A DNA stretch of 51,853 bases, taken from Trueperaceae bacterium (GTDB lineage: Bacteria; Deinococcota; Deinococci; Deinococcales; Trueperaceae). The notes beneath the pieces are model-generated. The model had not been told where the DNA came from, made no database searches, and saw only the letters and a program-made list of their open reading frames with translations. Shown here one piece after another: positions 1 to 51,853 of this stretch. The stretch is from assembly GCA_011389865.1 (NCBI GenBank), contig JAABTL010000004.1:1-51853 (forward strand), in the 5' to 3' direction. Made by a program: the position numbers and the translations under genes. Numbering within the stretch: the stretch's first letter is position 1; every line of letters starts with the position of its first letter.

Positions 1-1041
<1,041 letters not shown>

Positions 1042-1045
<4 letters not shown>

Positions 1046-1953
1046 GCTTCCTCCGCGGGGGTGGGGGTCGCGTCGTCCTCGGCGGACTCGCCGGGCGTCG
1101 CGGCGGTTTCGCTGGGGGCCTCTGCCGTGGGGGTGGCTTCGCTCGAGGCGACGCCACTGGCGTCGGCCACGGCCGCCTGGATCGCCTGCTCCGAGGCGGT
1201 CGTCGGCAGGGGTCGCAGGACCCGCTCGGTCGTGGGCGCGGGCTCGGGGGGCGCCTCGACCGGCTCATCGCCGCCGCCGCGGACCTCGATGATCACGTCG
1301 GCCAGCGTCGCGGTGACGAGTTGGATCGAGCGGATGGCGTCGTCGTTGCCGGGGATGATGAAGTCGAGGACGTCCGGATCGCTGTCGGTGTCGGCCAGCG
1401 CGACGGCGGGGACGCCGAGCTTGTTGGCCTCCTTGACCGCGATCGCCTCCTTGGTCGGGTCGATGATGAACAGGGCGTCGGGCAGGCGGGTCATGTCGCG
1501 GATGCCGCCCAGGTAGCGCTGCAGGCGCTGCAGCTCCTTGCCCATGTCGATCTGCTCCTTCTTGGTGTAGCGCAGGATCGACTCGTCCTCGAACATCGAC
1601 TCGAGCTCGCGCAGCCGGTCGACGCGCGTGCGGATGGTCTTGAAGTTGGTCAGCAGGCCGCCGAGCCAGCGCTCGTTGATGAACGGCATGCCGCAGCGCT
1701 TCGCCTCGGCGGCGAGGATCTCCTGCGCCTGCTTCTTGGTGCCGACGAACAGGATCGTGCCGCCGCGGCCGGCGAGGTCGCGCAGGTAGGTCAGCGCCTT
1801 CTCCGACTCCACCAGCGTCTTCTGCAGGTCGATGATGAAGATGCCGTTGCGCTCCGCGAAGATGTAGCGCTTCATCTTCGGGTTCCAGCGCTTGGTCTCG
1901 TGACCGAAGTGGACGCCGGCTTCGAGCAGTTGCTTCATGCCGAGGTAGGACAT
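1042..1953 (-). CDS. rpsB: 30S ribosomal protein S2 with long acidic C-terminal tail
   Basis: Structural protein of the small subunit. The N-terminus [19 protein letters not shown] and the core motifs [20 protein letters not shown] and PDALFIIDP are typical of S2. The folded domain ends near residue 227; the remaining ~75 residues are low-complexity Ala/Glu/Pro/Thr/Ser and not part of the usual ~230-260 residue protein. ATG at 1953 is preceded by GGAGG (about 1958-1962). First gene of rpsB-tsf-pyrH; its leader holds two perfect hairpins, which could serve regulation. Confidence 0.96.
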
Positions 1954-2032
1954 TCGTTCCTCCGTGTCGGGACGTTGAGGTTGGATTCAGAGGTCGCGCA
2001 CCGGTGGTGCCATCCCTCTCGGTCTTCACACT

Positions 2033-2064
2033 GCAGTTTTCGCGCGCCGACGCGCGAAAACTGC
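2033..2064 (-). promoter_or_regulatory. Perfect hairpin 1 in the rpsB leader
   Basis: Arms of 14 bp (gcagttttcgcgcg, 2033-2046, with its exact complement 2051-2064) around a ccga loop, about 80 nt upstream of rpsB. No T-run follows on the minus strand, so a simple terminator is not the best reading. It could be a leader structure for S2 feedback control or a copy of a dispersed palindromic element. Confidence 0.6.
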
Positions 2065-2067
2065 TTG

Positions 2068-2098
2068 GTGTTCGTGATGGCGGAGCCATCACGAACAC
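2068..2098 (-). promoter_or_regulatory. Perfect hairpin 2 in the rpsB leader
   Basis: A second 14-bp perfect stem (2068-2081 with 2085-2098) with a 3-nt loop (gga), lying 3 nt from hairpin 1. Two consecutive perfect hairpins of equal arm length between a candidate promoter and rpsB suggest a designed leader or inserted paired palindromes. The 3-nt loop matches those of the hairpins found inside yraN. Confidence 0.6.
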
Positions 2099-2134
2099 AC
2101 GCGGACATCCCGATACCGCGTGGCAAACCTCCCG

Positions 2135-2143
2135 AATCTAGCA
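2135..2143 (-). promoter_or_regulatory. Candidate extended -10 promoter of rpsB-tsf-pyrH
   Basis: The minus strand reads TGCTAGATT, an extended -10 (TGn plus TANNNT), without a recognisable -35. Transcription would begin near 2128 and give a ~175-nt leader carrying both hairpins. The same TGC-TANNNT layout occurs before the TPR gene and before the yqjD-like gene. Confidence 0.4.
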
Positions 2144-2192
2144 CGTTCCGCCGGCCGAGGCGGCGACCAGCGGGCACGACGGCCCCCGCGAC

Positions 2193-2224
2193 GGGGGTCC
2201 GCGCGGCGCGCCGCGCGGACCCCC
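2193..2224 (-). terminator. Long perfect palindrome after the TPR gene
   Basis: Two 16-base arms (2193-2208 and 2209-2224) are exact complements with no spacer, giving a very stable GC hairpin 24 nt beyond the stop of the TPR gene. Probably its terminator, although no U-run is present. Confidence 0.55.
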
Positions 2225-2248
2225 GAGGAGGCGATCGGGGTGGTGCGG

Positions 2249-3397
2249 TCAGCGCAGTGCGTTCAGAGCGGATTGCGCCTCTTCGAACGCCGGATCCAAC
2301 TCGAGCGCACGCTCGAACGCCCGCCTGGCGGCCTCGTCGTCGCCGGCGGCGTTGCGGGCGACGTAGGCGCGGCCCAGATGGAAGTGGGCCTCCGCCGATT
2401 CCGGGGGCAGCAGGGCGCCCTGCTGGGCGCGCCGCAGGGCGTCCTCGATGCGGCCCTGCTCGAGGTAGGCGCGCGCGAGGTAGGTGTACAGCGGCGGCGC
2501 GAACACGGCGCCGTCGAGGGTGAGGGCGAGTTCGAAGTGCGGGATCGAGCCCGCGACGTCGCCGCACTCGAACAGCACGATCGCCAGCTGCGAGACCGCC
2601 GACAGCGAGGCCGGTGCCAGGCTCACGGCCTGCGACAGCTCGTACTCGGCGCCGGAGCAGTCACCGAGACGGAAACTCACGTGGCCGAGGTTGTTGTGCG
2701 CCGACGCGCTGGCGGGGTCGAGGACGACCGCCCGGCGGAAGGCCGTCTGCGCGAGCTCCAGTTGGTCCTGGTCGCGGTAGGCCCGCCCGAGGTTGACCTG
2801 GATCACGGAGCGCTCGCGCTCGGTCAGTTTGCTGGCCGCGGCGAGTTCGACGGCCCGCTCGAGGGCGGCGCGCGCCTGGTCGAGGTCGCCGGCCTCGTAG
2901 TAGATGATGCCCTTGGTGTTCTTCACGGTGGCGTCGTCGGGTGCGATCCCCTCGGCCCGCTCGAGCACCTCGATCGCGTCCGCCAGGCGGCTGGCGAACG
3001 TGAGCGGGTCGGTCACGTACTGGTTCTGGTACGCCAGCGCCAGCTGCACGTAGCCGGGTACGTAACTCGCGTCGGCGTCGATGGCCTCGCGGAAGGTCTC
3101 CACGGCGCTACCGAAGGCTCCCTGGCAAGCGAGGGCACGGCCCTTGCCCACCATGGCCACGACGTTCTCGGGGTCGCGCTTGAGCGCCTCTTGGTAGAAG
3201 TACTGCGACAGCGCGCAGTCGCCCTGGGCGTAGTAGAAGCTGCCGTCCCGCAGCCACGTGGAGACGTCCTCGGTCGACTCCTGGCTCCAGGCATGTCCGG
3301 TCAGCAGCAGCGCGCCCAGCACCACGACCGCGAGTCGGCCGAGGCCGAAGCCCGCGCGTGAGCGCCGAACGATTGAGCGATGCAAGGTGGTGTTCAA
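2249..3397 (-). CDS. Secreted or membrane-anchored TPR-repeat protein
   Basis: A 382-residue protein of unknown partner. The first ~34 residues form a signal peptide or anchor (RSRAGFGLGRLAVVVLGALL, then LTGHAWSQ), followed by at least seven tetratricopeptide units such as DGSFYYAQGDCALSQYFYQE, AVAMVGKGRA-like segments, NLGRAYRDQDQLELAQTAFR, NNLGHVSFRLGDCSGAEYEL and HFHLGRAYVARN. TPR solenoids bind proteins, so an envelope scaffold is likely. The start is TTG at 3397 with GGAGGA 4 nt ahead; the frame remains open far upstream, but that stretch overlaps the divergent ctaA gene and has no coding character. Confidence 0.8.
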   Translation of the reverse strand: MNTTLHRSIVRRSRAGFGLGRLAVVVLGALLLTGHAWSQESTEDVSTWLRDGSFYYAQGDCALSQYFYQEALKRDPENVVAMVGKGRALACQGAFGSAVETFREAIDADASYVPGYVQLALAYQNQYVTDPLTFASRLADAIEVLERAEGIAPDDATVKNTKGIIYYEAGDLDQARAALERAVELAAASKLTERERSVIQVNLGRAYRDQDQLELAQTAFRRAVVLDPASASAHNNLGHVSFRLGDCSGAEYELSQAVSLAPASLSAVSQLAIVLFECGDVAGSIPHFELALTLDGAVFAPPLYTYLARAYLEQGRIEDALRRAQQGALLPPESAEAHFHLGRAYVARNAAGDDEAARRAFERALELDPAFEEAQSALNALR

Positions 3398-3432
3398 CGT
3401 GTCCTCCGGAGTGCTCGTGGTGGGTCCGCGCG

Positions 3433-3441
3433 AGTGTAGCA
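3433..3441 (-). promoter_or_regulatory. Candidate extended -10 promoter of the TPR gene
   Basis: The minus strand reads TGCTACACT, an extended -10 element about 36 nt upstream of the TTG start. No clear -35 is seen. It lies in the 255-bp divergent region between this gene and ctaA, which otherwise contains only a TAGGAT box (3572-3577) that might serve ctaA. Confidence 0.45.
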
Positions 3442-3652
3442 TCGCGCCGCCGGTACCCACCGCCCGCCATCGCAGGCCCTGACGGCATGATGTCGCCGAC
3501 GCGTGAGAGGGGCGTGTGCGGCCGCCGCGCGCTTCGGGATCCCAGGTCACGTTGCGCGCCGGTCGGGCGGTTAGGATGACGGTGCTCCGCCGGCGTCGCC
3601 GGCGAGCGGACCCGCTCGTCGGCGGGCCGCCCTCTGCGCCCAAGGAAACCGT

Positions 3653-4663
3653 GTGAACCCAACCTCCGAACCCCATGCCAAGCCGCGCCGCGGCATCTCG
3701 ACCCTGCAGCTCGTCGTGCTCACGATCGCGGCGAACGCCCTGGTGATCCTGCAGGGAGCGTTCGTTCGTGCCACCGGCTCCGGTGCCGGCTGCGGCCGAC
3801 ACTGGCCGCTGTGCAACGGCGAGGTGGTGCCGCTGTCGGGTGGCGTGCACACGGCGATCGAGTTCACCCACCGGTTGCTGTCGCTGGGCGTGCTCATCCT
3901 CGGCGCGTGGCTGTTCGCCCGCGTCTGGCGGATGCGTCGCGAGAACCCGGGGCTCTTCGCGTTCACCGTCGCGGCCACCGTGTTCCTGCTCATCGAGGCG
4001 GGCCTGGGCGCGCTCACGGTCCTGTGGGGCCTCACCGGCGACAACCAGTCGATCGAGCGCGGCCTGATGGTGGCGACCCACCTCGTCAACTCGCTGCTGT
4101 TGGTGGGTTCGCTGGCGGGCGTCCTGCTGTACGCGCGACCGCGGCCACCGGCGTGGCCGCTGCGCCTGCGCGGCCAGGGTCCGCTCGGCACGGTGCTGGC
4201 GATCGGCCTGGTCGGCATGTTGTTCCTCATGTTCAGCGGTGGCATCGCCGCGATGGGGAACACGATGTTCCCGTCGGCATCGCTGGCCGAGGGTATCGCC
4301 GCCGACTTCGATCCCGATTCGCACCCGCTGATCCGCCTGCGCATCCTGCACCCGATCATCGGCATCACCGTCGGTATCTACCTCTTCTTGTCGCTCGGCA
4401 CGGCGTGGTGGATCAAGCCGGCGCCCGAGGGCCGGGTGCTGGCGCAGGGTCTGCTGGGCGTGTACCTGGTGCAGTTGGGCGTCGGTACCCTGAACCTGGC
4501 GCTGCTGGCGCCGATCGTGCTGCAGCTGCTGCACCTGGGGCTGGCGGTGGTGTCGTTCTTCTTGCTGGCGGCCCTGACGGTCGTGTTGTTGGCGGCGCCG
4601 GCGAAGCGGTCGGTGCGTGCGACGGCCGGAGCGCGCGCCGACCCCGCGATGGAACGCACCTGA
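3653..4663 (+). CDS. ctaA: Heme A synthase (COX15/CtaA family)
   Basis: Oxidises the C8 methyl of heme O to the formyl of heme A in the membrane, for aa3-type cytochrome oxidase. The 336 residues hold about eight membrane spans. The family histidines are visible in FTHRLLSLG, VATHLVNSLL, LHPIIGITVG and LLHLGLAVV, and the first loop carries the Cys pair GCGRHWPLCNG. Start GTG at 3653 follows AAGGAAACC. In Thermus and Deinococcus this enzyme is often fused to CtaB; here the two are separate but adjacent, the ctaB start lying just after this stop. Confidence 0.93.
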   Translation: MNPTSEPHAKPRRGISTLQLVVLTIAANALVILQGAFVRATGSGAGCGRHWPLCNGEVVPLSGGVHTAIEFTHRLLSLGVLILGAWLFARVWRMRRENPGLFAFTVAATVFLLIEAGLGALTVLWGLTGDNQSIERGLMVATHLVNSLLLVGSLAGVLLYARPRPPAWPLRLRGQGPLGTVLAIGLVGMLFLMFSGGIAAMGNTMFPSASLAEGIAADFDPDSHPLIRLRILHPIIGITVGIYLFLSLGTAWWIKPAPEGRVLAQGLLGVYLVQLGVGTLNLALLAPIVLQLLHLGLAVVSFFLLAALTVVLLAAPAKRSVRATAGARADPAMERT

Positions 4664-4676
4664 GATGGGAGATGCC

Positions 4677-5579
<903 letters not shown>

Positions 5580-5584
5580 GCGCG

Positions 5585-6394
5585 ATGGCCAGGCGGCTGA
5601 CCACCCCGAAGTGGCTGTTCGGCCACGTCCTGGTCCTGGCCGTGGTGGTCTCCTTCACCCAGTTCGGGTTCTGGCAACTCCGCCGCCACGCCGAGCGGGC
5701 GGCGCTCAACGAGGTGACCGTGGCGCGCGCCAGCGCCGCGCCCGTGGCGCTCGACGAGGCCCTGGCGGCCGCCGAGGCGGAGGTCGCCGCCGGCGCCGAT
5801 CCGTCGCTGGCCGTGCGCGACCGGCGTGTGCGCGTCGCCGGCTGGTTCGAGCCTGAGGACGAGGTGCTGCGCCGGCCCGTCAGCCGCAACGGCATGCCCG
5901 GCTACCACGTGGTCACCCCCCTGCGCTTGGAGGGCGACCCCGACGGGCGTCGCTTGTGGGTGGAGCGCGGTTGGGTGCCCGACACGTTCGACCAGGTGCC
6001 GGTGGCCGAGGCGGCTCCCCCCGAGGGCCGGGTCGAGGTCGTCGGTTGGCTGAACGCCACGACCTCCCCTCCGACGGGCTGGGTGGCCGCGATCGCCCCG
6101 CGCGATCCCCCGACGGGCCGCCTGACGACCGTCGCCTACCTCGACCCCGAACGCCTCGGGGACCAGGTGGGTGGGCCGCTGGTGCCCGCCGTGCTGTGGC
6201 TCGAGTCGGTCGCGGGTTCGCCGGCCACGGGCGGTGACCCTGCGGGCGCCGCGGACGTCTGGCCGGCGCCGCCCGAGCCCCACGAGGTCACGCTCGGCCC
6301 GCACCTGGGTTACGCCATCCAGTGGTTCGCGTTCGTGCTGGTCACCGTCATCGGCTACGCGGCGCTACTGCGCCGGGTGACGCGCGAGGGTTGA
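5585..6394 (+). CDS. SURF1-family cytochrome oxidase assembly protein
   Basis: SURF1 proteins help insert heme A into cytochrome c oxidase subunit I. The protein has 269 residues with two membrane anchors, near residues 8-28 (ending FTQFGFWQLRRH) and near the C-terminus (LGYAIQWFAFVLVTVIGY). Between them are family signatures MPGYHVVTPLRL and LWVERGWVP. It starts 5 nt after the ctaB stop, so the trio is one operon for heme A synthesis and delivery. No oxidase subunit genes lie in the window. The downstream gap to the convergent transaldolase gene is 60 nt. Confidence 0.9.
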   Translation: MARRLTTPKWLFGHVLVLAVVVSFTQFGFWQLRRHAERAALNEVTVARASAAPVALDEALAAAEAEVAAGADPSLAVRDRRVRVAGWFEPEDEVLRRPVSRNGMPGYHVVTPLRLEGDPDGRRLWVERGWVPDTFDQVPVAEAAPPEGRVEVVGWLNATTSPPTGWVAAIAPRDPPTGRLTTVAYLDPERLGDQVGGPLVPAVLWLESVAGSPATGGDPAGAADVWPAPPEPHEVTLGPHLGYAIQWFAFVLVTVIGYAALLRRVTREG

Positions 6395-6454
6395 GCCGCC
6401 TGGCCGCCGAGACGACCCGCCTCGACCCGCACGGACGCGCCCGTGGACGCGAGC

Positions 6455-7576
6455 TCAGGCCCGCTGCTCGGTCAACGCCCGGTCGAGCGCCTCGAGCAGG
6501 GCGTCGAACGGCTTGACGAACTTCTCGACGCCCTCGATCTCCAGCTTCTTCGTGACCGCGTCGAGGTCGATGCTCAGCTCGGCGAGTGCGGCCAGGTCGC
6601 GCCGCGCGCCCTCGATGTCGTCGGTCAGCCGCAACGCGGGATCGCCCTCGGCGCGGTAGGCGTCCATCGTCTCGCGCGGCAGCGTCGTGATGGTCGGCGC
6701 GCCGATCAGCGGCTCGACGTACTTCGTCGCCGGGTAGGCCGGGTCCTTGGTGCCGGTGGAGGCCCACAGCAGCCACTGGGGGCGCGCCCCCGCCGCCGCC
6801 AGGCGGGCGAAGCGGGTGCCGCCGAAGGCGTCCTGGTAGCGGGTCCAGGCGAGCTTGGCGCTGGCGATCGCGGCGCGGCCGCGCTGGCGCCGCGCCGTCT
6901 CCGCGACGGTGCCGCCGTCGGCCGCCAGCTCGTCGAGCACGGGGTCGATCGCGACGTCGATGCGCGAGAGGAAGAACGAGGCCACCGACGCGACGCCGTC
7001 GACCGGCAAGCCGGCCTCGACGCGTCGCTCCAGGCCCCGCAGGTACGCCTCGGCGACCGCGGCGTAGCGCTCCAGGCCGAACAGCAGCGTGACGTTGACG
7101 TTGACGCCGTCGGCGACGAGTTGCTCGATGGCGGGCAGGCCCGCGGCCGTCCCGGGGACCTTGATGAACACGTTGGGGCGACCGAGCTGGGCCCACAGCC
7201 GCCGGGCCTCGGCGACGGTGCCCTCGGTGTCGTCGGCGAGCCGTGGCGAGACCTCGAGCGACACGTAGCCGGCGGCGCCGTGCGAGTCGGCGTAGACGTC
7301 GGCGAAGAGGTCGGCCGCGGCGCCGATGTCCTCGAGCACCAGCGTCTCGTAGACCTCCTCGAGGCCGTGGTCGCCGCGCGCGAGCTCGGCGATGGCCGCG
7401 TCGTATTCGTTGGACCGGGCGATGGCCTTCTCGAAGATGGCCGGGTTCGAGGTGACCCCGTGGATGCCGTCCTCGTCGATCAGGCGCTGCAGGCTGCCGT
7501 CGCGCAGCATGCCGCGGCCGAGCTCGTCGAGGTAGACCGACTGTCCCAGGGTGGCGAGTCGTCTCAGGGGGTTCAT
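6455..7576 (-). CDS. tal: Transaldolase
   Basis: Transfers dihydroxyacetone units in the non-oxidative pentose phosphate pathway. At 373 residues it is the long bacterial form seen in actinobacteria and relatives. Lys139 in NVFIKVPGT is the Schiff-base lysine; GIHGVTSNPAIFEKAI (about 37-52) and WASTGTKDPAYP are further family motifs. ATG at 7576 lacks a Shine-Dalgarno sequence but has TATGGT 5 nt upstream, which suggests a leaderless transcript. It lies 37 nt after the Rieske gene but probably has its own promoter. Confidence 0.93.
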   Translation of the reverse strand: MNPLRRLATLGQSVYLDELGRGMLRDGSLQRLIDEDGIHGVTSNPAIFEKAIARSNEYDAAIAELARGDHGLEEVYETLVLEDIGAAADLFADVYADSHGAAGYVSLEVSPRLADDTEGTVAEARRLWAQLGRPNVFIKVPGTAAGLPAIEQLVADGVNVNVTLLFGLERYAAVAEAYLRGLERRVEAGLPVDGVASVASFFLSRIDVAIDPVLDELAADGGTVAETARRQRGRAAIASAKLAWTRYQDAFGGTRFARLAAAGARPQWLLWASTGTKDPAYPATKYVEPLIGAPTITTLPRETMDAYRAEGDPALRLTDDIEGARRDLAALAELSIDLDAVTKKLEIEGVEKFVKPFDALLEALDRALTEQRA

Positions 7577-7581
7577 ACGCC

Positions 7582-7587
7582 ACCATA
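7582..7587 (-). promoter_or_regulatory. Candidate -10 of a leaderless tal transcript
   Basis: The minus strand reads TATGGT 5 nt before the ATG of transaldolase, with no ribosome-binding site between. That spacing would place the transcript start at or beside the start codon, the arrangement common in Deinococcus. Confidence 0.5.
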
Positions 7588-7613
7588 CCCAGCGGCCCGC
7601 GCGACCGCCGTCG

Positions 7614-8306
7614 TCAGGATGTCCGTTCGAGGCCGTCGCACACGATGCGCGGGTCGCCACCGAGGTCGCCCTGGAGGCGCAGTCGGGCGCGCGGCAGGGG
7701 GCGCACGGCCGGGCCGCTGACGGCGCGGCCGGCGCGCAGCGGGTCGAACACGCTGAAGTGGCAGGCGCAGGTGAGCGACGGTCGATCGCTGCGGTGGTTG
7801 AAGGCGAAGGCCACCGCCTCGACGTCGCGGTTGAGTTCGACGATGCACGACAGGTGCGTGCAGACCCGAGAGAAGGCGACGAGCTGCACGGCGACGCCGA
7901 CGTCGAGCCCGCCGGGGACCGGCGCGGGCACGCGGACCGCGACGCAGGGCACACCCGCCGCCATGAAGTCAACGCCGTCCCACACCTCGGAGAAGGCCGA
8001 CAGCGGGGCGACCTCGGCGTCGGTGACGGGATCGAAGACGGGGTTGGGAGCGGGGGCGTCCTTGGCGAAGTGGATGGCGTACGCCTGCCACACACCGTAG
8101 GCCGCCCCGCCGGCGGCCGCCAGCACCGGCAGGCGCCACAGCCAGGTGGACAGCGCGCGGCGACCGTGGTCGACCGCCTGCGGGGCGGGCGTGGAGGGCT
8201 CGTCGGTGGGCGTCCCGGTGGTCGGTCGCTCGGCCGCCGCCGCGGCTTCCTCGTGCGCGGCCGAGCCGTCCACGGACGCGGGGTGGGCTGGCGCTTCTCG
8301 GTCCAT
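7614..8306 (-). CDS. Rieske [2Fe-2S] protein
   Basis: Electron-transfer protein of the cytochrome bc/b6f type, anchored by one span near residues 57-76. The 230 residues start with a ~45-residue Ala/Pro/Thr-rich tail. Cluster ligands are intact: C149/H151 in CTHLSC and C180 or C182 with H183 in CACH, with the extra cysteines for the stabilising disulfide. Ser replaces the usual Gly in box I and HFS replaces HGS in box II, which may alter redox potential. It follows the TPR-cytochrome c gene by 5 nt at the end of the ccm operon; no cytochrome b gene is present in the window. Confidence 0.85.
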   Translation of the reverse strand: MDREAPAHPASVDGSAAHEEAAAAAERPTTGTPTDEPSTPAPQAVDHGRRALSTWLWRLPVLAAAGGAAYGVWQAYAIHFAKDAPAPNPVFDPVTDAEVAPLSAFSEVWDGVDFMAAGVPCVAVRVPAPVPGGLDVGVAVQLVAFSRVCTHLSCIVELNRDVEAVAFAFNHRSDRPSLTCACHFSVFDPLRAGRAVSGPAVRPLPRARLRLQGDLGGDPRIVCDGLERTS

Positions 8307-8311
8307 CGGCC

Positions 8312-9991
8312 TCAGCGCGGCGTGGCCAACTCCTGCCCGACCCAGCGCACGAGGACCTCGATCTCGGCCTCGGACAGCAGCGCGCCGAACCCGGGCATGA
8401 TGCCGCGCCCGAAGCGGATGGTGCTGCGGACGTTGGCCTCGTTGGCGGCGCGGGCGCTGCCGGCCAGCCGCACGCCGGTGCCGCCCTGTCCCTCGGCCCC
8501 GTGGCAGACCACGCAGTGACGGGCGTACAGCTCCGCGCCGACCTCGATGAGCAGGGCCGGCTCGCTCAGGGCCGTGAGCGCGCGCTCGGCCGCGGCCTCC
8601 GCCGCGTCCGCCTCCGGCACCTCCGCCGAGACCGGCGACCCGCTCGCGCCAGCGTCCGTGGACCCGTCGGCGGCCTCCGCGCTCGCCGCGTCCAGGCGCA
8701 GGCGCGCGCCCTCGATCAGGCCCGTCACGCGCCCGGCGTCCTCGATCCCCACGACCTCGACGTGCGCCTCCCAGGCGCGGATGGCGCTCTCGTCGTCGCC
8801 GAGCACGGCGTAGGCGTTCCCCAGGAAGAGGCTGGCCTGCGGCTCCAGCTGCGTGAGGCCGCCGGCGGCGCTGGCGGCCCGCTCCAGCAGGCCGATGGCG
8901 TCGTCGGTGCGCCCGCGGGTGAACAGCAGCTGGCCGATGCGGCTGAGCGCCGTCGGCTCGAACGCGTCGTGTTCGGAGAGGACCTCGAAGTAGATCTCGA
9001 CCGCCGGGTCGTTGGCGCCGGAGGTCCAGAAGACGTCGGCCAGCGCCATCAGGTTGTCGCGGTCGCGCACTTCGGCGACGGCGTTCGCCGCCGGACCGAT
9101 CGCCTGGACGAGCGCCAGGCGCGCCTCGGCGTCGGGATCGCCGGCACCCTCGGGGGTGGCGAGGTAGGCGCCGAACGCTTCGATGGAGGCGTCGAGCTCG
9201 CCCTGGGCGAACGACAACTCGCCGATCGCGTAGAGCGTCTCGGGGTCGGTCGGGTCGACCGCCCTCGCCTCGCGCAGCAGTTCGAGGGCCGCCGGCAGGT
9301 CGCGCTGCAGGACGAGCAGCGCCAGCCGCTTGTAGGCGATCGGAGGCGCGCCCACGCTGGTGCCGTCGTCGCTGGCGAGGGCGACGACGCGGCGGTAGGT
9401 CTCCTCGGCCCCCTCGGCGTCGGCCAGTTCCCAGTAGGCGTCGCCGAGTGCCATGAGGTTGGCGGCGTTCGGGTCGCGGTCCGCGGCCCGGATGAGGTCG
9501 CGCAGCGCCTCGGCGGTGCTCAGCTCGTCGGCGAAGAAGGTCGTGACCGTGCCCTGGCCGACGCGCGGCAGCACGAACGAACCGAGCGCGGCGGTGGTGA
9601 CGGCGACCACGCCCAGGAGCGCGAGCGCGCCGATGGGCAGGCGCCGCCCCGTGGCGGGCCGGGCGTCGGCGGCGCGGGCGCGGGCCTCGGCGGCGCTGTC
9701 GGCGTCGCCTGGCGCCTCGCTGCGGGCCCGTTCCAGCGCCTTGAGGACGGTGGCGGCCTTCGACTCGTAGCGCGCGCGGAGCTCGTCCCGCCGGTCCGCG
9801 GGGAGGTCGAGCCGGCCGTCGAGCTCGCGGATCGCCCGCAGCAGCGAGTCGCGTTCCTCCTCGAGATCGACCAGCACGGGATCGCGCTCGTCGGGCAGGG
9901 GATCGACGAGCGAGCGGCGGCCGGTGAGCGGCGCGGCCGCGTAGGCGACGGTGATCAGGGCGAGCAGGACGATGAGGATGGCGGTGAGCAC
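8312..9991 (-). CDS. CcmI-like TPR protein fused to a cytochrome c domain
   Basis: A 559-residue fusion. The N-terminus has a membrane span (VLTAILIVLLALITVAYAA), a charged cytoplasmic segment (LEEERDSLLRAIRELDGRLD, as in CcmI), then a second span (IGALALLGVVAVTTAALGSF) and several TPR units (for example NAANLMALGDAYWELADAEG). The last ~75 residues are a class I cytochrome c: CVVCH at about 493-497 and the axial Met in GIMPGFG near 532. CcmI normally holds apocytochrome c for heme attachment; here it carries its own heme site. Start GTG 9991 is weakly supported by GAGGT; the gene lies 20 nt after ccmH. Confidence 0.82.
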   Translation of the reverse strand: MLTAILIVLLALITVAYAAAPLTGRRSLVDPLPDERDPVLVDLEEERDSLLRAIRELDGRLDLPADRRDELRARYESKAATVLKALERARSEAPGDADSAAEARARAADARPATGRRLPIGALALLGVVAVTTAALGSFVLPRVGQGTVTTFFADELSTAEALRDLIRAADRDPNAANLMALGDAYWELADAEGAEETYRRVVALASDDGTSVGAPPIAYKRLALLVLQRDLPAALELLREARAVDPTDPETLYAIGELSFAQGELDASIEAFGAYLATPEGAGDPDAEARLALVQAIGPAANAVAEVRDRDNLMALADVFWTSGANDPAVEIYFEVLSEHDAFEPTALSRIGQLLFTRGRTDDAIGLLERAASAAGGLTQLEPQASLFLGNAYAVLGDDESAIRAWEAHVEVVGIEDAGRVTGLIEGARLRLDAASAEAADGSTDAGASGSPVSAEVPEADAAEAAAERALTALSEPALLIEVGAELYARHCVVCHGAEGQGGTGVRLAGSARAANEANVRSTIRFGRGIMPGFGALLSEAEIEVLVRWVGQELATPR

Positions 9992-10011
9992 GGGCGGGAC
10001 CTCGGGCGCCG

Positions 10012-10533
10012 TCAGGGGCGCGGGGCGGGGGCGTGGGGGGCGGCTTCGTCGCTGGCGGAGGGCTCGGTATCCGCGCCGGAGAGCGCGGCGCGGACGCGCG
10101 CCAGGTCCTCTGCGGCGACCGGCGCCACCCCCTCTTCGGCGGCGGCGCGCCAACGGCGCACCAGCATGACCAGCCCGCCACCGGCGACCAGGACGGCCGC
10201 GACGGGCAGCAGCCACACGAGCAGGAGCACGCCGCGACGCGGCGGGGAGAGCAGGATCCAGTCACCGTAGCGGTCCTGGAAGAAGGCCAGGATCTCGGCG
10301 CGGGTGCGGCCCTCGTCGAGTTGCTCCTGGATGATCTGGCGCATCTCGCGGGCGATGGACGCGTTGGACTCGCCCACCGACTCCGCGACGCAGGTCGGGC
10401 AGCGCAACTCGTTGCCGATCTCGAAGACCCGCGGGTCGAGCATGATGTCCTGCGCGAGCGAGACGCCGAGCAGGAGAGCGGCGACGCCGGCGGCGATGGC
10501 GGCGAGGCGCAGGGCGCGGGGGAGGGATCTCAT
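10012..10533 (-). CDS. ccmH: Cytochrome c maturation protein CcmH
   Basis: Membrane thiol-oxidoreductase that keeps apocytochrome c CXXCH cysteines reduced before heme attachment. 173 residues: signal segment (residues 9-27), the family motif LRCPTC with Cys45 and Cys48, the helical bundle (REMRQIIQEQLDEGRTRAEI, FFQDRYGDWILLSPP) and a C-terminal membrane span followed by an Ala/Pro tail. Its ATG overlaps the ccmG stop (ATGA). Confidence 0.95.
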   Translation of the reverse strand: MRSLPRALRLAAIAAGVAALLLGVSLAQDIMLDPRVFEIGNELRCPTCVAESVGESNASIAREMRQIIQEQLDEGRTRAEILAFFQDRYGDWILLSPPRRGVLLLVWLLPVAAVLVAGGGLVMLVRRWRAAAEEGVAPVAAEDLARVRAALSGADTEPSASDEAAPHAPAPRP

Positions 10534-11065
10534 GGCAGCAGCGCCTCCACCCGTTCGGTGAGCACGGCCGTGTCGACGGGCCCGACGTGCTTGTAGGCGA
10601 GGGTGCCGTCGGCGCGCACGAAGAAGGTCTCGGGGACGCCGAAGAGGCCGTAGGCGATCGAGACGCGCGAGTCGTCGTCGATGACGTTGGGGAAGGTGAA
10701 GTCGAAGCGTTCGATGAAGGCGCGGCCGGCGGCGCGGGCGTCGCGCTCCTGGGTCTGGATGCCGATGAACAGCACCTCGTCGCCGTAGCGCCGCTGGGCG
10801 GCCTCGAGGTGCGGCGCCTCCGTGTAGCAGGGACCACACCAGGACGCCCAGAAGTTGATGACCAGCGGCCGGCCCGCGTGGTCGGCGAGGTCGAGGCGCG
10901 GCCCGAACGCGGCGAGGTAGCGCTCGTAGACCGGCAGGTCGAAGTTCGGCACCTGCCGGTTCAGCAGGTTGGACGGCACGTTCCGGTCGGGTGCGCCGCG
11001 CAGCAGGCCGAAGAGGAACAGGGCGGTCAGGCCGCCGACGATGGCGACGACGACGGCGACGCGCT

Positions 11066-11069
<4 letters not shown>
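10530..11069 (-). CDS. ccmG: Periplasmic thioredoxin-like CcmG/DsbE
   Basis: Membrane-tethered thioredoxin-fold reductant for cytochrome c maturation. 179 residues: N-terminal anchor (2-23), then FWASWCGPC with Cys78 and Cys81, and the cis-proline loop GVPETFF. Start GTG at 11069 overlaps the ccmF stop (GTGA). It would receive electrons from CcdA, encoded at the head of the operon, and pass them to CcmH. Confidence 0.95.
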
Positions 11070-13066
<1,997 letters not shown>

Positions 13067-13091
13067 GGCCGGCTCCCGAACGGGCGGGGCG

Positions 13092-13517
13092 TCACTTCAG
13101 CGACTCCCGCAGCAGCTCGAGGTCGATGTGTTCGCCCTCGGCGACGTACACCTCGGTGTGCTTGACCAGCACGTTGTCGGAGACGAAGGTGCCGTCGTCG
13201 AAGCGGCCCTCGACGACCACCCCGGTGCTCTCCTTGAAGAGCTCCGGAGGCGCGCCGCTGTGCCGCACCGGGTAGGCGACCAGCCCGTCGGTGACGAGGA
13301 AGGTCAGCTGCAGTTCGCGTTCGTCGAAGGCGATCGTGCCCGGCGTGACGATCCCGCCGAGACGGATCCGGCGGCCGTCGTACTGGGCGGGATCGGCGGC
13401 GTGCTCGTTGGGCAGGATGAAGTACACGAGTGAGGTCGACAGGGCCTGGAAGATCATGAAGCCCGCGACGGCCAGCACGCCGACGCCGGCGAGGCCGTAC
13501 AGCCATTTGCGGTTCAC
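13092..13517 (-). CDS. ccmE: Heme chaperone CcmE
   Basis: Carries heme covalently from CcmC to the CcmF/H ligase. 141 residues: one N-terminal span (about 6-24), an OB-fold, and the heme-binding histidine His120 in LVKHTEVY (family KHDExY). Start GTG 13517 overlaps the stop of the small ccmD gene (GTGA) and is preceded by a G-rich ribosome site. Confidence 0.94.
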   Translation of the reverse strand: MNRKWLYGLAGVGVLAVAGFMIFQALSTSLVYFILPNEHAADPAQYDGRRIRLGGIVTPGTIAFDERELQLTFLVTDGLVAYPVRHSGAPPELFKESTGVVVEGRFDDGTFVSDNVLVKHTEVYVAEGEHIDLELLRESLK

Positions 13518-13681
13518 GTTCCACCCCCCGCGGCCTGCCGCTCGATCACGCGGCGGGCGGCGTCGTCGGCGAGCAGCTTGCGGCGCCGCCAGCCGAGGTA
13601 CGTCAGGTAAGCGCCGTAGGCGAGCACCAGCTCGAGCCAGGCGATCGTCACCCAGGTCCATTGCGTCCAGCCATCAAACAC
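13514..13681 (-). CDS. ccmD: CcmD-like small membrane protein
   Basis: A 55-residue gene between ccmC and ccmE, easily missed because of its size. It begins VFDGWTQWTWVTIAWLELVL, a single transmembrane helix, and continues into a basic cytoplasmic segment (WRRRKLLADDAARRVIERQ), the layout of CcmD, which helps release heme-loaded CcmE from CcmABC. The GTG start overlaps the ccmC stop by 8 nt and has a perfect AAGGAGGT 5 nt upstream; its TGA overlaps the ccmE start. Position, size and topology make the call strong although the sequence is poorly conserved in this family. Confidence 0.85.
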   Translation of the reverse strand: MFDGWTQWTWVTIAWLELVLAYGAYLTYLGWRRRKLLADDAARRVIERQAAGGGT

Positions 13682-14417
13682 GGACGACCTCCTTGCCCAC
13701 GGGGGTTTGGCGCGTCGCGGCCAGCGAGCGCTCCTCTTCGAGCGCCGCCTCCACGTGGCCGAGGCGCGCCCGATCGATCATGAAGCCGAGGTAGATCAAC
13801 CCCGCCACGACGGTGTTGAACAGCAGCACCGCCAGCATCGTCGAGTCCATCGTCACGCCCGAGCCGTCCAGCGCGACGCTCTTCGCCGGGTGCAGGGTGC
13901 GGAACCACTCGGCGGCGAGGTAGTTGAACGGCAGGCTGGCGGCGGCCACGATCGCCACCACCGCCGACACGCGGCCGCGGCGCACGGGGTCGTCGATGAG
14001 GCCGCGCACGATGAAGTACCCGACCATCAGGGCCACCATGATCGCGGTCAGCGTGAGCTTGGCGTCCCACGTCCAGAAGGTGTTCAGCGTCGGCCGGGAG
14101 TAGGTCATGCCGCCGATGATCGTGAGGCTGGCGAAGAAGAGCCCCATCTCGCCCGACGCCACGGCGAGCACGTCGTCGCGCCGATTGCCGCGCCACAGGT
14201 AGAGCGCGCCGAACACGGCGGTGAGGCCGACCGCCACGAAGGCGATCCAGGCGACGGAGACGTGGGCGTACATGATGCGGATCAGGTCGCCTTGGGTGAC
14301 GTCGCGCGGGCTGAACACCAGCCCGAACGTGGCGGCGGCGAGGAACAGCAGCAGGGTGATCCCCAGGTAGATGCGCAGCCACGGTGGGCGGCGCAGCCGA
14401 GCGGCAGCGTCGATCAT
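13674..14417 (-). CDS. ccmC: Heme export/delivery protein CcmC
   Basis: Six-span membrane protein that loads heme onto CcmE. 247 residues, usual for the family. The WWD-type heme motif appears as FWTWDAKLT, with flanking His residues in YAHVSVAW and RTLHPAKS. ATG at 14417; GGAGGAG lies about 12 nt upstream. A 65-nt gap separates it from ccmB and contains a G/C-rich palindrome near 14435-14450 that could attenuate read-through. Confidence 0.94.
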   Translation of the reverse strand: MIDAAARLRRPPWLRIYLGITLLLFLAAATFGLVFSPRDVTQGDLIRIMYAHVSVAWIAFVAVGLTAVFGALYLWRGNRRDDVLAVASGEMGLFFASLTIIGGMTYSRPTLNTFWTWDAKLTLTAIMVALMVGYFIVRGLIDDPVRRGRVSAVVAIVAAASLPFNYLAAEWFRTLHPAKSVALDGSGVTMDSTMLAVLLFNTVVAGLIYLGFMIDRARLGHVEAALEEERSLAATRQTPVGKEVVRV

Positions 14418-14482
14418 CCTTCGGTCACTCCTCCGGGGCCCCCGGGCCCCTTGGCGTCGTCGAACCCCATGTACGGCGCACG

Positions 14483-15202
14483 TCAGGCCTCCACCACGAA
14501 GCGGAACAGCACCAGGCAGACGACGGCGTACACCAGGTCGAAACCCACGAGCAATCTTAGCCATGCCCAAGCCAGATCGAGGTCGCCCGATCCCACGAGC
14601 GCGTTGCTGGCACGCACGGCGGCCAGCAGGATCGGCACCACGACGGGGAACATCAGCACCGGCAGCAGCGACTCGCGCGCGCGCAGGTTGGCGGTCAGGC
14701 CGGCGTAGAAGACCGCGATCAGGGCGAAGCCGAGGGTTCCGGCGGCGATCACCCCGAGCAGCACCGTCACGACCAGCGCCGGCGCCGTCTCGCCGTCGCC
14801 GCCGGGGGCGGCGCCACCCCCGATGTCGGCGCCGTACAGGCCGCCGGCGAGCGGCAGCAGCACGAAGCCGAGCGCGGTCATCAAACCCCAGTTCGCCAGC
14901 AGCTTGCCGAGGTAGACCGCGGCGCGCGGCACGGGCCAGGCGAGCAGCGCCTCGAGCGCGCCGTCCTCGAGGTCGGCCTGCCAGCTCTGGGCGGCCGAGA
15001 TCACCCCGGCGAAGGCCAGCGCCACCCACAGGGCGCCCATCGCCCCCTCGCGCATCAGCAGCGGGTTCTCGCCGAAGGCGAAGGCCAGCACGCCCAGCGT
15101 CACGGCGGAGAAGAACACCGTCGCCACCGTGACGGCCTTGGAGCGCGACTCCTGCAGCAGGTCCTTGCGCGCGATCCACAGGACGGCGTGGAGGTCGTTC
15201 AT
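14483..15202 (-). CDS. ccmB: ABC transporter permease CcmB
   Basis: Integral membrane subunit of the CcmABCD complex. 239 residues with about six spans, starting MNDLHAVLWIARKDLLQESR and containing AAQSWQADLEDGALEALLAW, both typical of CcmB. ATG at 15202 overlaps the ccmA stop (ATGA). With CcmA it uses ATP hydrolysis to release holo-CcmE. Confidence 0.94.
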   Translation of the reverse strand: MNDLHAVLWIARKDLLQESRSKAVTVATVFFSAVTLGVLAFAFGENPLLMREGAMGALWVALAFAGVISAAQSWQADLEDGALEALLAWPVPRAAVYLGKLLANWGLMTALGFVLLPLAGGLYGADIGGGAAPGGDGETAPALVVTVLLGVIAAGTLGFALIAVFYAGLTANLRARESLLPVLMFPVVVPILLAAVRASNALVGSGDLDLAWAWLRLLVGFDLVYAVVCLVLFRFVVEA

Positions 15203-15858
15203 GCGTCGCCCTCCCCGTCCACGGGTGCGCTCGTGGTCGCGGTCACCGCCGTGGCGCGTGTCGGCCGCGCCATCACGCGCAGGTGGCCGCCCGCGATCTC
15301 GATGACCGCGTCGGCGGTGGCCAGTGACCGGGGGAGGTCGTGCGAGGCGACCAGCACCGTGCGGCCGTCGTCGCGGGCCGCGGCGATCAGGGCGTCGACG
15401 AGCTCCTGACCCTGCTCGTCGAGCGCTGCGTACGGCTCGTCGAGCAGCCAGACGGGCGCGTCGGCCAGCGTCAGGCGCGCCAGCGCCAGGCGCTTGCGCA
15501 TGCCGCTGGAGTAGGCGCGCACGAGGTGGTCCGCCGCCGCGATCAGGCCCACGCGTTCCAGGGCGCGGTCGACGGCCTCCGGGTCCTCGCCGCCGCCCCG
15601 CAGCGCCACGCCGAGGCGCAGGTTCTCGCGGCCGCTCAGGGCGCCGTACGCGCCGCCGTACACCGGCAGCGTCGCCACGTGCGTCCGCACGTCGTGGGCC
15701 TGGCGCACGACGTCGTGGCCCAGCACCCGAGCGTGGCCGCGCACCGGCCGCAGGCGCGTGGCGAGCAGCCGCAGCAGCGTCGTCTTGCCGGCCCCGTTGG
15801 GGCCGTGCAGGGCGACCACCCGACCGACCGCGACGTCGAGGTCGATGCCCGCGAGCAC
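15199..15858 (-). CDS. ccmA: ABC transporter ATP-binding protein CcmA (start problematic)
   Basis: ATPase of CcmABCD. Walker A GPNGAGKTT, signature YSSGMRKRLALARL (a variant of LSGGQ), Walker B VWLLDEP and the switch His in VASHDLP are clear. The first usable in-frame start is GTG 15858, but coding similarity continues upstream as VELRGLVHGYGGPP, which includes the aromatic A-loop tyrosine needed for ATP binding. Upstream codons back to the in-frame TGA at 16000-16002 contain no ATG, GTG or TTG. An ATG at 15997, 2 nt after the ccdA stop, is in a different frame; a 1-nt indel in the intervening 18-bp repeats would join them. The span given is the minimum. Confidence 0.85.
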   Translation of the reverse strand: MLAGIDLDVAVGRVVALHGPNGAGKTTLLRLLATRLRPVRGHARVLGHDVVRQAHDVRTHVATLPVYGGAYGALSGRENLRLGVALRGGGEDPEAVDRALERVGLIAAADHLVRAYSSGMRKRLALARLTLADAPVWLLDEPYAALDEQGQELVDALIAAARDDGRTVLVASHDLPRSLATADAVIEIAGGHLRVMARPTRATAVTATTSAPVDGEGDA

Positions 15859-15930
15859 CGGCGGTCCGCCGTAGCCGTGGACGAGGCCGCGGAGCTCGAC
15901 CGCGTTCGTCGCCGCGGGCGCGGGCGCGGT

Positions 15931-15982
15931 GACGGGCGCGCCCGCGCCGACCGGCGCGCCCGCGCCGACAGGCGCGCCCGCG
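15931..15982. repeat. 18-bp GC tandem repeat at the ccmA N-terminus
   Basis: Three near-identical units of 18 bp (15931-15948, 15949-15966, and a shortened third from 15967). In the ccmA frame the minus strand reads a repeated A-G-A-P-V-G pattern. Such a repeat is prone to slippage and to sequencing error, which bears on the missing ccmA start. Confidence 0.8.
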
Positions 15983-15999
15983 CGACGGCGCGGACATGG

Positions 16000-16704
16000 T
16001 CACAGCCGGCTCCACAGCCACTCGGGCGTCCAGCGGATCAGCACGGCGTTGAGGGCCGTGAAGGTGCCGGTCACCAGCATGACGCCGACGACCAAGAGCA
16101 GGGCACCCGCGCCGCGTTCGATCCACGGCAGCCACGGCCGCAGGCCCCTGCTCATGCGGGTGAAGGGTTCGATCGCCAGGGCGGCGAGCATGAAGGGGAC
16201 CGCGAGGCCCGCCGCGTACGCGGTCAGCAGCCCGACGCCGCTGGCCAGCGTGCCGCTCGCGCCGGCCGCCGCCAGGATCGAGCCGAGCACGGGTCCGATG
16301 CACGGGGTCCAGCCGAACGCGAAGGCCATGCCCAACAGCGTGGCGCCCCAGGGGCGCTGCGTGTCGGTCGCCGAGCCGACGTTGCGGCGCGTGTCGCGGT
16401 AGAGGAACGGGACCCTGATGACCCCCAGCATCACCAGGCCGAAGACGATGACGAGCACGCCGCCCACGATCGTCAGCAGCTCCTGCTGCGCGCGCAGGAC
16501 GCTGCCGAGGGCGCTGGCGGAGGCGCCCATGGCGATGAAGACGAGGGAGAAGCCGAGCACGAAGAGGCCGGCGTTGCGCAGCAGCAGGGGCCGGCTGGCG
16601 CCGCTGCCGCCGACGTACGCCAGGTAGGTGGGCACCAGGGGCAACACGCAGGGCGACAGGAACGACAGGATGCCGGCGAGGAAGGCGATGGGTGGGGTCG
16701 GCAT
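16000..16704 (-). CDS. ccdA: Thiol-disulfide transporter CcdA
   Basis: Six-span membrane protein that passes electrons from cytoplasmic thioredoxin to periplasmic CcmG. 234 residues; the two redox cysteines sit in SPCVLPL (Cys19) and GWTPCIGP (Cys135), in the expected symmetric positions. First gene of the ccm operon. ATG 16704 has no Shine-Dalgarno sequence; a CAAACT box lies 7 nt upstream, so the transcript may be leaderless. It diverges from the ABC-transporter operon across 109 bp. Confidence 0.93.
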   Translation of the reverse strand: MPTPPIAFLAGILSFLSPCVLPLVPTYLAYVGGSGASRPLLLRNAGLFVLGFSLVFIAMGASASALGSVLRAQQELLTIVGGVLVIVFGLVMLGVIRVPFLYRDTRRNVGSATDTQRPWGATLLGMAFAFGWTPCIGPVLGSILAAAGASGTLASGVGLLTAYAAGLAVPFMLAALAIEPFTRMSRGLRPWLPWIERGAGALLLVVGVMLVTGTFTALNAVLIRWTPEWLWSRL

Positions 16705-16734
16705 TCGGGACAGTTTGGCACGCGTCGATGAGTG

Positions 16735-16763
16735 TGGACGGGGCGGCGGTCCCGCGGTAGCAT
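16735..16763 (+). promoter_or_regulatory. Candidate promoter of the NitT/TauT-type operon
   Basis: TGGACG (16735-16740, one mismatch from TTGACG) and TAGCAT (16758-16763) are separated by 17 bp, about 50 nt before the binding-protein gene. Confidence 0.45.
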
Positions 16764-16813
16764 CCGCGCACCCCGAAGGCGGCCGCGGGCTGCCTCCCGA
16801 GCAGGAGGATCGC

Positions 16814-17839
16814 ATGCGCATTGTCCGTTCGCTCGTCCCCCTCGTGATCGCCCTGGCGCTGGCCGGTGTGGCGTCCGCGCAGAGCGCGGTCGAGCCGCTC
16901 TCGCCGCGCGAGACCGTGCGCGTCGCCTACGTGCCGATCAGCAAGTTCGCCACCCTCTACGTGGCGGCGGACCGCGGCCTGTTCGACGCCTACGGGCTCG
17001 ACATGGAGATCAACCGCGTGGCCTCCGGCACGGAGGCGATCGCCTTCCTCGAGCAGGGCCAGATCGACGTCGGCGGCATCGCCATCGTCGTCTCGGTGTG
17101 GAACGGCTGGGCGCAGGGCCTCGACCTGCGGGTCATCGCCCCCGGAGCCCTCGAGCCCTTCGAGGACAGCCCCACCAAGCTCATGCTGCGCACCGACCTG
17201 GCCGACGAGATCGGCGACATCGCCGACCTGCGCGGTCGCACCGTCGCGGTCGCCGGCGGGCCCGGCTCCGGGGGCGAGTACCTGGCGGCCAAGGCGCTCG
17301 AGCGCGGCGGCCTGACGATCTTCGACGTCAACCTGGTCAACGTCGCGAACCCCGACATCCCGCTGTCGTTCGAGTCGGGCGCGATCGACGCCGCCATCCT
17401 CGGCTCGCCCTTCGCCGAGCAGGCCGAGGCGAGCGGCGGCGCCGTGCCCTTCGCGGAGGACCTGGCCCCGGGCCTGATGACCGTCGCCTTCGTCGGCTCG
17501 GGACGGTTCGTGCAGGAGCGTCCCGAGGTCGCGCAGCGTTTCGCGCTGGCGCTGCTCGAGGCCTCTCGGCTCATGCAGGGCGATGATTTCCTGTCGCCAG
17601 CGAACCTCGATGCGTACCTGACGTACGTGCCGAACGCCACGGTCGAGAGTCTACGAGCTGACACACGGCTGATCTTCGACCCGGACCAGCAGATCCCCGT
17701 CGACGGCCTCGCCGACGTCGAGCGCACCCACCGCGAGAACGGCCGCACCGCCTACGAGACCCCGATCGACCTGGGCGCGGTCGTCGACCCCTCGTTCATG
17801 GACTGGGCGCTGGAGCAGCTGGGCGCGTACGGGGAGTGA
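16814..17839 (+). CDS. ABC transporter substrate-binding protein, NitT/TauT (NMT1/THI5-like) type
   Basis: Periplasmic binding protein of 341 residues. Signal peptide MRIVRSLVPLVIALALAG then VASAQS; no lipobox cysteine. The mature part has the SsuA/THI5 pattern: VRVAYVPISKFATLYVAADR, FDAYGLDMEI, GQIDVGGIA, LRGRTVAVAGGPGSGGEYLA. ATG 16814 is preceded by GCAGGAGG. Members bind nitrate, sulfonates, pyrimidine thiamin precursors or other small compounds; nothing here decides among them. Followed by its ATPase and permease. Confidence 0.87.
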   Translation: MRIVRSLVPLVIALALAGVASAQSAVEPLSPRETVRVAYVPISKFATLYVAADRGLFDAYGLDMEINRVASGTEAIAFLEQGQIDVGGIAIVVSVWNGWAQGLDLRVIAPGALEPFEDSPTKLMLRTDLADEIGDIADLRGRTVAVAGGPGSGGEYLAAKALERGGLTIFDVNLVNVANPDIPLSFESGAIDAAILGSPFAEQAEASGGAVPFAEDLAPGLMTVAFVGSGRFVQERPEVAQRFALALLEASRLMQGDDFLSPANLDAYLTYVPNATVESLRADTRLIFDPDQQIPVDGLADVERTHRENGRTAYETPIDLGAVVDPSFMDWALEQLGAYGE

Positions 17840-17944
17840 TCTCCGCGCGGTGACGCCTGGGGCGCCCGCAGCGGGCGGCGTCCGGCGCGCCGCAACGTGC
17901 CGCGCCCGCGGCGTGCCGCGCCCGCGCGGTACGCTCGCGCGAGC

Positions 17945-18727
17945 ATGAGCGCCAAGATCGTCGCCCGTTCCGCCGAGAAGCGCTTCCAGACCCGCGCGGG
18001 CTGGATGACCGCCCTCCGCGACTTCGATCTCGAGGTCGCGGAGGGCGAGTTCTTGTGCCTCGTCGGCCCGTCGGGCTGCGGCAAGTCGACCTTCCTGCGC
18101 ATCCTCGCCGGGCTCGACCACGCCACCGGCGGCGAGGTGCGCATCGACCCGGGTCCCGACCCGCGGCAGCCGCTGGCCAACGTCGTGTTCCAGGAGTACG
18201 CCGTGTTCCCCTGGAAGACGGTGCTGCACAACGTCGCGTTCGGCCTCGAGATGCGCGGCGTGGGCCGCAGGGAGCGTGAGGCGACCGCCCACCGTTGGAT
18301 CGACAAGGTGGCGCTCACGCGCTTCGTCGACTACTACCCGGCGCAGCTTTCCGGCGGCATGAAGCAGCGGGTGTCGATCGCCCGCGCGCTCGCCAACGAT
18401 CCCCAGGTCCTGCTGATGGACGAGCCGCTGGGCGCGCTCGACGCGCAGACCCGGGCGGTGCTGCAGGAGGAGCTGCTGCAGCTGTGGGAGGAGTCGCGCA
18501 AGACCGTGCTCTACGTGACCCACTCGATCGACGAGGCGGTCTTCCTGGGCGACCGGGTGGTCGTCATGACCGCCCACCCGGGGACGGTGAAGACCGTGAT
18601 CGACGTCGACCTGCCGCGCCCGCGCGACCTGTCGGTGATGGCCACGCCGGAGTTCGCCGCGCTGACGGGTGCGGTCTGGGACGCCCTGCGCGACGAGGTG
18701 CGGCGGGCGATGGCGGAGCAGGCATGA
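17945..18727 (+). CDS. ABC transporter ATP-binding protein, NitT/TauT type
   Basis: 260-residue cytoplasmic ATPase. Walker A GPSGCGKST, Q-loop VFQEYAVFPW, signature LSGGMKQR, Walker B VLLMDEP and switch His VTHSIDEAVFLGDR are all intact and closely match the nitrate/sulfonate/taurine subfamily (SsuB/TauB). The chosen ATG 17945 has TACGCT (17930-17935) just upstream and no Shine-Dalgarno sequence. The GC-rich 105-bp gap before it holds no other gene. Confidence 0.9.
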   Translation: MSAKIVARSAEKRFQTRAGWMTALRDFDLEVAEGEFLCLVGPSGCGKSTFLRILAGLDHATGGEVRIDPGPDPRQPLANVVFQEYAVFPWKTVLHNVAFGLEMRGVGRREREATAHRWIDKVALTRFVDYYPAQLSGGMKQRVSIARALANDPQVLLMDEPLGALDAQTRAVLQEELLQLWEESRKTVLYVTHSIDEAVFLGDRVVVMTAHPGTVKTVIDVDLPRPRDLSVMATPEFAALTGAVWDALRDEVRRAMAEQA

Positions 18728-19773
18728 TGCCGGGTTCGGCGCGCGGCGCCGGCGGCCCAGCCGCCACGGCGTGGGCGCTCCCGCTCGCGGTCCTGCTTGC
18801 CACGCTGGCGGCAGGCTTCGCCTTCGGCCTGTGGGCGACCGCCTGGTGGGCGCTGCTGGCGATCGGCTTCGTGTGCGTGGTGTTGCTGGCGCAGGAGCTG
18901 GAGTCACGGCTCGCGTTGCGCTGGCGCGGGCCGTTCCAGCGCGGCCTCGCGCTCGGCTTCCCGCTCTCGCTGCTGCTGATCTGGGAGCTGCTCGCGGGCG
19001 CCGGCATCCTCAATCCGCGCTGGTTCCCGCCGCCCAGCCAGATCGCCGTGGCGCTGTGGGAGCTGACGGTGACCTTCGACCGCTTCAACCGCAGCAGCCT
19101 CATCGGCCGGCCGTGGCTCGTCCCGCAGGTCGTCTCCGAGCAGGGTTGGGCCGGCGTCCAGGAGCTCGTGCGCGAGAGCCACGTGTGGGCGACGCTGTCA
19201 CGCGTGCTCGGTGGCTTCCTCATCGGCGCGCTCCCCGGCGTGCTCATCGGCATGGTCATGGGCCTCAACCGGACCGTGCGGATGATGCTCGACGCGACGA
19301 TGTCGGCGATCTACGTGCTCCCCAAGATCGCCATCTTCCCGATCCTCATGCTGGTGTTCCCGAACCCCTTCGGCGAGGGCCCGAAGATCGCGGTCGTGGC
19401 GATCAGCGCCTTCTTCCTGGTGGCGATCAGCACGATGGCCGGGGTGCAGGGGATCGACAAGGTGTACCTGGAGGCGGGGCGCAACTTCGGCGCGTCGCGC
19501 TGGCAGATGTTCCGCCACGTCATCCTGCCAGGCGCGCTGCCGATCGTGTTCTCGGGGTTGCGCCTGGCGCTGGGGACGGCGCTCATCGTCATCGTCGCGG
19601 TCGAGTTCGTGCGCGCCGACCGCGGCGTGGGCTTCCTCATCTACTACTACTGGCAGGTGTTGGTCACGCCGCGGATGTACGCCGCCCTGGTCGTGGTCAT
19701 GGCCCTCGGCGTCGGCCTGACCGCGCTGCTGCAGTGGGTCGAGCGGCGCGTCATGCCGTGGCGGCGGAACTGA
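18724..19773 (+). CDS. ABC transporter permease, NitT/TauT type
   Basis: 349-residue membrane permease, longer than the usual ~260. It has extra N-terminal spans (residues ~15-60) and then a BPD_transp_1 core with the EAA loop (YLEAGRNFGASRWQMFRHVI, LPGALPIVFSGLRLALG). Overlaps the ATPase stop by 4 nt (ATGA), with a second in-frame ATG at 18727. A 58-residue loop (about 115-150) between helices may face outside and contact the binding protein. Confidence 0.88.
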   Translation: MMPGSARGAGGPAATAWALPLAVLLATLAAGFAFGLWATAWWALLAIGFVCVVLLAQELESRLALRWRGPFQRGLALGFPLSLLLIWELLAGAGILNPRWFPPPSQIAVALWELTVTFDRFNRSSLIGRPWLVPQVVSEQGWAGVQELVRESHVWATLSRVLGGFLIGALPGVLIGMVMGLNRTVRMMLDATMSAIYVLPKIAIFPILMLVFPNPFGEGPKIAVVAISAFFLVAISTMAGVQGIDKVYLEAGRNFGASRWQMFRHVILPGALPIVFSGLRLALGTALIVIVAVEFVRADRGVGFLIYYYWQVLVTPRMYAALVVVMALGVGLTALLQWVERRVMPWRRN

Positions 19774-19792
19774 GCGCGGTGCCTCGCGGACA

Positions 19793-19837
19793 CGCAGCGG
19801 CGCCGGTCCCCTCGAGCGCGGGGCCGGCGCCGCTGCG
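19793..19837. terminator. Bidirectional terminator-like hairpin
   Basis: A 14-bp perfect stem (19793-19806 with 19824-19837), extended inward by four C-G pairs, lies between the convergent permease gene and the first paralogue gene. It can serve both strands. Confidence 0.7.
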
Positions 19838-19848
19838 AGCCACCCCGC

Positions 19849-20400
19849 TCAGTTGCCGAGGTAGACCAGCGTGCCGTTCGGGTCGGCGTTGACGACGGCG
19901 CGGTAGGCGACGCCGTCGGCGGTGAAGCCGAACGCCCGGTTGCTCGCCTCGAACGGGCCGATCTGCGCGCCGACGGCCTGGAGGTGCGCCATCAGCGTCG
20001 CCATCGCCTTCTGGTTGTGGGTCTCCTCGAGGACGAACGTGATGCCGCCGGGGTAGGCCCGGACGACCCCGAGACCGTCGATGGCCGCGGCGAGGTCGTA
20101 GTCGTCGAGGGCGTTCTTGGGCAGCGCATCCACGGAGAACGGCGGGACGTAGACGTCACCGATGTGGCTCGCCGCCTCGTTGGTCACCACGACCTGGAGG
20201 CCTTGGTCGACAACGAAGCGGATACCCAGCGCTTCGATGACCTCGTCCTCTCCGTCGCCGTTCTCCTCCTCGAACTCGAGGTCGGCCACGGCGGTGACGC
20301 GCATGTCGTGCGCGGCTGAGGCGAAGGAGAGCGACACCGCCAGCAGGCCGGTCAGGATGGTGAGCAGCCACCGTGCGTGCTTCTTGGGTGCGTGTTGCAT
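19849..20400 (-). CDS. Secreted protein of unknown function, paralogue 1
   Basis: 183 residues; family not recognised. Signal peptide MQHAPKKHARWLLTILTGLL with SFASAAHD near the cleavage site, then an acidic segment (ADLEFEEENGDGEDEVIEA), VVVTNEAASHIGDVYVP, ITFVLEETHNQKAMATLMAH and a conserved end RAFGFTADGVAYRAVVNADP. No cysteine in the mature part. AAGGAG lies 8 nt before ATG 20400. It is about 60% identical to the next gene, and the last 91 nt are identical between the two. Each copy has its own terminator and a shared upstream block. Confidence 0.75.
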   Translation of the reverse strand: MQHAPKKHARWLLTILTGLLAVSLSFASAAHDMRVTAVADLEFEEENGDGEDEVIEALGIRFVVDQGLQVVVTNEAASHIGDVYVPPFSVDALPKNALDDYDLAAAIDGLGVVRAYPGGITFVLEETHNQKAMATLMAHLQAVGAQIGPFEASNRAFGFTADGVAYRAVVNADPNGTLVYLGN

Positions 20401-20491
20401 GCTGTGACTCCTTGTTCTGGGTGCCGTGCCATGGGGGAACGCGGCAGTGGGAAGCTGATCGTTGGGCTCAGGCATCGTGCAGCGCGTAGCG

Positions 20492-20549
20492 GGGCTACCA
20501 CCTCCTCGGGCGCCAGTGTGGGACACCGTGCGTGATGTGACCGTGAGGT
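20492..20549 (-). promoter_or_regulatory. Conserved upstream block, copy 1
   Basis: Starts with gggctaccacctcctc and continues with cagtgtggg and ccgtgag on the plus strand; about 80% identical to the block at 21340-21397. In both cases the near edge is 92 nt from the start codon, so it probably contains the shared promoter or leader signal. No textbook -35/-10 pair is evident. Confidence 0.5.
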
Positions 20550-20651
20550 CGCCCTGGCCGCCCTGGCGTGCCGGGTTCCGTCTTCGCCGAGAACGCGGCG
20601 CAGCCTCCTACGGGGGCGTAGGTGGTGCGAGCCATGCGGCAGAACGAAGAT

Positions 20652-20674
20652 CGGCCCCGCCAACGGCGGGGCCG
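20652..20674 (-). terminator. Terminator of paralogue 2
   Basis: 10-bp perfect GC stem (20652-20661 with 20665-20674), 3-nt loop, 22 nt after the stop of paralogue 2 and followed on the minus strand by a moderately T-rich stretch. Confidence 0.65.
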
Positions 20675-20696
20675 ACGTGGTGGCTAGCCCTGGCGC

Positions 20697-21248
20697 TCAG
20701 TTGCCGAGGTAGACCAGCGTGCCGTTCGGGTCGGCGTTGACGACGGCGCGGTAGGCGACGCCGTCGGCGGTGAAGCCGAACGCCCGGCCGCTGGCTTCCG
20801 TCTCGCCGATCTGGGCCCCGATGGACGCGAGGTGTTCCATCAGCGTCGTCATGACCTTCTGCTTGTGGGTCTCTTCGAGGACGAAGATGACGCCGCCGGG
20901 GTAATCGTCGACGACCTTGATGCTGCACACGCAGCGGTCGAGCTCGTAGTCCTCGAGGGCGTTCTCCGGCAACGCGTCGACGTCGAACGCGGGGACGAAC
21001 ACGTCGCCGATGCGGCTCGCGGCCTCGTTGGTCACGACGACCTTCAGGCCGCCATCGAACTCGAAGCGCATGCCCATCGTCTCGACGATCTCGTCTTCGC
21101 CGTCGTCGTTCTCCTCCTCGAACTCGAGGTCGGCTTCGGCGCTGATGCGGATTCCGTTCGCTGCGACCGCGAAGGAGAGGGAGAACGTCAGCAGGCCGAT
21201 CAGGATGGCGAGCAGCCACCGCGTGGGGTTCTTACGGATGTGTTGCAT
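20697..21248 (-). CDS. Secreted protein of unknown function, paralogue 2
   Basis: 183 residues, same length as paralogue 1. Signal peptide MQHIRKNPTRWLLAILIGLL then SFAVAANG; acidic stretch ADLEFEEENDDGEDEIVE; VVVTNEAASRIGDVFVP; FVLEETHKQKVMTTLMEH; C-terminus RAFGFTADGVAYRAVVNADP. It differs from paralogue 1 by a two-cysteine insert (DRCVCSIKV, near residues 105-113). AAGGAG precedes ATG 21248. The two genes are not one operon: each has its own leader and terminator. Confidence 0.75.
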   Translation of the reverse strand: MQHIRKNPTRWLLAILIGLLTFSLSFAVAANGIRISAEADLEFEEENDDGEDEIVETMGMRFEFDGGLKVVVTNEAASRIGDVFVPAFDVDALPENALEDYELDRCVCSIKVVDDYPGGVIFVLEETHKQKVMTTLMEHLASIGAQIGETEASGRAFGFTADGVAYRAVVNADPNGTLVYLGN

Positions 21249-21339
21249 GCTGCGACTCCTTGTTCTGGGCGCCGCGCCGCAATCCGACGCGGCAGAGCGA
21301 AGACGATCGGGTGGCCGGGGCCTCGCGATTGCCTCATCC

Positions 21340-21397
21340 GGGCTACCACCTCCTCCGCCGTCAGTGTGGGGCACGGGCCGTGACACGACCGTGAGAC
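21340..21397 (-). promoter_or_regulatory. Conserved upstream block, copy 2
   Basis: Matches copy 1 (20492-20549) in sequence and in distance from the start codon, pointing to co-regulation of the two secreted paralogues. Confidence 0.5.
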
Positions 21398-21421
21398 CAG
21401 CGTGACGGTGGCGGGATGGCT

Positions 21422-21820
21422 TCAGTCTTCGTCGGGAACGAAACGCAGCGCGATGCCGTTGCTGCAGTAGCGCAGGCCGGTCGGCTCGGGGCCGTCCTCG
21501 AACACGTGCCCGTGGTGGGAGCCGCAGCGGGCGCAGTGGAACTCGACCCGCGGGTACCGCAGGAGGTAGTCGGTCTTCGTCTCGAAGGCGCCCGGCAGCG
21601 CGTCGTGGAACGACGGCCAGCCGCAGTGGGCGTCGAACTTCGTGTCGGACCGGTAGAGCGGGTGGCCGCAGGCGGCACACACGTAGGTGCCGGGCCGCCA
21701 CTCGTCGTTGAGCGGGCTGCTGCCCGGACGCTCGGTCGCCTCATGGCGCAGGACCTGGTACTGCTCGGGGGTCAGGCGCTCGCGCCACTCGGCGTCGTCA
21801 CGTGGGAGGTCGTCGGCCAT
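21422..21820 (-). CDS. msrB: Peptide-methionine (R)-S-oxide reductase MsrB
   Basis: Repairs the R-epimer of methionine sulfoxide in proteins. 132 residues: zinc cysteines C48/C51 (CAAC) and C96/C99 (CARC), catalytic C119 in LRYCSNG, and C66 in HCGWPSF as possible resolving cysteine. RYCSNG departs slightly from the common RYCINS. Starts 3 nt after the esterase stop as the last gene of a MarR-controlled redox-stress operon. Confidence 0.95.
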   Translation of the reverse strand: MADDLPRDDAEWRERLTPEQYQVLRHEATERPGSSPLNDEWRPGTYVCAACGHPLYRSDTKFDAHCGWPSFHDALPGAFETKTDYLLRYPRVEFHCARCGSHHGHVFEDGPEPTGLRYCSNGIALRFVPDED

Positions 21821-21823
21821 GAC

Positions 21824-22519
21824 TCAGGATACGCGGTCGCGGCCGGCCAGGCCGTGCACGTGGTCGGCGAACCAGGAGAGCTCGTCGGCGTTGACCGTGT
21901 GGGGCATCCCCGGGTAGATGCGGCTGGTCACCGACGCCCCCTGGGCGAGGAGCTGGCGGCCGCTGGCGTGGACGCGGCCCTCGGGGATGTGGGCGTCGAC
22001 GTCGGAGCAGCCGAGGAAGACGGTCGTGCCGTCGAGGCGCTCGGGGTAGCGGGCGGGGTCGACCTCGGCGCCGATCAGGCCGCCGGAGAGCGCGATCGCA
22101 CCGCCCCAGGCCCCACCGGCGCGGGCCACGTACTCGAGCGCCAGGCAGGCGCCCTGGCTGAAGCCGGCGACGATGATGCGTTCGCGCGGCACGCCCGCGG
22201 ACTCGAGTTCGCCGACCGCGCGGTCGACGACGGCGAGGGCGGAGCCCAGCCAGGGCTCGTTGCGCTCGACGGGTTCGAGGAAGCGCAGCGGGTACCACTG
22301 CGAGCCGACCGCGTCGGGCGCAAGGACGGTGACCGGGCCGGCGCCGCGGGCTTCGAGCTCGGGGGCGAGACCGAGGATGCCGGCCGCCGAGTCGCCGCGG
22401 CCGTGCAGGAGCACGATCGCGACGGGCGCCTCGCCCGGCGCCGGGCCCCAGCGCAGCACCGGCGCGTGCGCGTGGGGATCGGCGCCCGGGCGACTGGGTC
22501 GCAGGTCGATCCCGTTCAT
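21824..22519 (-). CDS. Phospholipase/carboxylesterase-type alpha/beta hydrolase (MhqD-like)
   Basis: 231 residues with the catalytic triad Ser121 (GFSQG), Asp175 (SDVDAHIP) and His207 (GMPHTVN), and oxyanion motif LLHGRGD. This is the family of MhqD, encoded beside MhqO in Firmicutes and induced by quinones. Its ATG overlaps the dioxygenase stop (ATGA). Substrate unknown. Confidence 0.88.
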   Translation of the reverse strand: MNGIDLRPSRPGADPHAHAPVLRWGPAPGEAPVAIVLLHGRGDSAAGILGLAPELEARGAGPVTVLAPDAVGSQWYPLRFLEPVERNEPWLGSALAVVDRAVGELESAGVPRERIIVAGFSQGACLALEYVARAGGAWGGAIALSGGLIGAEVDPARYPERLDGTTVFLGCSDVDAHIPEGRVHASGRQLLAQGASVTSRIYPGMPHTVNADELSWFADHVHGLAGRDRVS

Positions 22520-23535
22520 CGGGTCACCGCCGGGTCGACGGTCGCGGTCGGCGCGGCCGCGGGGGCACCGGCGGCAGCGGCCGGGCGGTCGGCGAGGTCG
22601 GGCAGCACCGCCTCGATGCGCGGCCGGAACGGCTCGAGCCATGGCGGCAGGATCAGCCGCTCGCCGAGCGCGGCGGGGTCCTCGTCGACGGCGAAGCCCG
22701 GCCCCTCGGTGGCGAGCTCGAACAGCACGCCCCCGGGCTCCATGAAGTACACGGAGCGGAACCAGAAGCGGTCGATCACCTCGGACGGGCGCCGGCCGGC
22801 GCGCTCGACCGCCTCGCGCAGGGCCGCCTGGTGCTCGTCGTCGGCGACGGTCCAGGCGAGGTGGTGGACGCTGCCGACGCCCCAGGCCCCGCGGCGTCCG
22901 TCCGGATCCTGGCGCACGTCGAGGATGCGGCCGGCGCCGCTGTCCGCGGGTCCGGGCAGCACGAAGCGCACCCAGCCGTTCTCCTCGCCGACGCGCTCGA
23001 ACCCCATGACCTCGGTCAGGAAGCTCTCGCTCGGCGCGATGTCGCGCAGCGGCGCGCGGGCGCCGTGGAGGCCGCGCACCTGCTCGGCGGCCGGCACGGG
23101 GCCTTCGTGCCAGGGCGTGAAGGCGAACGGGTCCGGGCCCTCGACGAGCGCGAGACGCAGGCCGTGGGGGTCGGCGAAGGGGAGGGCGCGCTCGCCGAAG
23201 CGCCGTGTGATCGGGTCGACGCGCACGCCGGCGGCGAGGAGCCGGGCCTCCCACGCCTCGAGGGTGCCTGGCGGCACCGTGAGGTAGGTCTCCTGCACCA
23301 CCCCGACGCCCGGCGTGCCGGGCTTGGCGTGGGCCCAAGGGAAGAAGGTGAGGTCGGTGCCCGGGTGGCCTTCCCCGTCGGCATAGAACAGGTGGTAGGT
23401 GGCGGGGTCGTCCTGGTTGACGCTCTTCTTGACGAGCCGGAGCCCCATGACGCCCTGGTAGAAGCGTAGGTTCTCGACGGGGTCGCCGGCGATGGCGGTG
23501 ACGTGGTGCAGTCCGATGGGTGGTTGGGTGTTCAT
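22516..23535 (-). CDS. Ring-cleaving dioxygenase, VOC family (MhqO/MhqA-like)
   Basis: 339 residues with two vicinal-oxygen-chelate modules. The metal ligands expected in this family are visible: His near residue 10 (GLHHVTAIAGD), His in VHHLAWTVAD and Glu in VLFELATEGPGF. The family opens hydroquinones or related aromatic rings, detoxifying quinone-generating compounds. The C-terminal ~25 residues are Ala/Pro-rich and dispensable-looking. ATG 23535 overlaps the marR stop. Confidence 0.9.
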   Translation of the reverse strand: MNTQPPIGLHHVTAIAGDPVENLRFYQGVMGLRLVKKSVNQDDPATYHLFYADGEGHPGTDLTFFPWAHAKPGTPGVGVVQETYLTVPPGTLEAWEARLLAAGVRVDPITRRFGERALPFADPHGLRLALVEGPDPFAFTPWHEGPVPAAEQVRGLHGARAPLRDIAPSESFLTEVMGFERVGEENGWVRFVLPGPADSGAGRILDVRQDPDGRRGAWGVGSVHHLAWTVADDEHQAALREAVERAGRRPSEVIDRFWFRSVYFMEPGGVLFELATEGPGFAVDEDPAALGERLILPPWLEPFRPRIEAVLPDLADRPAAAAGAPAAAPTATVDPAVTR

Positions 23536-24005
23536 GCGAGGGCCTCCTCGGGGGTGGCGGGGCGGGCGGTGCCGAGGCGCTTGGCGAGCTCGGCGAGGCG
23601 GGTGACGTCGGTGGGGTCGAGCGCGGCGAAGGCGTCGACGATGCGGTGCACGTGGGCCGGGTAGGCGCGTTCGATGCGGGCGCGGCCGGCGTCGGTGAGC
23701 GTCACGACGACGTTGCGGCGGTCGCCGGGGTCGCGCTCGCGGGCGACGAGTCCGTCGCGCTCGAGATGGTCGACGACGACGGTGACGTTGCCGCTCGATT
23801 TGAGGATCTTGCGGCCGAGCTCGCGTTGGTTCAGCGGACCGAGGTGCCAGAGCGCCTCGAGCACCCCGAAGCGGCTCGCCGTGAGTCCCTCGTCGGCCAG
23901 CGGGCGGTGGATGCGGGCGTCGACGGTGGCGAGCGCACGCGAGAGCTTGACGTAGGCGTCGAGCGCGCGTCGTTCTTCGTGGCTACCGCGGTGGCGGTTC
24001 GGCAT
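23532..24005 (-). CDS. MarR-family transcriptional regulator
   Basis: 157-residue winged-helix repressor. The DNA-binding part reads LTASRFGVLEALWHLGPLNQ, ELGRKILKSSGNVTVVVDHL and ERDGLVARERDPGDRRNVVV. No cysteine is present, so thiol sensing of the OhrR type is excluded; ligand sensing is likely. First gene of an overlapping four-gene operon with the dioxygenase, esterase and msrB, as in MhqR-controlled loci. ATG 24005 has GGAGGAG upstream; a consensus promoter with operator-like repeats lies 40-95 nt before it. Confidence 0.92.
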   Translation of the reverse strand: MPNRHRGSHEERRALDAYVKLSRALATVDARIHRPLADEGLTASRFGVLEALWHLGPLNQRELGRKILKSSGNVTVVVDHLERDGLVARERDPGDRRNVVVTLTDAGRARIERAYPAHVHRIVDAFAALDPTDVTRLAELAKRLGTARPATPEEALA

Positions 24006-24043
24006 GCGGGACTCCTCCGGTCACGGCTCGCGGCGTCGAGAAC

Positions 24044-24074
24044 GCTCGACATCGAACCGTTAGACATCGAGAGG
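24044..24074 (-). promoter_or_regulatory. Probable operator of the MarR regulator
   Basis: Two related sites, TCGACATCGA (24046-24055, a TCGA-NN-TCGA palindrome) and agacatcga (24062-24070), one and a half turns apart, lie over and just beyond the -10 and likely transcription start. The half-site TCGA resembles the CTCGA/TCGAG arms described for MhqR-type operators. Binding there would block the promoter. Confidence 0.55.
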
Positions 24075-24100
24075 TTAACGGGCCGGCCGCTCACCGTCAA
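24072..24100 (-). promoter_or_regulatory. Promoter of the marR-dioxygenase-esterase-msrB operon
   Basis: On the minus strand TTGACG (24095-24100) and TAACCT (24072-24077) are separated by exactly 17 bp. Confidence 0.7.
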
Positions 24101-24147
24101 GCGGTCGGGCGACATCCGACCCACCGCGTCCGCGCCCGGCGGACCGC

Positions 24148-24153
24148 TACGCT
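24148..24153 (+). promoter_or_regulatory. Candidate -10 of a leaderless transcript
   Basis: TACGCT lies 6 nt before the ATG at 24160, with no ribosome-binding site between. Confidence 0.45.
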
Positions 24154-24159
24154 GGGCGC

Positions 24160-24633
24160 ATGGACCACGTCCCGTCAGACACCGCGCCCGCTTGGCTCGA
24201 CGACTGGGTCCACGGCGACCCCGTCGCGCCCCCCGCTACCTGGGGCCGCCCCGGCCTGGCGCTCACGTTCAACCTGGAGTGCGCGGGCTGCGTCGGCCGC
24301 GCCGTGCCCTGGCTCAAGCGCGTCGCTCCGCGGGTGGCGGGTCACGGGGTGTTGCTCGCCGTCCACACCGCCTACGGCCATCGGACGCTGCCGCGCGACC
24401 AGGTGGTGCCGCAGCTCGCTCACTACGCCGCGGACTTCGCCGAGCTGCCCTTCCCGGTCGCTCTCGATCTCGACGGTGGCTGGGCGCAGGCGATGGGCGC
24501 CGAGGGCACCCCGCACTGGTTCGTGTGGGACGCCTCCGGCTCGCTGGTGCGCAGCGTCTACGGCTCGCAGGAGAACGCGCTCACGCGCCTGGGGTACGTG
24601 CTCGAGGACTGGGGCGTCGCGCTGGACGAGTGA
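24160..24633 (+). CDS. Thioredoxin-fold protein with CAGC motif
   Basis: 157 residues, cytoplasmic by lack of a signal peptide. The redox-active pair is C41/C44 in FNLECAGCVGRAVPWLKR, followed by a strand-helix pattern and the cis-proline-type loop AEGTPHWFVWD, as in TlpA/ResA-like proteins. Unlike those, no membrane anchor is present. It diverges from the marR redox-stress operon, so a disulfide or peroxide role is plausible but unproven. Confidence 0.75.
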   Translation: MDHVPSDTAPAWLDDWVHGDPVAPPATWGRPGLALTFNLECAGCVGRAVPWLKRVAPRVAGHGVLLAVHTAYGHRTLPRDQVVPQLAHYAADFAELPFPVALDLDGGWAQAMGAEGTPHWFVWDASGSLVRSVYGSQENALTRLGYVLEDWGVALDE

Positions 24634-24639
24634 CGCGGA

Positions 24640-25266
24640 TCAGGTCGCCTGCGGTACCTCCGGCCGGGGCAGGTCGAACAGGTCGCCCATCGCCGCGTAG
24701 CCGAGGCCGGCGAGGCGGGCGACGGGATCGAGTCCGCGCGCATCGACGCGGTGCGGCGGTGTGAACAGCGCGTCGTCGACCTGGACGTGCACGACGCGGG
24801 CGAAGATCACGTGGTTGGTCACGCCGCCGTCGTCGTTCTCGACCGGCACGATGCGGGTCACCCGCGCCTCGAGGTGCGCGTGCGCCTCGGCGACCCGCGG
24901 CGCGCGGACCACGCGGCTCGGCGCCGGGGTCACGCCCGCGAAGGCGTACTCGTCGTGGTCGGGTGCCGACTCGACCGAGCTGGCGTTCATCGCCTCGACC
25001 AGCTCGCGCGAGACGACGTTGACCACCAGCTCGCCGGTGGCGCGAACGTTGGCGAGCGTGTCCTTCTCGCGGCCGGCGCGGTTGCCGACCGATACGACGA
25101 CCGTGGGTGGGGCGGATGACACCAGGGCGAAGAAGGAGTAGGGGGCCAGGTTGACGGCGCCGTCGGCGTCGACCGTGCTGACCCAGGCGATCGGCCGGGG
25201 GACGACCAGGCCGGTCATGAGCAGGTGGCGGCTGCGGGCTTCGAGGGTGGTGGGATCGATCTCCAT
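24640..25266 (-). CDS. Flavin reductase-like, FMN-binding split-barrel protein
   Basis: 208 residues. RSRHLLMTGLVVPRPIAWVS, NLAPYSFFALVSSAPPTVVV, KDTLANVRATGELVVNVV and EYAFAGVTPAPSRVVRAPRV are the conserved stretches of the flavin-reductase domain family. Members reduce FMN or bind it for oxygenases or nitroreduction; the exact reaction is not evident. ATG 25266 lacks a Shine-Dalgarno sequence; TACCCT lies 6 nt upstream. Confidence 0.87.
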   Translation of the reverse strand: MEIDPTTLEARSRHLLMTGLVVPRPIAWVSTVDADGAVNLAPYSFFALVSSAPPTVVVSVGNRAGREKDTLANVRATGELVVNVVSRELVEAMNASSVESAPDHDEYAFAGVTPAPSRVVRAPRVAEAHAHLEARVTRIVPVENDDGGVTNHVIFARVVHVQVDDALFTPPHRVDARGLDPVARLAGLGYAAMGDLFDLPRPEVPQAT

Positions 25267-25272
25267 GGCGCG

Positions 25273-25278
25273 AGGGTA
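25273..25278 (-). promoter_or_regulatory. Candidate -10 of a leaderless flavin reductase transcript
   Basis: Minus strand TACCCT, 6 nt before the ATG at 25266. Confidence 0.45.
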
Positions 25279-25356
25279 CCGGGCGCCGGCGCGGCCCACC
25301 GTCGTCGGAACGGGCGCGGGCACGACCGCGTGCCCGGCGCCGGCGCCGGCAGGGTC

Positions 25357-25362
25357 TACGAT
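25357..25362 (+). promoter_or_regulatory. Candidate -10 of a leaderless aldo/keto reductase transcript
   Basis: TACGAT lies 6 nt before ATG 25369 with no ribosome-binding site; same spacing as the two neighbouring genes. Confidence 0.5.
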
Positions 25363-25368
25363 GGGGGC

Positions 25369-26403
25369 ATGAGTGACTCCTGGCCAGACCCCGAGCGATA
25401 CGACACGATGACCTACCGCCGCGTGGGCCGCAGCGGGCTGCACCTGCCCGCCGTGTCCCTCGGCCTGTGGCAGAACTTCGGCCACGAGGTGCCGCTCGAC
25501 GGCGTTCGCGCGATGCTGCGGACGGCCTTCGACCTCGGCATCATCCACTTCGACCTGGCGAACAACTACGGGCCGCCGCCCGGGTCGGCCGAGGAGCAGT
25601 TCGGCGAGGCGCTGGCCCGCGACTTCATGCCCTACCGCGACGAGCTGATCATCAGCACGAAGGCCGGCTACCGAATGTGGGACGGCCCTCACGGCGAATG
25701 GGGCTCGCGCAAGTACCTGCTCGCCAGCCTCGACCAGTCGCTCGACCGCATGGGTCTCGACTACGTCGACGTCTTCTACTCCCACCGCTTCGACCCCGAC
25801 ACCCCGCTCGAGGAGACGATGGGCGCGCTCGCCAGCGCCGTGCAGCAGGGCAAGGCACTCTACGTGGGCGTCTCGTCGTACTCCGCCACGAAGACCCGCG
25901 AGGCGGCCCGGATCTTGCGCGAGATGGGCGTGCCGCTGCTGATCCACCAGCCGTCGTACTCGATGCTCAACCGCTGGATCGAGCCCGATCTGCTCGATGC
26001 CATCGAGGAGCTCGGGGTCGGCGCGATCGTCTTCTCGCCGCTGGCCCAGGGGCTGCTGACCGACAAGTACCTCGGAGAGATCCCCGAGGACGCGCGCGGA
26101 GCGAAGGGCGTTCCCAGCTGGCGTCCCGAGTTCCTGCGGCCGGAGGTGCTGGAGCGCGTCCGGGCGCTCAACGACATCGCGGAGCGCCGCGGTCAGACGC
26201 TGGCCCAGATGGCGCTCGCCTGGTGCCTGCGCGACCCGCGGGTCGACTCGGTGCTGATCGGCGCGAGCAGCCCGCGCCAGATCGTGGAGAACGTCGCCGC
26301 GCTCGAGCGACTCGACTTCGCGGAGGACGAGCTCGCCGAGATCGATCGCCACGCCGCCGACAGCGGACTGAACATCTGGGCGCGCTCGCACCAGGCCGGC
26401 TGA
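25369..26403 (+). CDS. Aldo/keto reductase (YghZ/MgrA-like)
   Basis: NADPH-dependent carbonyl reductase of 344 residues with a TIM-barrel fold. The tetrad is Asp62, Tyr67 (FDLANNYGPPPG), Lys98 (ISTKAGY) and His139 (FYSHRFD). The phrase MWDGPHGEWGSRKYLLASLD and the C-terminal coenzyme site VLIGASSPRQIVENVAAL place it with the AKR14 group that reduces methylglyoxal and related aldehydes. Monocistronic with a terminator behind it. Confidence 0.92.
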   Translation: MSDSWPDPERYDTMTYRRVGRSGLHLPAVSLGLWQNFGHEVPLDGVRAMLRTAFDLGIIHFDLANNYGPPPGSAEEQFGEALARDFMPYRDELIISTKAGYRMWDGPHGEWGSRKYLLASLDQSLDRMGLDYVDVFYSHRFDPDTPLEETMGALASAVQQGKALYVGVSSYSATKTREAARILREMGVPLLIHQPSYSMLNRWIEPDLLDAIEELGVGAIVFSPLAQGLLTDKYLGEIPEDARGAKGVPSWRPEFLRPEVLERVRALNDIAERRGQTLAQMALAWCLRDPRVDSVLIGASSPRQIVENVAALERLDFAEDELAEIDRHAADSGLNIWARSHQAG

Positions 26404-26414
26404 GCTGGGTGCGC

Positions 26415-26440
26415 CTGGCAGCGCGCCTGCGCGCTGCCAG
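26415..26440 (+). terminator. Terminator after the aldo/keto reductase gene
   Basis: 11-bp perfect stem (26415-26425 with 26430-26440) and 4-nt loop, 11 nt after the stop codon; no strong T-run. Confidence 0.65.
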
Positions 26441-26490
26441 CCACGAACGGGCGGCCGCGGCGGTTGCGCTGCGGCGACCGCTGCTGCTGC

Positions 26491-26520
26491 TTGCGTTCCC
26501 CGACCCGGATGCGCTACGCT
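26491..26520 (+). promoter_or_regulatory. Candidate rplS promoter
   Basis: TTGCGT (26491-26496) and TACGCT (26515-26520), 18-bp spacing, about 90 nt before the start codon. Confidence 0.5.
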
Positions 26521-26610
26521 CCTTGGGCTTGGCCGTGGGGGGTCTCGTCTCCACGGCGTCGCGGCGCCCAAGCGCCGCCCTCCGCCTCCGCGCGGCCCCT
26601 GGAGATGACC

Positions 26611-27024
26611 ATGAAGTACAACAAAGGCGCCATCCTGCGCGCGATCGAGCAGCCCTCCATGCGTGACGACCACCCAGAGTTCGACACCGGCGACACGCTG
26701 CGCGTCGACTACAAGGTCGTCGAGGGCAACCGCACCCGCATCCAGGCGTTCGAGGGCGTCGTCATCGCCCGCAAGAACGGCCGCGGTGCCCGCTCCACCA
26801 TCACCGTCCGCAAGGTTTCTGGCGGCGAGGGCGTCGAGCGCGTGTTCCCGCTGCACTCCCCGCTGATCGCCGGCCTCACGGTGGTCAAGCGTGGCCGCAC
26901 GCGGCGCGCGAAGCTCTACTACCTGCGCGAGCTGCGCGGCAAGGCCGCCCGCCTCAAGACCGACGTCGGCCGCCAAGAGGCCGACCGCGCCGCGGCGCGC
27001 GCCGCCCGCGAGGCGAACGGCTGA
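26611..27024 (+). CDS. rplS: 50S ribosomal protein L19
   Basis: Large-subunit protein at the subunit interface. 137 residues: [55 protein letters not shown] and [20 protein letters not shown] are typical, followed by a basic/Ala-rich tail. ATG 26611 is chosen over ATG 26605 because GGAG (26601-26604) then sits 6 nt upstream. Found alone here, without the rpsP-rimM-trmD genes that usually precede it. Confidence 0.96.
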
Positions 27025-27053
27025 ACGAAGGACGACCCCGGATCGCTGTTCCG

Positions 27054-27087
27054 AGCGCGTGCCTGCCCGAGAGGGCCGGCACGCGCT
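27054..27087 (+). terminator. rplS terminator
   Basis: 10-bp perfect outer stem (27054-27063 with 27078-27087) plus inner GC pairs, followed by tctcgtt; 30 nt after the stop. Confidence 0.7.
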
Positions 27088-27153
27088 TCTCGTTGGCGAC
27101 CTGGCCGCGTCGTCGGCCCGCGCCCGCCGACCGACGGTCCGGTCACATCCGCA

Positions 27154-28989
27154 TCAGGGGACGCCGTTGCTGCGGTACACCCGCAGGTGGTGCCGGAGCC
27201 CGTCCGGGTCGGGCCACGCCGCGGCGACGAAGACCTCGCCGGTGTCGCTGGTGGCGACGTCGCCTCCGAGGCCCACGTAGGCGGGTGTCGTCGTGACGGG
27301 GAACTGCAGGTCGCGCCAGATCGCCGTCTCGTAGCGCCGCAGCCGGTGAACCCCGACGTCGCCGCCGCCGTCGCCGGGCACGCGTTCGTGCCACAACAGC
27401 AGGGGTCGCCCGAGCTCGTCGATGGTCAGGGTCGCGGCCGTGGCCTGGCCGTCCGGCGTCGCCTCGAGGGAACCCCCAAGCCCGACCCACGCGCCGCCAC
27501 CCTCGCTCCAGCGACGCACGGCGACGCGCGCATCGTCCGAGACGCGCACCTGGAGGGCGGCGTGCACCTCGCCGTCGGGTCCGGTCGCGAGGTCGAGCAC
27601 GAAGGCCGCCGTCCACGAGCCGACGCGCAGGCTGCCCCCGAGGGGAACCCACGCGCTGCCGGACCAGCGGTCGGCGAACACGTCGTAGGTGGTGGTGTCG
27701 TCGAGCCGTTCGCTCCAGGCCACCACCGGATGCCCAGCGGCGTCCAGCACGAGGACCGGATTGTAGGAGACGTGCGTCGGGTCGCGCCGGCGTGGCGCGC
27801 CGACGTCGGCCCAGGCGCTGCCGGTCCAACGCGAGATGCGGACCTCGCCGGCCGCCGCCGATCCGCCGGGCCGCGCACTCCAGGCCACCACCGGCCGATC
27901 CAGTTCGTCGAGCGTGAGCGAGACGCGTCCGATGGCCGAGACCACCTCCGGGTCGTTGATGGGGCCGCCACCGATGGCCTGCCACGTCGCGCCGTCCCAG
28001 CGGTGCACCCACAACCGGTCCGGCACGCCGTAGACCGGGGTGTTCCAGGCGATCACGACGGTGCCATCCGAGGCGACCGCGACGTCCTGGTAGCCGTACA
28101 TCGGGCCCATGCGGTCGTCGCCGTTGAGCCGGCCGCCGAGTCCCTCCCAGGCCTGGCCGTCCCAGGCCGCGGCCTGGACGTCCGAGGGCGGCACCGTGCC
28201 GCCGACCTCCTCGAGCCACACGGTCACCGGTCGGTCGGCCGCGTCCAGGGCGAGCCGAGCCTGGCCGATCGTGTGCCCGTCGTCGACCCGCAGCGCCGTG
28301 CCGCCCATCCACTGCCAACGCGGCAGCTTCCACGACCAGGGTGGCGGCGCGACCAGCGCGTTGCCGGCCAGGTCGGCGATGGCGTCGGACAGGATCAAGC
28401 GCAGCGTGGCGGGCACGGCGATGGGCCCGTCGGGGGTCAGCGTGACCGACCGTCCGTCCCCGCCCGGCGTGAGCGTCGTGGCGACGGGCGATCCCCCCTC
28501 GACCTCGAGCGCGACGGTGCCCGGGGTGAGCGTCGCCGTCCGCACCGGTTCGGAGAACGTGACCACGATCGGCTCACCGACCCACACGTTGTCGTCGCCC
28601 GGGGCTGGCGTGCGCGCGGCGACGGTGGGTCGCGTCCGGTCCACGACCACCGTGCGCGGCTCGCTCACGACCTGGGTCCCGCCGCGGCGCGCCACCGCCG
28701 TGAGGTCGTGGGACCCCTCTGCCTCGCCGGCCGTGGACCAGACGTAGGTGTACGGGGGCGTCAGGGCGACGAGCAGGTCGCCGTCGCGGCGCAACTCGAC
28801 CGCGTCCGGTGCGCCGGTGACCGCCACCTGAACCGTGATGGTCGTGGCCGTGAACGCCGTCGCGCTCGGGCTGCTGATCGCGACGGTGAGCGTGTTGCCG
28901 CCTCCCGGATCGCCGCCGCAGGCGGCGACGAGCCACGTGAGGGCGAGCGCGGCGAGGTGAACGAAGGGGATGCGGGTGCGCTGCGGCAT
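27154..28989 (-). CDS. Large lipoprotein with Ig-like domains and a propeller-like repeat region
   Basis: 611 residues. Signal peptide with lipobox ending in Cys24 (WLVAACGG). Residues ~35-105 form an Ig-like domain (VEVAVTGAPDAVELRRDGD-type strands), ~120-210 an SbsA-like Ig domain (FSEPVRTATLTPGTV, DLAGNALVAP), and ~220-611 repeated units with the pattern D-x-x-G-x-P-V-V-A-W-S-E followed by WDG-x-x-W-x-x-LGG, suggesting a beta-propeller. An extracytoplasmic binding or adhesive role is inferred. ATG 28989 is favoured over ATG 29004 because AAGGAG precedes it; both lie in a perfect palindrome. Confidence 0.8.
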   Translation of the reverse strand: MPQRTRIPFVHLAALALTWLVAACGGDPGGGNTLTVAISSPSATAFTATTITVQVAVTGAPDAVELRRDGDLLVALTPPYTYVWSTAGEAEGSHDLTAVARRGGTQVVSEPRTVVVDRTRPTVAARTPAPGDDNVWVGEPIVVTFSEPVRTATLTPGTVALEVEGGSPVATTLTPGGDGRSVTLTPDGPIAVPATLRLILSDAIADLAGNALVAPPPWSWKLPRWQWMGGTALRVDDGHTIGQARLALDAADRPVTVWLEEVGGTVPPSDVQAAAWDGQAWEGLGGRLNGDDRMGPMYGYQDVAVASDGTVVIAWNTPVYGVPDRLWVHRWDGATWQAIGGGPINDPEVVSAIGRVSLTLDELDRPVVAWSARPGGSAAAGEVRISRWTGSAWADVGAPRRRDPTHVSYNPVLVLDAAGHPVVAWSERLDDTTTYDVFADRWSGSAWVPLGGSLRVGSWTAAFVLDLATGPDGEVHAALQVRVSDDARVAVRRWSEGGGAWVGLGGSLEATPDGQATAATLTIDELGRPLLLWHERVPGDGGGDVGVHRLRRYETAIWRDLQFPVTTTPAYVGLGGDVATSDTGEVFVAAAWPDPDGLRHHLRVYRSNGVP

Positions 28990-29009
28990 GGTTGACTCCT
29001 TCAACCATG
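28987..29009 (-). promoter_or_regulatory. Hairpin enclosing the lipoprotein start codon
   Basis: A perfect 9-bp stem (28987-28995 with 29001-29009) includes the start ATG in one arm, while the loop on the mRNA is AGGAG, the Shine-Dalgarno core. Folding would hide the start codon and leave the ribosome site exposed in the loop, a layout suited to translational control. Confidence 0.6.
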
Positions 29010-29151
29010 AGGACGCGTGGAACGCGTCTCGCCCCTGGCGCTGCTGCCGACCGTTCGCGGGCGCGCACCAGGTTGCGTCGCGCGACGGGCAGTCTCTGCG
29101 ATCGTCTCAGGTTAGCAGGCGTCGCTTCGTCGGCCCCCGGCGGCGCGTCGG

Positions 29152-29180
29152 TTGACACGCCCGAGGGCCGCCGGTACACT
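29152..29180 (+). promoter_or_regulatory. tRNA-Ala promoter
   Basis: Consensus TTGACA (29152-29157), 17-bp spacer, TACACT (29175-29180); the mature tRNA begins 22 nt later. Confidence 0.85.
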
Positions 29181-29200
29181 TCGGTTCGCCTGCGCACGCG

Positions 29201-29277
<77 letters not shown>

Positions 29278-29310
29278 GGCAGGTTGCCGTCCCACACGGC
29301 ATAGATCGAG

Positions 29311-29340
29311 GAAGCGGTCCCGAGCCATCGGGGCCGCTTC
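29311..29340 (+). terminator. Terminator of the tRNA-Ala gene
   Basis: Stem gaagcgg/ccgcttc (29311-29317 with 29334-29340) plus three inner C-G pairs with one bulged base, 33 nt beyond the tRNA. Confidence 0.65.
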
Positions 29341-29377
29341 GCCTTGCGCGGGCCGACACCGGGTCAACGGGAGGGGT

Positions 29378-30148
29378 ATGGACGCCGAGCTGCTGCGCCT
29401 GTTGTTGATCACGTTCTTCGCGGCCGTGCTGGCCGACCTGTCGATGGTGCTGGGCGTCGCGCCGTTCTTCTTCCTCGACGACCTGTCGAAGCGGGCCGCC
29501 GCCACCCTGTCGGCGGTGGCGGCGGGCATGATGGCCGCCGCGAGCCTCGTCCAACTCGTCGGCGAGGGACTTCGCCGGGCCCCCGGCCTGCAGGTGTGGG
29601 AGGTCGCTGCGGGGCTCGGGCTCGGGGCGCTCTTCTACGCCGGCGTGGCGAGGTGGGTGCAGAGCAACGAGAGCTTCGATGCCTTTCGGCTGCGTGAGAC
29701 GGGCGGCACGGCGGCGCTGATGGTCGTCGCGGCGATGACCGCGCATTCCCTTCCCGAGGGCATCGCGATCGGCGTCGCCTTCGGCTCCGGTGAGACGGGC
29801 TTCGGCGTCGCGGTGGTGGCCGCGCTCGCGGTCCACAACGTTCCCGAGGCGATCGCCATCACCCTGGCGCTGCGGGCGAAGGGCCTGTCGATCTGGCAGT
29901 GCATGGGCTGGGCGCTGGTCACCAGCGTGCCGCAGCCGATCGCCGCCCCCTTCGCCGCCTGGCTCATGTGGATCTTCGAGCCGCTGCTCCCCTTCGGCCT
30001 CGGTTTCGCCGCCGGGGCCATGCTGTTCCTGGTGGTCGACGACCTCCTGCCTGACGCGCTCGAGGAGATCGATTCCTCCCGAACCGCGGCCGCGTTCACC
30101 GCCGGCGCGGTCGCGATGATCATCCTCGGGCGCGTCGTCGGGCTGTGA
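29378..30148 (+). CDS. ZIP-family divalent metal transporter
   Basis: 256-residue inner-membrane protein with about eight spans. The metal-binding helices carry MTAHSLPEGIAIGVAFG (span IV) and ALAVHNVPEAIAITLALR (span V), the HxxPEG/HxxPEA signatures of zinc/iron permeases, and LFLVVDDLLPDALEEI near the end. ATG 29378 follows GGGAGGGG. Metal specificity cannot be read from sequence alone. It stands between the tRNA terminator and a separate envelope-protein operon. Confidence 0.92.
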   Translation: MDAELLRLLLITFFAAVLADLSMVLGVAPFFFLDDLSKRAAATLSAVAAGMMAAASLVQLVGEGLRRAPGLQVWEVAAGLGLGALFYAGVARWVQSNESFDAFRLRETGGTAALMVVAAMTAHSLPEGIAIGVAFGSGETGFGVAVVAALAVHNVPEAIAITLALRAKGLSIWQCMGWALVTSVPQPIAAPFAAWLMWIFEPLLPFGLGFAAGAMLFLVVDDLLPDALEEIDSSRTAAAFTAGAVAMIILGRVVGL

Positions 30149-30194
30149 GCCGCAGCGAACGCTGCCGCCATGATCCGGAACCCTCGCGTATGCG

Positions 30195-30203
30195 TGCTAG
30201 CCT
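30195..30203 (+). promoter_or_regulatory. Candidate extended -10 promoter of the yqjD-like operon
   Basis: TGCTAGCCT, the same extended -10 layout as before rpsB and the TPR gene, about 100 nt before the first gene. Confidence 0.4.
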
Positions 30204-30305
30204 GACCCATCAAGAGTTGTGCGACGGCGATTCGGATGTCGTCCCGCACGTGGATCGCGGTGGAGCCCGGGGTCCGTCGCCACTCTCGATGAGGGAGGTT
30301 TCGAT

Positions 30306-30644
30306 ATGGCCGCAAGCGACCTCGAGAAGGAGATCCAGGAACTGCGGAAGGAACTCGCGACGCTGCAGCAAGACATGGGGAAGCTCGCCGAGGACAGTGG
30401 CAAGGCCTCCAAGCGGATGAGCGAGACCGCCCAGGAGGCGGGCGAGAAGGCACTGGCGAAGCTCGAGTCCGAGGCACAGAAGCTGATGGACAAGCTGCAG
30501 GGCGCCGGGGAGCGAGCCGTGCGGGGTGGCGAGACGGTGGTCGCCGGCGTGGAGGAGTCCATCCAGGAGCGACCGCTGGTGGGTACGGCAGCCGCGTTGG
30601 GAATCGGGTTCGTGCTGGGGATGCTGCTCAACCGGAGGAGCTAG
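30306..30644 (+). CDS. YqjD/ElaB-like (DUF883) membrane-anchored protein
   Basis: 112 residues: a long charged coiled-coil helix (about 3-75, for example KEIQELRKELATLQQDMGKL) and a C-terminal hydrophobic anchor (LVGTAAALGIGFVLGMLLNR) ending in RRS. This is the layout of YqjD and ElaB, which in E. coli tether ribosomes to the membrane in stationary phase. AGGGAGG lies before ATG 30306. Followed by holin-like and YqjK-like genes as in the E. coli yqjD-yqjE-yqjK set. Confidence 0.82.
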   Translation: MAASDLEKEIQELRKELATLQQDMGKLAEDSGKASKRMSETAQEAGEKALAKLESEAQKLMDKLQGAGERAVRGGETVVAGVEESIQERPLVGTAAALGIGFVLGMLLNRRS

Positions 30645-30648
30645 CAGC

Positions 30649-30945
30649 GTGGTACGGCACCTCGTCGGCCTGCTGGTCGCCTTCGTGGAGTTGCTCGAAG
30701 CGGAGGCCGAGCGCCTGACGCTCGGCCTCCGGAAGCTGCTCGTGACGGGGGCGATGCTGGCGGTCGGCGCCTCACTCGTGGGCGCCCTGCTGCTCGCGGC
30801 GAGTGGCCTGCTGGTGTGGTCGCTCTACCTGGCGCTCGCGCCGCTGATGCCCGAGGCGCTCGCGGCGCTGACCGTGGGTCTGGTGGTTTGGCTCGTGGTG
30901 GGGGGTGGGGCGTGGCTGGTCGTCACCCGAATCAGGAGGTCGTGA
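30649..30945 (+). CDS. YqjE-like (phage holin superfamily III-type) membrane protein
   Basis: 98 residues beginning VVRHLVGLLVAFVELLEAEA, an amphipathic helix, then two hydrophobic spans (AMLAVGASLVGALLLAASGL and ALTVGLVVWLVVGGGAWLVV). This matches the YqjE/holin-III family by size and topology. GTG 30649 has GGAGGAG 8 nt upstream. Cellular function unknown. Confidence 0.75.
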   Translation: MVRHLVGLLVAFVELLEAEAERLTLGLRKLLVTGAMLAVGASLVGALLLAASGLLVWSLYLALAPLMPEALAALTVGLVVWLVVGGGAWLVVTRIRRS

Positions 30946-31226
30946 ACGCCCGGATCGCCGTGGCCAAGGCGCGCCTGGAGTTGCTCGCCGCCGCGGCCGA
31001 CGCGCGACCGAGTCTCGCCGAGCAGGCGTTCGGCTTGGTCCGGCGGCGGCCGTGGCACGGGGTGGGCGTGGCCCTGGCGGCGGGTGTGGTGTTGGGGGTC
31101 GGGCGCGGCCGCGCGCTGCGAGCTCTCGTTCCCCTCGCCGCGCCGTGGGTGGCCGAACTGGGCTCGGTGGGGCGAGCGCTGAAGTTGCGCTCGAAGTCGG
31201 CGCGAGGCGACGCGCGGATCCGGTAG
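30942..31226 (+). CDS. YqjK-like small membrane protein
   Basis: 94 residues; sequence conservation is weak, so the call rests on position. N-terminal helix VNARIAVAKARLELLAAAAD, a hydrophobic stretch (HGVGVALAAGVVLGVGRGRA) and a basic tail. GTG 30942 overlaps the previous stop (GTGA) and has AGGAGGT just before it. Probably acts with its two upstream neighbours at the membrane. Confidence 0.65.
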   Translation: MNARIAVAKARLELLAAAADARPSLAEQAFGLVRRRPWHGVGVALAAGVVLGVGRGRALRALVPLAAPWVAELGSVGRALKLRSKSARGDARIR

Positions 31227-31278
31227 GCGAGCGACGGGGGCGCGCTCGGCGGATCGCTCGTGCAGCCTGGCGTCCGGC

Positions 31279-31992
31279 TCAGCGCAGGGCCGCGGCCGCC
31301 GGCGCGGCGAAGCCGACGAGTTCGTCGTCGAACCGCTCCAGCGCGTCGAGCAGGTTCTCGGCCCGCGCCTCGAGCATGCGGGCATAGCCGTCCGCCGGGA
31401 ACCCGAGCGCGATGCCGTCGGCCAGCAGCTGTGGCCGCAGCCCCTCGATCCGCGCGTCGGTGAGCACGTAGTCCTCGATGATGGCCTCGTCGGGCACGCC
31501 GGCGGCGCGGAGCAGCAGCGCGGCGATCAGCCCGGTGCGGTCCTTGCCCGCGGAGCAGTGGAACGCGACCGGCCCATCCGAAGCCGCGAGCGCGGCGGTC
31601 AGTTGCCCGAACGCCGCGCGGTAGCCGTCGCGGGCGAAGACGAACGAAGCGCGGTAGCGGGTGCGGAGGTCGAACGGGTCGCCGGCGACCTCGCCTCGGC
31701 CGATGGCCGCCCCCACCGCCGAGAACAGGTCGACGGGCAGCACCTCGAACCTCGGGTCCGTCTCGAGTGGGCTGGGCGTCGCCGCGCGCTCGCCCGCCGT
31801 GCGCAGGTCGACCACGAAACGCAGCCCGCGGTGCGCGAGGGCGTCGCGGTCGGCTGCGGTGGCGTGGGTGAAGGCGTCCGAGCGCCACAGGCGGCCGGCT
31901 CGGGTGCGGCCGCCCCCGGCCCGCGGCCAGCCGCCGAGGTCGCGGGTGTTGACCGTGCCCTCGAGGTCGACGTGCACGGGCGCCCGCCTCAC
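31279..31992 (-). CDS. Protein-tyrosine phosphatase (Y_phosphatase3 type)
   Basis: 237 residues. The P-loop HCSAGKDRTG (about 145-154) has the catalytic Cys146 and Arg152; NTRDLGGWPRAGGGRTRAGR and LRFVVDLRTAGER are the N-terminal signatures. Members dephosphorylate proteins or phosphoinositides. GTG 31992 is chosen because it overlaps the stop of the upstream gene (GTGA) and has AGGAG 9 nt upstream; TTG 32001 in the same frame abuts that ribosome site. No signal peptide. Confidence 0.9.
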   Translation of the reverse strand: MRRAPVHVDLEGTVNTRDLGGWPRAGGGRTRAGRLWRSDAFTHATAADRDALAHRGLRFVVDLRTAGERAATPSPLETDPRFEVLPVDLFSAVGAAIGRGEVAGDPFDLRTRYRASFVFARDGYRAAFGQLTAALAASDGPVAFHCSAGKDRTGLIAALLLRAAGVPDEAIIEDYVLTDARIEGLRPQLLADGIALGFPADGYARMLEARAENLLDALERFDDELVGFAAPAAAALR

Positions 31993-32525
31993 GGGCCGCA
32001 ACTCCTGGCGGGGCAGGCGTCCGCATCGCTGCAGCCGAGCCAGGGCAGCGCCTCCTCGAAGCCGGCCGTGGCGAACACGAGGTCGCGCGTGGGCGTCCCG
32101 GCGGCAGCGGGCGTCAGGGCGACGCGTAGCTCGCCGCCCGCCGCGAGGAGTGGGATCAGCCGCTCGGCGTCCGCCTCGCCCAAGGTGAGGCTACCGTCGT
32201 CGCTGACGAGCGGATCGGTGGTCAGGACCGCCGTGCCGGCGACGCCGAAGCTCGCGCTGTAGCGGGCTGCGTCGAGGGCGGGGAACAGCATGCGGATGGT
32301 CAACGGGTCGCCCTCGTCCGAGCAGGCGACCCACAGCGCGCCGCCGTCGGCACAGGTCGCGAGCCACGCGCCGGCGATCAGCGTCCAGTCCCCAAGGGTG
32401 AAGGTCTCGCCGCCGTGGGCACGATCGTCGGAGGGAAACTCGGGGCACGCCGCCTCCGGTTGGCCGAGGGCGATCGCCGACACCCCCAGGAGCGTCATCA
32501 AGAAGCGTCGTCCACCTTGCTGCAC
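31989..32525 (-). CDS. Secreted protein of unknown function
   Basis: 178 residues; family not recognised. Signal peptide GGRRFLMTLLGVSAIALGQP with cleavage near EAA. The mature part has six cysteines (EAACPEF, ATCADGG, VACSDEG, LGCSDADACPARSC), a possible disulfide network, and a charged strand-rich middle. GTG 32525 follows GAGGTGA. It is translationally coupled to the phosphatase gene. Confidence 0.7.
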   Translation of the reverse strand: MQQGGRRFLMTLLGVSAIALGQPEAACPEFPSDDRAHGGETFTLGDWTLIAGAWLATCADGGALWVACSDEGDPLTIRMLFPALDAARYSASFGVAGTAVLTTDPLVSDDGSLTLGEADAERLIPLLAAGGELRVALTPAAAGTPTRDLVFATAGFEEALPWLGCSDADACPARSCGP

Positions 32526-32718
32526 GAACTCACCTCGCACGGCCGGCTGGCCCTCCGCGCTCTCGGCAGTGTAGGGCTGGCGCCACCGGCAAGTGTCCCT
32601 GGCGTACGTCTCGACCTCGTGCGACCGTGCAACAAACCCACTTAGCGTCCCGGGAGCGCCTTCCAGGGCCGCCGCCACCCTTAGCCCCGCGTTCCGGACG
32701 TGGAGACCTCCTCGGACC

Positions 32719-33204
32719 ATGCGCATCGTGACCATGACCGTCGCCCTCCTCATCTTCTGGAGCGTCGTGGTGCCGCCCGAGGCCTGGGTCGACGTGGTCG
32801 TCGGGGCGATCGCGTCGCTCGCGCTCGCCGTCTGGGCCGCGCGGTTCCTGTGGCCCCACGCCGGCCCCCACCACTCCTCGCTCCACCTCTCCCGCGTGCC
32901 GGCCTTCGCGCTGCTGACCGCGAAGCGCATCATCGTGGCCGCGACGCAGGTGTTGCGGATCGTCATGGACCCACGCCTGCCGATCGAGCCCTTCGTGCTG
33001 CGGCAGACGGTGCACTTCGACGAGGAGGCCGCGCGCGTCGTGTACGCCAACGCCATCACCATCACGCCGGGCACGCTCACGCTGGACGTGGACGGCGACG
33101 TCGTCACCGTCCACGCGCTGGACCCCGAGCTGGCCCGCGACGTCGTCGACGGCACCCTGGCGCGGGACGTGTCTCGGCTCTTCGAGCGGCGGGTGGCGTC
33201 GTGA
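32719..33204 (+). CDS. mrpE: Na+/H+ antiporter subunit MrpE (MbhA-like)
   Basis: 161 residues with N-terminal spans (VTMTVALLIFWSVVVPPEAW, DVVVGAIASLALAVWAARFL) and a soluble C-terminal domain including the family stretch ANAITITPGTLTLDVDGDVV. First gene of a nine-gene operon in which nearly all stops overlap the next start. The order E-F-G-D-B-C-D matches the Mbh gene order (A-B-C-D-E/F-G-H) more than the classical mrpABCDEFG. ATG 32719 has only a distant GGAG. Confidence 0.88.
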   Translation: MRIVTMTVALLIFWSVVVPPEAWVDVVVGAIASLALAVWAARFLWPHAGPHHSSLHLSRVPAFALLTAKRIIVAATQVLRIVMDPRLPIEPFVLRQTVHFDEEAARVVYANAITITPGTLTLDVDGDVVTVHALDPELARDVVDGTLARDVSRLFERRVAS

Positions 33205-33515
33205 CGACGCTCCTGTGGGCTACCGCGATCGCGCTGCTGCTCATGGCGTTCGCCTGCCTGTGGCGGGCGGATGCGGGACCGACGATCCAGGACCGCCTCC
33301 TCGCGGTCAACGTGGCGGGCACCAAGACGCTGGTGGTGCTCGTGTTGCTGGCCACGATCGCCGGGCACGACTTCCTGATCGACGTGGCGATCGTGCTGGG
33401 GCTCCTCAACCTGATCATCACGCTGGCGGCCACCCGCTTCATCGAGAGCGGCCGCCTGAGCAGCGAATCGCCGACGGTTCGCGAACGGCCCTTCGGCGGG
33501 GAGGGCTCGTCGTGA
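33201..33515 (+). CDS. mrpF: Na+/H+ antiporter subunit MrpF (MbhB-like)
   Basis: 104-residue, three-span protein. Signature RADAGPTIQDRLLAVNVAGT followed by LIDVAIVLGLLNLIITLAAT; the Asp/Arg pair in the first loop is typical. The C-terminal ~20 residues are polar and variable. GTG 33201 overlaps the mrpE stop (GTGA). Confidence 0.9.
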   Translation: MTTLLWATAIALLLMAFACLWRADAGPTIQDRLLAVNVAGTKTLVVLVLLATIAGHDFLIDVAIVLGLLNLIITLAATRFIESGRLSSESPTVRERPFGGEGSS

Positions 33516-33832
33516 CGCTCGTGCTGAACGCTCTCAGCGCCGTCCTCATCGTGGTGGGCCTGGCCTTCGTGCTGGGCGGCACCGTCGGTCTCGTCCGCTT
33601 GCCCGACCTGTTCTCGCGCGCTCACGCGGCGAGCAAGTGCGACTCGGTGGGCGCCGGCTCGATCCTGTTCGCGCTGGCGCTGCAGGGCGGTCTCGCCTTC
33701 GGCGACCTCAAGATCGTGCTGATCGTCATGCTCGCGCTGGTGTCGGCGCCCACGACCGCGCACGCGCTGGCGCGCGCCGGCTACCGCACCGGGCTCGTGG
33801 CCTGGACCCGGCCGGAGAGGGGCGAGCCGTGA
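33512..33832 (+). CDS. mrpG: Na+/H+ antiporter subunit MrpG (MbhC-like)
   Basis: 106-residue, three-span protein with the family sequence VGLVRLPDLFSRAHAASKCD and LVSAPTTAHALARAGYR. GTG 33512 overlaps the mrpF stop (GTGA). Confidence 0.92.
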   Translation: MTLVLNALSAVLIVVGLAFVLGGTVGLVRLPDLFSRAHAASKCDSVGAGSILFALALQGGLAFGDLKIVLIVMLALVSAPTTAHALARAGYRTGLVAWTRPERGEP

Positions 33833-34074
33833 GCGATCTCTTCGACATCGTCATGCTCGCGCTGCTGATCGCCACCGCGGTCACCGTCGCGCGCGCGCGG
33901 GACCTGCTGGCGGCCGTCGTCATCTTCTCGATGTACAGCCTGACGATGACGCTGGTCTGGCAGCACCGCGGCGCGCCGGACGTCGCGATGACCGAGGCGG
34001 CGGTGGGCGCCGGCGTCACCACCGTGCTGTTCCTGATCACCATCGCGCGTACGACGAGGCGTGAGAAGCCATGA
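33829..34074 (+). CDS. MbhD-type (DUF4040) antiporter subunit, free-standing
   Basis: 81 residues, three spans: LFDIVMLALLIATAVTVARA, DLLAAVVIFSMYSLTMTLVW and MTEAAVGAGVTTVLFLITIA. In classical Mrp systems this module is the C-terminal part of MrpA; here it is a separate gene as in Mbh hydrogenases (MbhD). The conserved Glu in DVAMTEAAVGAG is present. Start GTG 33829 and stop overlap the neighbouring genes. Confidence 0.87.
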   Translation: MSDLFDIVMLALLIATAVTVARARDLLAAVVIFSMYSLTMTLVWQHRGAPDVAMTEAAVGAGVTTVLFLITIARTTRREKP

Positions 34075-34886
34075 GGCCGTGGTCGCTGCTGCTGGTGCTG
34101 CTGGTGGCGCTGCCGCTCGTCGCCGGCGTGGCGACGTTGCCGCCGCACGACGCGCCGGACGCCCCGATCCACACCCAGGTCGGCGCCCTCTACCTCGAGC
34201 GCGGGGTCGCCGAGACCGGCATGAAGAACCTGGTCACGGCGGTGCTGCTCAACTACCGCGGCTTCGATACCTTCATCGAGGTCGTCGTGATCTTCACCGC
34301 GCTGGCCGCGGTCCTGGCGCTGCCGAAAGGCAGCGCGCCGCTGCCGAAAGGCAACGCACCGCTACCGAAAGGCAGCGCACCGGTGCCAAAGGGCAACGCA
34401 CCGCTGCCGCAGCCCGACGCTGCCCGTTCGCAGGGCGTGGGCGGCGCGCGATCGCGCGAGGAGGAGGCCCCCGAGGTCGCCTCCGACGTGCCCGTCAGCC
34501 CCGTCGTCCGCTTCGTGGTGCGGCTCTTGGCGCCGTTCATCGCGATGTTCGCGGTCGCCATGCTGTTCCGGGGCCACATCACGCCGGGTGGCGGCTTCCA
34601 GGCCGCCGCGGTCTTCGCGGCCGTCTTCATCGCCCTGGGCCTCGTCCTCGGCCAAGACCGCGCGGCGCGGCTGGTGCCGGTCGACTGGCGCCCGTGGCTG
34701 CAGGGCGTGGCGCCGCTCGCCTTCGCGCTCGTCGCCTGGATCGGCTGGCGGCTGACGGGCGCGTTTCTCGGCTACCCCATCGACGACCACACGGTGCAGG
34801 AGGCGATGGGCTTCGTGCTCGAGATCGCCATCGCCGTCGGCGGGGGGGTCGTCCTGGCACGCATCTTCCTCGAGATGGAGACCTGA
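34071..34886 (+). CDS. mrpB: MbhE-MrpB fusion subunit with a repeat linker
   Basis: 271 residues. Residues 1-85 match the MbhE module (VAETGMKNLVTAVLLNYRGF, then EVVVIFTALAAVLAL), normally the very end of MrpA. Residues ~150-271 are MrpB (VVRFVVRLLAPFIAMFAVAM, LFRGHITPGGGFQAAAVFA, FLGYPIDDHTVQEAMGF). They are joined by a 21-bp repeat encoding alternating LPKGSAP/LPKGNAP and an acidic stretch. ATG 34071 overlaps the previous stop. Confidence 0.88.
   Translation: MRPWSLLLVLLVALPLVAGVATLPPHDAPDAPIHTQVGALYLERGVAETGMKNLVTAVLLNYRGFDTFIEVVVIFTALAAVLALPKGSAPLPKGNAPLPKGSAPVPKGNAPLPQPDAARSQGVGGARSREEEAPEVASDVPVSPVVRFVVRLLAPFIAMFAVAMLFRGHITPGGGFQAAAVFAAVFIALGLVLGQDRAARLVPVDWRPWLQGVAPLAFALVAWIGWRLTGAFLGYPIDDHTVQEAMGFVLEIAIAVGGGVVLARIFLEMET
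34320..34403 (+). repeat. Four 21-bp tandem repeats in the mrpB linker
   Basis: Units at 34320-34340, 34341-34361, 34362-34382 and 34383-34403 encode LPKGSAP variants. The first is bounded by an 8-bp perfect hairpin with a GAAA tetraloop (34317-34336). Confidence 0.85.
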
Positions 34887-35237
34887 ATGCAGCCGTTCGG
34901 GCTCGACCTCGACTACGTGGCGGTCGTCGCGCTCTTCTGCGTCGGCCTCTACATGCTGGTCGCCAAGAGCAACCTGCTCAAGAAGCTGTTGGGGCTCAAC
35001 GTCATGGAGACGTCGGTGTTCGCGTTCATCGTCACCGCCGGCATGGTCGAGGGCGGTGACCCGCCGATCATGGTCGCCGGAACCAGCGCCCCCTACGCCA
35101 GCCCAATCCCGCACGCGATGGTGCTGACCGGCATCGTCGTGGCCGTCAGCGTGACCGCCGTCGCGCTGGCGCTGATCGTGCAGATCCACGCCCACTTCGG
35201 CACGATCGAGATCGACGAACTCAAGGAACTGCCGTGA
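34887..35237 (+). CDS. mrpC: Na+/H+ antiporter subunit MrpC (MbhG/NuoK-like)
   Basis: 116 residues, three spans, homologous to NuoK: VALFCVGLYMLVAKSNLLKK, LLGLNVMETSVFAFIVTAGM and the family loop SAPYASPIPHAMVLTGIVVA. The membrane Glu in NVMETSV is conserved. ATG 34887 directly follows the mrpB stop. Confidence 0.92.
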   Translation: MQPFGLDLDYVAVVALFCVGLYMLVAKSNLLKKLLGLNVMETSVFAFIVTAGMVEGGDPPIMVAGTSAPYASPIPHAMVLTGIVVAVSVTAVALALIVQIHAHFGTIEIDELKELP

Positions 35238-36727
35238 CCGGCCCCTGGGCCGAGGCGCTGCCGTGGGCGATCGTCCTGCCCCTCGTCGGCGCCGCGCTCA
35301 CGCCGGCGGTCGCGGTCCGCCATCCCCGGGTGTCCGGGTTCTGGGCCTGGGGCGTGCTGTTGGTCACCGCGGTCCTCACCGCCGGTCTCGTGTCCGAACT
35401 CGTCGCTCGCGGCCCGTTCTCCTACGGGCTCGGCGGTTGGGCTGCCTCCTACGGCATCGAGTTGCGCTTCGACCACTTCAGCGCCTGGGTGCTGCCGCTG
35501 GTCGTGCTGTTCGTCGTCATCGTGCCGTTCTCGTGGCGTTACCTGGACCACGTGATGCCGGACGAGCGGCGACCGCCGTTCTACGCGCTGCTGCTGCTGA
35601 ACGCCGGGGGCATGATCGGCTTCTGCGTCACCGGCGACCTGTTCAACCTGTTCGTATTCACCGAGGTCGTGTCGCTGTCCAGCTACGCCCTGGTGGCGGT
35701 CGGCGGACGCGGCCTGGCCGCCTTCGCGGCCCTCAAGTACCTCTTCATCGGCGCCGTGTCGTCGCTCCTCATGCTCTTCGCGACGGCGCAGCTGTTCGTT
35801 CTGAGCGGCAGCCTCAACATGGCCGACGTCTCCCTGCGGCTCGGCGAGATCGGTGGCGGCACCGCGGTGATGGTGGCGTTCGCGGCCTACGCGGTCTCGT
35901 TCATGGTCAAGGCGGCGATGTTCCCGGTCCACGTCTGGCTGCCAGACGCCCACGCGATCGCCCCCAGTCCCGTCAGCGCGGTGTTGTCGGGCATGGTGGT
36001 CAAGGTCGGCATCGTCGGGATGCTGCGGATCTACCAGATCTACTTCGGCGCCGAGGTGCTCGAGCTCGGGGCGTTCAACCTGGCGCTGGTGTGGCTGGGC
36101 GCGATCTCGATCGTGATGGGCGCGTTCTTCGCCATCTTCCAGGACGACATCAAGCTCATGCTCGCCTACTCGACGATCTCGAACATCGGCTACATCGTGC
36201 TCGGCCTCGGGCTGGCGTCGCCCTACGCGGTGATCGGCGCCGCGGTGCACGTGTTCAACCACGCCCTGATCAAGGCGACCCTCTTCCTCGCCGCCGGCTC
36301 GATCATCCATCAGACCGGCTTCCGCACGCTCTCGGACCTGCGCGGCGTCGCCCGCACGATGCCGCAGACGTCGGCCGCGATGGCCATCGGCGCCGTGTCG
36401 ATCGTCGGGCTGCCGCCCACCGCGGGTTTCGTGTGCAAGTGGTACATCGCGCTCGGCGCGTTCGAGGCGAACCAGGCACCGTTCGGCTTCGCGCTCGTGT
36501 TCGGCGCGCTGTTCATCTTCATCTACTACATCCGGATGCTCAACGCCTTCTACTTCCAGCCACCGGTGCACGCTTCGGTCGCGCAGGCGAGCGAGACGCC
36601 CTGGTCGATGCGCGGGCCGGTCGTACTGCTCGCGTCCCTGTGCCTGATCCTCGGGGTGCTCGGCGGCATCCCGCTGACCTTCGTCGAGCCGGCGGTCCTC
36701 GACCTGCTGCCGTTCTGGGGGCAGTGA
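35234..36727 (+). CDS. mrpD: Antiporter-like subunit 1 (MrpD/MbhH type)
   Basis: 497 residues with about 14 spans, homologous to NuoM/NuoN. The proton-path residues are visible: Glu in FTEVVSLSSYALVAV, Lys in FMVKAAMFPVHVWLPDAHAI, Lys in LSGMVVKVGIVGMLRIYQ, and Lys in TAGFVCKWYIALGAF. GTG 35234 overlaps the mrpC stop. This is the best candidate for MrpD proper. Confidence 0.9.
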   Translation: MTGPWAEALPWAIVLPLVGAALTPAVAVRHPRVSGFWAWGVLLVTAVLTAGLVSELVARGPFSYGLGGWAASYGIELRFDHFSAWVLPLVVLFVVIVPFSWRYLDHVMPDERRPPFYALLLLNAGGMIGFCVTGDLFNLFVFTEVVSLSSYALVAVGGRGLAAFAALKYLFIGAVSSLLMLFATAQLFVLSGSLNMADVSLRLGEIGGGTAVMVAFAAYAVSFMVKAAMFPVHVWLPDAHAIAPSPVSAVLSGMVVKVGIVGMLRIYQIYFGAEVLELGAFNLALVWLGAISIVMGAFFAIFQDDIKLMLAYSTISNIGYIVLGLGLASPYAVIGAAVHVFNHALIKATLFLAAGSIIHQTGFRTLSDLRGVARTMPQTSAAMAIGAVSIVGLPPTAGFVCKWYIALGAFEANQAPFGFALVFGALFIFIYYIRMLNAFYFQPPVHASVAQASETPWSMRGPVVLLASLCLILGVLGGIPLTFVEPAVLDLLPFWGQ

Positions 36728-36728
36728 C

Positions 36729-38234
36729 GTGGAGGTCGTCGACGTCCGGCCGATCCTGGCGCCGTTCGTGTCGTTCCTCTGCGCCGGCCTCGTGTTCGGC
36801 TTCGGCCGCAGCATCTTCTGGCGCCGCTTCTTCACCTTCCTGGCGGCGTTCATCAAGATGGCGCTGGTGCTCTCCATGTTGCCCGGGACGCTGCAGGGCG
36901 TCGTGTACGTCTACCAGTTCGTCGAGTTCACCCCCGGCATCGGCATCGGCTTCCGGGCGGACGCCTACGGCATGTTCTTCTCGCTCGTCTCGTCGACGCT
37001 GTGGGTGTTCACCACGATCTACGCGATCGGCTACATGCAGGGCGACAGGGACCGCGTGCGCTTCTTCGGGTTCTTCGCCCTGTGCGTCTCCACCACGGTC
37101 GGGGTCGCGTTCGCCGAGAACCTGCTGACCTTCTTCCTGTTCTACGAGACGCTGACGATCTGCACCTACCCGCTGGTGGTGCACGCCGAGACGCCCGAGG
37201 CGCTGCGTGCGGGCCGCATCTACCTGACCTACACGCTGATCGGCGGCGGCTTCGCGCTGGTGGGCGCGGTGATGACGCTCAACGCCGCCGGCACGCTGAC
37301 CTTCGCCGCCCCCGGCATCCTCGGCATGGAGAGCGGCGTCGCGACGCTGGCGGTCATCTTCCTCTGCCTGATCATCGGCTTCGGGGTCAAGGCAGCGATC
37401 ATGCCGCTCCACGGCTGGCTGCCGATCGCGATGGTCGCGCCCACGCCGGTCAGCGCGCTGCTGCACGCCGTCGCGGTGGTGAAGGTCGGCGCCTTCGGGG
37501 TCACCCGCGTCATCTACAACGTGTTCGGCGTCGAGCTCTTGCGCGAGCTCGGTTTCGCCACACCGCTGGCCCTGCTCGCGGGCTTCACGATCGTGGCCGC
37601 CTCGACGATCGCCCTCACGCAGGACCACCTCAAGCGACGCCTCGCCTACTCGACGATCAGCCAGCTCTCGTACATCGTCCTCGGGGCCGCGCTGCTCACG
37701 CCGCTGGCGGCGACGGCGGCCGTCCTGCACATCGCCAACCAGGCGTTCGCCAAGATCACCATGTTCTTCGTGGTCGGGGCCATCACCCGCACCACGGGCA
37801 AGAAGTACGTCAGCGAGATCGACGGCATCGGCGCGCGCCTGCCCTGGAGCATGGCGGCCTTCTCGATCGCGGCGCTGTCGTTCGTGGGGGTGCCGCTGAC
37901 CGCCGGCTTCATCACGAAGTGGTACCTCGCGCTCGGCGCGCTGGAGGCCGACGCCTGGTGGTACGTGCTGGTGCTCATCACCAGCTCGCTGCTCAACGCC
38001 GGGTACTTCTTCCCGATCCTGCACCGGGCCTACTTCCGGCAGGCCAAGGAGCCCTGGCCGCCGCTGGAGCCGGGACGCCGGTTCGAGACCCCGAAGACGC
38101 TGCTGTTCCCGATCGTCATCTGCGCGGCGTACGTGCTGCTGCTGGGTGTCACCGCCGAGGTGCCCGGGATGCCGTTCTCGGTGGCTCAGGTGGCGGTCGA
38201 TGGCTTCTTCGCGCCGGTGGGCGGTGGGCCGTGA
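36729..38234 (+). CDS. Antiporter-like subunit 2 (NuoL/M/MrpD type)
   Basis: 501 residues, about 14 spans. Glu in FFLFYETLTICTYPLVVH, Lys in FGVKAAIMPLHGWLPIA, Lys in LHAVAVVKVGAFGVTRVI and Lys in TAGFITKWYLALGAL complete the proton-path set. The LHA-x-x-VVKVG form resembles the MrpA/NuoL signature. GTG 36729 is 1 nt after the previous stop. Confidence 0.88.
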   Translation: MEVVDVRPILAPFVSFLCAGLVFGFGRSIFWRRFFTFLAAFIKMALVLSMLPGTLQGVVYVYQFVEFTPGIGIGFRADAYGMFFSLVSSTLWVFTTIYAIGYMQGDRDRVRFFGFFALCVSTTVGVAFAENLLTFFLFYETLTICTYPLVVHAETPEALRAGRIYLTYTLIGGGFALVGAVMTLNAAGTLTFAAPGILGMESGVATLAVIFLCLIIGFGVKAAIMPLHGWLPIAMVAPTPVSALLHAVAVVKVGAFGVTRVIYNVFGVELLRELGFATPLALLAGFTIVAASTIALTQDHLKRRLAYSTISQLSYIVLGAALLTPLAATAAVLHIANQAFAKITMFFVVGAITRTTGKKYVSEIDGIGARLPWSMAAFSIAALSFVGVPLTAGFITKWYLALGALEADAWWYVLVLITSSLLNAGYFFPILHRAYFRQAKEPWPPLEPGRRFETPKTLLFPIVICAAYVLLLGVTAEVPGMPFSVAQVAVDGFFAPVGGGP

Positions 38235-39706
38235 GCTCCTGGTGGCCGGGCGTGGCCGTCGCGTTGCCCCTCGTCGGCGTCGCCGCGGTCTCCTTCGGCC
38301 GCCTGACCGAGCGCTGGCGCATCGCCGCGCTGGTGGTGCCCGCCGTCGCCGCCCTCGCGGTCGCCCTGCTGATCGTCGGCGACGTCCTCGCCGGCCGCAC
38401 GCCGGAGCTGTTCGTGCTCCGCATGACGCCGACGCTGTGGCTGGTGCTGCGGGTCGACGCGCCCGGCGCGCTCTACGGCGCGACGGTGGCGGCCCTGGGC
38501 CTGCTGGCCCTGGTGTACTCGTTCGGCTACGTCCAGCGCGGGCCGCGCTGGTCTCGCTACTTCGCCTTCCTCATGGCCTCGTTCACGTGCACCATGGGCG
38601 TCGCGTACGCGGGCAACCTGCTCACCTTCCTGATCTTCTACGAGGCGTTCTCGGTGCTGACCTACGCGCTCGTGGTCCACGAGCAGACGCCCGAGGCGAT
38701 CCGGGCGGGCGCGAAGTACATCGCCTACATCCTCGTCGGTGGGAGCCTGGTGCTCGCCGGCATCCTGCTGACCTACTTCCTGGCGGGCGACCTGACGTTC
38801 GTGGCCGGCGGCTTCCTCGCCGCGGACGCTGCGCGCGGGCAGCTCCTCGCCGCCTTCTGGTGCTTCGTCGTGGGCTTCGGCGTCAAGGCCGCCCTGGTGC
38901 CGCTGCACGGCTGGGTCCCGGATGCCCATCCGGCCGCGCCGGCGCCGTTCTCGGCGGTCCTCTCGGGCGTGATGGTCGCGGCCGGCGCCTTCGGCATCAT
39001 GCGGGTGGCCCTGGACGTGTACGGCGCCCCGCTGGTCCGCGCGCTGGGCGTCGCGCCCTGGCTGACCGTCATCGCATCCGTCACCGTGCTGCTGGGCGCG
39101 CTGCTGGCGATCGGTCAGGACGACCTGAAGCGGAGGCTGGCCTACTCGACGATCAGCCAGATGGGCTACCTGACGTTGGCGGTCTCGCTGCTCGGCTCCG
39201 GGGTGATGGCCGGGGCGCTGGTGCACCTCGTCCACCACGCGTTCCTCAAGGGCACGCTGTTCTTCTGTGCGGGGCTGTGGATCCACTCCAGCGGCGTCCG
39301 TCGGGTGCGCGATCTGCGCGGCATGGGGGCCCGCATGCCGCTGACGGCCGCTGCCTTCACGCTGGCTGCCCTCGGCATGATCGGCGTGCCACCGCTCTCG
39401 GGCTTCGTCAGCAAGTGGTGGCTGGGCGTGGGCATGCTCCAGGTGGACGCGGCGATCGGTCTCGCGGTGCTGCTGGCCGGCGCCCTCCTCGCCGCCGCCT
39501 ACCTTCTTCCCGTGGTGTACGCGGCCTACTTCGCGCCGGCCGGACCGATCGCCGGGCACGCCGGTCGCGAGGCGCCGGCGACGATGCTCGCCCCGACGCT
39601 GGTCGCCGCGGCCCTGACGATCGTCTTCGGGCTCGGCTCGCACTACGGCGGCTTCCCGCTGCAGCTCGCGCAGGCCGCGGTGGCCGCCTGGTTCGGTGGA
39701 GGTTGA
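38231..39706 (+). CDS. Antiporter-like subunit 3 (NuoM/MrpD type), one lysine missing
   Basis: 491 residues, about 14 spans. FLIFYEAFSVLTYALVVHEQ keeps the Glu and FGVKAALVPLHGWVPDAHPA the first Lys, but the next helix reads LSGVMVAAGAFGIMRVALD, with Ala where the others have Lys. LSGFVSKWWLGVGML keeps the third Lys. GTG 38231 overlaps the previous stop (GTGA). It is close in sequence to subunit 2 (both share the LVVH-x-x-TPEA loop), suggesting duplication. Confidence 0.88.
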   Translation: MSSWWPGVAVALPLVGVAAVSFGRLTERWRIAALVVPAVAALAVALLIVGDVLAGRTPELFVLRMTPTLWLVLRVDAPGALYGATVAALGLLALVYSFGYVQRGPRWSRYFAFLMASFTCTMGVAYAGNLLTFLIFYEAFSVLTYALVVHEQTPEAIRAGAKYIAYILVGGSLVLAGILLTYFLAGDLTFVAGGFLAADAARGQLLAAFWCFVVGFGVKAALVPLHGWVPDAHPAAPAPFSAVLSGVMVAAGAFGIMRVALDVYGAPLVRALGVAPWLTVIASVTVLLGALLAIGQDDLKRRLAYSTISQMGYLTLAVSLLGSGVMAGALVHLVHHAFLKGTLFFCAGLWIHSSGVRRVRDLRGMGARMPLTAAAFTLAALGMIGVPPLSGFVSKWWLGVGMLQVDAAIGLAVLLAGALLAAAYLLPVVYAAYFAPAGPIAGHAGREAPATMLAPTLVAAALTIVFGLGSHYGGFPLQLAQAAVAAWFGGG

Positions 39707-39710
39707 CACG

Positions 39711-41849
39711 ATGACCCACGCCGGTCCCGTGCTCGTGTTGCTGGTGCCGCTCGCTGCGGTCCCGCTGCTGTGGGTCGTCGACCGCATGGGCCGGAAGGCG
39801 ATGGGCGCGCTGGTCACCGTCGCCGCCGCGGCGTCGTTCGCGGGCGTGGCCTCGCTGCTGCCCGCGGTGTTGGCGCACGGGCGCCTCACCATCCGCGTCC
39901 CGGCGGTGCTCGGCGAGCTCGGTTTCGCGCTCGACGGCGTCGGCCTGACCTTCGCGCTCGTCACGACCTTCGTGTGGTCGTGCGCCTCGCTGTACGCCAT
40001 CGACTACCTCGACCACGACGGCAAGGAGCGCCGCTACCACCTGACCAGCCTGCTGACGCTGGCGGCCATGCTCGGCATCGTCGTGGCGGGCGACCTGATC
40101 ACGCTGTACGTCTTCTTCGAGTGGTTGGGCCTGGCCGCCTACCTGTTCGTCGTGCACGTCGGCGGCAAGGCCGCCGAGCGCGCCGGGCTGAAGTACCTCG
40201 TGCTGACGCTGCTCGGCGGCTTCGCCGTCCTGACCGGCGCCCTGATCGTCCAAGCCCTCGGCGGCGGCGAGTTGGGCGTGGCGCTGGCCCTCGAGCCCGG
40301 CAGCGAGACGATGCGGCTGCTCGCGGCGGCCCTCCTGGTGCTCGGCTTCGGCGTCAAGGCGGGCGTGCTCGGCCTGCACATCTGGCTGCCCGACGCCCAC
40401 ACGGCTGCGCCCGCACCGGCGAGCGCGCTGCTCTCGGGCCTGATGATCAAGGCCGGCGCCTACGGCATCCTGCGCACCGTGGGCGGCCTCTTCGCGGGCG
40501 GCCCCGACGCGTCGCCCGCCGTGGGGCTGCAGGCGGAGACCGTCGCCCTGGCCGTCCTGGGACTGGGCAGCGTGACGATGCTCGCGGGCGTCGTCATGGC
40601 GCTGTGGCAGGTCGAGGCCAAGCGCCTGCTCGCCTACAGCAGCGTCAGCCAGATGGGCTTCATCCTGGTGGGCATCGGCTCGGCCGCCTACCTGGGTGAG
40701 AGCGGCGGTATCGGCTGGACGGGCACCCTGATGCACGTCGTCAATCACGCCCTGTTCAAGGGGCTGCTGTTCCTGGGCCTGGGGGCCGTGATCCACGCGA
40801 CCGGCGTCGGCGACATGCGCCGGCTCGGCGGCCTGTGGCGGCGGATGCCGTGGACCTTCGCGCTGGTGCTGGTCGCCGTGGGTGGCATCATCGGCGTCCC
40901 CGGCCTCAACGGCTTCGTCAGCAAGAGCGTCCTGCACCACGCCCTCGAGTACGCGGAGGGATATCGCCACCTGGCGGCGTTGGCCTGGGCCGAGCGCGTG
41001 TTCACGCTGACGACGATCGGCACGACGGCCGCCCTGGTCAAGCTCGTGACGATGACCTTCTTCGGTTCGCCGCGCGCCGAACTCGGCGGCCACGTGCACG
41101 AGGCCTCCTGGCGCATGCGTGCCGCGATGGCGGCGATGGCCGCCGCCGTGGTGACGCTGGGCCTCAGGCCCCAGTTGCTGGCGCCGCTCCTCGCCAGCGC
41201 GCTCGGCGCCTTCGGCACGCCCGCGGGTGGCGTCGAGGGTTACCTGACGTCGCCGATCGGCCATGCCGGTGACCTGCGCGCCGCCGCCACGGCGCTCTCT
41301 CTCGGGATCGCGGTGGCCTGGGCCGCGGGGCGCTGGCACGTCTTCGACCGTCAGCCGCCGATGTGGCTCTCGCTCGACCGGTTGATCGCGGCCGCGATCG
41401 CGGCGGGTTCCGCCGCGGTGCGCTGGTCGGCCGCCGAGCGCGAGGCGCTCGAGGCCAGCGCGCGGCGCCTGCTGGAGCACGAGCGCGAGGTGCTGATGGC
41501 CGCGACCACGCGGCCGCCCGTCGCGACCCGCCGGCTGTGGGTGCGGCTGCGGGTGCGCACGTTGGCGCTCGCGGAGCGCTTGTCGGTGCACTGGCGGGTG
41601 GCGGAGCGCGTCACCCGCGAGATCGGGCGGCGGCTCGACGAGAGCCGGCGGCTCGACGAGAGCCAGCAACTGCAGGTACGGGTCGCGCGCGACCTCGGTG
41701 ACGTGGCGAAGTCCGCGGGGGGCGAGGAGCTCGCCCTGATGGCGCGCCGCCGCATCCAACGCGACAGCCGCGACCTCAGCCTCAACGTCGGCGTGCTCTT
41801 CGTCGTCTGGCTGCTGTTCCTGGGGGCGCTGTGGGTCGCGGCGGGTTGA
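39711..41849 (+). CDS. Antiporter-like subunit 4 (NuoL/MrpA-N type) with extra C-terminal domain
   Basis: 712 residues. The core (1-480) is NuoL/MrpA-like: VFFEWLGLAAYLFVVHVGGK, FGVKAGVLGLHIWLPDAHTA, LSGLMIKAGAYGILRTVGG and LNGFVSKSVLHHALEY. After two more spans comes ~190 residues rich in Arg/Ala/Glu, predicted helical and probably cytoplasmic (ERLSVHWRVAERVTREIGRR), then a final span (LNVGVLFVVWLLFLGALWVA). It may replace the lateral helix/anchor of MrpA or NuoL. ATG 39711 has GGAGGT upstream; the gene ends the operon. Confidence 0.87.
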   Translation: MTHAGPVLVLLVPLAAVPLLWVVDRMGRKAMGALVTVAAAASFAGVASLLPAVLAHGRLTIRVPAVLGELGFALDGVGLTFALVTTFVWSCASLYAIDYLDHDGKERRYHLTSLLTLAAMLGIVVAGDLITLYVFFEWLGLAAYLFVVHVGGKAAERAGLKYLVLTLLGGFAVLTGALIVQALGGGELGVALALEPGSETMRLLAAALLVLGFGVKAGVLGLHIWLPDAHTAAPAPASALLSGLMIKAGAYGILRTVGGLFAGGPDASPAVGLQAETVALAVLGLGSVTMLAGVVMALWQVEAKRLLAYSSVSQMGFILVGIGSAAYLGESGGIGWTGTLMHVVNHALFKGLLFLGLGAVIHATGVGDMRRLGGLWRRMPWTFALVLVAVGGIIGVPGLNGFVSKSVLHHALEYAEGYRHLAALAWAERVFTLTTIGTTAALVKLVTMTFFGSPRAELGGHVHEASWRMRAAMAAMAAAVVTLGLRPQLLAPLLASALGAFGTPAGGVEGYLTSPIGHAGDLRAAATALSLGIAVAWAAGRWHVFDRQPPMWLSLDRLIAAAIAAGSAAVRWSAAEREALEASARRLLEHEREVLMAATTRPPVATRRLWVRLRVRTLALAERLSVHWRVAERVTREIGRRLDESRRLDESQQLQVRVARDLGDVAKSAGGEELALMARRRIQRDSRDLSLNVGVLFVVWLLFLGALWVAAG

Positions 41850-41880
41850 GGCCGTCGCGGCTGGCGCGCGAGGCGCCGGC

Positions 41881-41902
41881 CGCGCTCCCGGCGGGGAGCG
41901 CG
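41881..41902 (+). terminator. Terminator of the Mrp/Mbh operon
   Basis: 9-bp GC stem (41881-41889 with 41894-41902) and a 4-nt loop, 31 nt after the last stop. Confidence 0.6.
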
Positions 41903-41924
41903 AGAACCGAGGCGCGGCGTCGGC

Positions 41925-41954
41925 TTGCCTAGCTCAGGGCGGTTCTGGTAAGCT
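41925..41954 (+). promoter_or_regulatory. Promoter of rplU-rpmA
   Basis: TTGCCT (41925-41930), 18-bp spacer, TAAGCT (41949-41954); about 150 nt leader before rplU. The rest of this 255-bp gap holds no gene. Confidence 0.6.
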
Positions 41955-42104
41955 TCTGGTTCTGGACCGGAGCGCCCGCGGGCGCGACCGGCCATCGAAC
42001 GGTCGGACGCCTGCCAGGCCTCGGAGCCCAAGCGGTGCGTCCACGTTCGCACGTCGCCCCGACCCCGGCCTACGCCGGCCGCGGGCATCGGAGGTAGGAG
42101 AGCC

Positions 42105-42410
42105 ATGTTCGCGATCATCGAGTCCGGCGGCAAGCAGTACCGCGTCCAGCAGGGCGACGTGCTGCGCCTGGAGAAGCTCGACGCCGAGCCCGGCGCCACG
42201 GTGGATTTCCCCGTGCTGCTGCTCGGCGGCGAGTCGGTCAAGATCGGCAGCCCGCGCGTCGACGGCGCCAGCGTCAAGGCAGAAGTCGTCGCCCACGGGC
42301 GCGGCAACAAGATCCACATCTACAAGTTCCGCGCCAAGGCCAACTACCGGCGCCACACCGGCCACCGTCAGCCCTACACCGAGGTCCGCGTCACCGGCAT
42401 CGCCGGCTGA
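42105..42410 (+). CDS. rplU: 50S ribosomal protein L21
   Basis: 101 residues of the usual length: MFAIIESGGKQYRVQQGDVL, VLLLGGESVKIGSP, GNKIHIYKFRAKANYRRHTG, HRQPYTEVRVTGI. ATG 42105 follows GGAGGTAGGAG. Paired with rpmA in the universal rplU-rpmA-obg order. Confidence 0.97.
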   Translation: MFAIIESGGKQYRVQQGDVLRLEKLDAEPGATVDFPVLLLGGESVKIGSPRVDGASVKAEVVAHGRGNKIHIYKFRAKANYRRHTGHRQPYTEVRVTGIAG

Positions 42411-42431
42411 CCGCGGCGCGAGGAGACCCCC

Positions 42432-42710
42432 ATGGCTCACAAGAAAGGCGTCGGCAGCTCCAAGAACGGCCGCGACAGCCAGTCCAAGCGCCTCGGCGTG
42501 AAGCGCTTCGACGGCGAGGTCGTCACCGCCGGCCACATCCTGGTCCGCCAGCGCGGCACCAAGTTCAAACCCGGCCTCAACGCCGGCCTCGGCAAGGACT
42601 TCACCATCTTCGCCCTGCGCGACGGCGTGGTGCGCTTCGCCGACAAGGGCGCCAAGGGCCGCTTCATCTCCGTCGAGGAGACCGCCCCGGCGGCGGTGTC
42701 GGCCGACTGA
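42432..42710 (+). CDS. rpmA: 50S ribosomal protein L27
   Basis: 92 residues. [20 protein letters not shown] and [40 protein letters not shown] are typical. The N-terminus starts MAHKK directly, so no cleavable Firmicutes-type extension. Located 21 nt after rplU. Confidence 0.97.
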
Positions 42711-42794
42711 GCCGAACCCCGCAGTTGGCCGCGCGGCGCCCGCGGTGGGTCGCGGTGCACCCCGCCGGCCCGATGACTTCGAACGCTCACCCGT

Positions 42795-42821
42795 CGCCCG
42801 CGGCCCGAAGGTCCGCGGGCG
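42795..42821 (+). terminator. Hairpin between rpmA and obg
   Basis: 9-bp perfect stem (42795-42803 with 42813-42821) with a 9-nt loop in the 201-bp rpmA-obg gap. It may end or attenuate the ribosomal message before obg; no T-run. No gene is supported in this gap. Confidence 0.5.
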
Positions 42822-42911
42822 CGTCCTTGACCCCCACGAACCTGAACACCGCGCCCCCGAGGGAGCGCGGCGCACGCGGCGAGGCATCGACCCCGCCAGA
42901 GGAGTCCCGCC

Positions 42912-44345
42912 ATGCCCTTCCGTGACGTCATCGAGATCACCGCCCAGGGTGGCAAGGGGGGCGACGGGGCCATGTCGTTCATGCGCCTCAAGTACATCCC
43001 CAAGGGCGGACCCGACGGCGGCCACGGAGGCGACGGCGGTGGCGTGTGGCTCGAAGCGATCGACGACGTCACCTCGCTCGACCGGCTGGTCACCCGGCAG
43101 GTGTACAAGGCCGGCGTGGGCCAGCAGGGGGAGGGCCGCAACCGCGCGGGCCACGGCGGTGCGGACGTCACGATCCCCGTGCCGGTCGGTACCGTCGCGA
43201 GCGATGCCGACAGCGGCGAGGTGCTGGCCGACCTGGTCGAGGTGGGCCAGCGCGAGTTGGTGGCCGCCGGCGGCGTGGGGGGCCGGGGCAACTCCGCCTT
43301 CGCCAACTCCTACCGGCGTGCGCCGCGCTTCGCCGAGTACGGCACGCCGGGCGAGAAGCGCAGGCTGCGGCTCGAGCTGCGGACGATCGCCGACGTCGGG
43401 CTGGTCGGCTACCCCAACGCCGGCAAGTCCAGCCTGCTGGCGGCGGTGTCGAACGCCCGCCCGAAGGTGGCGGCGTACCCCTTCACCACGCTCAGCCCCA
43501 ACCTCGGCGTCGTCGAACGCGACCACCAGCGACTGACGATCGCCGACGTGCCCGGCATCATCGAGGACGCGCACCTCGGTCGCGGGCTCGGGTTCGAGTT
43601 CCTGCGGCACATCGCCCGCACCCGCCTGCTCGCCTTCGTCGTCGACCTGGCCGACGACCCGGTCGTCCACCTGGAGGCGTTGCGCGGTGAGCTCGAGGCG
43701 TACGACCCCGACCTGCTGGAACGCCCCGCCGTGGTGGTGCTGAACAAGCTCGACCTCGTCGGTGCGGGGGAGGCGGAGGCGGGCGCCGAGCTCCTCGCCG
43801 ACTTCGGGCTGCCGACCTTCGCGGTCTCGGCGGCGATGGGCGAGGGCCTCGACACGCTCGTGGAGGCGCTGTTCCAGCTGGTGCCGGAGGCCCCGCGGGT
43901 GTCCGGTCCGATGCCCGTGCGGCGGGTGGTCGCGCCCGAGCCGCTGCGCGTCACGCGCGATGCCAGCGGTCTCGGCTGGGTCGTCCACGGCCGCGAGGTC
44001 GAGGCGCTGGTCGCCCGCTTCGATCCCACCAACCGCGACGCCGTCGCCTACCTGCAGCGCCACTTCGTCTCGCTCGGCGTGTCCAAGCAACTCGCCAAGG
44101 CGGGGGCCACCACCGGCGACGAGGTCGTCATCGGCGACGCGGTGTTCGACTACTTCGACGAGGCGGCGGTCGAGGCCGAGGCGCGCGCGGCCGAGGAGGC
44201 CGAGCGGGCCGAAGACGAGGCGGCCGAGCGCCGCTGGAGCGACGAGGGCACGGCGGGTGACGAGGGCGCGGCAGGCGAGGAAGCTTCGCCTGGCGACACG
44301 GCGTCCGAGGCCCGTGACGACGGCGGCCCGCGAGGCGCGTGCTAA
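42912..44345 (+). CDS. obgE: GTPase Obg/CgtA
   Basis: Ribosome-associated GTPase linked to 50S assembly and the stringent response. 477 residues: glycine-rich Obg domain ([33 protein letters not shown]), G domain with G1 GYPNAGKSS, switch [12 protein letters not shown]3 [10 protein letters not shown]4 NKLD and G5 VSAAMGEG, then an OCT-type C-terminal domain and an acidic Ala/Glu tail of ~60 residues. ATG 42912 has GAGGAG upstream. Heads the obg-yqeK-LCP-rsfS-yraN-ppx-trpF run. Confidence 0.96.
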
Positions 44346-44393
44346 GTTGGGCGCGCTGGGCCCGCGCGCGCGGGCGGTCCCTTTCGCCGGAAC

Positions 44394-45008
44394 ATGACCC
44401 AGACCCCCGAACGTGACCTCGACCTCCACTTCCCGCCGACCGGTCCCTGCCGGCGGCCGAGCATCGCGCCCTACTGCGAGCGCGTTCGTGCGCGCCTGTC
44501 GGCCGAGCGCTTCGGGCACGTGATGCGGGTGGCGGAGCTGGCCGAGAGCATCGCCCTGGCGAACGGCTTCGACGACGGCGACCTGCGCGCCACGCTACTC
44601 GCCGCCGTGCTGCACGACGTGGCCCGCGAAGAGGACGTCGAGACGCTGCTGCGGCTCGCGCCCCCCGAGAACGACATGGAGCGGAGCCACCCGATGGCCG
44701 TCCACGGGCGCGCCGGACGCGCGATCGCGAGCGCGTGGGGCGTGAACGACGAGCGCGTGCTCGGCGCCATCGAGGGGCACGTGTTCGGGGTCCGTCCAGG
44801 CGACCGCGTCGGCATGGCGGTGTACGTCGCCGACGTGTCCGAGCCCGGCCGCGGCGTCAACGACGACATCCGCGAACTGGCCATGGCGCACCTGGAACGC
44901 GCCTACCGTCGCGCGGTCCAGACCAAGGTGCGTTACCTGCGCAGCCGCGGGAAGGACGTTCATCCGCGTACCCTTCAGGTGCATGACGAACTCGGCCATC
45001 CCACGTGA
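44394..45008 (+). CDS. yqeK: HD-domain Ap4A hydrolase YqeK
   Basis: 204 residues. HD-type metal site: HVMRVAELAESIALA, AVLHDVAREE, HPMAVHGRAGRAIA and IEGHVFGVRPGDRVGMAVYV, then ADVSEP. Known YqeK proteins split diadenosine tetraphosphate symmetrically into ADP. Usually encoded next to rsfS; here a LytR-type gene stands between. Confidence 0.92.
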   Translation: MTQTPERDLDLHFPPTGPCRRPSIAPYCERVRARLSAERFGHVMRVAELAESIALANGFDDGDLRATLLAAVLHDVAREEDVETLLRLAPPENDMERSHPMAVHGRAGRAIASAWGVNDERVLGAIEGHVFGVRPGDRVGMAVYVADVSEPGRGVNDDIRELAMAHLERAYRRAVQTKVRYLRSRGKDVHPRTLQVHDELGHPT

Positions 45009-46338
45009 CGCCGTGAGCCGCGATCGCCTTCGTCGGCGGCGGGCCCGCTGGCTGCAGGCCCTGGGGCTGGTGGTGGCCATCGTGGGGCTCACGGGCTTCT
45101 GGCTCGACCGCGACGTCGAGCGCGCCGAGTTGACGGAGGTCCAGCGCGAGATCCTCGGGCTGGTCGAGGGCGTCGACCACTTCAGCTTCGTGGTCGCCGG
45201 CCGCGACCGGCTCTACTACCCCGAGATGAGCACCCCGGTCTACGGCGCCGACGGCGACATCGTGGCGTGGGACTACCGGGGCCCGCGCAGCGCGGACGGC
45301 ACCAACACCGACACCATCCTCTACGTCTCGGTCGTGGGCGACGACGTCACCCTGATCGCCATCCCGCGCGATCTCTACCTCGAGCCGTGGCAGACGAAGA
45401 TCAACTCGATGTACTACTACCAGGGGGCTGAGGGGCTGCGACGCACCGTCTCCGAGGTGCTCGGCCTGCCCGTCGACTACTACGTCATCGTCAACCTCGA
45501 CATCTTCAAGAACGTCGTCGACGCGCTCGGTGGGGTCGAGGTCAACGTCCCCTACCGCATGCGCTACGTCGACGTCGCCGGCGGTCTCGACATCGACCTG
45601 TCTCCCGGCCCCCAGGTGCTCGACGGCCAGCGGGCGGCCGACTTCGTCCGCTTCCGCGAGACCGTGCGCGGCGACTACGACCGCATCGACCGGGTGAAGA
45701 CGCTGGCCTACGCCATGCTGCAGCGCGTCCGCGACCTGAACGTCCGGGCCGTCACGCTGCTCCCCGAGCTCATCGAGACCGTCCTCGCCGACGTCGAGAC
45801 GAACGCCAGCCCCGCGCTGGTGCGCGAGCTGCTGCCGCGCCTGGCCCGCCTGCAGCTGCAGGCGGCGACGCTGCCAACGATGGAAGACGAGGGGAGCTCA
45901 CTCCTGCACACCGACCCGCGCGAGGTCGAGACCTTCCTCGCCACCACCTTCGGCGGCACCGCACGCGACTGGGCCGAGCCGCCGGAAGTCGTGCTGCAGG
46001 TGATCGACCGCTCCGGCCGCGAGGGCCTCGGCGAGGCGTACGTCGAGCGCCTCGTCGCGATGGGCATCCCCGAGGCGCAGCTGGTGGCGACGACCGCCTC
46101 GCCCGACCCGGCCGGCTCGCGGCTGATCGCGATCGCCGACCACTGGTCCGACGCGGACTACTTCGCCGAGCTGCTGGGGGTCGGCAAGCAGCAGATCGAC
46201 CGGCTGCCGTTCGTCGCCGGACGCGCCGTCGGCCTGCAACTGGTGCTCGGTCAGGACGCCCCCGATCCCTCCCCCTCGCCCGAACGCCTCGCCTCGCTCG
46301 AGGTAGTGGCGTTCTCCTACCCCCCGGCCGCGCCATGA
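44983..46338 (+). CDS. LCP (LytR-CpsA-Psr) family cell-wall protein with LytR_C domain
   Basis: 451 residues: N-terminal membrane anchor (WLQALGLVVAIVGLTGFWLD), LCP domain (NTDTILYVSVVGDDVTLIAI, PRDLYLEPW, NLDIFKNVVDALGGVEVNVP, RVKTLAYAML) and a C-terminal LytR_C domain (VVLQVIDRSGREGLGEAYVE onward). LCP enzymes attach polymers to peptidoglycan. Start ATG 44983 overlaps yqeK by 26 nt; GTG 45013 is an alternative, and neither has a strong ribosome site. Confidence 0.88.
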   Translation: MTNSAIPRDAVSRDRLRRRRARWLQALGLVVAIVGLTGFWLDRDVERAELTEVQREILGLVEGVDHFSFVVAGRDRLYYPEMSTPVYGADGDIVAWDYRGPRSADGTNTDTILYVSVVGDDVTLIAIPRDLYLEPWQTKINSMYYYQGAEGLRRTVSEVLGLPVDYYVIVNLDIFKNVVDALGGVEVNVPYRMRYVDVAGGLDIDLSPGPQVLDGQRAADFVRFRETVRGDYDRIDRVKTLAYAMLQRVRDLNVRAVTLLPELIETVLADVETNASPALVRELLPRLARLQLQAATLPTMEDEGSSLLHTDPREVETFLATTFGGTARDWAEPPEVVLQVIDRSGREGLGEAYVERLVAMGIPEAQLVATTASPDPAGSRLIAIADHWSDADYFAELLGVGKQQIDRLPFVAGRAVGLQLVLGQDAPDPSPSPERLASLEVVAFSYPPAAP

Positions 46339-46358
46339 GGCGCGGCGAAGGAGCCCAG

Positions 46359-46739
46359 GTGACCGAACCGAACGCCGCCGACGCGACCCAACACCCCGCC
46401 GTGCCCGACGAGGTCCAGCTGATCGTCGACGCGCTCGATGACAAGCGCGCCAAGGACATCGCCGTCCTGCGCCTCGAGGAGGTGTCCGAGACGCTCGACT
46501 GGTTCGTGGTCGCCACCGGCGAGTCCTCACTGCAGCTGCAGGCGTTGGAGGACGGCGTGCGCGAGCGCCTCAAGGCGGCGCGGGTGCCGATCCGGGCGGT
46601 CGAGGGCCCGTCGAGCCGCTGGATCCTGATGGACTACGGCCCCTTCGTCGTCCACTTGATGAGCCCCGAGGCGCGCGAGTTCTACGACCTGGAGGGCCTG
46701 TGGGCCGACGCGCCGCGGGTGCCGGTCACGCCGCGGTGA
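46359..46739 (+). CDS. rsfS: Ribosome silencing factor RsfS
   Basis: Binds L14 and blocks subunit joining when nutrients run out. 126 residues: ALDDKRAKDIAVLRLEEVSE, DWFVVATGESSLQLQALEDG, SSRWILMDYGPFVVHLMSPE and AREFYDLEGLWADAPRV are family signatures. GTG 46359 is favoured by AAGGAG 5 nt upstream; ATG 46335, overlapping the LCP stop, would add eight residues. Confidence 0.94.
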   Translation: MTEPNAADATQHPAVPDEVQLIVDALDDKRAKDIAVLRLEEVSETLDWFVVATGESSLQLQALEDGVRERLKAARVPIRAVEGPSSRWILMDYGPFVVHLMSPEAREFYDLEGLWADAPRVPVTPR

Positions 46740-47194
46740 AGGGACCCGTGCGCCCGACGAAGTCGGGCGCCAAGGAGCGTGCGACAGAGTCGCGAGCACC
46801 CGTGCAGTCGTCGCCGACGGCGACGACTGCCAAGGAGCGTGCGACAGAGTCGCACGCTCCCAAGCATTGGGCCGAGGCGTTGGCGCGCGCGGCGCTCGAG
46901 CGCCGCGGCTGGACGACGGTGGCGGCCAACGCCCGCGTTCCCGGGGGCGAACTCGACCTGGTGATGCACGACGGCCGAGCGCTGGTCTTCGTCGAGGTGC
47001 GCCAGCGGCGCGGCGAGGCACAGGGCGGCGCGGCCGAGAGCCTCGTGGCGCGCAAGCGCGCGCGCGTCCGGCGCGCCGCCGCGCTGTGGCTCGCGCGCCA
47101 TGGCGGCGACGACCGCCCCATCCGCTTCGACGCCGTCCTGGTGGACGGCGATCGCCGCGCGCCGCGCCTCCGACTCGTGCGCGACGCCTTCTAG
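46736..47194 (+). CDS. yraN: YraN-family (UPF0102) protein with a palindromic insert at its N-terminus
   Basis: 152 residues. The conserved endonuclease-like domain starts near residue 42: HWAEALARAALERRGWTTVA, PGGELDLVMHDGRALVFVEV, then RQRRGEAQGGAAESLVARKR. The motif E-L-D-L...V-E-V-R is the catalytic-type core of this family. The first ~41 residues come from a run of hairpins and a 25-bp direct repeat read in frame (AKERATES twice). GTG 46736 overlaps the rsfS stop (GTGA). Family function is not well established. Confidence 0.87.
   Translation: MKGPVRPTKSGAKERATESRAPVQSSPTATTAKERATESHAPKHWAEALARAALERRGWTTVAANARVPGGELDLVMHDGRALVFVEVRQRRGEAQGGAAESLVARKRARVRRAAALWLARHGGDDRPIRFDAVLVDGDRRAPRLRLVRDAF
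46750..46860 (+). repeat. Palindromic hairpin array inside yraN
   Basis: Four consecutive hairpins, each with a 3-nt loop: 46750-46770 (9-bp stem), 46774-46800 (imperfect), 46804-46830 (12-bp perfect) and 46834-46860 (12-bp perfect). A 25-bp exact direct repeat occurs at 46769-46793 and 46829-46853. All is read in frame as coding sequence. Confidence 0.9.
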
Positions 47195-47210
47195 CCGGGG
47201 GTCGGGCGCC

Positions 47211-48734
47211 GTGCCGCGGATCGCCATCGTCGACGTCGGGTCGAACACGGCCAAACTGATCGCCCTGGAGTACCGGGCGGGTCACAGCTGGCGCCAGCTC
47301 GACGAGCTGCGTGCCGTCGTGCGGCTGTCGTCGGGGTTGGACGACGGCGGGGCCCTGCGCCCGCGCCCCTTCGCGCGCGGGCTGGCGGCCCTGCGCACGT
47401 TCGCCAGCTACGCCGCCGCGGTCGGCGTCGATCACCTGGTCGCGACGGCGACCAGTGCCGTTCGCGACGCGCGCAACGGTCCTGAGTTCGTGGCGGCGGT
47501 GCGCGAGATGGGCATCGATCTGCGCGTGCTGGAGGGCGTCGAGGAGGCGCGCATCGGCGCGCTGGCCGTCGTCAACGGGCTCGACGTTCGCGACGCGGTC
47601 AGCCTCGACCTGGGCGGCGGCAGCTTCCAGCTCGCCGAGATCGCCGACCGGCGCTGGCGGCGCGGCGGCAGCTGGCCGCTGGGCGCGGTGCGCGCCCAGG
47701 AGCGGTTCCTGCGCGGGGATCCCCCCAAGGCCAAGTCGATCCGGGCGCTGCGCGCGGCCGCTCGCGCGGCCGTCGCGTCGTTCGCGGGCGGGTCCCCGCC
47801 GCCGGCGACGTTCGTCGGCCTCGGCGGCACCGTGCGTAACCTGGCGAACGTCCACCAGAAGCGCGTCGGCTACCCCCTCGACCTGCTCCACGGCTACCAC
47901 CTGCCCGCCGACGACCTGCGGGCCCTGGCCGACGAGCTCGTCGCCCTCGACGCGGCGCGGCGGGCCGAGGTGCCGGGCCTCAACCGCGATCGGGCCGACA
48001 TCATCGCCGCCGGCGCGACGGTCCTGTCCGAGGTGGTCGCCGCCCTGGGCGTCGATGGGCTACAGGTGTCGGGCCAGGGACTGCGGGAGGGCCTGTTCTA
48101 CCCGTACCTGCTGCCCGAGTCACCGGATCACCTGCTCGACGACGTACGCGGCTTCTCGGTGCTCAACCTCATGCGCCAGTACCACGACGACCCGGCGCAC
48201 AACGGCCACGTGCGGGCACTGGCGCTGGCGCTGTACGACGGCCTGCGGCCCTGGCACCCGTTCGGGGCCGGCGAGCGCGAGCTCCTGGGCCACGCGGCTT
48301 GGGTCCACGACATCGGCATGGCGGTGGACTACTACCGCCACGAGCACCACGGTCTGGCGCTGACGCTGGGCCGGGCGCTGCCCGGTTTCAGCCACCGGGA
48401 GCAGGTGCTGCTGGCCTTGCTGGTCCGCTACCACCGCAAGGGCAGCCCGGGCGGCGACGGTTTCGGGGCGCTGCTCGAGCCCGGCGACGGTGAGCGCCTG
48501 CGCCTGCTGGCGGGCGTCTTGCGGCTCGCCGAGTACCTCGAGCGCGGCAAGGCGCAGCGGGTGACGGGCGTGGAGGTGAGGGCCGAGGGCGAAGCGATCG
48601 TCGTCTGGGCACGCTCCGAGGGAGACATCCACGTCGAGGTCGAGGCGGCCAACCTGCGCCGCGACCTGTTGGCGCAGGCGCTCGGCCGGCCGCTGCGCGT
48701 GGTCGGCCGCGACGACGTCGACGGTGCGCCGTGA
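47211..48734 (+). CDS. Ppx/GppA-family phosphatase with C-terminal HD domain
   Basis: 507 residues: actin-like ATPase-fold domains with IAIVDVGSNTAKLIALEYRA, ATATSAVRDARNGPEFVAAV, VSLDLGGGSFQLAEI and FVGLGGTVRNLANVH, then an HD domain (HAAWVHDIGMAVDYYRHEHH, LVRYHRKGSP) and a C-terminal domain. These hydrolyse polyphosphate or pppGpp. Domain layout matches the ~500-residue exopolyphosphatase form. GTG 47211 lies 16 nt after yraN. Confidence 0.91.
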   Translation: MPRIAIVDVGSNTAKLIALEYRAGHSWRQLDELRAVVRLSSGLDDGGALRPRPFARGLAALRTFASYAAAVGVDHLVATATSAVRDARNGPEFVAAVREMGIDLRVLEGVEEARIGALAVVNGLDVRDAVSLDLGGGSFQLAEIADRRWRRGGSWPLGAVRAQERFLRGDPPKAKSIRALRAAARAAVASFAGGSPPPATFVGLGGTVRNLANVHQKRVGYPLDLLHGYHLPADDLRALADELVALDAARRAEVPGLNRDRADIIAAGATVLSEVVAALGVDGLQVSGQGLREGLFYPYLLPESPDHLLDDVRGFSVLNLMRQYHDDPAHNGHVRALALALYDGLRPWHPFGAGERELLGHAAWVHDIGMAVDYYRHEHHGLALTLGRALPGFSHREQVLLALLVRYHRKGSPGGDGFGALLEPGDGERLRLLAGVLRLAEYLERGKAQRVTGVEVRAEGEAIVVWARSEGDIHVEVEAANLRRDLLAQALGRPLRVVGRDDVDGAP

Positions 48735-49402
48735 GTTGCGCGTCCGCTGGGTCCGCGCCCGTGGGGCGTGGACGCGTGCGCGTCAAGGTCTGCGGCGTCA
48801 CGCGGCCGCAGGACGCCGTTGCCGTCGAGGCCGCCGGCGCCGACGCCGTGGGCGTCATCTTCGCCGCGGGCTCGCGGCGGCGGGTCGACGTGGCGCGTGC
48901 GGCCGAGGTGCTCGCCCCCCTCGGGCCCTTCGTGGCGCGCGTCGGGGTCTTCGTGTCGCCCTCGCCGGCCGAGGTCCTGGCGGCGGTGGACGCACTGCGC
49001 CTCCACGCGGTCCAGCTGCACGGCGACCTCGCCGCCGGGGACGAGGCGCTCTGGGGGGCGCTGCGCGAGCGCGTCGCGGTGATCCGCGCGGTCGCCTGGT
49101 CCCCCGACCTCGACCTCGACGCGCTGGCACGGTCCAGGCATGACGCCGTGCTGATCGACGGGCCCCGCGCCGGCAGCGGGCGGCCCTTCGACTGGGCGGA
49201 CGCCCTTGACCTGAGGCGCCTGTCGAACTGGGTCCTGGCGGGTGGCCTCGAGCCGGGGAACGTCGCTCAGGCGATCGCGCGGCTTGCGCCGCCGGCCGTC
49301 GACGTGGCGTCCGGCGTGGAGTCGGAACCCGGCGTCAAGGACGCCCGGAGGTTGGCGGCGTTCATGGCGGCCGTCCGCGGCGCCGAGGCCGGCACCGGTT
49401 GA
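48731..49402 (+). CDS. trpF: Phosphoribosylanthranilate isomerase
   Basis: Third step committed to tryptophan: isomerises PRA to CdRP. 223 residues, TIM barrel. Motifs VRVKVCGVTRPQDA (catalytic Cys), GADAVGVIFAAGSRR, LHAVQLHGD, DGPRAGSGRPFDW, LAGGLEPGNV and VDVASGVESEPGVKD (catalytic Asp). GTG 48731 overlaps the previous stop (GTGA); GTG 48776 would give the conventional start VRVKVCG. No other trp gene is nearby. Confidence 0.95.
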   Translation: MSCASAGSAPVGRGRVRVKVCGVTRPQDAVAVEAAGADAVGVIFAAGSRRRVDVARAAEVLAPLGPFVARVGVFVSPSPAEVLAAVDALRLHAVQLHGDLAAGDEALWGALRERVAVIRAVAWSPDLDLDALARSRHDAVLIDGPRAGSGRPFDWADALDLRRLSNWVLAGGLEPGNVAQAIARLAPPAVDVASGVESEPGVKDARRLAAFMAAVRGAEAGTG

Positions 49403-49769
49403 GGTCCGCGGTGCCGGGGTGCCGCCGGCAACGCGGTCTGATCCGCGCCTCACGCGCGTCTCGCGTTGTCCACAGTTCGACGGAGTTCTCCACAGCGATG
49501 TGGAGAACCCGGACGCCGCCGGCGGGAGGCCGCTCACAGACGGCGCAAACAAAACAGATGCGTCCAGTACGTACTTTCTACGATTCGCGGCGAGCGGCCC
49601 TCGCCTACCAGAGAGCCCCCCGGCTTGTCAAGTACCCCTCGGTTATCCACAGCCCCGCACCCGCATGCAGGAGGCGGCCGAACCCTGTGCGGGCCCTCAT
49701 CCGGCTGCATCGCGGCCACGGACCGGCGGCGCGACGCGTCGTAGGATGGAGCGCACTCGAGGAGGCCCC
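49403..49769. other. Non-coding region with DnaA-box cluster and AT-rich segment (origin-like)
   Basis: 367 bp without a supported gene. DnaA-box-like 9-mers: TTGTCCACA 49466-49474, TTCTCCACA 49486-49494, its exact inverse TGTGGAGAA 49499-49507, and the consensus TTATCCACA 49643-49651. Between them, about 49545-49587 is near 45% GC, the lowest of the window. Boxes 2 and 3 also form a 10-bp hairpin with a GCGA loop, which could be a trpF terminator. A TAGGAT box (49742-49747) may be the -10 of the cupin gene. Confidence 0.6.
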
Positions 49770-50078
49770 ATGCATGTGACCGCCATCGCCGATGCCCGCC
49801 GCTTCTCGCTCGCCCGCGTCGAGCGGCGTCCGCTCGTCGACGCCCCCGACCTGCGCGTCGAACTCGTCTGTTTCGAGGCCGGCCAGCGCGAGGAGGAACT
49901 CGACTACGCCGCCACCGTGAGCTACCAGGTGCTGGAGGGGGAGGCCCTCGTCCGCGCCGGCGACGAGCTCGTGCGGCTGGGCAAGGGGAGGTTGTTGCGC
50001 GTCGACCCGGGGACGGTCCACACGTTGGAGAACGCCGGCGGCGGCCTGCTGGTCGTGTTGTCGACGCGCGCCGCCTGA
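49770..50078 (+). CDS. Cupin-domain protein
   Basis: 102-residue single cupin barrel. Expected strands and motif: LRVELVCFEAGQREEELDYA, VSYQVLEGEALVRAGDELVR and LLRVDPGTVHTLENAGGG, with a metal-ligand-type His in the last. The first cupin motif lacks its usual paired histidines, so metal binding is doubtful. ATG 49770 has GAGGAGG upstream. Function unknown. Confidence 0.8.
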   Translation: MHVTAIADARRFSLARVERRPLVDAPDLRVELVCFEAGQREEELDYAATVSYQVLEGEALVRAGDELVRLGKGRLLRVDPGTVHTLENAGGGLLVVLSTRAA

Positions 50079-50112
50079 GCGCGCGGGTTAGGCGACCGAT
50101 CGGGGGCGACCG

Positions 50113-51822
50113 GTGAGCGTGAGCTTCGCTGCGCCAGCGTTCCTGGCGCTCCTGGCGACGCTGCCGCTGGTCGTGTGGTGGCACGTCACGCGACTGCGCC
50201 ACCGGCCGAGGCGCGTCGCCGCCCTGTTCCTCTGGGAGCAGGCCCTGCGCGACGCCGCCCGGCGGCGTCGCTGGCGGCCGACCTGGTCGCTGCTGCTGCA
50301 GCTGCTGGCCGTCGCCGCCGCCGCGCTCGCCCTGGCACAGCCGAGCGTGAACTGGCAGGGTCCGCCCGACCTGGTCATCGCGTTGGACGCCGGCGCCCGG
50401 ATGCGGGCCGTCGACCCCGAGGGCGAGCGCGCCGCCCGCGCCCGCGAGGCCGTCCTGGCGCTCGCCGAGCGCGCGGGCGCCGTGGCCCTGGTGCGGGTGG
50501 GCAGCGAGCCGGAGCTGGCGCTCCCGTTCACCCGCGACCGGGGCGCCCTGCGCACGGCTCTCGAGGCCTTCGAGAGCGGCGACGCCGACGTCGACGTCGA
50601 GCGCGGCCTCGACCTCGCTCGGAGCGTCGCGGACGGACGCGAGGTCGCCTGGGTGAGCGACGATCCGGGTCCGCCGGCGCCGGGCATCACGCGCGTCGGC
50701 GTCGCCGGTAGCGGCCGGAACGTGGGCATCGTCGCCTTCGATCTCGGCATCCAGCAGGCGTTCATCGCCGTCGTGTCCGACCATCCGCGGCCGGTGTCGG
50801 CCGGCGTCGTGCTCGAACGCCTCGACGGCTCACTGGTCGCGAGCACCGAGCTGCTCGTGCCGGCCGGCGGTCGCGCCAGCACCACCTTCCCGGTCGACGT
50901 CGTCGGCGAGGTCGTGCGCGCCAGGCTGGAACTCGGCCCGCTCGTCGACGCCCTGGCGCTCGACGACGTCGCCTACGCCGGTCGTCGCGCGCTGCGGGTG
51001 GTGATGGACCAGGACGAGCCGGCCCTGCGGCGGGCGCTCGGCGCCGTGCCCGGCGTCGAAGTCCAGGTGACGGGCTCCGCGCGCTTCGTGGCCGCCGACC
51101 TGCGGGTGTTGACCGGCGCCGGACCGGACGGGCTGCGGCCGGGCGACCACCTGCTCATGCCGGCGCCGGCGGCCGAGCCCGAGGCCCGACGGGTGGTCGA
51201 TTGGGACCGCGCCCACCCGCTGATGCGCTTCGTCGACCTGCGCGAGACGGTCGTCGGTCTCGGGCCGGTGACCGGGGGGGCGGCCGGCCCGGCCACGGCA
51301 TCCGCACTGCCGTGGGCGACCGACGTCGCCACGTTGGAGTCCGAGGGGTGGACGGTGCTGGCGCGCACGGGCGACCTGCGGCCGGTGTTCGCCTGGCGCG
51401 ACCGCGACGGCGTCCGCACGTTCGCCTTCGGCGCGCATCCGAGCCAGACCGACCTCGTCCTGCGCGCCGCCTTCCCGACGCTGGTGGCGAACCTGGTCGA
51501 GGTCTTCCGCGGCAGCGGCCGGGCGCCCCTCGGCGTGCGAGCGGACGACGGCGCCCGCGTCACCGAGCCCGGCGTCGCCCGCGTCGCCGGGCGCGAGGTG
51601 ACCGTCAGCCTGCTCGACGAGACGCAGTCGCGCCTGCCGGGTCCCCAGCCGGACGACACCGAGGCGCCCGCCGGCGCGCCGCTCCGCGTGGAGCGGCCGA
51701 CGCCGTTGGCCTGGTGGCTGGTGGCGATCGCCGCGATCGCCCTGCTCATCGAGTGGTGGAGCTGGGCGCGGGGTCCGGGTGCGCCGTCGCGACCAGCGAC
51801 ACCTGCACCAGGTCGTCGGTGA
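50113..51822 (+). CDS. BatA-like membrane protein with a degenerate VWA domain
   Basis: 569 residues. N-terminal BatA region with spans FAAPAFLALLATLPLVVWWH and TWSLLLQLLAVAAAALALAQ, then a VWA-like domain beginning PDLVIALDAGARMRAVDPEG. The MIDAS DxSxS has become DxGxR, so metal binding is probably lost. Later parts are beta-rich (glutamine amidotransferase-like fold in similar proteins), and a final span (TPLAWWLVAIAAIALLIEWW) anchors the C-terminus. Such proteins often stand with MoxR ATPases and DUF58 proteins outside this window. Confidence 0.82.
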   Translation: MSVSFAAPAFLALLATLPLVVWWHVTRLRHRPRRVAALFLWEQALRDAARRRRWRPTWSLLLQLLAVAAAALALAQPSVNWQGPPDLVIALDAGARMRAVDPEGERAARAREAVLALAERAGAVALVRVGSEPELALPFTRDRGALRTALEAFESGDADVDVERGLDLARSVADGREVAWVSDDPGPPAPGITRVGVAGSGRNVGIVAFDLGIQQAFIAVVSDHPRPVSAGVVLERLDGSLVASTELLVPAGGRASTTFPVDVVGEVVRARLELGPLVDALALDDVAYAGRRALRVVMDQDEPALRRALGAVPGVEVQVTGSARFVAADLRVLTGAGPDGLRPGDHLLMPAPAAEPEARRVVDWDRAHPLMRFVDLRETVVGLGPVTGGAAGPATASALPWATDVATLESEGWTVLARTGDLRPVFAWRDRDGVRTFAFGAHPSQTDLVLRAAFPTLVANLVEVFRGSGRAPLGVRADDGARVTEPGVARVAGREVTVSLLDETQSRLPGPQPDDTEAPAGAPLRVERPTPLAWWLVAIAAIALLIEWWSWARGPGAPSRPATPAPGRR

Positions 51823-51853
51823 CGAGCGTCAGTAGCGCCGGCCGGCGCATCCC
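51746..51853 (-). CDS. Possible 3' end of a convergent gene (partial)
   Basis: An open minus-strand frame enters from the right edge and stops at 51746, overlapping the end of the BatA-like gene by 77 nt. It reads MRRPALLTLVTDDLVQVSLV with further residues. In DNA this GC-rich an open stretch of 35 codons is weak evidence, so this is only a possibility. Confidence 0.2.
   Translation of the reverse strand, partial: GMRRPALLTLVTDDLVQVSLVATAHPDPAPSSTTR

Follow-up and report, generated by a model that had tools for sequence, protein, structure and literature searches.

A likely dispersed twin-hairpin repeat in the S2-type leader of rpsB in a genus of Deinococcota

The leader of rpsB in a Trueperaceae-like genome contains two adjacent perfect hairpins. 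We consider it likely that this pair is a copy of a dispersed, genus-restricted repeat, which lies in the linker of an rpsB-tsf pseudoknot leader that probably mediates autoregulation by S2. The best reading of the data is a REP-like twin-hairpin repeat in an S2-type leader, where it is tolerated. The DNA analyzed here (the window, 51,853 nucleotides) is contig 44 of 67 in a 3.05-Mb draft genome (G000), which is Trueperaceae-like (Deinococcota). Among named genomes its rpsB is most similar to that of Trueperaceae, followed by Thermaceae.

Results

Two adjacent perfect hairpins upstream of rpsB

The window opens with tsf and rpsB, both on the minus strand; the gene order rpsB-tsf was confirmed by matches to PF00318 and PF00889 in that order. 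Table 1 lists the features of this region and of the yraN region.

Table 1. Positions of the features in the window and the evidence for each of them.
Feature	Position	Strand	Evidence
rpsB (ribosomal protein S2)	1042..1953	-	PF00318, E 6.9e-94
Shine-Dalgarno GGAGG of rpsB	1959..1963	-	sequence; GGAGG conserved in 31 leaders
Pseudoknot 3' strand ACGTCCCGA, just upstream of Shine-Dalgarno	1967..1975	-	277/279 cells paired; helix 2, 99.2% over 29 distinct rows
Whole element, CGT-hairpin-CAA-hairpin-AGTG	2029..2101	-	covariance models: R1, 60.8 bits; leave-out R2, 37.5 bits, E 3.4e-6
Second hairpin (GCAGTT...AACTGC ends, 14 bp, 4-nt loop)	2033..2064	-	exact stem; end pattern
Spacer CAA separating the two hairpins	2065..2067	-	CAA common at twin sites
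First hairpin (GTGTTC...GAACAC, 14 bp, triloop)	2068..2098	-	exact stem; orthologues in G001, G002
Leader stem P1, 3' strand CCGCGTG	2098..2104	-	covariation alignment and sequence
Pseudoknot 5' strand TCGGGATGT, in P1 loop	2105..2113	-	pairing over leaders, covariation
Leader stem P1, 5' strand CACGCGG	2116..2122	-	helix 1, 84.2% cells paired; 6/7 pairs with two-sided changes
Probable extended -10 promoter box TGCTAGATT	2135..2143	-	most of the 31 leaders have a similar box at this position, by eye
yraN array hairpin 1 (9 bp), CGT before, CAA after	46750..46770	+	sequence, orthologue comparison
yraN array hairpin 2 (imperfect), then CGT	46774..46800	+	sequence, orthologue comparison
yraN array hairpin 3 (12 bp), then CAA	46804..46830	+	exact stem, spacer survey
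yraN array hairpin 4 (12 bp), then CAA	46834..46860	+	exact stem, spacer survey

An earlier note on this DNA, which was made from the sequence alone, had described two adjacent perfect 14-bp stems with loops of 4 and 3 nt in the rpsB leader. This description is exact: the arms are 2033-2046/2051-2064 and 2068-2081/2085-2098, both stems are perfect, the hairpins are 3 nt apart, and the pair lies 80-145 bases upstream of the start codon of rpsB. Folded as DNA, the 66 bases of the pair give -36.9 kcal/mol (z = -11.4), and none of 200 shuffles was equally stable. The 191-nt leader, folded as RNA, has a z of -5.1, and both stems dominate the fold of the region. A long MFE stem around the leader was rejected, since transcription probably starts downstream of its 5' strand.

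The promoter proposed in the same note has the form of an extended -10 box, and inspection by eye finds a TAnnnT box at the equivalent position in most of the 31 leaders of relatives, but a generic promoter scan called none. Further upstream, a perfect GC-rich hairpin of 15 bp without a U run (2192-2225) lies between the rpsB promoter and the preceding gene and possibly marks the 3' end of the upstream transcript.

The strong GC-rich stems raise the question of a transcription terminator or attenuator, and a scanner marks one site on the plus strand as terminator-like. The flagged tail is, however, on the antisense strand, neither stem is followed by a U run on the rpsB strand, and a terminator would stand between the promoter and an essential gene; this explanation is very improbable. 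Chance palindromes of high-GC DNA would account for hairpins as such, since isolated hairpins are common (289 observed in the sample of G000 against 162-195 in five simulations). Adjacent pairs behave differently. With a stem of at least 9 bp and a gap of at most 4 nt, 846,376 bases of G000 (851,853 minus 5,477 counted twice in the overlap of L168 and L169) contain five, whereas five Markov-3 simulations gave 1, 0, 0, 0 and 0. Earlier hairpin simulations were first-order (three and one replicates), and the five third-order ones were used for the adjacent-pair counts. Three of the five strict pairs are those at rpsB, at yraN and in L165, which has the same architecture. The conserved ends, the spacers and the orthologues also contradict chance, which we regard as practically out of the question.

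A family of copies linked by grammar rather than by sequence

The note had pointed out that hairpins at rpsB and yraN have gcagt/actgc ends in common, and this likeness is real. The full form, GCAGTT...AACTGC, occurs in 19, 14, 16 and 8 hairpins of G000, G001, G002 and G004, compared with 3, 2, 2 and 3 for reversed-pattern controls; the fifth genome of the genus, G003, has two against one control. The neighbors of these hairpins are often further hairpins, 2-4 bases away. The grammar of the element is CGT-hairpin-CAA-hairpin-CGT, with a second hairpin that often has the form GCAGTT...AACTGC. At 41 distinct twin sites from four genomes the spacer CAA was found in 18 (7 of 12 in G000), and CGT often stands before the first hairpin or after the second, in an orientation that was picked to favor CAA and CGT. 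The twin-site and inner-arm sets consist mostly of sites chosen for holding GCAGTT, so that this end is no evidence there. The stems at the twin sites have 9-20 bp, a G-C outer pair and mostly triloops. Between copies the outer six bases are common, as set by the search pattern, and the inner arms are on average 0.43 identical. When G000 was searched directly with the sequence of the rpsB pair, the pair matched itself alone, and most matches to the yraN stretch were of low complexity; such searches fail because the copies have too little stem sequence in common. Dispersed palindromes are usually known by their sequence, while the copies described here are linked by grammar and pairing, so that sequence searches miss them.

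We therefore used covariance models. At E 0.01 or better, model R1 gave at least 8, 6, 5 and 3 matches in G000, G001, G002 and G004, numbers that are lower bounds because only some candidates were scored at first pass. Among the candidates scored, such matches occurred in four genomes, all from this genus, and in none of the 107 others among the 111 from the order. The full grammar is present in two R1 matches from loci not used for training, one on contig C6 of G001 and one on C222 of the same genome, after a stop codon; the latter element later joined the training set of R2. This leave-out model was built from 13 loci, with rpsB and yraN excluded. Its only strong match in the window is the rpsB pair (Table 1; the next match has E 0.49), and R2 also recovers the pair in G001 and G002. 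Weak R1 or R2 matches in L125, L129, L269, L270 and L271 were judged by eye to be non-elements. The earlier note had suggested a dispersed element family, against which it would have counted the lack of compensatory changes and of other paired copies. The suggestion is supported: the rpsB pair is recovered when the model is built from other loci, further paired copies are present in the genome, and the stems have undergone compensatory changes.

Outside the genus, the GCAGTT pattern shows no enrichment in the other genera as a whole, where AT-rich genomes yield chance matches. R1 found no match in genus g12; twin forms with other spacers occur there at the 3' ends of pstB and fumC (L262, L263; genes named from flanking sequence), from which it follows that some copies are old and kept. 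These forms could have a function instead of being merely tolerated. The Y1/RAYT transposase family PF01797, the one family searched for, was absent from all five draft genomes of the genus and present in 5 of 14 control genomes.

Three further arrangements of hairpins were seen. Two nearly identical hairpins in direct contact, outside the CGT/CAA grammar, lie on contig C22 of G000 (L153:12192-12249). On contig C11 of the same genome (L161:3376-3453) three consecutive hairpins stand at the 3' end of a gene, the product of which ends in NDPCPCGSGKKYKHCHGRV; their spacers are off the grammar. Four GCAGTT hairpins, 63-72 bases apart, form a local array at the end of contig C209 of G001 (L225:1541-1770).

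The yraN array

The third yraN hairpin of the note (46804-46830) and its neighbor at 46834-46860 are exact, and they belong to an array (46750-46863) that, read in frame, is an N-terminal extension of YraN. The number of hairpins depends on the species: G001 has two, G000 has four, and in G002 the series is longer and has partly decayed. The encoded peptide varies with the array. Since the repeats and the peptide vary and the stems still pair, the pairing has been kept and the protein sequence has not, with a repeat number that is variable. The yraN genes of other genera are too divergent for this comparison (5 of 39 genomes matched, two of them weakly).

The yraN and rpsB hairpins have the same spacers (CGT, CAA) and architecture and occur in the same clade, but the leave-out model R2 does not recover the yraN array in the window, so that it is the spacers, the arrayed form and the common clade that link the two. 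The arrays were also missing from the whole-genome matches of R1, although they are in its training set; a direct scan of the window gave 46.4 bits. From these features the yraN hairpins are likely to belong to the family of the rpsB element.

Genomic placement of the copies

Flanking genes were called at 17 sites and ten of the proteins could be named; PstB, which the automatic gene caller missed, was placed by hand. Copies lie across or beyond the 3' ends of GlcD-like, PstB, FumC, Icd, PntB and MarR-like genes, and in G001 one is also found at the 3' end of a gene for an ABC-transporter ATPase. They occur in both orientations relative to the gene. Two copies are in-frame N-terminal extensions, of YraN and of an IolE-like protein, and a third is inserted in frame within a SoxA-like oxidoreductase, whose homologues align up to residue ~462 and resume at ~510. 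The insert is missing in four homologues examined at this place, and in others the alignment has gaps at the same point. It is encoded by arrayed elements (GSSRSELLGAGQSPAH-like repeats; L208:1533-1680 on contig C5 of G000) with three units in G000 and G002 and two in G004. The placement of the element is thus REP-like, mostly 3' of genes, with the rpsB leader and the in-frame copies as exceptions.

Evolution of the stems

Next we compared 16 orthologous hairpins of equal length from two or three genomes. In this hand-made set, in which genome pairs are not independent, 505 pair comparisons comprised 431 unchanged pairs and 66 in which both sides had changed but pairing was kept; the remainder were 3 G.U (in gene sense), 4 A.C and 1 broken pair. 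The set excludes orthologues of unequal length, among them rpsB hairpin 2 of G002, the fumC and icd hairpins and the glcD hairpins of G001. At rpsB itself, the orthologues of hairpin 1 in G001 and G002 have 3-4 pairs changed on both sides and none broken. Furthermore, some loops are exact reverse complements between species (TCC/GGA in rpsB hairpin 1, AGA/TCT in yraN), a change that would fit inversion of the hairpin.

Selection on RNA could maintain such a family if hairpins at the 3' ends of mRNAs, or here at the 5' end, protect the message or set its processing, as has been proposed for REPs; the compensation in the stems would then be classic RNA covariation. Many copies do overlap or directly follow stop codons, those at pstB and fumC persist into genus g12 with rewritten stems, and hairpin 2 of rpsB in G001 contains one G.U in the mRNA sense. 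On the other hand, wobble-type intermediates are rare (7 of 74 changed comparisons) and show no bias to the gene strand (3 G.U versus 4 A.C), and copies lie in both gene orientations and inside reading frames. We consider RNA selection a possible but rather doubtful explanation of the family. The scarcity of wobble intermediates and the absence of strand bias, small as the numbers are, lean towards a process at the DNA level behind the perfect stems, with RNA selection and DNA strand switching both possible as causes.

A conserved pseudoknot around the twin hairpins

A different structure is conserved in the leader. In all 31 leaders the loop of stem P1 (usually AGCGGGATGTC) pairs with CAACRTCCCGC, which immediately precedes the Shine-Dalgarno GGAGG. 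The cells counted in Table 1 are those of nine pairs in each of the 31 leaders, and a paired cell is a standard pair. On 29 distinct rows, four pairs of the pseudoknot helix have changes on both sides. P1 and the pseudoknot together are paired in 92.7% of the cells compared with 32-50% for slid controls. The clade of the window has its own compensated change at the first pseudoknot pair, from G-C to T-A, and the leaders of G003 and G004 contain one A.C mismatch each. The set consists of 30 loci, obtained from rpsB matches in 54 of 61 genomes, plus the locus of G001, which was found via the hairpin pattern; 24 of the 54 rpsB-bearing genomes gave no locus and their leaders are outside the set. 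In three rpsB leaders from Thermaceae (L049, L050, L051), examined by eye, the pseudoknot has the same position and its strands differ yet match each other.

The Rfam model t44 (the rpsB motif, RF00127) matched neither the window leader, at E values up to 10, nor the leaders of 16 relatives, at E values up to 2. Rfam as a whole, at gathering and permissive cut-offs, gave just chance miRNA and snoRNA matches and one tRNA. We therefore call the leader S2-type and not a proven member of the motif; judged from its separate conserved pseudoknot, the leader around the twin pair looks like an S2 leader.

The twin pair occurs in 3 of the 31 leaders, those of G000, G001 and G002, where it occupies the linker between P1 and the 3' strand of the pseudoknot; full-length R1 matches were likewise confined to three leaders. 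It was sought in the other 28 loci and was found in none, including G003 and G004 from the same genus. A clean empty site was not found either, because the linkers of G003 and G004 are too different to reveal a precise insertion or a target duplication. The 3' strand of P1 ends on the very base with which the first hairpin of the element begins. Over the 31 leaders the linker measures 36-192 nt, and 122-127 nt in the three carriers of the pair. This variable length, together with the restriction of the pair to three leaders, indicates that the linker is a tolerant place.

As one of two possibilities, the earlier note had read the pair as an S2-responsive leader. For the pair itself this reading fails: a pair absent from 28 of 31 leaders cannot be a conserved S2 signal, and the S2-type feature is the pseudoknot. 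The absence of the pair from most leaders and the conserved pseudoknot around it place the element inside an S2-type leader. The further idea that an element was recruited there is right about the location, but recruitment in the sense of a gain of function is unproven. A narrower version would make the twin hairpins part of the S2 operator of this clade, as an enlarged P2/P3 read by S2 or S1. The pair is indeed in the leader and, provided that the promoter was called correctly, transcribed, and its stems covary; in addition, the published rpsB motif has two stems of variable length (Meyer 2009, PMC2704228, accessible text). We nevertheless consider this version unlikely, since the pair is missing from 28 of 31 leaders, the same type of element stands at the ends of pstB, fumC, glcD, icd and pntB and inside coding frames, and the rpsB pair is recovered by a model trained elsewhere (R2).

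Discussion

The reading that we prefer, a dispersed repeat tolerated in an S2-type leader, suggests the following course of events. The element would have been added in the lineage of G000, G001 and G002. Once transcribed, it should fold into two local hairpins without engaging the pseudoknot, and for this reason it could be tolerated, merely adding length to a linker of already variable length. Excess S2 would bind the pseudoknot, stabilize the helix between loop and linker beside the Shine-Dalgarno sequence and block initiation. The stems may be kept perfect by hairpin-templated strand switching at the DNA level or by selection on the RNA. The rpsB copy is present in 3 of 31 leaders and the SoxA-like insert is absent from homologues; no transposition was seen.

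A more speculative idea, to which we give a minor chance, is that of a bacterial double-hairpin element of which only the ends and spacers (CGT, CAA, GCAGTT) are recognized, while the stems are rewritten and kept complementary by strand switching on extruded hairpins or by a hairpin-acting enzyme. Such an element would move without a known transposase, would expand as in-frame arrays at gene junctions, and would have entered the leader of an essential ribosomal protein.

Whatever keeps the stems perfect, the orthologous copies are a natural series in which RNA selection can be compared with DNA strand switching as the keeper of perfect palindromes. The rpsB copy indicates that the pseudoknot of an S2-type leader can carry a structured insert of 66 bases, and the rpsB leader extends the S2-type pseudoknot to Deinococcota with clear covariation. 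The open-access PMC literature, to the extent of its accessible text and with subscription literature outside the scope, gave no description that we recognized of the twin-hairpin repeat or of a Deinococcota rpsB leader.

Several known systems resemble parts of this arrangement. In E. coli, uS2 represses rpsB-tsf (PMC10931766, accessible text). According to the accessible text of Meyer 2009 (PMC2704228), P2 and P3 of the rpsB motif may be absent and its junction pairs with the 3' extension. The leader described here is similar in the pairing of its P1 loop with a 3' extension that precedes the start of rpsB, in a motif in which P2/P3 can be missing; it differs in the linker of 36-192 nt before the 3' strand, in the loop sequence and in the absence of an Rfam match. 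The string 'Deinococc' does not occur in the main text of that paper as far as it is accessible.

The repeat itself is like the REP/BIME sequences of the GTAG and CGTC super-families, as portrayed in the accessible text of Di Nocera 2013 (PMC3733652), in that small dispersed palindromes are often paired, sometimes arrayed, located mostly at the 3' ends of genes and in some cases in frame within them. According to the same text, CGTC REPs have no dedicated transposase, an 8-9 bp stem with A-T as the first two pairs, a loop of 4-5 and a CCA tail. In contrast, the stems of the twin hairpins have 9-20 bp, a G-C outer pair and mostly triloops, which is outside the CGTC definition, and their inner-arm identity is 0.43. 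Their spacers are CAA/CGT, the partners are separated by 2-4 nt, and a search for a Y1 transposase was negative. Unlike GTAG REPs, they have CGT/CAA-like flanks in place of an unpaired GTAG end, and the RAYT (Y1) transposase was not found in the five draft genomes of the genus. In comparison with REPs in general there is no consensus stem, the common bases being the outer six set by the search pattern. The accessible main text of PMC3733652 lacks the string 'Deinococc'; a passage names REP-like families of D. radiodurans without conserved end motifs. The Rickettsia palindromic elements covered in this text are alike in being palindromic repeats in frame inside coding genes; they are sequence families with consensus stems, whereas the stems of the present repeat are hypervariable and its units consist of twin hairpins. 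The small noncoding repeats of Deinococcus radiodurans, which the accessible text of PMC1978522 describes as mosaic, with 295 copies of at least nine types, are, on the basis of that description, similar in being dispersed and in coming from the same phylum.

The arrangement in two hairpins has a counterpart outside bacteria. Fungal mitochondria reportedly contain dispersed double-hairpin elements that consist of two adjacent hairpins (Paquin 2000, a work cited in PMC4478555); the present elements differ in being bacterial and in having a spacer grammar and conserved outer ends. Taken together, the twin pair belongs with the dispersed palindromic repeats and is set in a leader that extends the known S2-type motif.

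Follow-up and report, generated by a model that had tools for sequence, protein, structure and literature searches.

A CcmI-type cytochrome c maturation factor fused to a class I cytochrome c domain in the ccm operon of the Deinococcota

The gene at positions 8312–9991 on the minus strand of the window, the whole 51,853-nucleotide stretch of Trueperaceae DNA analyzed here, encodes a 559-residue protein that joins a membrane-anchored TPR part related to CcmI to a C-terminal class I cytochrome c domain. Its identity as a CcmI-cytochrome fusion is well supported, and the redox role that we infer for its cytochrome domain together with the Rieske protein encoded by the next gene is discussed below. 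Fusions involving CcmI are known already, an example being E. coli CcmH (PMC3601427), and class I cytochromes are likewise known in combination with many partners. A CcmI that has kept a cytochrome through a whole phylum, together with a Rieske partner, is new within the scope of the open-access literature: no description of the fusion turned up in the open-access papers that we searched, a coverage that leaves most subscription journals outside.

Architecture of the protein and organization of its operon

Translation starts from a GTG codon at 9991 and ends with a stop codon at 8312–8314, exactly at the coordinates of the initial annotation, the strand being minus for the gene and for all its segments described below. 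From the N to the C terminus, the protein is composed of a transmembrane helix, a charged helical hairpin, a second transmembrane helix, a series of TPR repeats, and a class I cytochrome c domain. The two-span, charged-loop, TPR layout first read from the sequence is thus confirmed by the hydrophobic spans, by Pfam, and by an AlphaFold2 model. The model, run on a 24-sequence family alignment, has a mean pLDDT of 87.6 and a pTM of 0.56, the latter being low, which means that the model does not fix how the domains are arranged relative to one another. The first transmembrane helix (residues 2–23; 9923–9988) appears both in the sequence and as a helix in the model. It is followed by the hairpin (residues 38–92; 9716–9880), predicted to be cytoplasmic, which is modeled as two helices at 38–59 and 65–92 and lies in the region of the profile match to the CcmI N-terminal module. 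The second transmembrane segment is a hydrophobic stretch (residues 118–142; 9566–9640) modeled as a helix at 120–136. The loop between the two hydrophobic spans carries 20 Lys/Arg and 22 Asp/Glu in 96 residues. Because Arg-Arg pairs adjoin both membrane helices, the positive-inside rule would make this loop cytoplasmic, with the TPR and cytochrome parts on the outer side of the membrane; this topology and the presence of a cytochrome domain both point to a periplasmic TPR domain.

The putative periplasmic TPR array covers residues 154–441 in the model (8669–9532), with the Pfam TPR matches at roughly 178–424. Its first half (about residues 150–312; 9056–9544) repeats its second half (hhalign E 7e-25), an internal duplication that is limited to the window's family, the other families possessing a single module. 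A Foldseek search returned generic TPR structures only. An Ala/Glu-rich linker (residues 442–477; 8561–8668), poorly conserved and modeled with low confidence at 447–458 (pLDDT about 46), connects the TPR array to the cytochrome domain; its length is variable, and it is nearly absent outside the window's family. The cytochrome domain itself (residues 478–555; 8327–8560) is a small helical domain in the model and matches Cytochrome_CBB3 (PF13442) at residues 483–551 with an E value of 9.6e-13. It carries the haem-binding motif CVVCH at residues 493–497 (8501–8515) and a GIMPGF segment whose Met532-Pro533 pair (8393–8398), invariant in our alignment A2, supplies the predicted distal haem ligand, Met532. 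This agrees with the complete class I cytochrome c that the initial annotation recognized at the end of the protein.

A complete ccdA-ccmABC(D)EFGH operon ends with the fusion gene and the Rieske gene, which follow ccmH in this order; 20 bases separate ccmH from the fusion, and 5 bases separate the fusion from the start of the Rieske gene. Upstream on the same strand, in the order of the operon, are ccdA, for a thiol-disulfide membrane reductant carrier (16000–16704; PF02683, E 5e-17), the ABC ATPase gene ccmA (15199–15858; PF00005 and position), ccmB (14483–15202; PF03379, E 1.7e-32), ccmC (13674–14417; PF01578, E 8e-18), a small single-span open reading frame in the place of ccmD (13514–13681), assigned from position and sequence only and having no Pfam match, the haem chaperone gene ccmE (13092–13517; PF03100, E 1.7e-26), the haem lyase gene ccmF (11066–13066; PF16327, E 3e-57, and PF01578), ccmG, for a thioredoxin-like protein (10530–11069; PF00578, E 5e-18), and ccmH (10012–10533; PF03918, E 5e-31). 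The last gene of the operon (7614–8306, minus strand) encodes a Rieske 2Fe-2S protein with an N-terminal RR motif and a membrane anchor. It matches PF00355 above the cut-off, and its C-T-H-x-x-C ... C-x-C-H motif is intact in all the family members aligned; its best NCBIfam match is TIGR02694, below the cut-off. Elsewhere in the window, genes for an NMT1-type substrate-binding protein and then an ABC ATPase (16628–18727, plus strand) are divergent from the ccm operon, and three clustered Proton_antipo_M proteins (35234–41849, plus strand) resemble an Mrp-type cation/proton antiporter cluster. A second TPR protein (2249–3361, minus strand), with a signal-type N terminus and a PF23914 match above the cut-off, is built of generic TPRs; it lies outside the ccm operon and adjoins ctaA/ctaB/SURF1.

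Relationship of the membrane-TPR part to CcmI

The curated CcmI model TIGR03142 gives no match to the window protein. On the N terminus of orthologs, the same model reaches 29.9 bits in genome G001, for a cut-off of 29.3, 28 bits in G005, and 26.2 bits in G007, all three being sister-family orthologs, with weaker matches at the same gene in G010 to G013, in G026, and in G099 of the window's own family, E values in others being 1e-3 to 1e-5; the trimmed protein L095 scores 29.1 bits against the cut-off of 29.3. Profile-profile comparison by hhalign, with a set of proteobacterial CcmI sequences drawn from plasmid records as the reference, aligns the membrane module with an E value of 6.9e-7, or 6.6e-8 when only the other families are used; adding the TPR part lowers the E value to 1.3e-15. 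By comparison, the best value among column shuffles is 0.06, and the best among unrelated membrane proteins of the same loci (CcmE, CcmG, CcmH, Rieske, SURF1, CtaB, and CcdA) is 0.008. A TPR domain after the second membrane helix is present according to Pfam, AlphaFold2, and PF23914, the CcmH/CycH TPR profile, which matches 22 of the 28 family members.

We searched the genome for another ccmI and found none. Since the hhalign matches exceed all the controls, PF23914 recognizes most of the family, and the genome holds no second ccmI that the search could detect, the membrane and TPR part is, on sequence grounds, well supported as a diverged CcmI. The initial annotation had called it CcmI-like and had named as decisive against this view a TPR part unrelated to CcmI together with a separate ccmI elsewhere; operon position, topology, the profile-profile matches, and sister-family scores near or at the TIGR03142 cut-off all bear the relationship out. 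The TPR and membrane modules are about as conserved as the rest of the protein.

When compared with the proteobacterial CcmI/CycH proteins (TIGR03142), the fusion shares the position after ccmH, the two membrane helices with a charged loop, the periplasmic TPR, and profile similarity over both parts. It differs by its much diverged sequence, by the class I cytochrome c that replaces the usual C-terminal region, by the Rieske gene that universally accompanies it, and, in the window's family, by the duplicated TPR. CcmI-type TPR modules in cytochrome-maturation gene fusions are also shared with E. coli CcmH, itself a CcmH-CcmI fusion (PMC3601427), and with NrfG; E. coli CcmH, however, joins CcmI to the thiol oxidoreductase CcmH, whereas here CcmI is joined to a cytochrome, the machine's own product. 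The cytochrome domain has the CXXCH, the distal Met-Pro, and the small helical fold of CcoP and other class I cytochrome c domains (PF13442) but is attached to a maturation factor and not to part of an oxidase. Similarly, the Rieske neighbor shares the C-x-H-x2-C ... C-x-C-H motif and the RR-type signal anchor with the arsenite oxidase small subunit and with bc1-type Rieske proteins, from which it differs by its location at the end of a ccm operon, with neither an oxidase nor a cytochrome b.

Distribution of the fusion and of the Rieske gene

The window's family is represented by 39 genomes, and a search with the single protein found the gene in 38 of them. The initial annotation had described the fusion from one sequence; when the same fusion was sought with a 28-sequence profile in 111 Deinococcota genomes from five families, the TPR and cytochrome parts were found together in 101 genomes representing all five families, 33 from the window's family and 68 from the other four. 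Chance and artefacts of sequencing, frame, or assembly are excluded, as the same fused gene occurs in over 100 genomes. In the loci read in the other families, a single open frame encodes both parts, preceded by ccmH and followed by the Rieske gene. One of the 68, G069, has the two parts in two different open frames (C31:70242–70809), perhaps by a frameshift or as a split gene. At the corresponding locus of Thermus sp. JCM 17653 (L101), the N terminus of the fusion runs over several frames, probably because of sequencing errors. Families f1, f3, and f4 form clades whether the gene tree is that of the CcmI part or that of the cytochrome, which indicates an old fusion, mostly vertically inherited. 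CXXCH and Met-Pro are kept in 49 of the 51 aligned members, with Met-Pro 38–41 residues past the first cysteine of CXXCH (48 in one member), and the two exceptions belong to one genus. As for occurrence beyond the phylum, a contig scan of the whole collection gave, among the matches listed, ordinary cytochromes only, plus one Thermus locus, and the plasmid records gave no match to the fusion. Plasmid-borne CcmH-like matches in Deinococcus were set aside, being located in metal or thiol loci without CcmI.

Most of the exceptions within the phylum are incomplete assemblies. The fusion is cut by contig ends in three further genomes (G076, G077, and G080) and was not recovered in four others (G003, G014, G020, and G021), each assembled in hundreds of contigs. 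G098 gives a weak, generic profile match only; CcmF, the fusion, and the Rieske protein are all missing from it. Since this genome carries 11 PF13442 cytochrome domains, and ResB of System II is absent, a gap in the assembly is more probable than a loss of the ccm operon. We accordingly rejected the joint absence in G098 as proof that the fusion and the Rieske gene are linked. As this is the only good-quality genome without CcmF, the fusion, and the Rieske gene, the survey holds no clean negative contrast, and the rearranged genomes described below are better evidence. The genus of G108, a one-contig genome, and G109 is a different case, as it has truly lost the cytochrome domain and has a plain tail in its place. 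This loss, with the CcmI part and the Rieske gene kept, indicates that the cytochrome is a separable module that some lineages do not need for CcmI action. At both loci (L047 and L052), the C terminus of the protein is a tail rich in Ala, Pro, and Thr, and the Rieske gene follows immediately; this amounts to a natural deletion mutant.

The Rieske profile found the Rieske gene in 107 of the 111 genomes, the four without it being G098 and three that are incomplete or broken by contig ends. No conserved gene was seen downstream of it in the loci compared. In G009 (L184 and L185) the operon is split, with ccdA-ccmABCE-Rieske at one place and ccmFGH and the fusion at another, and in the genus that includes G016 to G022 the fusion and the Rieske gene are both retained but lie on different contigs. 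The Rieske gene has moved away from the ccm genes in genus g26 (L186, L187, and L188), where, at L187 and L188, it adjoins TRAP-type-like transporter genes. The only other Rieske-type match in the window genome is of a different type, a small ferredoxin-like protein beside sufBCD-like genes.

Neither PF00033 nor PF13631 matches any protein of the window genome, PF13631 is likewise without a match in the complete relatives G092 and G108, and no cytochrome b was seen in the conserved operon. Thus, in these organisms the Rieske protein is not a bc1 subunit, and a role of the fusion as the cytochrome c1 of a bc1 complex is rejected for the window genome. A separate cytochrome b is present in families f4 and f5. 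The initial annotation had suggested that the tethered cytochrome could be a redox partner of the Rieske protein: the genetic association of the two stands phylum-wide, while electron transfer between them is not demonstrated.

Possible redox role in haem ligation

We give about an even chance to the proposal that the protein is the CcmI of the phylum equipped with a permanent class I cytochrome c, a redox module that would work with the Rieske protein in cytochrome c maturation. The membrane module and the TPR domain of CcmI work with CcmF/CcmH and bind apocytochrome (PMC3884852, PMC3601427). By homology with proteobacterial CcmI, the fusion would be the apocytochrome-chaperone subunit of the CcmF-CcmH-CcmI haem-ligation complex, its two-helix module sitting with CcmF/CcmH and its TPR array holding apocytochrome c in the periplasm. 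The cytochrome domain would itself receive its haem from the Ccm machine and would then serve as a fixed electron carrier, presumably exchanging electrons with the Rieske protein of the adjacent gene. A Rieske centre is normally of high potential, so that the pair would more likely take electrons out of the machinery than supply the low-potential haem b of CcmF. Ligation needs reduced haem, and the literature names no known electron donor for this haem b, whose potential is −147 mV (PMC10663686). Most likely, the pair would remove electrons from the haem on CcmE/CcmF, or from the quinol feeding the CcmF haem b, and would hand these electrons on to soluble cytochrome c and the oxidases. The genus of G108 and G109 counts against this proposal, since the absence of the cytochrome domain beside a retained CcmI and Rieske protein makes the redox module dispensable there. 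The failure of TIGR03142 to match the window protein itself also weighs against it.

In another reading, close to the tethered substrate and built-in sensor proposed by the initial annotation, the TPR groove is filled by the protein's own cytochrome domain, or by the C-terminal helix of that domain, until incoming apocytochrome displaces it; the domain would then act as a built-in test substrate or maturation sensor, with the Rieske protein as a bystander or a second client. The recognition of apocytochrome C-terminal helices reported for CcmI TPR domains (PMC3884852) and the variable length of the linker would suit such an arrangement, which we nevertheless regard as unlikely: the linker nearly disappears in the other families, the full haem site and the Met ligand are kept, as an electron carrier would keep them, and the universal retention of the Rieske gene, even if unlinked, is of no need to a sensor. 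We attach a similarly low probability to a plain respiratory cytochrome, anchored in the membrane, that pairs with the Rieske protein and uses the CcmI-derived part as a mere anchor and spacer. Rieske and cytochrome c together are common in respiration, and both the separate cytochrome b of f4 and f5 and the dispensability of CcmI in E. coli (PMC3601427), which makes a repurposing conceivable, would agree with this idea; yet the gene is always in the ccm operon at the ccmI position, its TPR and membrane module show about the same conservation as the remainder, the cytochrome is gone in one genus where the CcmI part persists, the window genome is without a bc1 cytochrome b, and after the split in G009 the fusion remains with ccmFGH. 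Finally, the loss of a stop codon in the ancestor of the phylum could have joined a downstream cytochrome gene to ccmI, leaving a neutral or weakly useful tethered cytochrome, as the one genus that lost this domain without losing its neighbors might suggest. This, too, appears improbable: more than 100 genomes retain the fusion, its haem ligands are invariant, and the same three families come out as clades in the tree of either part, all of which argues for selection on the linked form.

A more speculative version of the redox proposal, which we consider very improbable, would unite the tethered cytochrome and the Rieske protein with the haem b of CcmF in a bc1-like electron-bifurcating unit. 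One electron from the oxidation of menaquinol would then run downhill by way of the Rieske protein and the CcmI-borne cytochrome, reaching the oxidases, and would thereby drive the second electron onto the low-potential CcmF haem, which would reduce haem for ligation; if true, this would supply the missing reductant of the CcmF haem b in the phylum. Throughout the phylum, the System I genes come with genes for two electron carriers, the CcmI-fused cytochrome c and the Rieske protein. Such an arrangement suggests that cytochrome maturation has an electron path of its own and bears on how System I reduces and oxidizes haem during ligation.

The phylum contains Thermus and Deinococcus, both with working genetics, so that the redox question is testable, and Thermus is also the source of the CcmF crystal structure (PMC10746174). 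In D. radiodurans, where the gene order corresponds to that seen here, the genes DR0342 (Rieske-type), DR0344 (ccmH), DR0346 (ccmF), and DR0347 (ccmE) were lowered together in a regulator mutant (PMC4171365); DR0343, between the Rieske gene and ccmH, should be the fusion, by its position. A transposon screen for radiosensitivity in the same species recovered insertions in both DR0342 and DR0347 (PMC4401554).

Follow-up and report, generated by a model that had tools for sequence, protein, structure and literature searches.

Gene content and class of the operon

Positions 32719 to 41849 of the window (the whole stretch analyzed, 51,853 nucleotides of contig JAABTL010000004.1 from a Trueperaceae bacterium) were found to hold ten adjoining genes on the forward strand, each exceeding its own Pfam cut-off. 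The order is mrpE, mrpF, mrpG, a DUF4040/MbhD-like gene, a gene for fused MbhE and MrpB, and mrpC, followed by four genes for PF00361 antiporter-like subunits (X1 to X4). A preliminary description had counted nine genes where there are ten, six small and four large; the subunit order that it gave was confirmed (MNHE, MrpF_PhaF, PhaG_MnhG, MbhD (DUF4040), MbhE and MnhB fused, Oxidored_q2, and four Proton_antipo_M proteins), as was its account of mostly 4-base overlaps, which occur at six of the nine junctions, the largest gap being 4 bases. At the remaining junctions the MbhE-MrpB and mrpC genes abut (TGA followed directly by ATG, 34886/34887), X1 and X2 are 1 base apart (36728), and X3 and X4 are separated by 4 bases (39707-39710), X4 starting at the ATG at 39711 with GGAGG before it. 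Translational coupling is tight across all ten genes. The DNA has a G+C content of 72%.

The Mrp B to G families were all found above Pfam cut-offs. MrpE (161 aa, 32719..33204; PF01899 MNHE, 7.3e-23) is followed, with a 4-base overlap, by MrpF (104 aa, 33201..33515; PF04066, 1.5e-12) and then by MrpG (106 aa, 33512..33832; PF03334, 1e-22, with TIGR01300 also above cut-off). The DUF4040/MbhD-like subunit (81 aa, 33829..34074; PF13244 MbhD, 3e-21) is a part of the MrpA C-terminus encoded as a protein of its own, and the next gene (34071..34886) encodes a 271-aa protein that joins MbhE (PF20501, 2.2e-8, residues 17-84) to MrpB (PF04039 MnhB, 9.5e-20, residues 145-261), in agreement with the earlier view of a dissected MrpA. 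This fusion carries a repetitive LPKGNAP-type linker, and a 21-base tandem repeat lies at 34318-34409. The NuoK-like MrpC (116 aa, 34887..35237; PF00420 Oxidored_q2, 1.4e-24; NF005621 above cut-off) completes the small subunits. The four antiporter-like subunits previously claimed are all Proton_antipo_M (PF00361) proteins: X1, of the MrpD/MbhH type (497 aa, 35234..36727; 2.6e-63); X2, of the PRK08375 family (501 aa, 36729..38234; 1.5e-52; NF006236, 504.7 bits); its paralogue X3 (491 aa, 38231..39706; 2.8e-60); and X4, a terminal subunit with the NuoL/MrpA fold (712 aa, 39711..41849; 1.3e-52).

Group 3 Mrp systems are defined by the lack of a full MrpA, with mrpD possibly in several copies (PMC8415708). 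Here E, F, G, B and C are encoded together with at least one D; DUF4040 is a free 81-aa protein, X4 contains no MbhD or MbhE domain, and X1 to X4 are separate genes. By contrast, Group 1/2 systems have exactly one MrpA, with DUF4040/MbhE at its C-terminus, and one MrpD, a composition that the operon does not show. Canonical representatives (B. pseudofirmus 7qru, A. flavithermus 6z16, Dietzia 7d3u) have subunits homologous to those of the window, and the N-terminal antiporter part of their MrpA resembles the fold of X4, yet they possess only two antiporter-like subunits.

Among the closest known systems is the stand-alone mrpEFGBB'CD of Pyrococcus furiosus, whose deletion affects Na+-dependent pH homeostasis (PMC8415708). 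It shares the order E-F-G-B(MbhD/E)-B'(MrpB)-C-D and has neither mrpA nor a redox module; however, it has one antiporter-like subunit instead of four, and its MbhE is fused to MbhD and not to MrpB. Since the first seven genes are already known as a stand-alone Group 3 Mrp, the label of an Mrp/Mbh hybrid is not supported. Three-subunit versions are also in the literature, namely mrpFGBCDDAE of Microbacterium TS-1 (PMC5703873) and the operon of Ca. Nitrospira alkalitolerans, with mrpD and then NuoM- and NuoL-like genes (PMC7784846). The same number of large subunits is found in haloarchaeal and rhizobial plasmid loci (L024, L025, L026), where the small subunits precede MrpD, an X2-type protein and a NuoL-like last subunit. 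Unlike the window, these three-subunit forms lack X3, and the last subunit of the compared loci falls in other clades (S5bac, D3halo) than X4. The order might, according to the preliminary description, have proved to be a standard group: the frame is indeed known, but no published description of a four-subunit Group 3 Mrp was found, nor any published biochemistry for four-subunit operons. Compared with the one to three antiporter-like subunits usual in the known Group 3 family, to which the operon belongs, it has expanded to four.

Phylogeny and key residues of the antiporter-like subunits

The best solved-structure match of X1 was MbhH (6cfw_H, 3.9e-72), and the tree placed it in the MbhH/MrpD/MbsH/NuoN clade with 99% SH-aLRT. 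The clade of X2 also contains the haloarchaeal second D and the MrpD-like extra subunit of the rhizobial green complex I. X3 forms a separate clade. It and X2 belong to one family as ancient paralogues, kept adjacent in several phyla. A local duplication within one genome was ruled out, as each forms a clade that spans phyla. No X3 was found on plasmids, where the matches were of the X2 type. Moreover, X2, X3 and X4 fall outside the NuoL/M/N clades, forming clades distinct from NuoL, NuoM and MrpA; the extra subunits therefore look like elaborations of the Mrp lineage, and not like the intermediate between Mrp and complex I that had been suggested.

In the alignment, the TM5 Glu, TM7 Lys and TM12 Lys were kept in essentially all rows of X1 to X4, while the TM8 Lys was replaced by Ala in every member of the X3 clade, where the TM8 His of NuoL/MrpA is missing as well. 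Thus, of the four ion channels envisaged earlier, the four subunits are present but a fourth functional channel is uncertain, because X3 lacks the TM8 Lys. ND5 likewise lacks this residue, and a Lys-to-Ala variant of NuoM still pumps (PMC9802314). The residues missing from X3, together with the presence of a canonical Mrp in the same genome (G000, contig C65, L028), could suggest that the extra subunits are ornamental, redundant duplicates retained by drift in a complex that works like a two-subunit Mrp. This appears highly improbable given the conservation of the Glu and Lys residues of TM5, TM7 and TM12 and the persistence of X2 and X3 side by side across several phyla.

Distribution and relation to redox modules

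Four large subunits after mrpC were detected in 31 non-redundant loci from several phyla, including Trueperaceae, Coriobacteriia and other Actinomycetota, and Gammaproteobacteria, plus a related archaeal form in which X2-family paralogues are differently ordered. Many carriers come from soda lakes. In all Trueperaceae loci whose sequence covers that side (G001, G004, G015, G097, G101), the operon lies upstream of rplU-rpmA-obgE. This constant position and the 31 cross-phylum loci indicate that the gene order is not due to chance, and the constant context rules out a recent mobile insertion in Trueperaceae. A conserved neighbor acting as an additional subunit was rejected, since clusters of flanking ORFs, many of them shadow ORFs of GC-rich DNA, share nothing with the window. 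A GGDEF-like gene was observed directly upstream in about 20 loci, mostly of Coriobacteriia.

The operon could instead form the membrane arm of a redox-driven pump, the partner module, hydrogenase-like or of the NADH type, being encoded at another genomic site. The first seven subunit types are common to the P. furiosus Mbh and MBS (PMC8415708), the latter also fusing MbhE with MbhF/MrpB (Table 2 of the same work), and NiFe hydrogenases are encoded on other contigs of G000. In addition, X2-type subunits occur within the rhizobial complex I (L023), and an actinobacterial complex I-like operon (L102) includes X2/X4-type subunits; coupling of the module to redox enzymes is therefore possible. Extra antiporter-like subunits are likewise found in the rhizobial green complex I, the Nitrospira 2M complex I and Manganitrophaceae Complex_I_3 (PMC9040806), yet these are full complexes I with NADH/quinone modules, which the window lacks. 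Mbh and other group 4 hydrogenases, like MBS, have a redox module (MbhJ/L, NuoB/D-like) within their operon, and complex I is recognized by NuoB, C, D, H and I with orthologues of NuoL/M/N. Near the genes of the window no NuoB/C/D-type member of either set was found, X2, X3 and X4 are not NuoL/M/N orthologues by their clades, and the earlier statement that no hydrogenase or NADH module accompanies the genes holds for their vicinity. Within 10 kb of X4, no homologue of NuoB/C/D was detected at any X4 locus in a search with NuoA-F proteins and NuoB/C/D/F HMMs; the lone redox-type match was a NuoF-like protein in L123. The complex I-type large subunit, PF00346, is encoded by a single gene in G000 (97% complete), in a complex I operon (C13) that has NuoL, NuoM and NuoN genes of its own. 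PF00346 was absent from the complete archaeal genome behind L078, which has a related four-subunit operon and whose four PF00361 proteins are all in that cluster. A redox-driven pump is hence an improbable explanation.

The arm of X4 and the proposed antiporter

The AlphaFold2 model of X4, built from 68 sequences, reached a mean pLDDT of 86.3 (56 in a six-sequence version), and Foldseek returned NuoL and MrpA as top matches. The protein has a long C-terminal arm (about residues 550-690) and a final TM helix. Counted after P550, the arm spanned 162-381 aa across the 31 four-subunit operons, against 94-136 aa for the terminal subunit of 17 out of 18 three-subunit operons and 91-96 aa in NuoL, although the P value of this correlation ignores relatedness. 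The sole outlier was L119, with three subunits and an arm of 238 aa; in L081 (Gemmatimonadetes), where X2 has been lost, the arm is back to 110 aa. Most Coriobacteriia arms far exceed the span needed for one additional subunit. Arm length follows how many subunits separate X4 from MrpC, as would be expected if all stood in one row. There is a precedent in complex I, where forms with extra pumping subunits have a lateral helix carrying a 26-aa insertion, and some have a longer lateral helix in the terminal subunit (PMC9040806).

It is rather unlikely that the genes serve more than one complex, either a minimal Mrp (E-F-G-B-C-X1) beside a separate X2/X3/X4 assembly or a complex in which X2 to X4 are swapped by condition. 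One-subunit stand-alone Mrp systems do exist in P. furiosus (PMC8415708) and in a relative (L039), and other complexes contain X2-X4-type subunits as a block (L102, L116); against this stand the coupling of all ten genes, the order conserved across phyla and the arm, with its reversal in L081.

The ten genes probably specify a single stand-alone cation/proton antiporter of the Group 3 Mrp type, its four antiporter-like subunits standing in a row. In the layout proposed from comparison with Mrp, Mbh and complex I, a cation module made up of MrpE, F, G, B, MbhD, MbhE and MrpC would lie at one end, followed by the MrpD/MbhH-like X1, X2 and X3, with the NuoL/MrpA-like X4 at the far end; the arm of X4 would pass back along X3 and X2, its last TM helix being anchored near X1/MrpC. 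The proton-motive force may then drive the import of several H+ per exported Na+ (or K+), which, in a haloalkaline setting, would limit both the alkalinity and the Na+ content of the cytoplasm. More tentatively, such operons could form a secondary, non-redox class of four-in-line antiporters, old and spread between phyla, in which X3 is a specialized relay without the TM8 Lys, the arm has lengthened across X3 and the H+/cation ratio is higher; exchange would then still be possible at very low proton-motive force.

How antiporter-like subunits couple to one another concerns complex I and its relatives alike. Stand-alone systems without a redox module form a natural series of one (L039), two (L028), three (L034, L038), four (the window) and five subunits (the archaeon behind L086), which lets one ask whether each added subunit shifts ion stoichiometry, and in X3 nature already provides a variant at the TM8 Lys.

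Operon content and genomic setting

Pfam assignments placed ten genes in the operon at 32719-41849 (+ strand): mrpE, mrpF, mrpG, a free DUF4040/MbhD gene, an MbhE+MrpB fusion, mrpC and four genes for PF00361 antiporter-like subunits, named X1 to X4 in gene order (497, 501, 491 and 712 aa). The preliminary description had counted nine genes; its own list sums to ten. Every one of the ten proteins scored over its Pfam cut-off, and the best NCBIfam matches in the operon were Mrp models, for subunits E, F, G, B, C and D; the NCBIfam cut-offs were missed by all of X1-X4, and the nearest model for X4 was hydrogenase-4 subunit B. Adjacent genes overlapped by 4 bases at six of the nine junctions, the other three abutting or lying 1 and 4 bases apart. 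Two repeats were observed within coding sequence: a 21-base tandem repeat (4.4 copies, 34318-34409 of the window) encodes the linker of LPKGNAP type that joins the MbhE half to the MrpB half, and RRLDES is encoded twice in the C-terminal arm of X4 by a perfect 18-base duplication (41628-41664).

Of the nine PF00361 proteins encoded in the genome (3.05 Mb, 97% complete), a complex I operon on contig C13 accounts for three, a canonical Mrp with fused MrpA on C65 for two and the operon described here for four; the only PF00346 gene lies inside the complex I operon. Downstream of the studied operon are rplU, rpmA and obgE, a neighbourhood kept in all Trueperaceae relatives whose flank was examined (genomes G001, G004, G015, G097 and G101); the closest named relative is a Trueperaceae MAG (L047; 93% X4 identity). 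Other contigs of the same genome, G000, carry genes for a large NiFe hydrogenase subunit and, more distantly related, for two hydrogenase-like large subunits (C7:50926-52449 and C33:8041-15801), with no tie to the operon seen.

Phylogeny and key residues of X1-X4

In trees from quick searches, which carry SH-aLRT support only and have several weak deep branches, X1 fell in a clade with MbhH, MrpD, MbsH and NuoN (support 99%), MbhH being its best solved relative. X2 and X3 belonged to one family, which also takes in the second D from three-subunit operons of haloarchaea and the rhizobial complex I MrpD-like subunit, and X3 formed its own paralogue clade across Deinococcota, Actinomycetota, Pseudomonadota and Gemmatimonadota. 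X4 formed its own clade outside that of NuoL+MrpA. The Deinococcota X3 sequences grouped with those of Gammaproteobacteria and Gemmatimonadota, nested in actinobacterial diversity, as would be expected if the cassette had been transferred between phyla.

The central-axis residues (TM5 Glu, TM7 Lys and TM12 Lys) were kept in essentially all X1-X4 rows of the alignment, and the TM8 Lys position held Lys mostly or always in X1, X2 and X4. Main-clade X3 had Ala there in 43/43 rows (some representing the same genome twice), and Ser at the site of the TM8 His of NuoL, MrpA and X2; X3-labelled rows of three-subunit operons kept the TM8 Lys, except at locus L081, where X2 has been lost. The substitution is a conserved specialisation of X3, and it is no proof of a dead channel, because the TM8 Lys is also missing from ND5 and a NuoM Lys-to-Ala variant still pumped (PMC9802314). 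Separately, many bacterial Mrp operons with three antiporter-like subunits encode a NuoL-like subunit that has Ala, Ser, Thr or Val (7/7) in place of TM5 Glu, a member of the central ion pair; these large subunits, of the "complex I subunit 5 family", are at L022, L025, L032, L034, L038 and L080.

Distribution and relation to known Mrp systems

A profile scan with X4, using one genome per species, recovered 79 loci; 31 non-redundant loci had the full set of four large subunits as well as mrpC, and in most of them the order was E-F-G-DUF4040-(MbhE+MrpB)-C-X1-X2-X3-X4. Four-subunit loci occurred in Trueperaceae, Coriobacteriia/Anaerosomatales, other Actinomycetota and Gammaproteobacteria (Thioalkalivibrio sp. 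XN8 among the last), and in the archaeal loci L078 and L079 MbhE and MrpB were unfused and the X2-family paralogues stood in reverse order. Among 111 sampled genomes of the window's phylum, 9 had X3, all within two genera of one family; the count was 32/298 in the class of L056, and among 369 genomes drawn from the class of Thioalkalivibrio only Thioalkalivibrio itself had X3. Many loci bear source names with CSSed or T3Sed, which we take to denote soda-lake sediment MAGs, and these names suggest a haloalkaline association. A gene for a GGDEF-like membrane protein lay immediately 5' of mrpE, on the same strand, in about 20 mostly Coriobacteriia loci (L054-L098).

Group 3 Mrp is defined by the lack of mrpA and the presence of one or more mrpD, and the stand-alone mrpEFGBB'CD of P. 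furiosus has a Na+/pH homeostasis phenotype (PMC8415708). A three-subunit version is known from Microbacterium TS-1 (mrpFGBCDDAE; PMC5703873), and the Group 3 Mrp of Ca. N. alkalitolerans has two further NuoM/NuoL-like genes behind mrpD (PMC7784846). Three-subunit operons were also found on haloarchaeal and rhizobial plasmids. No stand-alone Mrp with four antiporter-like subunits was found described in the open-access literature searched.

Other subunit numbers were also observed. An uncultured actinobacterium (L102:136-10830) carries a complex I-like operon with five antiporter-like subunits in all, in the order NuoI-like protein fused to a larger protein, NuoJ, NuoK, NuoM, NuoN, two X2-family subunits and an X4-type subunit, and L116:1-7172 encodes NuoN, two X2-family subunits and X4. 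A stand-alone Mrp-like operon of a Methanocellales MAG (L086:1086-11959) has five (X1, three X2-family paralogues and X4, the last cut off by the contig end), and one in genome G017 (L039:6473-10452; F-G-DUF4040-MbhE/MrpB-C-D-E) has a single one, besides two- and three-subunit Mrp operons elsewhere in that genome (L046, L038). In Thioalkalivibrio sp. XN8 (L080:4146-22925) a complete three-subunit Mrp operon comes straight after the four-subunit one. A Truepera sp. MAG (genome G013, L032:5809-14760) has a three-subunit Mrp operon and a free, short-armed X4 gene past mrpE, another route to four antiporter-like subunits.

The X4 arm, redox partners and proposed activity

The AlphaFold2 model of X4, built from 68 homologues (mean pLDDT 86), matched mycobacterial NuoL and Bacillus MrpA best in Foldseek. 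Past TM15 it has a helical stretch of about 120 residues, at lower confidence, and then a final TM helix, resembling NuoL with its lateral (transverse) helix and TM16. The length of this arm, counted from P550 up to the C-terminus, was 162-381 aa in four-subunit operons (n=31; the window's X4 has 162). Of 18 three-subunit operons, 16 had arms of 94-111 aa and the other two 136 and 238 aa, and in canonical complex I the arm of NuoL had 91-96 aa; arm length differed with subunit number (Mann-Whitney P ~1e-8, kinship ignored). The Gemmatimonadetes locus L081 (1-5482), with X1-X3-X4 and without X2, had an arm of three-subunit length (110 aa) and an X3 placed inside the four-subunit clade. For complex I, an extra pumping subunit has been reported to come with an insertion in the lateral helix (PMC9040806). 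The arm length pattern is the main evidence for placing X4 at the end of a row with X1-X3, and together with the operon structure it suggests a single complex containing all four.

Homologues of NuoB, NuoC and NuoD were absent near every X4 locus; locus L123 has a NuoF-like protein. The archaeon with L078 has a complete chromosome of 0.99 Mb, which encodes no PF00346 protein and only four PF00361 proteins, all in its cluster; a PF00374 hydrogenase gene stands roughly 400 kb from that cluster. In the Methanocellales MAG that carries L079, neither a PF00346 protein nor a PF00374 hydrogenase gene was present. Therefore, in at least these two lineages the four-subunit membrane module is present without a complex I-type partner.

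Judging from what is known of the family as to ion, direction and ratio, the pmf most likely drives Na+(K+)/H+ antiport by the operon product, in which the extra antiporter-like subunits would add proton channels in series, probably giving a higher H+/cation ratio.
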